This document shows, piece after piece, positions 1-26,409 of a stretch of DNA of 26,409 nt. The stretch covers positions 1 through 26,409 of the IMG/VR virus record IMGVR_UViG_3300009370_002315, one strand, 5' to 3'. The position numbers and the translations under genes are program-made. The notes under the pieces were generated by a model that was not told where the DNA came from, did no database searches, and saw only the letters and a program-made list of their open reading frames with translations. This DNA comes from a virus. Every line of letters starts with the position of its first letter. Positions within the stretch are counted from its first letter, which is position 1.

Positions 1-1158
1 GCCTTGATCCCCTTGGTAACCTTGGAATCCTTGATAGCCTTGGTAACCTTGGAATCCTTGATAGCCTTGGTAACCTTGGAACCCTTGGTAACCAGCGCCT
101 TGATCACCCTGCACACCTTGGAATCCCTGATAACCTTGAGAACCCTGCACACCTTGAGCCCCTTGATCTCCGTCTGACGGTCCCTGTATACCTTGTATAC
201 CTTGTATACCTTGCCTGCCTTGTACACCCTGTACGCCCTGTTCTCCTTGCCTGCCCTGAGAACCTTGATTCCCTTGATTTCCTTGAAAACCTCGATTTCC
301 TTGTATCCCCTGTTGCCCTTGATTTCCTTGATTACCCTGATCGCCCTGATAACCTTGAGGTCCTTGGTCCCCCTTGTCACCAGCAACAGCAAATGAAACG
401 ACAACATCCTCGTGAAGAGAAAAAGAACCACTTCCACTAGCAATAAATTCTACAGGAATAATATGGGCTGCAGTATCACCGGCCCCACCTGACGTTGATT
501 GACCAGTAATATCCAATGTTAAAAACCTTGAAGAATCAGCTGTTTTAAAAACACGTAAAGTTCCTAAAGGATTATTAGTGGTGTTATCATCAAGGGACCT
601 ATTCCAGTCTAAAACTGAAACATTAAAAATATTAAAATCAGATAAAACAATTTTAGTAGTATTATTGTAATTGCTAGGTGAATTAATACCAATGTAAGAT
701 TTACCGGGCAATACACCTTCTCCTACTAACGTAGTTTTCCAGTTAAATTCTTGACTATCTCCACCGTATACACCTTGAGGGCCGTGGTTACCTTGAACTC
801 CCTGAACGCCTTGCTCACCCTGATCTCCATCAGATGGCCCCTGTACACCTTGAATACCTTGAAAACCTTGGAAACCTTGGAAGCCCTGATTACCTTGGAA
901 ACCTTGGAAGCCCTGATTACCTTGGTTTCCTTGGTTTCCTTGGTCCCCTTGAAAACCTTGAAATCCTTGATTACCTTGAACACCCTGATAACCTTGAAAA
1001 CCTTGGTACCCTCTGTATACAGCGCTTCCCTCTACACCTTGATGACCCTGTGCACCTTGGGCTCCTTGTGCGCCTGCAGTCGCGGTTGCAGAGGTGCTCC
1101 CCGCCACTACAGCGGTAGCGTCTGATCGACCACTAACTATAACTTCTACGGTAGACAT
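1..1158 (-). CDS. Collagen-like tail fibre / virion surface protein (3' end outside window)
   Basis: Reading from the ATG at 1156-1158, the frame stays open for 386 codons to the window edge without a stop. After a roughly 28-residue Ser/Thr/Ala-rich start come Gly-X-Gln triplets (GFQ, GYQ, GVQ, GNQ) to about residue 123. A non-collagenous domain follows (about 124-258), then a second triplet block from residue 260 to the edge. Such Gly-X-Y blocks are known from phage fibres, where they form stiff trimeric rods. Both blocks contain a GPSDGDQG interruption, suggesting internal duplication. The gene starts 3 nt after the stop of the 128-aa gene upstream, so it is probably co-transcribed with it. 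A role as a fibre or head decoration is inferred from the repeats and from its place after the capsid genes. The receptor-binding end, if any, is not in view. Confidence 0.85.
   Translation of the reverse strand, partial: MSTVEVIVSGRSDATAVVAGSTSATATAGAQGAQGAQGHQGVEGSAVYRGYQGFQGYQGVQGNQGFQGFQGDQGNQGNQGNQGFQGFQGNQGFQGFQGFQGIQGVQGPSDGDQGEQGVQGVQGNHGPQGVYGGDSQEFNWKTTLVGEGVLPGKSYIGINSPSNYNNTTKIVLSDFNIFNVSVLDWNRSLDDNTTNNPLGTLRVFKTADSSRFLTLDITGQSTSGGAGDTAAHIIPVEFIASGSGSFSLHEDVVVSFAVAGDKGDQGPQGYQGDQGNQGNQGQQGIQGNRGFQGNQGNQGSQGRQGEQGVQGVQGRQGIQGIQGIQGPSDGDQGAQGVQGSQGYQGFQGVQGDQGAGYQGFQGYQGYQGFQGYQGYQGFQGYQGDQG
21..74. repeat. Perfect 27-bp tandem duplication in collagen coding DNA
   Basis: Positions 21-47 and 48-74 are identical 27-bp units, each coding three collagen triplets on the minus strand. 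The repeat is exact at DNA level, which goes beyond what conservation of the protein pattern needs, so it is probably recent. In-frame gain or loss would change rod length by nine residues. Confidence 0.85.
865..918. repeat. Second perfect 27-bp tandem duplication in the first collagen block
   Basis: Positions 865-891 and 892-918 are identical 27-bp units, again nine codons. The sequence differs from the unit at 21-74 but the period is the same, so both collagen blocks appear to grow by nine-residue steps. Confidence 0.85.
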
Positions 1159-1161
1159 TTT

Positions 1162-1548
1162 TTAATAAGTATAACCGCCTTTTGTAACCTCAGGGTAAAC
1201 ATTAAATTTACCTTTAACAGCCTTGTCTACAAATTGTCCTACACCCGCACCACTATAAATTTCTATACCATATACCCCTTCCATCACTGGTAAATTCTGG
1301 GTTTGACTAGCATAAAGTTTAATATCAAAGTAACCACTTTGAGCAAGCCCCGAAACCCCAGAAGGTTTTAAGTTCATCATAATACCGGTATCTCCATAAC
1401 GGTATTTTGCAACGCCACTTACCTCATAACCAGTGGTTCCCAAATAAGGGTCGGACAAATAGTAAGGATTTCCACCAGTTCCTTTTACCTGAAAACGAAC
1501 AAAAAATTCCGAACCCTGAGTAACATTAAAATGATAGGTGCTTGCCAT
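1162..1548 (-). CDS. Small virion-like protein, function unknown
   Basis: A 128-aa protein starting MASTYHFNVTQGSEF, with no signal peptide and no long hydrophobic stretch. It is rich in Gly, Tyr and alternating polar/apolar residues, which suggests a beta-rich fold. Similar short proteins with an N-terminal 'xxYxFxVxQGxxF' start are common among structural genes of marine T4-like phages, but I cannot assign a specific homologue. It lies directly upstream of the collagen-like fibre, so a fibre base, adaptor or other virion role is plausible. There is no clear Shine-Dalgarno site; instead a GTGTAATAT motif lies 17 nt before the ATG. Confidence 0.75.
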   Translation of the reverse strand: MASTYHFNVTQGSEFFVRFQVKGTGGNPYYLSDPYLGTTGYEVSGVAKYRYGDTGIMMNLKPSGVSGLAQSGYFDIKLYASQTQNLPVMEGVYGIEIYSGAGVGQFVDKAVKGKFNVYPEVTKGGYTY

Positions 1549-1557
1549 TACACCTCA

Positions 1558-1565
1558 TATTACAC
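1558..1565 (-). promoter_or_regulatory. Putative late promoter core GTGTAATA
   Basis: On the minus strand, AAAGTGTAATATGAGG lies 17 nt upstream of the ATG at 1548. It matches the motif seen before other genes here and resembles the T4 late core TATAAATA. If used as in T4, the transcript would start 1-3 nt before the ATG. Confidence 0.45.
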
Positions 1566-1601
1566 TTTTTTACATTAAAATTACTCTTTAAACAATAGAA
1601 A

Positions 1602-2012
1602 TTATCTTCCCTCTCGCAAAATTTTAAGGACGTTTTCGGGGATATCCGTACCGGCAACATCATTAGTTTGCGGTGGGGCAATGTATTGATTACGATACTT
1701 ACGAAATTCCCTCATTAATCTCTTGGTCAATTGATCTCTATTGTCTACAGGCATTAAACCCATTTTAGCGGCATGCATTTGAAGATCGGTACGATTCATG
1801 CCATCAATTTGATGCTTATATTCATGTTCCTCAATTGCACCATAACGACTTGTTCCGTCATCACCCCAAATTTGATCTAAAGTGGTGGGTTTTGTTTTTT
1901 CAACTTGACCATTTGTTTGAGATAATTCTTCTACTGATTTAGATTTTTTACGAGCAGAAGCTTTTTTAGGAGTTCCCTTAGATTTTGAAACATTTTTTTT
2001 AGATTTAGGCAT
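1602..2012 (-). CDS. Lysine-rich protein with SAP-like helix-turn-helix segment
   Basis: I take the ATG at 2010-2012 (MPKSKKNVSK) as the start, because AAAGGA lies about 9-10 nt upstream. An in-frame start 12 codons earlier has no such site. The 136-aa product has a strongly basic, Ser/Lys-rich first 30 residues and an acidic/polar middle. Near residues 75-105 a segment (LQMHAAKMGL...DQLTKRLMREF) matches the pattern of SAP domains, which bind DNA or act as small helical adaptors. It is the first gene after the terminator behind the capsid gene. A nucleoid-associated or head-related role is possible; no function is firmly recognised. Confidence 0.7.
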   Translation of the reverse strand: MPKSKKNVSKSKGTPKKASARKKSKSVEELSQTNGQVEKTKPTTLDQIWGDDGTSRYGAIEEHEYKHQIDGMNRTDLQMHAAKMGLMPVDNRDQLTKRLMREFRKYRNQYIAPPQTNDVAGTDIPENVLKILREGR

Positions 2013-2063
2013 AATAATATATTCCTTTAAAATTAAAGTACACCACAAAAAGCAAAAAATAAA

Positions 2064-2090
2064 GAAAAAACCCCCGCCCGAAGGCGGGGG
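2064..2090 (-). terminator. Strong rho-independent terminator after the capsid gene
   Basis: On the minus strand the DNA reads CCCCCGCC-TTCG-GGCGGGGG followed by a run of T: an 8-bp GC stem with the very stable UUCG loop. It sits 26 nt past the stop of the major capsid gene and is the strongest terminator in the window. Confidence 0.92.
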
Positions 2091-2115
2091 TTATAATTAA
2101 TTAAGGTATTAAACC

Positions 2116-3297
2116 TTAATCGCCAGCCCGTAGGTTCATACCCACGATAGCACGGGCGTCGAGACAGACACGACCCTCTTCCAAGAAGCCGTACCAACCC
2201 ATCTTGTCCGCGCGAGCGGCATAGAACTGATCGTCGGGGATAGCCGTAAAGGTTTCTCCTCCTTCGCCTCGAGCAACGGGTCGCACAAATGCACCCTTGC
2301 TGTTGTCGATGCCAACGATAAGGTCATCACCATCACCAAGCTCGAACTGATAGTCCGAGCCAGTGCTGCCATTAATATCAGGATACTCAGTAGTGCCAGC
2401 AAATGTACTAAATAACGTAGTATACTTTTTACCGTTACCACTAGTGTCATTACCAAATTCAAGCATTTGGTGAATGTTCACGCCGTAGATTTCCTGACTA
2501 CCAGCAGCCTTAAAGATGTCAGTTCTTACTTGATCAGGAAGATCGGTAACCGAGTTTCCAGCAGTAGAACCGCCAACCGCGTTATACGCAAAGGCTCTAA
2601 TATCGCCCACCTTTTCAGGAGACATATACAAGTCGGTGATTCCTTTGCTGTATGCAGCAGCAGGAGTACCTCCAGCATAAGACTCGTTGATACGGGCCAT
2701 ACGTTCCATGATTTCATTTAAGTCTTGCAAAGCAAATGTTTTAGAGAAACCAGCGCTAGTCCCTTCTCCAACAGAACTGAGAAAGTGCCGTAACGTAGTT
2801 CCAGCAGCAGGACTGGTCGTGGCTTCCGCCAAGGCCTTTAAGATAATAGCCCATGCATTTCTATCTTGCTTCACAACAATCTCATTCGCCATTCTTTCGA
2901 TAGCCTTGCTAACCACGTCTAAGCGAGCTTTACGAGCATAACGCTTATTCATGCTAACGGCACTATCTAAACGATAGGTCGAGATTTTAAGTTCTTGCAG
3001 ACCCTCAACATGTGAGGTGGGTAAACCACCAGCCATGTTTTGGCTCCACACCTGAATGAAGTTATCGCCTTCATTGTAATAAAGGTCTAAAGGATAGCTC
3101 GGGCTATCATCTTCATCGTAAGGTGCGTCTGAATAAATATTCGCAGCAGTAGCAGCCTGATAAATAACCTGTCTCACAACCGGTCCCAGAAAAGCTGCAA
3201 ATGCCTCCGACGCTTCTTTAGCAACAGCAGGATTTTTAGAACCCATCGCTTTGATAAGCTCTACCTGCTCGGGGGTATTTTTTAATTTTAATCTCAT
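2116..3297 (-). CDS. Major capsid protein (HK97-fold, distant gp23-like)
   Basis: A 393-aa soluble protein without signal or membrane segments, in the usual order after protease-scaffold and a decoration-like protein, and just before a strong terminator. An N-terminal helical part (about 1-50) is followed by a long charged helix region (about 110-160, DVVSKAIERMANEIVVKQDR), typical of the spine helix of HK97-fold capsid proteins, and by Gly-rich beta segments. A TAGGAG site about 10 nt before the ATG predicts strong translation. Codon use is visibly more G+C rich than in neighbours such as the tubulin or glycan genes, as expected for a very highly expressed protein. The assignment rests on context and overall pattern; I see no signature motif that fixes the exact family. 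Confidence 0.85.
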   Translation of the reverse strand: MRLKLKNTPEQVELIKAMGSKNPAVAKEASEAFAAFLGPVVRQVIYQAATAANIYSDAPYDEDDSPSYPLDLYYNEGDNFIQVWSQNMAGGLPTSHVEGLQELKISTYRLDSAVSMNKRYARKARLDVVSKAIERMANEIVVKQDRNAWAIILKALAEATTSPAAGTTLRHFLSSVGEGTSAGFSKTFALQDLNEIMERMARINESYAGGTPAAAYSKGITDLYMSPEKVGDIRAFAYNAVGGSTAGNSVTDLPDQVRTDIFKAAGSQEIYGVNIHQMLEFGNDTSGNGKKYTTLFSTFAGTTEYPDINGSTGSDYQFELGDGDDLIVGIDNSKGAFVRPVARGEGGETFTAIPDDQFYAARADKMGWYGFLEEGRVCLDARAIVGMNLRAGD

Positions 3298-3323
3298 TTT
3301 AAATTTTCTCCTATATTAAAATG

Positions 3324-3878
3324 TTAGAGTTCAAGTTTAACGAGAACGGATTTATTGGTGGCATCAACATTACCCAAGGCCTTACCAACAACCTTTTGAT
3401 CGGTACCAGCGAAACCAGTCGTTAACTGACCGTTGGCATCCACATAAAGGGCTTGGTTGGGCTCAGGCGATTGTGCTGAAATGGTATCACCACTCACCAA
3501 GAAGATACCCTTCGTAACCACAGGAACGGCTTGACCACTAAGTGCCACTTCCATTTCCGCAACTTTACGCGGGTTATAAATAAGCTTCTCGCCATTTTCA
3601 TCGGTCTCCTTCACGTCGTGAAGAAGCATTCCCAATGGACGAGCATCACCAGTTAAGGCTCCTCTCACCATTGCCTGAACGCCGTAGCGTTGACTTTGAA
3701 CATCAACATAAGATGCCCCCACGTTGCCAAGCATCTGAAGTTCATCAGATTCCATCCATCCCGTTTGAATGGTTACAACCGTACCTCTATAAGCAGGCAC
3801 CGTTCCACTCCAACGAAAAAGATTGATGACATCGTGCTCATCGTAATCCCTGAAGGGTTTTAATTTGCTATTAGCCAT
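3324..3878 (-). CDS. Capsid decoration (cement)-like protein
   Basis: A 184-aa soluble protein between the scaffold-protease and capsid genes. The C-terminal part (about 120-184) carries a pattern ending QKVVGKALGNVDATNKSVL, close to the end motif of DUF2190-type capsid cement proteins, and the N-terminal part has short beta-rich segments. The start is supported by AAGGA 8 nt upstream. Codon use is G+C rich like the capsid gene, which suggests a protein made in similar amounts. A head decoration or stabilising role is inferred from motif and position; another abundant head protein remains possible. Confidence 0.68.
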   Translation of the reverse strand: MANSKLKPFRDYDEHDVINLFRWSGTVPAYRGTVVTIQTGWMESDELQMLGNVGASYVDVQSQRYGVQAMVRGALTGDARPLGMLLHDVKETDENGEKLIYNPRKVAEMEVALSGQAVPVVTKGIFLVSGDTISAQSPEPNQALYVDANGQLTTGFAGTDQKVVGKALGNVDATNKSVLVKLEL

Positions 3879-3904
3879 AATATTTTTCCTTTTTTAATAA
3901 TAAA

Positions 3905-4645
3905 CTATTGAGTAATCTCAAACTGGTCCACGTTAAAAGCTGACTTGTATTTATCATAAACAGTGGGTTCAGAAGCGTCCGTTGTGGCAGGAACAGCAGC
4001 GGTTGTTTCAACCTCTGCGTCGTCCAACACCTCATCGAGGGTTCCAGCAGCGCTTTCTTCTTCCACAGCCTCAGTTTCTACATCAGCAGCTTTAACGTCT
4101 TTTTTGAAGTCTACCTCGCCTTCTTCATCAGCGGTTTCCTTACGCTTGGGGCCTTTACCATGATGACCCTTTTTCTTGCGATCATCATCAGGGATATCAC
4201 CCTTATTGCCTCCATACTTTTGGCGACTTAAAAGAACTTCCATTTTCTTAGAATAACTATCAAAGTCTTCGTCACTCATATCTTTGATATCAGTAGCAAT
4301 GACTTGACGATGCTCATCTAAAAGTTCGTATTCTGCATCAAAGTGAGCCATCCGCTCATTAAACTTGGCCTCAGCCAATTGAGCTAGTTGTTCTGCCTTG
4401 ATGGTGTCAAGCTCCTGCTTCATTGCTTCCATTTCCTCTTTTAAACCATCATGGTCTTTAACGAGGGAGGCATGCTCTTCTTCAGCAGCTTTTAATTTAT
4501 CTTGAACTTCAGTTTGCTTCTGTGAATAACTCTCAGAAGCTTCTTGAAGTTGGTTCTCGATGAAATCCACGATGACGGAAGCCTTTAATTCTCCCGCTAC
4601 AAGAGACTCATCCTGAATATCTTGGATATTTTTAATTTTTTCCAT
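3905..4645 (-). CDS. Nested scaffold protein from internal start
   Basis: Within the protease-scaffold frame, the ATG at 4643-4645 (MEKIKNIQDIQDES) is codon 286 and lies just after the Ser/Lys linker. GGAG at 4655-4658 is 9 nt upstream, an ideal spacing and better than the signal of the full-length start. Translation from here would give a 246-aa coiled-coil scaffold without the protease. This fits the need for many scaffold copies per protease and is known from lambda-type heads. Internal initiation is inferred, not shown. Confidence 0.6.
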   Translation of the reverse strand: MEKIKNIQDIQDESLVAGELKASVIVDFIENQLQEASESYSQKQTEVQDKLKAAEEEHASLVKDHDGLKEEMEAMKQELDTIKAEQLAQLAEAKFNERMAHFDAEYELLDEHRQVIATDIKDMSDEDFDSYSKKMEVLLSRQKYGGNKGDIPDDDRKKKGHHGKGPKRKETADEEGEVDFKKDVKAADVETEAVEEESAAGTLDEVLDDAEVETTAAVPATTDASEPTVYDKYKSAFNVDQFEITQ

Positions 4646-5500
4646 AATTATATTCTCCGTCTTCTTATGATTTGTTACATTATTTTCTTTAGATTGAGAA
4701 CTGTTTTTTTCCTCAATTTGACTCTTTTCTGTACTTTTTACACTAACTTCGTTGTCCTTTTGAGTGGCGGTAGCAACCCCTTTTACATCAGCAGCGGGAG
4801 TTTCTGTTAGGCCGATACCTAAAGGTACAACATCATTTATTACCTGTCGGTAAATTGACTTACCATCTTCTGTCTGGCCCGACCCACCAAAACTTTTTAA
4901 AGAAGACTTTAATTGATCTATTTTTTCAATATCGGTTATAATTTGCGCATTTTCTAGGTTCTTTTCTTCGCCTCCTAATACCACGATATTATATTCGTTA
5001 AACCCCAGTTCCCAACTGGCGGAAATTTTCAAGTAATCATCACTCGTTGGATCACTTGAGTTTTCAATCATGTCAGTTAATTCACTATTAACTACTTTCC
5101 AGATTACACCACCTAAAGCTATATTAAAAGGCGAATTTGTATCCTTTACCTCTTCAGCAGTTAAAACTCTATCAGTACCAAATTCACTAAAACCAGCTGT
5201 TAAAATAACACCTACTACTTTTTGTCTATTGTGTTCGATATTAATAGGCTTATTAATAAAATTATTATACATGGCTAATGCCGTAGGGGTATCTACTACA
5301 TCTCCATTTTTATTAACCCTATTAGCTACACAAGCATTAAATGCCACGGGTAGTAAATCTACATCTTTCGATGTGTCAATATTAGGAATAAAATCAGCTA
5401 CCTCCATTAAACTGGCCATAGCGAGATATTTATCCTTTTCTTCTGAAACTAAAGGTTTAATTTCAGAGCTAAAAATCGTGGTATACTTGTGAGTTTTCAT
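3905..5500 (-). CDS. Prohead protease fused to capsid scaffold
   Basis: A 531-aa two-part protein. Residues 1 to about 235 look like a serine prohead protease of the gp21/S78 kind: INKPINIEHNRQKVVGVI gives the candidate catalytic His90, and YLKISASWEL gives a candidate catalytic Ser160 or Ser162. A Ser/Lys/Glu-rich linker (about 245-280) leads to a scaffold-like part: coiled coil (about 310-400), a basic patch (GHHGKGPKRK) and an acidic tail. Separate protease and scaffold genes are more usual; fusion with a nested scaffold start recalls lambda C/Nu3. No Shine-Dalgarno site is evident before the full-length ATG, whereas an internal ATG has one. It lies just upstream of the decoration-like and capsid genes. 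Confidence 0.85.
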   Translation of the reverse strand: MKTHKYTTIFSSEIKPLVSEEKDKYLAMASLMEVADFIPNIDTSKDVDLLPVAFNACVANRVNKNGDVVDTPTALAMYNNFINKPINIEHNRQKVVGVILTAGFSEFGTDRVLTAEEVKDTNSPFNIALGGVIWKVVNSELTDMIENSSDPTSDDYLKISASWELGFNEYNIVVLGGEEKNLENAQIITDIEKIDQLKSSLKSFGGSGQTEDGKSIYRQVINDVVPLGIGLTETPAADVKGVATATQKDNEVSVKSTEKSQIEEKNSSQSKENNVTNHKKTENIIMEKIKNIQDIQDESLVAGELKASVIVDFIENQLQEASESYSQKQTEVQDKLKAAEEEHASLVKDHDGLKEEMEAMKQELDTIKAEQLAQLAEAKFNERMAHFDAEYELLDEHRQVIATDIKDMSDEDFDSYSKKMEVLLSRQKYGGNKGDIPDDDRKKKGHHGKGPKRKETADEEGEVDFKKDVKAADVETEAVEEESAAGTLDEVLDDAEVETTAAVPATTDASEPTVYDKYKSAFNVDQFEITQ

Positions 5501-5506
5501 TTTGTT

Positions 5507-5659
5507 TTAAACATCAGGTTTATTTTCATCATTATCACAATGATGACAACGGCAATCGCAGGATTCATCCGTACAGTTGTTACAGTCCTTTTTGCATTTA
5601 ATCTCGCCACCAGAAAGGTGGCCCTCTTTACCATTGCACTGCAATTTAATATTTTTCAT
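5507..5659 (-). CDS. Small cysteine-rich protein, putative metal-binding
   Basis: A 50-aa frame from the ATG at 5657-5659 to TAA, filling the gap between the 178-aa gene and the protease gene on the same strand. It has eight cysteines, mostly clustered (KCKKDCNNC then DESCDCRCHHC), and three histidines, with an acidic tail. The density of Cys suggests binding of one or two zinc ions or a redox role. There is no strong Shine-Dalgarno site. It starts 11 nt after the previous stop, so expression by read-through of ribosomes is likely. No family is recognised. Confidence 0.6.
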   Translation of the reverse strand: MKNIKLQCNGKEGHLSGGEIKCKKDCNNCTDESCDCRCHHCDNDENKPDV

Positions 5660-5670
5660 AAAATTTTTTA

Positions 5671-6207
5671 TTAATATCTAAAATCAAAATCTAGTTTTTG
5701 ATAATCATCAAGATATAATTCATCAACATTTTTAAAATCATAATTCAGTTCATATTTTTCAATATCAGCGCGGGCTGTAATAAAATCTTGCTCTTCAGGA
5801 AGCCACTGTTCAGTTGCATCTATTTCAGTTACAGGCACGCCCACAGCAATAATACTTGCCGAACAAGAAGCAAGGGTTTGTCTGTCTCCACTTAGCAAAC
5901 GTAAAAAAGCATTAACACGGGCCATTGCCCATTCACCATTCCCCGTTTTTAATTCGTAAGGTTGAGCGTAAACATTTCCTGCTGCTCGCCGGTACACCTT
6001 TTTTAAAGCACTTAACGATACCTGACGCTCATATTTTGAATTATGTTCTTCCATTTTTTGAGTTAACGCCTCTATTACTTTTACGGAAAATTTAATAGCT
6101 TGCTCGTCCGAGGTACCTTCAGAAGAAGCGCTAATATCTTCTTTAATCTCATCCTGATTTAAGTCAGATTGAGCAGGCTCATTTAATTCAAAATCTAGCT
6201 GGTTCAT
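5671..6207 (-). CDS. Virion-associated protein with KVY-R...W-ARV-FL module
   Basis: A 178-aa acidic protein. Residues 68-105 (LKKVYRRAAG ... EWAMARVNAFLRLL) match a short module that recurs in many phage proteins, often in structural genes, with the pattern KxVYxRG...W(A)xARVxxFL. Its function is not known. The flanks (1-45 and 135-178) are strongly acidic. As first gene of the capsid cluster, ahead of the protease-scaffold, it may be a head or neck component. There is no Shine-Dalgarno site, but a GTGTATAATT motif lies 19 nt upstream. Confidence 0.7.
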   Translation of the reverse strand: MNQLDFELNEPAQSDLNQDEIKEDISASSEGTSDEQAIKFSVKVIEALTQKMEEHNSKYERQVSLSALKKVYRRAAGNVYAQPYELKTGNGEWAMARVNAFLRLLSGDRQTLASCSASIIAVGVPVTEIDATEQWLPEEQDFITARADIEKYELNYDFKNVDELYLDDYQKLDFDFRY

Positions 6208-6213
6208 TATATA

Positions 6214-6227
6214 ATAAATTATACACC
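6214..6227 (-). promoter_or_regulatory. Putative late promoter core GGTGTATAATTT
   Basis: On the minus strand, GGTGTATAATTTATT starts 19-20 nt before the ATG at 6207, the first gene of the capsid cluster. It matches the recurrent motif of this window, and TATAAT itself is present. Predicted leader length is only a few bases. Confidence 0.5.
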
Positions 6228-6254
6228 TAAATAATAAAAAATAAATATTTTTTT

Positions 6255-6282
6255 ACAAAAAAACCACGCTTTATAAGCGTGG
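6255..6282 (-). terminator. Rho-independent terminator
   Basis: On the minus strand CCACGCT-TATA-AGCGTGG is followed directly by a run of T (6257-6263). It ends the lysis/lipoprotein operon, 28 nt past the stop of the 72-aa lipoprotein gene, and insulates it from the capsid cluster. Confidence 0.88.
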
Positions 6283-6309
6283 CCTGTGTGTTAGAATGTA
6301 ATTGTTAAA

Positions 6310-6528
6310 TTACTTCTTTTTTTCTGCTTTTGCAGTTGGCAATGGAACATCCAAATTTACCAATGGAGCCGTTACAGAAAGCCCCTTTTTACCTGCGGAC
6401 ACACCCACTAAGGCGTCTTTGTTTGCCGCACCCCCTACAGTAAGAGAAGGGAGTTTTTGAGTAACAGCACACCCCACCATAAGAGGTAGAGTAGCTCCAA
6501 CAATACTTAATTTAATGTATTTATTCAT
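6310..6528 (-). CDS. Small lipoprotein, unknown function
   Basis: A 72-aa protein with a basic start, a hydrophobic stretch and a lipobox-like LMVGC (Cys20), so it is probably exported, lipidated and held in the outer or inner membrane. The mature part is about 53 residues, Gly/Ala/Val rich with a Lys-rich end, and is not Pro-rich like classic Rz1. AAGG lies about 9 nt before the ATG. It follows the C39-like lipoprotein gene and precedes a strong terminator. A role in lysis or in changing the surface of the infected cell is possible but unproven. Confidence 0.65.
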   Translation of the reverse strand: MNKYIKLSIVGATLPLMVGCAVTQKLPSLTVGGAANKDALVGVSAGKKGLSVTAPLVNLDVPLPTAKAEKKK

Positions 6529-6579
6529 GTTAGTACCTTTTATAAGGTAGAGTCATGTTAACTGGTATTTGAAAAAGGA

Positions 6580-7080
6580 TCAAGATTTTTTTGGGTTAAT
6601 TAATAAAACCATTTTTACAATAGTTTTAGATCCATAAAAAGTCTTGATATGTGCATCTACAGGAAAACACATCCAATGATAATCTAAACCCCCTGCTTTT
6701 TTTACTAATATTATTGCTACGCTTTTTGGATGTAAGGAGTCTATATTTTTTACCTCTGTAAGAATATAACCGTGTTCTTTAAGAAAAGCTTTAATTTCAC
6801 TAGGCCACGTTATCGAACGGGCTTCTGTATCGAATAAAGCTAAAAGAGTTCTGGCAATATCCCCACCCTCTTGGATGTTATAGCTTATTTCCTTTATGGT
6901 GATATGATGATTTAGCTTTTTTAAAGCCTTATATAAAGCCTTGGGACCGCAACTATTAACATGAATAGGGTCTTTATTTATTTTGTAGAGATAACGGTTA
7001 GCTGGGGTTTCTTTTAAAGACTGTAAAATACCGCACCCTGAAAGCATCAAAATGCAAAACATTGCAATACTTTTAATCAT
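6580..7080 (-). CDS. Lipoprotein with C39-peptidase-like catalytic set
   Basis: A 166-aa protein with a type II signal: hydrophobic start and lipobox LSGC (Cys16). The mature part has the hallmarks of papain-like C39 peptidases: Cys44 in NSCGPKALYKALKK at the head of a helix, His135 in DYHWMCF, and Asp142 in PVDAHIK. C39 peptidases cut leader peptides after double glycine, and lone C39-like domains occur as lipoproteins of unknown target. The 58-aa gene upstream overlaps its start by ATGA, so translation is coupled. A phage envelope-bound protease could act in lysis, in superinfection exclusion or on host envelope proteins. The exact activity is open, and the Asn/Gln residue of the oxyanion hole cannot be fixed with certainty. 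Confidence 0.65.
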   Translation of the reverse strand: MIKSIAMFCILMLSGCGILQSLKETPANRYLYKINKDPIHVNSCGPKALYKALKKLNHHITIKEISYNIQEGGDIARTLLALFDTEARSITWPSEIKAFLKEHGYILTEVKNIDSLHPKSVAIILVKKAGGLDYHWMCFPVDAHIKTFYGSKTIVKMVLLINPKKS

Positions 7081-7253
7081 TTTACTTCTTTAAGTTTTTG
7101 TTCAAATTCCTTTTTTAAAGCTCTAATAATTAATAAACCTCTCATCGCAACTTTATGATCATGATTAGAGCCGGTGGTTTGTAACCCCTTAAAATAATTT
7201 TCCCGTCGTTTTAAAACTTCCATAATTTCATTATGAAATAAATAGTACCTCAT
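7077..7253 (-). CDS. Small charged helical protein, unknown
   Basis: A 58-aa frame from the ATG at 7251-7253 to a TGA that overlaps the ATG of the C39-like lipoprotein gene (ATGA). It starts 2 nt after the stop of the i-spanin-like gene. The product (MRYYLFHNEI ... EQKLKEVK) is rich in Lys, Arg and Glu and probably mostly helical, without a membrane segment. The tight packing on both sides supports a real gene. No function is recognised. Confidence 0.6.
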   Translation of the reverse strand: MRYYLFHNEIMEVLKRRENYFKGLQTTGSNHDHKVAMRGLLIIRALKKEFEQKLKEVK

Positions 7254-7255
7254 TT

Positions 7256-7558
7256 TTAAGCTTCGTGACGAGTTTTAGGAATAATACCATTATCTTCCAT
7301 CCATTTTTTAATGCTGTCTAACGTCTGTTTTTGATTGCGTATTATATTTTGCTGATCTTTTATTATAACCTCATAGTGCATGCGTAAAGATTTCTCTTTT
7401 AAATTAATATGATGCTGATTAATCAATTCCTTTTCGGCGCTTACAAATGTAAAAAAATGACCTACTCCAAACCCAGTTAATAAAAGAAAGATGTATAAAA
7501 AAATAAAAAATGCTTTATCCCGAAGCCATTTTAAAATATTCGTCACGAGATTTTTCAT
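7256..7558 (-). CDS. i-spanin-like membrane-anchored coiled-coil protein
   Basis: A 100-aa protein with a short basic N-terminus, one membrane segment (about 17-40, FFIFLYIFLLLTGFGVGHFF) and a periplasmic charged helix (about 42-92) with heptad character. This is the architecture of inner-membrane spanins (Rz). Spanins link inner and outer membrane and disrupt the outer membrane at lysis. Lipoprotein genes lie on both sides, which could supply the outer-membrane partner. There is no Shine-Dalgarno site; a GGTGTAATAATTT motif abuts the ATG. Other single-pass membrane proteins with a coiled coil cannot be excluded. Confidence 0.55.
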   Translation of the reverse strand: MKNLVTNILKWLRDKAFFIFLYIFLLLTGFGVGHFFTFVSAEKELINQHHINLKEKSLRMHYEVIIKDQQNIIRNQKQTLDSIKKWMEDNGIIPKTRHEA

Positions 7559-7560
7559 AT

Positions 7561-7573
7561 AAATTATTACACC
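7561..7573 (-). promoter_or_regulatory. Putative late promoter core GGTGTAATAATTT
   Basis: On the minus strand the motif ends 2 nt before the ATG at 7558, and lies just after a terminator. With T4-like spacing the transcript would begin at the ATG itself. A terminator-promoter-gene order with no room for a leader is the clearest case in the window. Confidence 0.55.
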
Positions 7574-7581
7574 ATTTTTTT

Positions 7582-7612
7582 AAAAAAAAAGAGGGAAACC
7601 TTTCGGTCTCCC
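7582..7612 (-). terminator. Rho-independent terminator of the holin operon
   Basis: On the minus strand GGGAGACC-GAAA-GGTTTCCC (8-bp stem with one G-U pair, GNRA loop) is followed by TC and nine T. It lies about 50 nt past the end of the 72-aa o-spanin-like gene. Confidence 0.9.
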
Positions 7613-7662
7613 CCTTTATGGGTGCAACGCCCGCGTGGAGCATGATGTGTTACAATTACAAT

Positions 7663-7881
7663 TTATTCTTCTTTGGGGATGCCTCCAGCATACCAACCTT
7701 CGGGGAGTTTAACCTTCTTTTTTGAAAGAACCCAAGATCCATTTTTATTTACATATACCCTGCCTGTAACATCAGGACCCAAGCGAACTAAGTCAGATTG
7801 AGTGTCTACAAAAACAACTCGAGTACTTCCGCATCCAGTGATTAAAATAGCACAACTAATTAGAATTAGAATTTTTTTCAT
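7663..7881 (-). CDS. o-spanin-like lipoprotein
   Basis: A 72-aa protein with hydrophobic start and lipobox LITGC (Cys17). The mature part has the pattern DLVRLGPDVTGRVYV ... VKLPEGWYAGG, which recurs in small lipoproteins of phage lysis cassettes. Such proteins are often listed as Rz1-like outer-membrane spanins. Its start overlaps the end of the 64-aa gene by 26 nt, and the holin lies two genes upstream, so this is one lysis operon. The actual spanin partner could be the 64-aa protein or the coiled-coil protein in the next operon. Confidence 0.65.
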   Translation of the reverse strand: MKKILILISCAILITGCGSTRVVFVDTQSDLVRLGPDVTGRVYVNKNGSWVLSKKKVKLPEGWYAGGIPKEE

Positions 7882-8050
7882 TTTCTTTTTTTTGTTCTGC
7901 CATTTTTGTTTCTTGTTCTTTTATTCTCTCCGCCCAGCTTTTTTTAATTTTCACAGGGGTTGCGTCGGCGTCTGACGCTTTGGAGTCTTTTTTTGCCTCC
8001 TCGGTCAGCCACTCTAAAACAGCCTTAATTAAAGCTGTCAACCAACCCAT
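7856..8050 (-). CDS. Lysis-cassette protein with N-terminal amphipathic helix
   Basis: A 64-aa protein: residues 1-15 (MGWLTALIKAVLEWL) form a hydrophobic/amphipathic helix, followed by a charged, Lys/Glu-rich tail likely to be helical. Its ATG overlaps the holin stop (TGATG), so translation is coupled. It could be an i-spanin-like or holin-modulating protein. No family is firmly recognised. Confidence 0.6.
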   Translation of the reverse strand: MGWLTALIKAVLEWLTEEAKKDSKASDADATPVKIKKSWAERIKEQETKMAEQKKENEKNSNSN

Positions 8051-8265
8051 CAGCCACCTTTCTTGGCAAGCCCTCTAGAAACGGTATAACCCACTGCCCC
8101 AAGGGCGGCGATTACAAAACCAAAAACTTTGTTTGCCGTACCAGCGGCGTCAGGATTCACAATATCAGCACCCCAAAGTAGAGACGCCAAAACTGTTAGA
8201 CTTGTTAGCCAGAATTCAGTAGTTTTCCAGCCCGGTTTAATATCATTTTTATTTGTATTAGCCAT
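8050..8265 (-). CDS. Holin
   Basis: A 71-aa protein with a polar start containing GWKTTEFWLT, two hydrophobic segments (about 18-34 and 46-64), a small loop between them and a basic end (GLAKKGG). The GWKTTEFWLT motif and size are typical of a widespread phage holin group. Holins collect in the inner membrane and open it at a set time. No endolysin is recognised in the window. The gene heads the lysis operon and has a TATAATAT motif next to its start but no Shine-Dalgarno site. Confidence 0.78.
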   Translation of the reverse strand: MANTNKNDIKPGWKTTEFWLTSLTVLASLLWGADIVNPDAAGTANKVFGFVIAALGAVGYTVSRGLAKKGG

Positions 8266-8268
8266 ATC

Positions 8269-8280
8269 AATATTATACTA
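8269..8280 (-). promoter_or_regulatory. Putative late promoter core TAGTATAATATT
   Basis: On the minus strand TAGTATAATATT ends 3 nt before the holin ATG, aligning base for base in position with the motif before the genes at 7558 and 17291. It would give a leaderless or nearly leaderless holin mRNA. Confidence 0.45.
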
Positions 8281-8316
8281 CATCAGCATCTTTAAAATTC
8301 AAGAAAAAAAACTTTC

Positions 8317-9528
8317 TTAATTATGTAAGTCGCCTAATTTTTTTAATTCTTCGGCCTTTTCCATTGGGAAATCTAAGCCTCCAATAGCAGTGAAAACATT
8401 AAGTGCATTTTGGTTGCCGCTATAAATACCTCTATGTACCACGCTATTGGGCTGTAACATTCTAGACAATTGATCAAATGCCTGATCTAAATACCCTTGG
8501 GGAATTGTATTAAGTTGTTCGGTACCACCAATTATAATGGCGGCAGCCGATTTTCCAGTATTTAAATTGATCCCTCCTGATAATAAATTATTTTTAAGAT
8601 TTTCCCTTACAGCCCTAGAAATACTTACTGAATTATTCCAGTCGGTAACCGGGGAAGCTCCAAACACAATTAAGCCTGAATCTAAAATAATTTTATAATC
8701 ATTAGAATCAAAGGATGAATAAGTACTGTCTTTGGCTGCTGTATGATTAAATAAATGGAATAATCCTGTCATACTTTTATTAGCGACTTCCCAGAACTCG
8801 GAAACCACTAAATTTGGATAAAGTTGACCAACTTTTTCATTATCAATTAAAATTAATGGCGAAACAATACCTTGGTCTACTAATTTCCATGTACGCTCCA
8901 GAGTTTGAAGGGCATTAGCATTAACCTTTTTACCTTCCGAGTATTTAGGTAGAGCCAATATTACACCCACTTTTTTATTAGAACCTCCTATAGCAGATTG
9001 TAATTCTACTGCTGTATTAACCAGTGGTTCTACAGAACCAGCCCCAGTTCCACCGCCCGCACCGGCACAAACAAAAACTCTATCTACAGAGTCTCCGAAA
9101 GAGGTACGCATAAAATCTAAAATATCCTCTCTCTTTTCTCTAAAAGCTTTGGCTGCAATCTCGGGGCGTTTACCAGCGCCGCCCTCTCCAAAGCATAATT
9201 TATTTGGAAGGTTGATTGTATTTAAATCCTGTTGAGCAGTATTTATAACACACGATCTTTTATATCCTAATTTATCAAAATTTTCTACAATACGAGAACC
9301 TCCTTGTCCTGCACCTACGAAGGCAAATTTAAATGCCACATCTACTGAATCTTTAATAATCTTTTTTGTATTATCTGTTTGAGGGGGAGGCATCAAAATA
9401 TCAGGCATCATAATGTCTGTAGGCTCTTCATTATAACCTACGGTTCTAATATGATTCTCTTCTTTTTGAATCTCTTCTATATGATCCTCAAGGCTGTCTT
9501 CAAGATGATTGTCTAATTCTTCATTCAT
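8317..9528 (-). CDS. Phage tubulin/FtsZ-family GTPase
   Basis: A 403-aa protein with the full GTPase core of the tubulin/FtsZ superfamily. Residues 68-80 (FAFVGAGQGGSRI) match the first nucleotide loop, INTAQQDL (95-102) the second strand region, and GAGGGTGAGS (156-165) the tubulin signature. LPKYSEGKKVNANAL (193-207) fits the FtsZ FxFEGxxR region. SSFDSNDYKII (261-271) aligns with the catalytic T7 loop, keeping two acidic residues (Asp264, Asp267) where FtsZ has NxDxxD. A 60-residue acidic N-terminal extension and a short C-terminus without the FtsZ end peptide are unusual. It starts 3 nt after the portal stop with AAGGA 10 nt upstream. Phage tubulins such as PhuZ position DNA or capsids in the cell. 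A similar role is inferred; distance from PhuZ cannot be judged by eye. Confidence 0.92.
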   Translation of the reverse strand: MNEELDNHLEDSLEDHIEEIQKEENHIRTVGYNEEPTDIMMPDILMPPPQTDNTKKIIKDSVDVAFKFAFVGAGQGGSRIVENFDKLGYKRSCVINTAQQDLNTINLPNKLCFGEGGAGKRPEIAAKAFREKREDILDFMRTSFGDSVDRVFVCAGAGGGTGAGSVEPLVNTAVELQSAIGGSNKKVGVILALPKYSEGKKVNANALQTLERTWKLVDQGIVSPLILIDNEKVGQLYPNLVVSEFWEVANKSMTGLFHLFNHTAAKDSTYSSFDSNDYKIILDSGLIVFGASPVTDWNNSVSISRAVRENLKNNLLSGGINLNTGKSAAAIIIGGTEQLNTIPQGYLDQAFDQLSRMLQPNSVVHRGIYSGNQNALNVFTAIGGLDFPMEKAEELKKLGDLHN

Positions 9529-9531
9529 AAA

Positions 9532-11598
9532 TTAATTTTCCTTTTTTAAACTGGCGGCCAAAATACTAGCTAAATAAATGTTAAGGTCATGTTCCCTAGC
9601 AAGAGACTGAACTTTTTCCACTCTTTCAGGATTATGGTCAATGGGGTTTTTACAATACTTAGCTACGGATTTAACCCAATTATCAGGCACTTCATTAATT
9701 ACGATTGTATCCGTGATCTGAGAAACAATTTCTTTTTGGGCTTTATTAAGTCTTTTTATCTTGTGTTGTTTTTTTAATTGACTACTTACTAATGGCTCTA
9801 TTTTTTGAGCCAAAATCATATTTTCTTTAACTTTGGTTAAACTGTAAGCTTCAGCATTTACGCCCTCTCCAACAGGCGTTTGCTTGGTGGTGGACTGCGG
9901 TATACCCTCAGTTCCATGAGGGCGTCCAGCTTCGTTAGGTATATTTTTATTTTCTTCGATTTCTTCGACTTTTTCTACCTCTTCTTTCTTAGAGGTTTTT
10001 TTATCTTCTTCTACAATTTTTATAGGGGCATTACCACCGCCCCCCATTAATGGAGAATAAAGCCCCTCATTTTTTTGCTCCATAAATTCTTTTTGTGACT
10101 CTAAAGATGCTTCTTTATCAGGTAGCCTACCGCTTTCAATAGCCGTGAAAGTTTCTTGAGGTGTAAGAACCCCAAGTTCTAATAACCGGGAATATACACG
10201 ATCCTTGAGAACGCTATCCTGAAGAGACATTTCTTCAAAATAAGGGGTGGGAAAATTTTTAAACCCAAGTTGTTTTGAAAGTTTTTTAATTTCAGGTATC
10301 AAAAAGTTATTCAAGAATGATTGGCGCCCTTGTTGTAAACGAGCCACAAAAACTTTAACCTTGCTTTCTTGATTAGAAAACTTTTCTCCACCAACTAAAA
10401 TATTGTTTAAACCATTATTTATATCCCTTTCAAATACCTCGTATTTTTTGGGGTCCATTAATTCACCAATGCCCGGCACCACAAATTCTGCTTTCGTAGT
10501 ATAGTCTGCAATTAGTACTCGACCAACAGATTCATTTTGAAATAGCTCTTGCATGGCCTGAAGATTTCGTTGGTTTATCCCACCTTTTTCTGGGTCAGTA
10601 CCCATTGTTACTAATAAAATTGCTTGCTGCATGGTCCTTGCGATTGCCATGTCCATTTTTTTTAATTCATCTTTAAAATTTATATCAGAGAGAACAGGGT
10701 AACCCATTGGAACTGCAAAAGGCTCGTAATCTTGTTTTTTATAAAACACCCCTAAAACCTTATCTATCGGCAATGGAATTCGAACCGCTGCATTTCTGTG
10801 TTCTTTTATTAATTTTTTAGTTTGACTATCAAGAGCATCGAACATTTCCTTATCTTGCTCTGTCCGAGGGTCTTTTAATCTTTGAAGCTCATAATTAGAA
10901 ACCATTTTGTAATAAACCGGGTTATTAAATGATAAAGTACCCGTCATTCTAATATCGGCAGGATTTAATAAAATGTATTCAGTTGGAATTTTTAACTGTT
11001 CAGACGCATTGCTAAGTCCACGTTTAGCCCCAAAGGTTTGAGTAATTTTTTTTATGTCTTCAGGGGTAACTTTGGCATTAAAACGATAAATGAATACATT
11101 ACCAGAACGATAATATTCTCTAAAAAATTTATCTTGAAAATCCCAAATATTCAACCTATCCAATAAAGCTTCGAAAAATTTTCTAGATTTTTTACTCCCC
11201 CCTTTAAAATAAATAGACCCAATAGAAAATTCGGTCATAAGGTCTATTACATTTCTAAAGGTGGCAAAATTGTAATATGCCTTTTGACATAAAATAACAG
11301 CATCTCTTACATCCAAAGAATTAGCTGAAGCCAAACCATATTCAGTCGTATACCTAAAGGGCACAAGACCGTCATCAATGTTTTTGTATTTATCTGTTCT
11401 CTCTATATTAGCAGCCCTATTTCGTCTGTTAGAGGTAACATTGGTATTAATAGAGGCTATTGACTCTTGGTAGGCCATAAGCGGAGTAACCTCATCATCA
11501 GGCGACTTAGTGGAAGCACTTGCCGTAGCGGTGCTTTTTGATGCAGAAGCCTTATTTTTGGCGGCTCTTTTACGGGGCTTTTTGGCCGGGGTGCTCAT
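9532..11598 (-). CDS. Portal protein
   Basis: A 688-aa protein following TerL, the usual place of the portal gene. The core (about 60-500) has the mixed alpha/beta look of T4 gp20-type portals, with YRSGNVFIYRF, a long stretch of helices around 310-360, and a GLNNILVGGEKFSNQ region near 420. The N-terminal 40 residues are basic, Ala/Ser rich and probably disordered. A Lys/Glu linker (about 540-570) and the motif EAGRPHGTEG, common near the end of portal proteins, are followed by about 110 further residues forming a separate helical domain. Portals form a dodecamer at one capsid vertex through which DNA enters. T4 gp20 is about 520 aa, so the extra length is mostly the C-terminal part. Confidence 0.85.
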   Translation of the reverse strand: MSTPAKKPRKRAAKNKASASKSTATASASTKSPDDEVTPLMAYQESIASINTNVTSNRRNRAANIERTDKYKNIDDGLVPFRYTTEYGLASANSLDVRDAVILCQKAYYNFATFRNVIDLMTEFSIGSIYFKGGSKKSRKFFEALLDRLNIWDFQDKFFREYYRSGNVFIYRFNAKVTPEDIKKITQTFGAKRGLSNASEQLKIPTEYILLNPADIRMTGTLSFNNPVYYKMVSNYELQRLKDPRTEQDKEMFDALDSQTKKLIKEHRNAAVRIPLPIDKVLGVFYKKQDYEPFAVPMGYPVLSDINFKDELKKMDMAIARTMQQAILLVTMGTDPEKGGINQRNLQAMQELFQNESVGRVLIADYTTKAEFVVPGIGELMDPKKYEVFERDINNGLNNILVGGEKFSNQESKVKVFVARLQQGRQSFLNNFLIPEIKKLSKQLGFKNFPTPYFEEMSLQDSVLKDRVYSRLLELGVLTPQETFTAIESGRLPDKEASLESQKEFMEQKNEGLYSPLMGGGGNAPIKIVEEDKKTSKKEEVEKVEEIEENKNIPNEAGRPHGTEGIPQSTTKQTPVGEGVNAEAYSLTKVKENMILAQKIEPLVSSQLKKQHKIKRLNKAQKEIVSQITDTIVINEVPDNWVKSVAKYCKNPIDHNPERVEKVQSLAREHDLNIYLASILAASLKKEN

Positions 11599-11614
11599 AA
11601 TTGTAAATATTTAA

Positions 11615-11627
11615 TTAATATTACACC
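11615..11627 (-). promoter_or_regulatory. Putative late promoter core GGTGTAATATTAA
   Basis: On the minus strand GGTGTAATATTAA lies 28 nt before the portal ATG, overlapping the gap after the TerL stop. Here a leader of roughly 15 nt would remain, longer than at the other sites. Confidence 0.42.
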
Positions 11628-11629
11628 TT

Positions 11630-13462
11630 TTAACCGAACATTTGTGGTATAAAGGTAGAATTTGTTTCATTTTCTTTTAAGTTTACCATATCATAATAAC
11701 ACTTTACACCCCAGTTTGCCAGCATAAGAGTAGTATAATTATCTTTTCGTGCCCGATTGGCGCTTGTAGAGCGTTTTAAATGTTGAGGAAGATCAAATGT
11801 TTGGGTTCCCTTGGCTGTACTTTTTACTTCAACTAAGGCGCATTGTTTTTTGGTCTGGTAAACTAATGCGTCTTGCGCTTCGATAAAATCACTTATGTTG
11901 TTTTCATTAATTAATTTAAAATTAACGGGTAACGCCGCCTGTTTATCAAACGAAACACCATGGGCTGTTGTACGAGAAGCAAACCATATCTTTTTATGAT
12001 CAATAGAAGCCTGTAAGTGTTCGTTAGACTTTCTTAAAAAATCACTTGTAAAATTTTGTTTAAAACAAATTTTTCCATCTCCTTTATTATAATTTCTTTT
12101 TAAGGCTCTTATTTGTTTTTGATAATCTACCCCCTCTAGATGACTAGTAAAATCTAAAAATTTAAGATTAATTTGTTTACTTAAAAAATTCTCTGATTCA
12201 TTGGCACTATCTAAAAACTGGTAACCGGCATTATCAATAACAACCATATGAATGTCAAAATTTATCATTAGATAATACAAATAATTAATATGATCCTTGA
12301 GATTTCCTCCTGCAACCGCATAGCTATGAACCAGTGTGCTCTGTTGCGCCTCCTCATCTAATTCAAGTAATGACATAGCAAAATAGTCTGAACTGGGGCT
12401 GTTACTAAAACTTGGATCAATTCCTAAAATATATTTTGCACCTTTACGCCCCTGTATGAGTGTAGTTGGATTTTCTCCATCTGGTATAGTACATTCATGC
12501 ATTTTTTTGGCGCTAAAATAGCTGTCACTTCCGTCAGTAAATTGAGCGCAATATTCTCGTAAAAATGAAGAATGAGATGCGCCACCGTCTTGAGCTTCTT
12601 CAATTACAGTTTTATCAATCATTTCTACAGGGAGAGACTCATAGCTCATCTGAGAGATAAAATATTTACTGTCTGACTCTTCAGGTGAATAAATTTTCTG
12701 CGCCCACTCTTTATAGGTTTTAAATAAATTTTCAAATGTATAAGAGGCTGAAGATAAAGCAATCATTTTAGAATTGTTTTCAAAAACCATTCTGTCTTCT
12801 TCTTTCATTTTTCCTGCCGCTATCAAGGAATCTTCTTTACCTCTAATAGCTAACCTTTCTTTCATGTCTTGTGGGGCTACCAAAAATGGCATTAAAACTG
12901 TTTTAATTATATCTTCAGGCAATAAAAGAAACTCGTCCAAGAGCAAAATATTAGCCCTAAAACCACGAATCTTCTCACCGTTCAAAGGAATGGCTGTAAT
13001 AGTGCCGCCGTTAATAGACCACTCAAACTGATCGTTTCTCTTTGATGGTTTTGTTGCAAATGCTTGCATTAAAAGTTGGCTATCTTTGGATGCCACTATT
13101 TTTTCTAAATTATTAAATATAAATCTTGCGGTTCTAAATGTAGGTCCCGCAATTAATATTTTTGTACCGGGGTTAAAAATACACTGTAAAAAACAAAAGA
13201 CTGAGGCTATAAAAGTTTTACCGCAACCACGCCCCCATACACACATAGAAAAATTTCTATTCATCATGGCCTTAAGTGTTATCTCTTGAAAAGGGGCTAA
13301 CTTAATTCCCGATAACATCTCAGTTGTGAAGGCTAAATTTGAATTCAAAAACTTTGCTAAAGTTATTTTTGCCTCCTTGTCGTCCAGAATTCCTTCTAAT
13401 TTTAATAATTCTTTATTGACATCGGGTATATTACCCTTGTATTTGTCAGGACAATACCACAT
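11630..13462 (-). CDS. Terminase large subunit (DNA packaging ATPase-nuclease)
   Basis: A 610-aa protein with both terminase domains. ATPase: Walker A-like WGRGCGKT (76-83), Walker B ILLLDE (172-177) and coupling motif SSAS (237-240). RNase H-like nuclease: GIDPSFS with Asp349 and MVVIDNAG with Asp410 as likely metal ligands, plus later acidic residues. The length equals T4 gp17 (610 aa). It cuts concatemeric DNA and drives it into the prohead through the portal, whose gene is next. The start has AAAGGA 8 nt upstream and overlaps the stop of the ERCC4 nuclease gene by one base (TAATG). Confidence 0.95.
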   Translation of the reverse strand: MWYCPDKYKGNIPDVNKELLKLEGILDDKEAKITLAKFLNSNLAFTTEMLSGIKLAPFQEITLKAMMNRNFSMCVWGRGCGKTFIASVFCFLQCIFNPGTKILIAGPTFRTARFIFNNLEKIVASKDSQLLMQAFATKPSKRNDQFEWSINGGTITAIPLNGEKIRGFRANILLLDEFLLLPEDIIKTVLMPFLVAPQDMKERLAIRGKEDSLIAAGKMKEEDRMVFENNSKMIALSSASYTFENLFKTYKEWAQKIYSPEESDSKYFISQMSYESLPVEMIDKTVIEEAQDGGASHSSFLREYCAQFTDGSDSYFSAKKMHECTIPDGENPTTLIQGRKGAKYILGIDPSFSNSPSSDYFAMSLLELDEEAQQSTLVHSYAVAGGNLKDHINYLYYLMINFDIHMVVIDNAGYQFLDSANESENFLSKQINLKFLDFTSHLEGVDYQKQIRALKRNYNKGDGKICFKQNFTSDFLRKSNEHLQASIDHKKIWFASRTTAHGVSFDKQAALPVNFKLINENNISDFIEAQDALVYQTKKQCALVEVKSTAKGTQTFDLPQHLKRSTSANRARKDNYTTLMLANWGVKCYYDMVNLKENETNSTFIPQMFG

Positions 13463-14397
13463 TATAGAATTCCTTTATCATATGCTAATTGAAGGTCGAT
13501 TTTTTTATAAATACATTTAGATAAAAATATTTTTTCACTCACCCTTACAGACTCCTTGCGACCCTTAACAAACAAAAATTGAACATGAGAATAAGCTTGT
13601 ATAATTTTTCTAACATTATGAAATATAAACTCGGGTGTAGCTTTTATCTTTTTAGAAATATAAGGTAAATAAGGAAAACTTAAAGCATTGGCTAATGTAT
13701 CTTCCACTAGAACAACAAGGTAAGCGTCTTGAGCTTTAGCACGCTCTATTTCCCGACAAAACCTTTCGTAATTGAGAGTGCTTAAAGTAGAAATAAAGTC
13801 GGATAAAGATTTTCTTTCTATATAACAATTACAAGTTAAGTCTTTATCATTTAATGTATAATCTCCAAATTTTAACCCATGAGATTCATAAGGTATATTA
13901 AATTTAAGGGGGTCTTTTTCCCTAGTATCTATATATATTTTATGCTCCTCTTTTAACGAGGCTGTAGCCTCTACCTTTGAACAAGGTTCATATTTATTAT
14001 CAAACCCTAAATGTAAACACGTTTTATAATAGTCACCTAATATTTTTTCAAATGTTAAAATAGAAGGAGTCATTAAAGTTCTTAATTCTACTTGACATGG
14101 AGAAAATTTTAATTTTTTTTCCTTTTTGCGCTTAATAAGAAGATTTGTTAAATATTCTTTAGCCTCTGAAGGGGGCTGCTTTTCAAGCCACTTTCTTTGG
14201 TTAAGGCGCGTATTAAAATCATTGGAAAAATAATAATTTTTAGATTTGAATTTTATTATTTTATTATCAAATAAATCATATCTTGGATAATATTTTTGAT
14301 AATAAGAAGTCACTCGTAATCCATGGGCTTTAAAATGACCATGTAATTGGCGCTCTGTATCAAATTCCTTATCGCACGCTTTGCATTTAAAACTCAT
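13462..14397 (-). CDS. C2H2 zinc finger - ERCC4-type nuclease
   Basis: A 311-aa protein from the ATG at 14395-14397; a TTG five codons earlier is an alternative. The N-terminus is a canonical C2H2 zinc finger (Cys5-x2-Cys8-x12-His21-x3-His25) followed by YYQKYYPRYDLF. The second half is an ERCC4 domain as in XPF/MUS81: IDTREKDP (about 156-163), FGDYTL (about 177-182) and the catalytic signature IERKSLSDF (about 193-201). These enzymes cut branched DNA such as flaps and junctions. Overlap with the sulfotransferase gene upstream and with TerL downstream places it in the packaging operon. Clearing branches from replicating DNA before packaging, as T4 gp49 does, is a reasonable inference. Confidence 0.85.
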   Translation of the reverse strand: MSFKCKACDKEFDTERQLHGHFKAHGLRVTSYYQKYYPRYDLFDNKIIKFKSKNYYFSNDFNTRLNQRKWLEKQPPSEAKEYLTNLLIKRKKEKKLKFSPCQVELRTLMTPSILTFEKILGDYYKTCLHLGFDNKYEPCSKVEATASLKEEHKIYIDTREKDPLKFNIPYESHGLKFGDYTLNDKDLTCNCYIERKSLSDFISTLSTLNYERFCREIERAKAQDAYLVVLVEDTLANALSFPYLPYISKKIKATPEFIFHNVRKIIQAYSHVQFLFVKGRKESVRVSEKIFLSKCIYKKIDLQLAYDKGIL

Positions 14398-15115
14398 AAT
14401 CAAAAAATTCAATATCTTCTGAATAAACCTCTTTAATTATCTCCTGCGTCTTTTTGGTATAAAAACGTCTGTAATTAGGCTTATTAAAAATATGACCTAC
14501 AACTGGCACTTTTTTACCTGAATGTTTTATTTGTTTAAAAAGCTTAGATATATCTTTGGGAAAATTTTCGTATTTACCGATAAAATCTAAATTAATTTCT
14601 CCATTTTTATTTTTAAGCCATTCTACTTGGGGCATTATCCATTTTCCAGTTAATCTATTTTGGCGATTAACATGGATGTTAACATCAGATAAGTTTAAAT
14701 TATTATTTAATTGAGAGGGTAAAGATTCTACAAATGCAGCAAAGGAGTTTTTAAATTTCAAATAAAATTTTTTATTTATATGAATGCTTTCGGGTGAGCT
14801 CATAATTTTTTTACCCTTGTCCCATGCCTGCACAGGATTTTTACTATTGCAATAAATCCCTTGATCAGCCATATCTTGATAATAAATAATGTCTGCATGT
14901 GACCAAAGATACCACGAGACAATACGATCCCAAGGGTTTCTCACAAACGAAAACTTAAAATAAGAATTAAAAGATTGTTTATCTAAATATTCCTTAAAAG
15001 TCTTATGTTGAGCCATCACCGCCTTACCCCTCGGGACACTAAGTGATTTTTCAATTGCCGTACCTGCTGTGCGCGGTATATGAACAAATAAAAGTTTTTT
15101 ATTTTTTATTATCAT
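14387..15115 (-). CDS. Sulfotransferase family protein
   Basis: A 242-aa protein with the two PAPS-binding signatures: FVHIPRTAGTAIEKSL (10-25, 5'-phosphosulfate loop) and FSFVRNPWDRIVSWY (55-69, 3'-phosphate loop). The end, RRFYTKKTQEIIKEVYSEDI, is typical of carbohydrate sulfotransferases of the Sulfotransfer_2 kind. These move sulfate from PAPS to sugars or proteins. It lies between a 364-aa unknown and the ERCC4 nuclease, starting directly after the previous stop, so it is expressed with the packaging genes and not with the glycan cluster. The substrate is unknown; a virion glycan or host surface polysaccharide is possible. Confidence 0.85.
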   Translation of the reverse strand: MIIKNKKLLFVHIPRTAGTAIEKSLSVPRGKAVMAQHKTFKEYLDKQSFNSYFKFSFVRNPWDRIVSWYLWSHADIIYYQDMADQGIYCNSKNPVQAWDKGKKIMSSPESIHINKKFYLKFKNSFAAFVESLPSQLNNNLNLSDVNIHVNRQNRLTGKWIMPQVEWLKNKNGEINLDFIGKYENFPKDISKLFKQIKHSGKKVPVVGHIFNKPNYRRFYTKKTQEIIKEVYSEDIEFFDYEF

Positions 15116-16210
15116 TTAATTTAAAATTTCTTCTTCGGAAACACCCAATATACGAGCCTTAATTTCTTCCATTGAAGACAAATTATCAACCTCTTCTTTT
15201 AGAGTTTCTTTACGTAGTTCAGCAAGATGAATCATTTTCTTACGGGATTCTTCATTTTTCCACATCTCCACAAGGTTTAAAATGCTAGCATTTTCTTTTA
15301 ATTGACTTTTAAGGCGATCACTTCTTTTTTCTTTTAAATCATTAAGTAATTTTTGCTGGCGGTTAACACACTGATTGTATTCGTTTTGAGATGTACTTAT
15401 AGCTTCCACCAAAGACATTGCAATACGTTGTCCTCCCGCACTCTGTTCTAAAGCCGCCTCATCTAGTAACCGTTGAAGATGTTCAACCCTGCGCTGAATA
15501 TTAGAAGCAATTACAACCTCAATAGCTAATACAATATATTGGTCTATTTCTTCTTGGGTTAAATCATGTTTATCATAAGTATAACGAACGAAGCTTGATT
15601 CAAATAAATCTCTCTCCGATGGCCCTTCATAGGTATTAATTTGGTGCAAAAATCTATAGGTATTTATATAGCCTAAAAATGAAGAGACTTGTTTTTTTTG
15701 AATGGGTGATATCTTGCCTTTATCTATAGGCACAGGAATATATTGATTTATTTTTAATAATGCCTTATCAAATGTTTTAGGGGGCTTATATTGTTCATGT
15801 ATTATATTTATTTCACTTACTGTATTATGGTCTGGGTCAATGCTTTTAATGTAATCGTCAACAACTTTAGCCTCTTTATTTAAATTTGTAATTTTTTCAT
15901 CAGCAAAAAGAACGCGAGCGATTTCTACAAAAGTCATCATTTTATAATTATTATCGATGAACTCTTTATTTTCGCTTGTAAGCTCAATTGATTTTACCGC
16001 TTGATACTCATGAGCCGCGCGAGCTTTTATTTCTCGTGTAGCTAAAAATTCCTTTACAGCACGCCCCTCTTTACTTCGTCCATCTACGGTCATATCAGGA
16101 AAAGTGATTTTTATAAGCTCTAATAAAGATGGTGGGTTATTGGGTCTAGAATTCCACTCTTTAATAATGTTATCTTTTTGTTCTTCAGATAAAGAAATAT
16201 TGGCACTCAT
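15116..16210 (-). CDS. Unknown 364-aa helical protein of the packaging operon
   Basis: A soluble, largely helical protein. The first 100 residues contain two short repeats (SEEQKDNIIKEW / TSENKEFIDNNY followed by LLELIKITF / FVEIARVLF) that look like duplicated helix-turn-helix-like units. The C-terminal third (about 255-350) is Lys/Glu rich with coiled-coil character. GAGGTGG is 9 nt upstream of the ATG, and the start overlaps the sigma gene stop (ATGA). Its place between sigma factor and terminase, with DNA-binding-like repeats and a coiled coil, is where a small terminase could sit, but I cannot recognise the family. Confidence 0.7.
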   Translation of the reverse strand: MSANISLSEEQKDNIIKEWNSRPNNPPSLLELIKITFPDMTVDGRSKEGRAVKEFLATREIKARAAHEYQAVKSIELTSENKEFIDNNYKMMTFVEIARVLFADEKITNLNKEAKVVDDYIKSIDPDHNTVSEINIIHEQYKPPKTFDKALLKINQYIPVPIDKGKISPIQKKQVSSFLGYINTYRFLHQINTYEGPSERDLFESSFVRYTYDKHDLTQEEIDQYIVLAIEVVIASNIQRRVEHLQRLLDEAALEQSAGGQRIAMSLVEAISTSQNEYNQCVNRQQKLLNDLKEKRSDRLKSQLKENASILNLVEMWKNEESRKKMIHLAELRKETLKEEVDNLSSMEEIKARILGVSEEEILN

Positions 16211-16905
16211 ATAATGTCCACCTCTCCTTTTTCAATTGTTTTTTTTACTTTTTCTACAATAGATTTTTTTATATTTTTTATCTGCTTATAGCCCGGCGGC
16301 CGTCCTTGTTCCGATGTAGTATAATTCATAATATCAGCCACCTCTTTTTCATTTTTATTTTCTATATATAAATATTTATATATGGTCCATTCTAATGGCT
16401 TTAATTTATTCTTCATTGCTTCATGCAATTTAGATGCGTTCCTTTCAAAATTTTCATGAGCACAAGTAAGGTGAGAAAGCTCATGTCCATGATATTCTAA
16501 TGAAAGCGGTACCTTTAAGTCATGAGCGTCTTTTTTGTGTCTTTCCCAATTTTTGTATAACGGACATTCACTGCATTGGACTCCATAAATCACGCACCCC
16601 TCAGGCTCTTCTGCTGCCGCGCACTTTAAACAAGGTCGCGTAAAATTTCCATAGTTATTCCTAACCAAATTTTTAATTTGATTAGAAATTATTCTATTCA
16701 ACCATGGAGCCAAGGGCTTCTCAGGGTCATAAAGGTGCCATTTTTTAAAAATGTGTAATTTTATAATTTGAGAAATATCATCAAAGTCCATCCATGCCAA
16801 TGATTTTAAATTCCATTTACCACGGCGTTTTTGAATTTCTTGATCAATTATATTAATACATTTTTCAAAAGAAGGCTTTTTAATTTGTTTCTTCTTTTCA
16901 GACAA
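16207..16905 (-). CDS. Late sigma factor, gp55-like, with Cys-rich insertion
   Basis: A 232-aa protein with a sigma-70 region-2-like segment (about 38-85): MDFDDISQIIKLHIFKKW, then WLNRIISNQIKNLVRNNY. This is followed by an insertion with CLKC...C...CSEC (about 92-115) that may bind zinc. A region-4-like C-terminal part (about 165-225) has LEWTIYKYLYIENKNEKEVA and a basic helix. T4 gp55 is a similarly small sigma that reads TATAAATA. The start is taken as TTG at 16903-16905, since no ATG occurs before the region-2 segment; ATT just upstream is possible. It directly follows a zinc-ribbon gene. It probably recruits host RNA polymerase to the GTGTAATAAT-like sites in this window. Confidence 0.72.
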   Translation of the reverse strand: MSEKKKQIKKPSFEKCINIIDQEIQKRRGKWNLKSLAWMDFDDISQIIKLHIFKKWHLYDPEKPLAPWLNRIISNQIKNLVRNNYGNFTRPCLKCAAAEEPEGCVIYGVQCSECPLYKNWERHKKDAHDLKVPLSLEYHGHELSHLTCAHENFERNASKLHEAMKNKLKPLEWTIYKYLYIENKNEKEVADIMNYTTSEQGRPPGYKQIKNIKKSIVEKVKKTIEKGEVDII

Positions 16906-16919
16906 AATTATAACAGGTA

Positions 16920-17291
16920 TTATTTCTTGCGCAAAGTACCTGCTTCTTTTTGGAATTCAGCCATAATTTGATCATGACTTGGTGGTTCAATTTTTGGTAC
17001 ATTATTCTGCTGTCTCTCTCTAGGTGGCGTTGTTGGATCACTTGCTTCTACAATATCACCAAGAGTAAGTGCATTATTATTATTGGGCATTGCTTCAAAA
17101 TCTAATCCATCCATAATGGGTGTTTCGAAATGTTCTTCATCTGTGGCTTCTGAAGGTCTAGGTGAAGGGGGGTGGGAAGCTACTGCTCCCCCCATAAGCT
17201 GCCCACAAGCCTGACAAAACTTAGGTTTTTGTAATGTATAGACATTTCCCGCTCCACAGTGATGACAATATATTTTTAAGTTATTGGCCAT
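16920..17291 (-). CDS. Zinc-ribbon protein, possible late transcription partner
   Basis: A 123-aa protein starting with a treble-clef/zinc-ribbon CHHC...CQAC (Cys9, Cys12, Cys26, Cys29). A Pro/Glu-rich, probably disordered middle follows, then a conserved-looking helical end (HDQIMAEFQKEAGTLRKK). It heads the late operon and is followed after 14 nt by the gp55-like sigma gene. T4 late transcription needs gp33, a small co-activator linking polymerase to the clamp. A comparable role is a guess from position only, and no gp33 motif is evident. No Shine-Dalgarno site; a TGTATAATAATAT motif abuts the ATG. Confidence 0.68.
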   Translation of the reverse strand: MANNLKIYCHHCGAGNVYTLQKPKFCQACGQLMGGAVASHPPSPRPSEATDEEHFETPIMDGLDFEAMPNNNNALTLGDIVEASDPTTPPRERQQNNVPKIEPPSHDQIMAEFQKEAGTLRKK

Positions 17292-17306
17292 ATATTATTA
17301 TACATT
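17292..17306 (-). promoter_or_regulatory. Putative late promoter core ATGTATAATAATAT
   Basis: On the minus strand AATGTATAATAATAT runs right up to the ATG at 17291. It matches the other sites and would place the transcript start at or within a base of the ATG. Confidence 0.5.
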
Positions 17307-17349
17307 AAAAAAACAAAAAATAAATAAAAAAATTTCCCCTTTTTAAAAT

Positions 17350-17402
17350 GAAAGTGTAGCGATTAAATAAAAACTTTTTTAATTTTTAAAGTGTAAAACT
17401 TT
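17350..17402 (+). promoter_or_regulatory. Two tandem GTGTA motifs before the plus-strand genes
   Basis: GAAAGTGTAGCGATTAAAT (17350-17368) and TAAAGTGTAAAACTTTATA lie 37 nt apart; the second is 16 nt before the ATG at 17407. Together with the minus-strand site at 17292-17306 they make this gap a divergent promoter region. Confidence 0.4.
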
Positions 17403-17406
17403 ATAT

Positions 17407-17583
17407 ATGAAAACAAACGAAGAGCTTCAAGGAGAAGTAAAAAGCCTCCTTAATCAAATAGGTGAAATCACTCTTCCTTACTGTAATTATTCAGATAAAT
17501 TAATTGAAGATAAAATGAGGTCACTTAATCGTTTGGCTCACCTTATACATGACAAAATTACAAAAGTAGATTTTTCCAAATGA
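17407..17583 (+). CDS. Small helical protein, unknown (58 aa)
   Basis: A plus-strand frame from the ATG at 17407 to a TGA that overlaps the ATG of the next gene (ATGA), which supports it being real. The product (MKTNEELQGEVKSLL ... DKITKVDFSK) is charged and probably two or three helices, with no membrane segment or known motif. It heads the only plus-strand block among late genes. Confidence 0.6.
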   Translation: MKTNEELQGEVKSLLNQIGEITLPYCNYSDKLIEDKMRSLNRLAHLIHDKITKVDFSK

Positions 17584-17930
17584 ATTTAATCATTAAGGCC
17601 GAACTAAGCTCAGACCCCCCTTCAGAAGGATTGTATTTTAGACTGCTTACAATGATGGCGCAAAAGGAATTAAACTATACTGTTGTCTTAGAATCAGAAA
17701 AAGAAGCTATAGATGTTTATTATAATTTTTTAAAGAGCAAAGGGTGGTTTGATTTTGTAAATGATATTGTAATTCCTGAATGGAAAATTGAAGGGGTTCG
17801 TTTAGATACTAAAAATAACTACCCGCTAACAATTTGTACTCCTTATATAAGGTGTGAAAATACCCCCCACTTATTGGGTCAAATTAAATCTATAAGGTCA
17901 ATAAATGAAACGATTGAGTACAGAAGATAG
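17580..17930 (+). CDS. Unknown 116-aa protein
   Basis: A plus-strand gene overlapping its neighbour on each side (4 nt upstream, 26 nt downstream). The protein is soluble with alternating strands and helices (LIIKAELSS ... YTVVLESEKEAIDVYYNFL ... IVIPEWKIEGVRLDT), suggesting a small alpha/beta fold. No family is recognised. Operon structure and length argue that it is coding. Confidence 0.65.
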   Translation: MNLIIKAELSSDPPSEGLYFRLLTMMAQKELNYTVVLESEKEAIDVYYNFLKSKGWFDFVNDIVIPEWKIEGVRLDTKNNYPLTICTPYIRCENTPHLLGQIKSIRSINETIEYRR

Positions 17931-18081
17931 AGAATGGTTTATTGGTTTTCTTGAGTTACAGATAAAGGAAGCAGAATTTAATGTACTTAGGTATCGCACT
18001 GAAGATTGTTATGAACAAGTTTTAAAACTTAAACGAATTTATAATATTCTTAAATATGAAGCGGATCAGTGTTCTAATTAA
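17905..18081 (+). CDS. Small charged helical protein, unknown (58 aa)
   Basis: A frame from ATG 17905 to TAA 18079-18081, beginning inside the end of the 116-aa gene and ending 8 nt inside the convergent PhoH gene. The product (MKRLSTEDREWFIGFLELQI ...) is one or two long amphipathic helices with two cysteines near the end. The overlap pattern fits the compact block; no function is recognised. Confidence 0.55.
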   Translation: MKRLSTEDREWFIGFLELQIKEAEFNVLRYRTEDCYEQVLKLKRIYNILKYEADQCSN

Positions 18082-18853
18082 TTTCTATTTCTTTTAATTT
18101 TTTTGTTAAAAACTTAACAAGCTCAGACCGCATTACGTCTTCCTCTGAAAACTCAAATACTCTTACTCCATTTTCTTCGCTTTCTTGATCAGAAAAAACC
18201 TTGTGCATTTTTTCAAAGCCGCCTTGAATATTTTCATTTTTTATATCAGTTTGCATTGGGTCTGCTAAAATAAAACAACGAGACCCTTCACCCATCCGAG
18301 TTAACACAGTAGTTATTTCTTTTATGGTTGAATTTTGAGCTTCATCAAGAATAATCCCTTTAGCCGCCCAATTCATTCCTCGTGCAAAATTAACGGGAAA
18401 CATTGAGATTCTACCCTCCTCTTCTAGCTTTGAAACTCTTCTTTCTACTAAAAGTTCTTCAAGTTTATCTAGAAAAGGTAGATTAAAAAATCTTAATTTA
18501 TCTTCTGCACTACCGGGTAAAAAACCTAAGCTTCTATCAGATGACTCCACTGCTGATCTAAGATACATTATATCAGAGATGCATTTCATATTAAGCAATT
18601 GAAGCGCACAGTATACAGCTAACAAAGTTTTAGAGGTTCCTGCGGGCCCTTTGACAAAAATTATTTTAGTATCTTTATCTAGAGCTATCTTGAAAAACTC
18701 TTTTTGTTTTGGGGTCCACGGAAATTGCTTAATCTTTATTTGTCTTTTAATGGGGTTAAGATTAGGATTGGCAGTCATTGCCTCCTCAATTTCTTGTGCT
18801 ACTTGATTTTTTGTCGCTGCTCTAGAGCGAGCGGACTTTTTCGTTTGTGCCAT
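18074..18853 (-). CDS. phoH: PhoH-like ATPase
   Basis: A 259-aa P-loop protein of the PhoH family. Walker A is GPAGTSKT (69-76), Walker B IILDEAQN (167-174), with SLGFLPGSAEDK (108-119) and ADPMQTD typical of the family; a basic 40-residue start precedes the domain. PhoH is widespread in marine and T4-like phages; bacterial homologues are phosphate-starvation genes with NTPase and probable RNA-related activity. Its phage role is unsettled. It has its own putative promoter and lies after the glycan operon. The 3' end overlaps the convergent small gene by 8 nt. Confidence 0.92.
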   Translation of the reverse strand: MAQTKKSARSRAATKNQVAQEIEEAMTANPNLNPIKRQIKIKQFPWTPKQKEFFKIALDKDTKIIFVKGPAGTSKTLLAVYCALQLLNMKCISDIMYLRSAVESSDRSLGFLPGSAEDKLRFFNLPFLDKLEELLVERRVSKLEEEGRISMFPVNFARGMNWAAKGIILDEAQNSTIKEITTVLTRMGEGSRCFILADPMQTDIKNENIQGGFEKMHKVFSDQESEENGVRVFEFSEEDVMRSELVKFLTKKLKEIEIN

Positions 18854-18856
18854 TCT

Positions 18857-18871
18857 ATAATTATTTACACG
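18857..18871 (-). promoter_or_regulatory. Putative late promoter core CGTGTAAATAATTAT
   Basis: On the minus strand CGTGTAAATAATTAT ends 3 nt before the PhoH ATG. TGTAAATA differs from the T4 late core TATAAATA at one base, the closest match in the window. Confidence 0.5.
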
Positions 18872-18877
18872 TAAAAA

Positions 18878-19822
18878 TTATTCAGCATCAAAGAAAAACA
18901 TATGAAATAAACGCCCGCTTTCTTTTGTGTCTCCAAAATACTCTGACGCTGCATGAACTAGACTGGCATCCCATATTGCCATTCTATTATAAACATTACC
19001 TATTACATCTACAGTTTCCCATGGTGTTTTATCATAAAAGTTTCCTTTAAACATTTCCCAGTATAATTCATCTATAGTTTTATTCAACCTTTCACAATCT
19101 TCTAAAGAAGGTTTTTTTCTTAAACCATTATTTTTGTGTTTAAAAAATGAAGTTCCTGCTTCGGCAGGTGCATTAGGTGTTAAGAATACCACTGCTGCAT
19201 AAGTTTGAGAATCAGTATGGTAAACCAATTGGTCTTCGGCTATACAATATTGAAAAACTCCATTATGAGGTTGGTTGTCCCAACTGGTAATTTTTTTCTT
19301 AAGGGTATCTTCTAAAAATTCTTGAGTGCCATTAAAAAATGTTCTTTCTTTAGTTCTTCTTCCTTTATGGTATTTTTTATTATAATTAAAATCCAAAGAC
19401 AAGGCATACTCTCTTACGGCGTCAGGGTCACTATAAAAGTCATCTACAGCCACTATACTTGGGTGACTATTACCAATTTTACCTATCTCGGATAAATCCT
19501 TTGGTTTTTTCAAGTCAGCTATTTTAAAAAACTCATCTTTAAACTTAACTAAAAGCTCAAGATCATTTTTAGAATTTTCTAGGTTATCTTCAACCTCCAA
19601 GTTAAAACCCACAAATGCGGTAGGTGTATTTGGATAAGCTTTTAAAACATCTTTTCTTTCGATAAAATCAACAGAAGGCGCTAAACTTTTTCCCGCTCTT
19701 ATAGTAACCTGTTGGATGAGTTCTTTTTCATGAAGAACCCACCCTGAAAAAGCATAGCCTTTTGATGTTTTTTTAGATACATCTATATGAAACTTCACAA
19801 ATGGAACTAATGAATCATGCAT
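18878..19822 (-). CDS. 2OG-Fe(II) oxygenase-like protein (DUF6445-like)
   Basis: A 314-aa protein in two parts. The first 110 residues are a beta-rich domain (KGYAFSGWVLHEK). The second half has the iron-binding pattern of 2-oxoglutarate oxygenases: His202 and Asp204 in VYHTDSQTYAAVVFLTP, distal His290 in SLVHAASEYFG, and Arg304 in GRLFHMFF for 2OG binding. This resembles the DUF6445 group found beside sugar-biosynthesis and glycosyltransferase genes. It ends the glycan operon, overlapping RmlB by 8 nt. It may hydroxylate a sugar, amino acid or protein; the substrate cannot be read from the sequence. Confidence 0.75.
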   Translation of the reverse strand: MHDSLVPFVKFHIDVSKKTSKGYAFSGWVLHEKELIQQVTIRAGKSLAPSVDFIERKDVLKAYPNTPTAFVGFNLEVEDNLENSKNDLELLVKFKDEFFKIADLKKPKDLSEIGKIGNSHPSIVAVDDFYSDPDAVREYALSLDFNYNKKYHKGRRTKERTFFNGTQEFLEDTLKKKITSWDNQPHNGVFQYCIAEDQLVYHTDSQTYAAVVFLTPNAPAEAGTSFFKHKNNGLRKKPSLEDCERLNKTIDELYWEMFKGNFYDKTPWETVDVIGNVYNRMAIWDASLVHAASEYFGDTKESGRLFHMFFFDAE

Positions 19823-20762
19823 GATAATAGTCTATGGTTTTTTTAAGTCCATCTTCAAATGTATGGTTAGGCCTCCATCTTAATTTTTTTTCAATTTTTG
19901 TGGGGTCAATAGCATACCTATAATCATGACCTACCCTGTCTTTAACGTACTCTACTGAATCTTCAAAATCTACATCAAAAATGTTGCAAATAGCTTTTAT
20001 TACATCAATATTACTTTTTTCACAATTGGCTCCGACATTATATGTCTCACCCACCTTTCCTTTAATTAAAATCTTCCAAATAGCGCTACAGTGATCTTCT
20101 ACGTATATCCAATCTCTAACATTTTTACCATTACCATAAAGAGGAATTTTTTTCTTGTTTAAAATAGAGGTAATTACCGTCGGTATAAACTTTTCTTTAT
20201 GTTGGGCAGGCCCATAATTGTTAGAACAATTTGAGATGGTTATAGGAAGTCCATACGTGTGGCTATAAGCTCGCACAAGCATGTCTGAGGAGGCTTTGGT
20301 GGCCGAGTAGGGGTTTCTAGGTGAATAAGGGGTTGACTCCTTAAAACGCCCCGTAGAGCCTAATTCACCATATACTTCATCAGTAGAAATATGATGAAAC
20401 CTTTTAACTTTAGCCATTCGTGCATAATCTAATAAAGTAGAAGTTCCCACTACATTAGTTTGTATAAATGGCTTTGGATTTTTAATGGAGTTGTCTACAT
20501 GAGTTTCCGCTGCAAAATTTATAATATGAGTTGGTTCATATTTCGAAAAAAGATAACAGACTTGTCGTGGGTTACTTATGTCGCCCTCTTTAAAGAAATA
20601 TTTTGAATCATTATGATATGGCTCATCACGATACCAATCTGCAGCATAAGTAATAGAATCATAATTTATCAATAATTCTATTTTTTTATAATGGTTTCTA
20701 AGTATCCACTCTATAAAATTAGAACCTATAAATCCTAAACCGCCTGTAACTAACAATCTCAT
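19815..20762 (-). CDS. rmlB: dTDP-glucose 4,6-dehydratase
   Basis: A 315-aa extended short-chain dehydrogenase. The NAD-binding GGLGFIG is at 7-13, the active-site STDEVYGE (126-133) holds the Thr-Asp-Glu triad part, and YSATK (152-156) the Tyr/Lys pair. TDE is diagnostic of sugar 4,6-dehydratases; SNNYGPAQHKEKFIP and GNGKNVRDWIYV are typical of RmlB. It converts dTDP-glucose to dTDP-4-keto-6-deoxyglucose, the step after RmlA, whose gene lies two genes upstream. Full-length for the family (about 330-360 aa) or slightly short. Confidence 0.93.
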   Translation of the reverse strand: MRLLVTGGLGFIGSNFIEWILRNHYKKIELLINYDSITYAADWYRDEPYHNDSKYFFKEGDISNPRQVCYLFSKYEPTHIINFAAETHVDNSIKNPKPFIQTNVVGTSTLLDYARMAKVKRFHHISTDEVYGELGSTGRFKESTPYSPRNPYSATKASSDMLVRAYSHTYGLPITISNCSNNYGPAQHKEKFIPTVITSILNKKKIPLYGNGKNVRDWIYVEDHCSAIWKILIKGKVGETYNVGANCEKSNIDVIKAICNIFDVDFEDSVEYVKDRVGHDYRYAIDPTKIEKKLRWRPNHTFEDGLKKTIDYYHA

Positions 20763-20763
20763 T

Positions 20764-21621
20764 TTAATGCCAGTTTTTTAATGAATCAACTAACGCCTCT
20801 TCCGTTGAACGCATGGTGATTCCTGTAGATAATAATTTGGAATTATCTAGTACACAATTAGACCTTGGAGCCCTTGCTCCAATTTTGTAAAAATCTTCTT
20901 CCCCCTCGAAAAACTCGAAGGTTTTATCGGGCTTTAAGATTTCTTTGATTTTTTCCACAACGTATTCTGTAGTTACCTCACCGGTATTAACAATATTATA
21001 AGTGCCAAATGGAAGCTTGTGTGTAAATAAATTAATACAAGAATCTACAAAATCCCCTAAATGGGAAATAGAATTAGTTGCTTGGAGCAACTTATCGTAT
21101 TTCATTAGTTTGGTTAAATAGTTACGTTCGTTATCTTTTGAATTAAAAGGGATTCTTAATCTACATATATAAACCTCATCTAAAGTACCTGCAACCAGTG
21201 TTTCTGCTAAAGCTTTTGTTCCAGAGTAATAACTTCCTGTTTCAAATGAAAAATTTGGTGAGTCTTCCTCGGTATATCCTTTTCCCCCATTATCCCCACT
21301 ATAAATACAGCCAGAAGAAATATGAACTAATTTAATATTTCCTAGGGCGCATACTTGCGCAACATGCCGTGCCAAGTCCACATTGGCTCTATATGCTACG
21401 TCTTTATTTTCTTCAACTGCATCTACATTAGGTTTGCCTACATAACCAGCACAATTAATTAAAACACTCACAGAAGACCCCTGTAAACCATTAATTAAAG
21501 ATTGAAGATTATAATAATTATGAGTTTCACGAGAAAACTCAAGGAATTCTAAATCACGCGTAATTAATTGTTTTCTAAATTCATTACCTACATAGCCTGA
21601 GGCACCCATTAATCCAATCAT
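20764..21621 (-). CDS. RmlD-like dTDP-4-keto-6-deoxysugar reductase
   Basis: A 285-aa NAD(P)-dependent short-chain reductase with GASGYVG (6-12), INCAGYVG (55-62), the Ser of HISSGCIYSG and YSGTK (132-136, Tyr/Lys). Length and order beside RmlA and RmlB suggest the final reduction to a dTDP-deoxysugar such as rhamnose. The usual RmlD motif STDYVF is replaced by SSGCIYSG, so the product may be another 6-deoxysugar. TAGGA 8-9 nt upstream supports the start. Confidence 0.78.
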   Translation of the reverse strand: MIGLMGASGYVGNEFRKQLITRDLEFLEFSRETHNYYNLQSLINGLQGSSVSVLINCAGYVGKPNVDAVEENKDVAYRANVDLARHVAQVCALGNIKLVHISSGCIYSGDNGGKGYTEEDSPNFSFETGSYYSGTKALAETLVAGTLDEVYICRLRIPFNSKDNERNYLTKLMKYDKLLQATNSISHLGDFVDSCINLFTHKLPFGTYNIVNTGEVTTEYVVEKIKEILKPDKTFEFFEGEEDFYKIGARAPRSNCVLDNSKLLSTGITMRSTEEALVDSLKNWH

Positions 21622-21625
21622 TATT

Positions 21626-22480
21626 TTATCCTATTCGTGTTAAGTATTTTTTATAATCAGTATTTGGCATTTTTTCAAGATTTTTAATAAATTGAACTTT
21701 ATTTATTAAACCAGCCTTGAAGGCTGTTTCTTCGGGGCATCCTATTTTTACACCTTGTCTTTCTTCAATTGTACGAACATATTCCGAAGCTTTGACTAAA
21801 CTTTCATGACTCCCTGCATCAAGCCATGCACTTCCCCTTCTTAACCTAAAAACAGATAATTTTTTATCATTTAAATAATGTTTATTAACATCAGTTATTT
21901 CTAACTCACCTCGTTTAGAAGGAGTAAGATTGGCCGCTATGTTTAAAACATTGTTATCATAAATGTATAAACCGGGAATCGCATAATTACTTTTGGCGCT
22001 AATTGGTTTTTCTTCAATAGACAATGCATTGTTTTTATTGTCAAATTCTACGACCCCATATTGGTTGGGGTTTATTACCTCATAAGCAAAAATAGTAGCG
22101 CCCGATTTAAAACTATTAATTGCTCTTTTAATTGTAGATTCTCCATAAAATAAATTATCTCCTAAAATAAGGGTAATATTGTCTTTTTTTATGAAATCTT
22201 TACCAATTATAAATGCATCAGGAATTCCTTTTGGACTGCCTTGAGATTTATAGCGAAATGTTGCACCAAATCGAGAACCGGTTCCTAACAAGCGGCGAAA
22301 ACTACTTAAATCATCAGGATTGCTAATGATTAGAATTTCTTTTATTCCATTTTGTAATAATGTACTTAAAGGATAATAAATTAAAGGTTTATCATAAACC
22401 GGTAAGAGGGATTTAGGTACGACTTGGGTTAAAGGGTAGACTCGTGTCCCTTTTCCCCCTGCTAAGATTATACCCTTCAT
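21626..22480 (-). CDS. rmlA: Glucose-1-phosphate thymidylyltransferase
   Basis: A 284-aa nucleotidyltransferase with the G-x-G-T-R activation loop (GGKGTRVYPLT, 8-18), PKSLLPVYDKPLIYY (22-36) and the metal-site region LILGDNLFYG (104-113), followed by EKP near 157 and GLYIYD. These are the standard motifs of RmlA. It joins dTTP and glucose-1-phosphate to dTDP-glucose and thus starts the deoxysugar pathway. The family is usually about 290 aa, so it looks complete. Confidence 0.94.
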   Translation of the reverse strand: MKGIILAGGKGTRVYPLTQVVPKSLLPVYDKPLIYYPLSTLLQNGIKEILIISNPDDLSSFRRLLGTGSRFGATFRYKSQGSPKGIPDAFIIGKDFIKKDNITLILGDNLFYGESTIKRAINSFKSGATIFAYEVINPNQYGVVEFDNKNNALSIEEKPISAKSNYAIPGLYIYDNNVLNIAANLTPSKRGELEITDVNKHYLNDKKLSVFRLRRGSAWLDAGSHESLVKASEYVRTIEERQGVKIGCPEETAFKAGLINKVQFIKNLEKMPNTDYKKYLTRIG

Positions 22481-22489
22481 TAAATGTTT

Positions 22490-23167
22490 TTAAGTGTTTC
22501 TTAGCTCGATTAGTTTCAAATCATCAATGTGTTTATCTTTCACATACCACCAATCTAACGGAAAGCCACATTCCTTATATTCTTCAGGAAAACCGGGATG
22601 ATCGGGAGGACAGCAACCATAGCCATGTTCAGGCCCTTTATTATTAAGCCTCCAGACATTCATCCATAAAAGGTTAACTGCTTTATTAACACCCTTTAGA
22701 TTGTAGTCATGACCACATAAAACACCTCCTTCTTTTACCTTGGGGTAATATTCATGAATGTCAGCTAAAATGTCATGGTAATCATGACTCGCATCAATAT
22801 AACAAAAATCTAAAGAATTATCAGGAATATCGTAATGCGCGTCATGTGAATTTTTTCTAATGAATTGTATTTTATCAAAATGTTTTTTAATTTCAGGGGT
22901 GATATGGTCAGCGTTACCATCGGACCCCCAATCTATACAATACATTTTTTCTATATTAAGACCGTTTAAGATGCAAACTGAATTATGGCATGAGCCAATA
23001 CCAATTTCTGCGCCCGTTAACCCGTTTGGATTATTTTTGTTCAGGTCTTGTACAACTTTCATGCTAGGACGCAATTCAGTTGGGATAGGATGCTTTCGTT
23101 GAGGGATGTCGTTAAAGTAAGCTTTGTACTTGCCCTCGTTAAACCAAAATTGTTCAGGTGTCATCAT
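22490..23167 (-). CDS. Class I SAM-dependent methyltransferase
   Basis: A 225-aa protein with the SAM-binding loop AEIGIGSCHNSV (53-64), an acidic end of strand 2 (YCIDWG) and FCYIDASHDYHDILADI (121-137), the pattern of Methyltransf_24-type enzymes. These often methylate sugars or small molecules. A Cys/His/Pro-rich segment near 183-200 (YGCCPPDHPG) may be a metal or substrate loop. Two ATGs stand in tandem at the start, overlapping the previous stop. In this operon it may methylate the deoxysugar. Confidence 0.82.
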   Translation of the reverse strand: MMTPEQFWFNEGKYKAYFNDIPQRKHPIPTELRPSMKVVQDLNKNNPNGLTGAEIGIGSCHNSVCILNGLNIEKMYCIDWGSDGNADHITPEIKKHFDKIQFIRKNSHDAHYDIPDNSLDFCYIDASHDYHDILADIHEYYPKVKEGGVLCGHDYNLKGVNKAVNLLWMNVWRLNNKGPEHGYGCCPPDHPGFPEEYKECGFPLDWWYVKDKHIDDLKLIELRNT

Positions 23168-23568
23168 AATTCTGTTTTTCCGTATTTTATTTTTGTATAG
23201 TTAATCTCAATCTCTCCGAAACCTTCAGAATATCTTTCTACCAGTTCATGTTTAATACCATTACGTATTTTGTTCCATTTTCTTACTTCTAATGCAATTT
23301 TTCCGATATCCCTAAAAAGTGCATCCGTTAAAGGTGTATTAGAATCTAAATCCAGTTGGCGATGTGCCTCAGTTTCTAAATTCCAGATAGTAAGGTTGGC
23401 TTTTTTTAATTCTTTTATAAAATGTAATAAACTATTGTCTTGTTTAAGATATAAATCAATTTCTTTTTTGTATGCCTGTAACTCCTGATTAACGTCCTCA
23501 TTTGTTTCTTGAGATTTAATAAGGGTAATAGTGTATCTATCCACTATTTCAGAAATAGGCATTTTCAT
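23164..23568 (-). CDS. DUF6165-like protein
   Basis: A 134-aa helical protein starting ISEIVDRYTITLIKSQ, with NLTIWNLETEAHRQLD near 60-75 and IALEVRKWNKIRNGIKHEL near 95-115. This pattern resembles DUF6165, small proteins found beside glycosyltransferase and polysaccharide genes in bacteria, with unknown function. It overlaps the methyltransferase gene by 4 nt and the GT9-like gene by one base. A helper of glycan transfer is inferred from context only. Confidence 0.65.
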   Translation of the reverse strand: MKMPISEIVDRYTITLIKSQETNEDVNQELQAYKKEIDLYLKQDNSLLHFIKELKKANLTIWNLETEAHRQLDLDSNTPLTDALFRDIGKIALEVRKWNKIRNGIKHELVERYSEGFGEIEINYTKIKYGKTEL

Positions 23569-24464
23569 TATCGAGTCATTAAATTTTGAAAATTATTAAT
23601 ATAATCATAATAAAACCTATCACCGTTTAACCAAGGTCGATTAATGGCCAAGCTTTTACTATGATGTAAAAAGGAATCAAACAATTCTATGGATATATCT
23701 CTAAGGTTCCACGATAATACCGGTTTGCCAAGTAAATAATCGCCAATGTTAATGCCAGCACTACTAATACCCCAAACTCCTTGAGAATATAAAATAATAT
23801 CACAAAATTCAACAAGCGACGTTTTACCAATCAAATTCAGGCAATTATCAGTTGAAGGTGAAGCGGCCAAATTAGGAAGCATCCCTGCGTCTTTTTCAGT
23901 GCCCAATAAAACATATTTTATGTCAAAATGATTAAAATAATTATTAAGACTATTCATTAACCAATTTTCATAAATATCCAGTTCTTCTTTTTCAAATCTT
24001 AAAGTATGAGAAGTAGACATAGGTTGTACGGCAATATATTTTTTAGAAGTATCACCTTCTGATAACCTATTTAATAGTTTATGTGGGTATGGTCTTTCAG
24101 GAATATAACTATGAAATACAAATGCGTCGTTTTGAGGTGGAAGCATTTTAATTCTAGCAGGCCTGTAATCACAATATTTAACCCCATCATAATTAGTAAA
24201 TTCATCTGCTACATACTGCCATTCTGGGTGACCTTTATTTTCATAGGGAAACGCAATTAAATTATCCAAATCATGCGTTACAGGAGTTAGCGGGCAAAGT
24301 GTAATATTTGACGGCCAATTCCAGTAATTCATGAACCCTTCAGTTTGTTTATTGAAAATTAATTTGATTTCATCTTCAGGATACCGCCTCACTAGATTAG
24401 TGATATGACGAAACGCCACGACATTATCCCCCATCGCGTAATGTAATAAAACATATCTGGTCAT
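23568..24464 (-). CDS. GT9-like glycosyltransferase
   Basis: A 298-aa protein with the two-half layout of GT-B enzymes. The N-terminal half starts RYVLLHYAMGDNVVAFR, close to the GDxxLxxP entry of heptosyltransferases. The C-terminal half has KYIAVQPMST (nucleotide-sugar side), IKYVLLGTEKDAG and CDIILYSQGVWGISSAGINI, where the last part fits the donor-binding region of GT9. It is the first gene of the glycan operon and probably uses the sugar made by the RmlA/B/D-like enzymes or a heptose. The acceptor is unknown. Confidence 0.75.
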   Translation of the reverse strand: MTRYVLLHYAMGDNVVAFRHITNLVRRYPEDEIKLIFNKQTEGFMNYWNWPSNITLCPLTPVTHDLDNLIAFPYENKGHPEWQYVADEFTNYDGVKYCDYRPARIKMLPPQNDAFVFHSYIPERPYPHKLLNRLSEGDTSKKYIAVQPMSTSHTLRFEKEELDIYENWLMNSLNNYFNHFDIKYVLLGTEKDAGMLPNLAASPSTDNCLNLIGKTSLVEFCDIILYSQGVWGISSAGINIGDYLLGKPVLSWNLRDISIELFDSFLHHSKSLAINRPWLNGDRFYYDYINNFQNLMTR

Positions 24465-24646
24465 ATCTCGCTATATTAAAAGGTTTTTGTTAGAAGATCA
24501 ATATTTTTTTATCCCTCCCCCCGGTATTTTTAAGGGTGAGTAATTATTTTTAAATATTTTTAAATTTATTCTAAATAATAAGGGGGGTCTAAATAGAATC
24601 CTCAGGAGATGGGGAGATATACACCAACCCCCGCCCCCACACACTG

Positions 24647-24678
24647 AAAAAAAAGTATTAAAAAGATTTCATTTAATA
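24647..24678 (-). terminator. Possible terminator of the small-gene operon
   Basis: On the minus strand TATTAAA...TTTAATA (7-bp AT stem, loop about 9) is followed by C and eight T. The stem is weak, but the T run is good and three GC hairpins lie just upstream, so transcripts from the right probably end here. Confidence 0.4.
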
Positions 24679-24729
24679 GGGGGGTGGTATACCCCCATGC
24701 TTCGTCGGGGAAGTGCACCCTCTTGCTCC

Positions 24730-24754
24730 CTACCCCTCCCCGTGGGGGGGGTAG
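24730..24754. repeat. Long GC inverted repeat
   Basis: CTACCCCTCCCC, GT, then GGGGGGGGTAG: an 11-bp stem with one bulged T. There is no T run on either side, so it is not a simple terminator. It lies 14 nt past the stop of the 77-aa gene and may protect the 3' end or pause polymerase. Confidence 0.6.
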
Positions 24755-24767
24755 GTTGCTTGAAGTG

Positions 24768-25001
24768 CTATTGCCTGAAGCGACGATGGGTCAGCTTCGT
24801 TAAGTCTAACACGTGGGCGTAATGAACCTTTACAAAGTCCACCACTGCGCCAATGTGCTGGTCATTGGGATGCCATGTGTAAGCGGGCGCATTAGTACCG
24901 TGAGGAGGCAATAGAAGCCAATTGTTTTTCTTATCCTTAAAGCGACACGCTTGCTTCTGGAGTTCTTTTCGTAGTTTGTTACAGTGTTTAGTGTTTTTCA
25001 T
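24768..25001 (-). CDS. Small basic protein, unknown (77 aa)
   Basis: A 77-aa basic protein starting MKNTKHCNKLRKELQKQAC, with a Pro/His/Trp-containing middle (LLPPHGTNAPAYTWHPND) and a basic end. The start resembles that of the 62-aa neighbour (MKNT, then RREL/RKEL), suggesting a shared N-terminal motif. It starts 6 nt after that gene's stop. No family is recognised. Confidence 0.55.
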   Translation of the reverse strand: MKNTKHCNKLRKELQKQACRFKDKKNNWLLLPPHGTNAPAYTWHPNDQHIGAVVDFVKVHYAHVLDLTKLTHRRFRQ

Positions 25002-25007
25002 AATAGT

Positions 25008-25196
25008 TTAGGCAAAAAAGATTTGATGAATTAAAACAAAGCTTAATGCGAGTGAAGCACCGACACACGCTGAAATGATCAATTCACAATAAAAGATATG
25101 TTTTTGATCGCGATTGATATTGACCTGTCGATTAAGTTCACGTCGCAGCTGTCTCGAGCTTGTCCATTTAGTGATGTTGTTTCTCGTGTTTTTCAT
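25008..25196 (-). CDS. Small single-pass membrane protein (62 aa)
   Basis: A 62-aa protein with a basic N-terminal half (MKNTRNNITKWTSSRQLRRE) and one membrane segment at 37-60 (CELIISACVGASLALSFVLI). The arrangement fits a membrane protein with its basic N-terminus in the cytoplasm. A TATAAT box lies about 10 nt upstream of the ATG. Function unknown; small membrane proteins in this type of region often alter host functions. Confidence 0.5.
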   Translation of the reverse strand: MKNTRNNITKWTSSRQLRRELNRQVNINRDQKHIFYCELIISACVGASLALSFVLIHQIFFA

Positions 25197-25205
25197 GTTG
25201 TTTTG

Positions 25206-25211
25206 ATTATA
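25206..25211 (-). promoter_or_regulatory. TATAAT box before the 62-aa gene
   Basis: On the minus strand CCCTATAATC matches the sigma-70 -10 consensus exactly. No good -35 box is seen 16-18 nt upstream, so an activator or a weak promoter is possible. Confidence 0.35.
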
Positions 25212-25256
25212 GGGATTTACTTAAAAAATGCGATAAAAAGTTATTCACAATGGCCT

Positions 25257-25466
25257 TTAGTCCATGTCGCTCCATGTTTCTCCGTCATCATAAGAGATGT
25301 ATTCGCCACCGTCTTTGAGTCTAGCGTAAAGCCAGCAATGGCCTTCGTGGTCTTGCTCGTTGATGATTGCGATCTCGTATGCTACTCCGTCAATGATGAG
25401 GGCTTCGTCGTTGTTTGTTATCTGTATGCTGTTGTTCATGTTTCCTTTCTTTATGTCTGCGCTCAT
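25257..25466 (-). CDS. Small acidic protein, unknown (69 aa)
   Basis: A 69-aa acidic protein, probably a small beta sheet (SIQITNNDEALIIDGVAYEI ... CWLYARLKDGGEYISYDDG). No signal or membrane segment. An internal ATG at 25438-25440 with AAAGGA close upstream is an alternative start (61 aa). A 31-bp element also found before the gene at 25723 ends 4 nt before the first ATG. No family is recognised. Confidence 0.58.
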   Translation of the reverse strand: MSADIKKGNMNNSIQITNNDEALIIDGVAYEIAIINEQDHEGHCWLYARLKDGGEYISYDDGETWSDMD

Positions 25467-25470
25467 TATC

Positions 25471-25501
25471 TCACAGAGGGTGGGACATCTGTAGTCCTAC
25501 C
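25471..25501 (-). repeat. 31-bp repeated leader element, copy A
   Basis: Differs from copy B (25736-25766) at 3 of 31 positions. It contains TGGGAC...GTCCTA, a nearly matched inverted repeat with a 7-nt loop. It lies 4 nt before the ATG of the 69-aa acidic protein. Confidence 0.8.
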
Positions 25502-25513
25502 AGTTAAATCTTT

Positions 25514-25723
25514 TCAGTGGCCGAGCCTTTGCCGAGTGCTTTCACATACCTCGCACTCGCAGCCTTCAAGCACGAGACTTTTCGAAAGCCTTTCGTTTGG
25601 CGTTAATCCACCCACAGGAGGCATCACGCAAAGAAGGCATTGGCCACCGTTATGCTCTAACAGCAGCGCGGGCTTGCCGCAGCCTTTACAAGCTCCAAAG
25701 GTCGTTTTCGTCATCGTTTTCAT
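25514..25723 (-). CDS. Small four-cysteine zinc-finger-like protein (69 aa)
   Basis: A 69-aa protein with CKGCGK (Cys12, Cys15) and QCLLC (Cys29, Cys32), a compact zinc-ribbon arrangement, and a second pair CECEVC near 55-60 that may complete another site. The Arg/Leu end is helical. Small zinc proteins of phages often bind host transcription or other proteins, but no such partner can be named here. Copy B of the 31-bp element lies 12 nt before the ATG. Confidence 0.65.
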   Translation of the reverse strand: MKTMTKTTFGACKGCGKPALLLEHNGGQCLLCVMPPVGGLTPNERLSKSLVLEGCECEVCESTRQRLGH

Positions 25724-25735
25724 GGCCCTAGCTTA

Positions 25736-25766
25736 TCACAGAGGATGGGACATCCGTAGTCCCACC
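25736..25766 (-). repeat. 31-bp repeated leader element, copy B
   Basis: Holds a perfect TGGGAC-(7)-GTCCCA inverted repeat. Its position just before the ATG at 25723, like copy A before 25466, suggests an operator, promoter part or RNA hairpin common to both genes. Confidence 0.8.
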
Positions 25767-25809
25767 CTTAAAGTAATTTATAATTAATAAATGTTTATAG
25801 TAATTGACT

Positions 25810-25845
25810 TTGGCACGGAATGTGCAGCCCGCCGTGTGCCAAGTA
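25810..25845. repeat. Inverted repeat TTGGCAC / GTGCCAA
   Basis: TTGGCAC, a 19-nt loop and GTGCCAA lie in the gap after the micro-protein operon. There is no T run for a standard terminator. It could be an operator, a transcript-end hairpin or part of a small RNA; nothing further can be said. Confidence 0.4.
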
Positions 25846-25873
25846 TAAAGCTATAATAGTTTTATAGTAACAG

Positions 25874-25957
25874 TCAGAGGCTACTATATAAGGCTGCGAT
25901 TAAGCTAATAGATAAAGCTGTTATAAAAACCGCATCAATTAATGTTTCGTTTTTCAT
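25874..25957 (-). CDS. 27-aa micro membrane protein
   Basis: A tiny frame, ATG 25955-25957 to TGA, coding MKNETLIDAVFITALSISLI plus seven residues, almost all one membrane segment. It starts one base after the stop of the 40-aa protein, which shares MK-x-LIDAV. Two neighbouring frames with the same start motif and type argue for real, duplicated genes. Translation is probably coupled; there is no Shine-Dalgarno site. Confidence 0.42.
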   Translation of the reverse strand: MKNETLIDAVFITALSISLIAALYSSL

Positions 25958-25958
25958 C

Positions 25959-26081
25959 TTACTTGTCTAAAGTGTTTAGACGTTGTACGACAGGGGCTAA
26001 CGGTATACATACCAGAAGCAATAGACAGACGCACGGGGTAAGCACTAATAAAGTTACCGCATCAATCAAATGCCGTTTCAT
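25959..26081 (-). CDS. 40-aa micro membrane protein
   Basis: A frame whose ATG (26079-26081) overlaps the stop of the 94-aa gene (TAATG). The product starts MKRHLIDAVTLLVLTP and has one Cys-containing membrane segment (about 9-30) and a polar tail. It shares LIDAV at the same place as the 27-aa protein. Function unknown. Confidence 0.48.
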   Translation of the reverse strand: MKRHLIDAVTLLVLTPCVCLLLLVCIPLAPVVQRLNTLDK

Positions 26082-26365
26082 TAGACGACCCCCCCTTCCC
26101 ATGCGTACCCGTCAGGGGGTAATACCTCTTGAAGGGTAGACCCTTTGGCCACGCTCACAACATAAGGTTTAATCTCCGCCATATCCACAGAACCCCATTC
26201 ATTGGCAAAACCCATCACGAAACCATATGCGATCCCGTCACTGTCTTCCTCTTCTAGGTAATACTCCCAGCCATTACGCAGGATGATGTGTTGGTATACT
26301 TCAAACCTACTAGAATAGTTAGGTGTGCCGTCTTCGGTGTGTTGAATAATGTTTCTAGTTTTCAT
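26081..26365 (-). CDS. Unknown 94-aa protein
   Basis: A soluble 94-aa acidic protein with aromatic-rich, conserved-looking parts: RFEVYQHIILRNGWEYYLEE (20-39), DGIAYGFVMGFANEWGSVDM and EIKPYV. The pattern WEYYLEE...DGIAYG...NEWG suggests a small alpha/beta fold seen in phage hypothetical proteins, but I cannot name the family. It leads a three-gene operon with the two micro membrane proteins. Confidence 0.65.
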   Translation of the reverse strand: MKTRNIIQHTEDGTPNYSSRFEVYQHIILRNGWEYYLEEEDSDGIAYGFVMGFANEWGSVDMAEIKPYVVSVAKGSTLQEVLPPDGYAWEGGVV

Positions 26366-26409
26366 AATTAAATGGCGTCTTGAATAACACTGTTTGCGAT
26401 TGGGCCAAG

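Follow-up and report, generated by a model that had tools for sequence, protein, structure and literature searches.

Many uncultured bacterial viruses encode a tubulin of their own by the portal gene, which suggests that a filament helps to assemble or fill the heads of phages lying outside the giant nucleus-forming group. The example from which we start is a single stretch of viral DNA of 26,409 nt (the window), a 26.4-kb virus record that is probably a fragment. The known phage cytoskeletons are PhuZ, from nucleus-forming jumbo phages, and TubZ of c-st, from plasmid-like prophages; searches of the open-access literature turned up both and no account of a tubulin family linked to the portal. 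Judged by profiles and trees, the portal-linked tubulins are a separate new family, one that many uncultured phages, apparently of siphovirus type, possess, that is inherited with the portal, and that has been re-acquired beside it. The family adds a branch to the tubulins, one whose N-terminal arm is still unstudied, and a setting in which a filament's part in head assembly or filling can be tested without a confounding nucleus.

The Tubulin Gene and Its GTPase Site

The 403-aa ORF (Table 1) matches the Pfam Tubulin family (PF00091, 1.7e-13, above the cut-off) and, in phmmer searches, the structures of FtsZ, TubZ, and CetZ (best 6e-16). A sequence-only reading of the window had called it a tubulin/FtsZ-family GTPase that starts 3 nt after the portal gene and carries a T1 loop, a GAGGGTGAGS signature, and an acidic T7-like segment; the ATG does lie 3 nt past the portal stop, with AAGGA 10 nt 5' of it, and all of the loops and both T7 acids are present, including T5 (E198) and T6 (D229-N230). 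Across 46 nonredundant relatives, the invariant residues are G72, G74-G77, and R79 of T1; N96 and T97 of T2; G116-K120 of T3; G156, G158-G160, G162, and G164 of T4; E198 of T5; D229 and N230 of T6; and D274 and D277 of T7. The loop residues that vary are A73, S78, A157, T161, A163, and S165. The T4 signature pattern is found in 109 of 112 family members and the acidic T7 pattern in all 112; through D274 and D277, each subunit would supply the missing part of its neighbor's GTPase site. Between the window tubulin and its nearest relative, dN/dS is about 0.03 (TerL is alike, and dS is saturated), and the gene evolves under purifying selection.

Table 1. Positions in the window of the tubulin gene, its motifs, and its neighbors
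Feature	Position	Strand	Basis
Putative major capsid protein (tentative label)	2116..3297	-	Position, sequence reading, conserved synteny; no library match
Putative prohead protease/scaffold (tentative label)	3905..5500	-	Position, sequence reading, conserved synteny; no library match
Possible intrinsic terminator, 13-bp stem and T run	7588..7617	-	Consensus match only
71-aa membrane protein, holin-like (weak, PHROG holin E 0.003)	8050..8265	-	Neighbor only in some relatives
Phage tubulin (TubZ/FtsZ-superfamily GTPase), 403 aa	8317..9528	-	ATG start; Pfam, structure matches, conservation, model
T7 loop and start of H8, D274 and D277, residues 265-278	8695..8736	-	
T4 tubulin signature GAGGGTGAGS, residues 156-165	9034..9063	-	Conserved in alignment, family-wide pattern
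T1 nucleotide loop GAGQGGSRI, residues 72-80	9289..9315	-	Conserved in alignment
N-terminal motif DIMMPDILMP, residues 38-47, in acidic low-confidence tail; family hallmark	9388..9417	-	Family conservation
Portal protein, 688 aa	9532..11598	-	PHROG and PDB profile matches of family
Terminase large subunit (TerL), 610 aa	11630..13462	-	Clear library matches
Zinc finger and ERCC4-type nuclease, just upstream of terminase, conserved	13462..14412	-	Library matches, synteny

An AlphaFold2 model built with the alignment of 46 relatives has a pLDDT of 85 and a pTM of 0.82, with the H7 helix at residues 242-264 and residues 1-36 below 50. The fold is that of a tubulin, and the GTP site is intact. When this confident model was searched with Foldseek, the top matches were FtsZ, which leads by E-value, and TubZ, which leads by coverage and by TM-score (on query length, 0.71-0.72 over the full length for TubZ vs. 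about 0.61 for FtsZ). At the other end, the chain stops about 17 residues beyond the last strand.

An Acidic N-Terminal Arm

Ahead of the core lies an extension of 65 aa, with 18 D/E and 5 K/R, much as had been read from the sequence (an acidic stretch of some 60 residues). Such tails are acidic throughout the family (at the median, a net charge of -10 and a length of 49), and all but 3 of the 111 distinct members (108, vs. 2.7 expected in shuffles) have a PDIPxP-type motif there, the pattern having been defined only after part of the family had been inspected. The motif ends 15-23 residues ahead of the first strand, a fixed spacing to the core, and among the proteins of the relatives scanned, no other has it.

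Relation to Known Tubulins

Where do these proteins belong among the tubulins? A tree of 30 rows recovers the phage sequences as a single clade (100/99), gives that clade plasmid TubZ as its sister group (96/94), and places FtsZ, CetZ, and PhuZ elsewhere; AU tests keep the alternatives that join the phage clade to FtsZ (p 0.11), to CetZ (p 0.22), or to PhuZ (p 0.43). A tree of 45 rows keeps the wide family united (97/96, with L262 outside) and does not settle its sister group, TubZ included. Set against the PDB, the family profile matches TubZ/RepX at 9e-23, FtsZ at 6.5e-15, CetZ at 8.6e-15, and PhuZ at 2.6e-11, so that TubZ is nearest by profile as well as by structure, and PhuZ, with which the protein had at first been compared, is not its closest relative.

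TubZ (RepX/TubZ of Bacillus plasmids and TubZ of the Clostridium phage c-st) gives the best PDB profile match and the best full-length TM-score, shares an F-D-x-x-D/E pattern in T7, and aligns end to end, but identity is about 20-26%, and the long C-terminal tail of TubZ is absent from the phage protein. Unlike TubZ, the phage tubulin has the acidic PDIPxP arm and a location in the head module, and no TubR gene or tandem array was found nearby. PhuZ is also a tubulin GTPase encoded by a lytic-type phage and a precedent for the movement of capsids, but its sequence is distant, it sits on a long separate branch, its gene order is different, and no chimallin was found in 11 contigs here. CetZ shares the fold and, along with TubZ, the D-N of T6, but its profile match is weaker and its clade separate.

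FtsZ shares the fold, the GTP loops, and the T7 acids; against this, identity in structure alignments is about 22%, the phage proteins form a phage-only clade, and the C-terminal linker and FtsA/ZipA-binding peptide of FtsZ are absent. The window tubulin scores 73.4 bits against the FtsZ model TIGR00065, whose cut-off is 295.2. In cellular genomes, a first, narrower tubulin profile found no match, and a broader one found, among the matches listed, only genes at 22-31% identity, including what we take from the organisms to be TubZ-like genes of Bacillota and archaeal genes of FtsZ/CetZ type. Because there is no near cellular relative and the FtsZ score is so far under its cut-off, sequence comparison firmly indicates that the phage tubulin is not a recent copy of a host FtsZ; what the trees and the loci give instead is a separate phage clade with conserved synteny.

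These comparisons bear on the idea that the viral tubulin poisons or replaces host FtsZ, giving larger cells before lysis. Homology to FtsZ makes the idea thinkable, since co-assembly of relatives is conceivable, but the protein is far from FtsZ, it lacks the FtsZ-type C-terminal peptide, its gene is located in the late head module, and it keeps every catalytic residue, which an inhibitor would not need. We regard this explanation as very improbable; interference with host division had been raised from the sequence, and nothing in our analysis speaks for it.

Two database entries need a word. The sole INPHARED match of the tubulin, MT837522, groups with real FtsZ and was put aside. The best viral structure match, UniProt A0A6J5RW92 from an uncultured Caudovirales phage (E 2e-33, 28% identity), is perhaps a distant member of the family, its name (“FtsZ Cell division GTPase”) being automatic annotation only.

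The Portal Gene and the Kind of Phage

That the gene ahead of the tubulin encodes a portal had been read from the sequence, and the profiles bear this out. By itself, the window protein has no informative library family match; of the 56 members of its family, 27 match one PHROG portal family (best 1e-7), 2 match another (up to 1.2e-11), and the best PDB match of the family profile is SPbeta YonE (E 0.01). By these matches of its relatives, the gene is a true portal gene. An AlphaFold model of the portal made from seven sequences reached a pLDDT of only 42 and was set aside, so that identity rests on the profiles.

The possible terminator may close a unit made up of the portal, the tubulin, and the small genes; terminator consensus matches in the region number 6, with 4.9 expected. 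Promoter matches are no commoner than chance, and Rfam gave nothing.

The phage had been described as T4-like. No contractile tail sheath occurs in any of 15 lineage contigs, which are fragments (the T4-like contig G010, as a control, was positive); the longest lineage contig, G001 (116 kb), encodes a siphovirus-type tape measure of about 6040 aa in one ORF; and the window TerL is nearest to those of siphoviruses, such as SPbeta and Slash. These three findings are, therefore, evidence against a T4-like phage, and in its genes, the window phage looks like a siphovirus. Other hallmarks were sought as well: chimallin was absent from 11 fragmentary contigs, with three nucleus-forming phages positive as controls, and no match turned up for the thermosome/chaperonin family, which is a hallmark of the viruses that infect Marine Group II archaea. 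The tape measure ORF runs through L091:12847-20000 and L092:1-10960 (G001 72847-90960; PhageMin_Tail 4.5e-33), and its counterpart in G037 has 4643 aa. At 1.5 angstroms of tail length per tape measure residue, the tail of G001 would come to about 0.9 micrometer, among the longest known.

Association with the Portal

At loci fetched by the tubulin, the order is ERCC4 nuclease, TerL, portal, tubulin, and then genes of capsid type. A survey of portal–tubulin pairs in related phages finds their synteny conserved: in the window's lineage, the tubulin directly follows the portal in 65 of 76 distinct genes, lies 1-3 ORFs from it in 10, and is elsewhere in just 1 (L011). The genes downstream are of several kinds (70-aa holin-like proteins, 145-aa or 260-aa membrane proteins, and 200-aa soluble proteins); the tubulin's tie is, therefore, with the portal, whereas the holin, which had been thought part of the arrangement, is not a conserved neighbor. 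A protein family of about 400-440 aa (L090:1234-2541 and L149:4076-5269, beginning MARNRV.YQ or similar) lies between portal and tubulin or takes the place of the tubulin. G001 also carries a distant paralogue of it (24% identity, 9e-35), which precedes the tape measure, so that a role for the family in the tail tube or in head completion is possible.

Loci fetched by TerL, which are a less biased sample than those fetched by the tubulin itself, have the tubulin in 31 of 37 decisive cases; the other 6 have the region without it, and a further 42 loci end too early. The contigs that lack the tubulin at this place, which are fragments, do not have it elsewhere. Presence and absence require 2 changes on a TerL tree of 73 phages and 3 on a portal tree, and with so few changes, the tubulin is best seen as ancestral to the window's lineage and lost two or three times within it. 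Some close relatives do without it, and it is, therefore, not essential in all. Over 55 phages, pairwise identities of the tubulin correlate with those of the portal (r 0.93) and of TerL (r 0.83). At three loci (L250-252), the portals are nested in the window's portal clade, and the tubulin, which lies between TerL and the portal, is a divergent one from another subclade (grouping with L255-257); we, therefore, think that a second, divergent tubulin was placed on the portal's other side.

Might the protein act at the portal as a GTPase that forms no filament—a timing factor in head assembly, for instance, or a minor head protein at the portal vertex? The tight adjacency of the genes fits this explanation, and the conserved N-terminal motif could be a docking peptide. 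The invariant T7 acids, however, have a use only if subunits complete each other's sites, and no portal columns separate tubulin-bearing from tubulin-less phages, so that no signature in the portal co-varies with the tubulin. We think such a role improbable, and the portal sequences give no support to direct portal binding.

The Wider Family and the Question of Function

The family numbers at least 112 distinct sequences. With the broader profile, the matches listed include members from other phage lineages that reach 38-60% identity, on contigs of up to 203 kb, where the neighbors of the tubulin are UvsX and DnaB (L256), UvsX (L258), a Clp-type ATPase (L247), GTP cyclohydrolase (L237), or, in a T4-like contig, a gp32-like gene (L011). 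A protein shared by L232 and L261 near the tubulin is portal-like by eye but lacks library backing and is not counted.

Our preferred reading, held tentatively and at a little under an even chance, is that a phage-specific tubulin forms a late cytomotive filament that serves head morphogenesis or genome packaging. Late in infection, the protein would bind GTP and polymerize head to tail, and hydrolysis would follow once a subunit's T7 loop reached the nucleotide bound by its neighbor. Such a filament would most likely move or gather procapsids (or capsid and terminase–DNA complexes) in the manner of PhuZ and without a phage nucleus, and the PDIPxP arm might contact the cargo or a partner or else link subunits. 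The treadmilling of PhuZ, which transports capsids (PMC7950403), is both precedent and model for this reading. Polymerization, timing, cargo, and the work of the arm are all things that we infer, and the gene order and recurrent association with the portal strengthen the proposal of a late filament. On the other side, genes that lie together have a common history and common expression but need not have a common function, no portal residue tells phages with the tubulin from those that lack it, the gene is dispensable in some close relatives, and some family members adjoin replication genes (L256, L258, and L011).

Those members within replication modules speak for the chief rival explanation, a TubZ-like one in which what the filament positions or segregates is phage DNA under replication rather than capsids, and in which the gene is in the head module merely through late expression. 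Plasmid TubZ is, after all, the nearest solved relative by profile and fold, and the smaller tree makes it the sister group, a placement that the wider tree unsettles. The companions of such a system, however, do not appear. A TubR was sought by phmmer in the window and three relatives without a match, this being a weak probe for a divergent TubR (some of the four TubRs used fail to match one another); in four annotated TubZ plasmids, the gene immediately upstream of TubZ encodes 100-120 aa, and an ORF of that size precedes RepX in L186. No centromere-like tandem array occurs in window positions 6200-14500 (8.3 kb around the tubulin), no integrase was found in 16 lineage contigs (which are fragmentary), and the C-terminal tail of TubZ is missing. 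We judge this explanation unlikely, although likelier than the other alternatives to our preferred reading.

The filament in head assembly or packaging can also be stated more broadly, as a third class of phage tubulin that occurs across many uncultured lineages, is defined by its PDIPxP arm, and would form GTP-driven filaments dedicated to capsid assembly or packaging at the portal, in phages that are neither nucleus forming nor jumbo phages of the phiKZ type. This larger claim is possible and, in our estimation, rather doubtful.

Other Genes

Several further genes were seen along the way. The ERCC4-type nuclease with its zinc finger (13462-14412) precedes TerL in nearly all relatives and is perhaps linked to packaging. 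Also conserved upstream of TerL is a small protein with a sigma-70 region 2 (window 16207-16905), a candidate late sigma factor. Genes of the dTDP-sugar type (nucleotidyl transferase, dehydratase/epimerase, and RmlD-like) stand beside DUF6445 and PhoH at window 19815-22480 as a possible glycosylation cassette, and window 1-1158 encodes a collagen-like GxQG repeat protein that is open at the window edge. Elsewhere, the tubulin contigs L011 (G010) and L237 carry QueC-, QueE-, and QueD-like genes (by reading) and a GTP cyclohydrolase (PHROG 3.6e-61), a gene set that suggests 7-deazaguanine DNA modification, and near the divergent tubulin of the viral contig L261 lies a 616-aa SET-domain protein (10129-11976; 2.5e-7).
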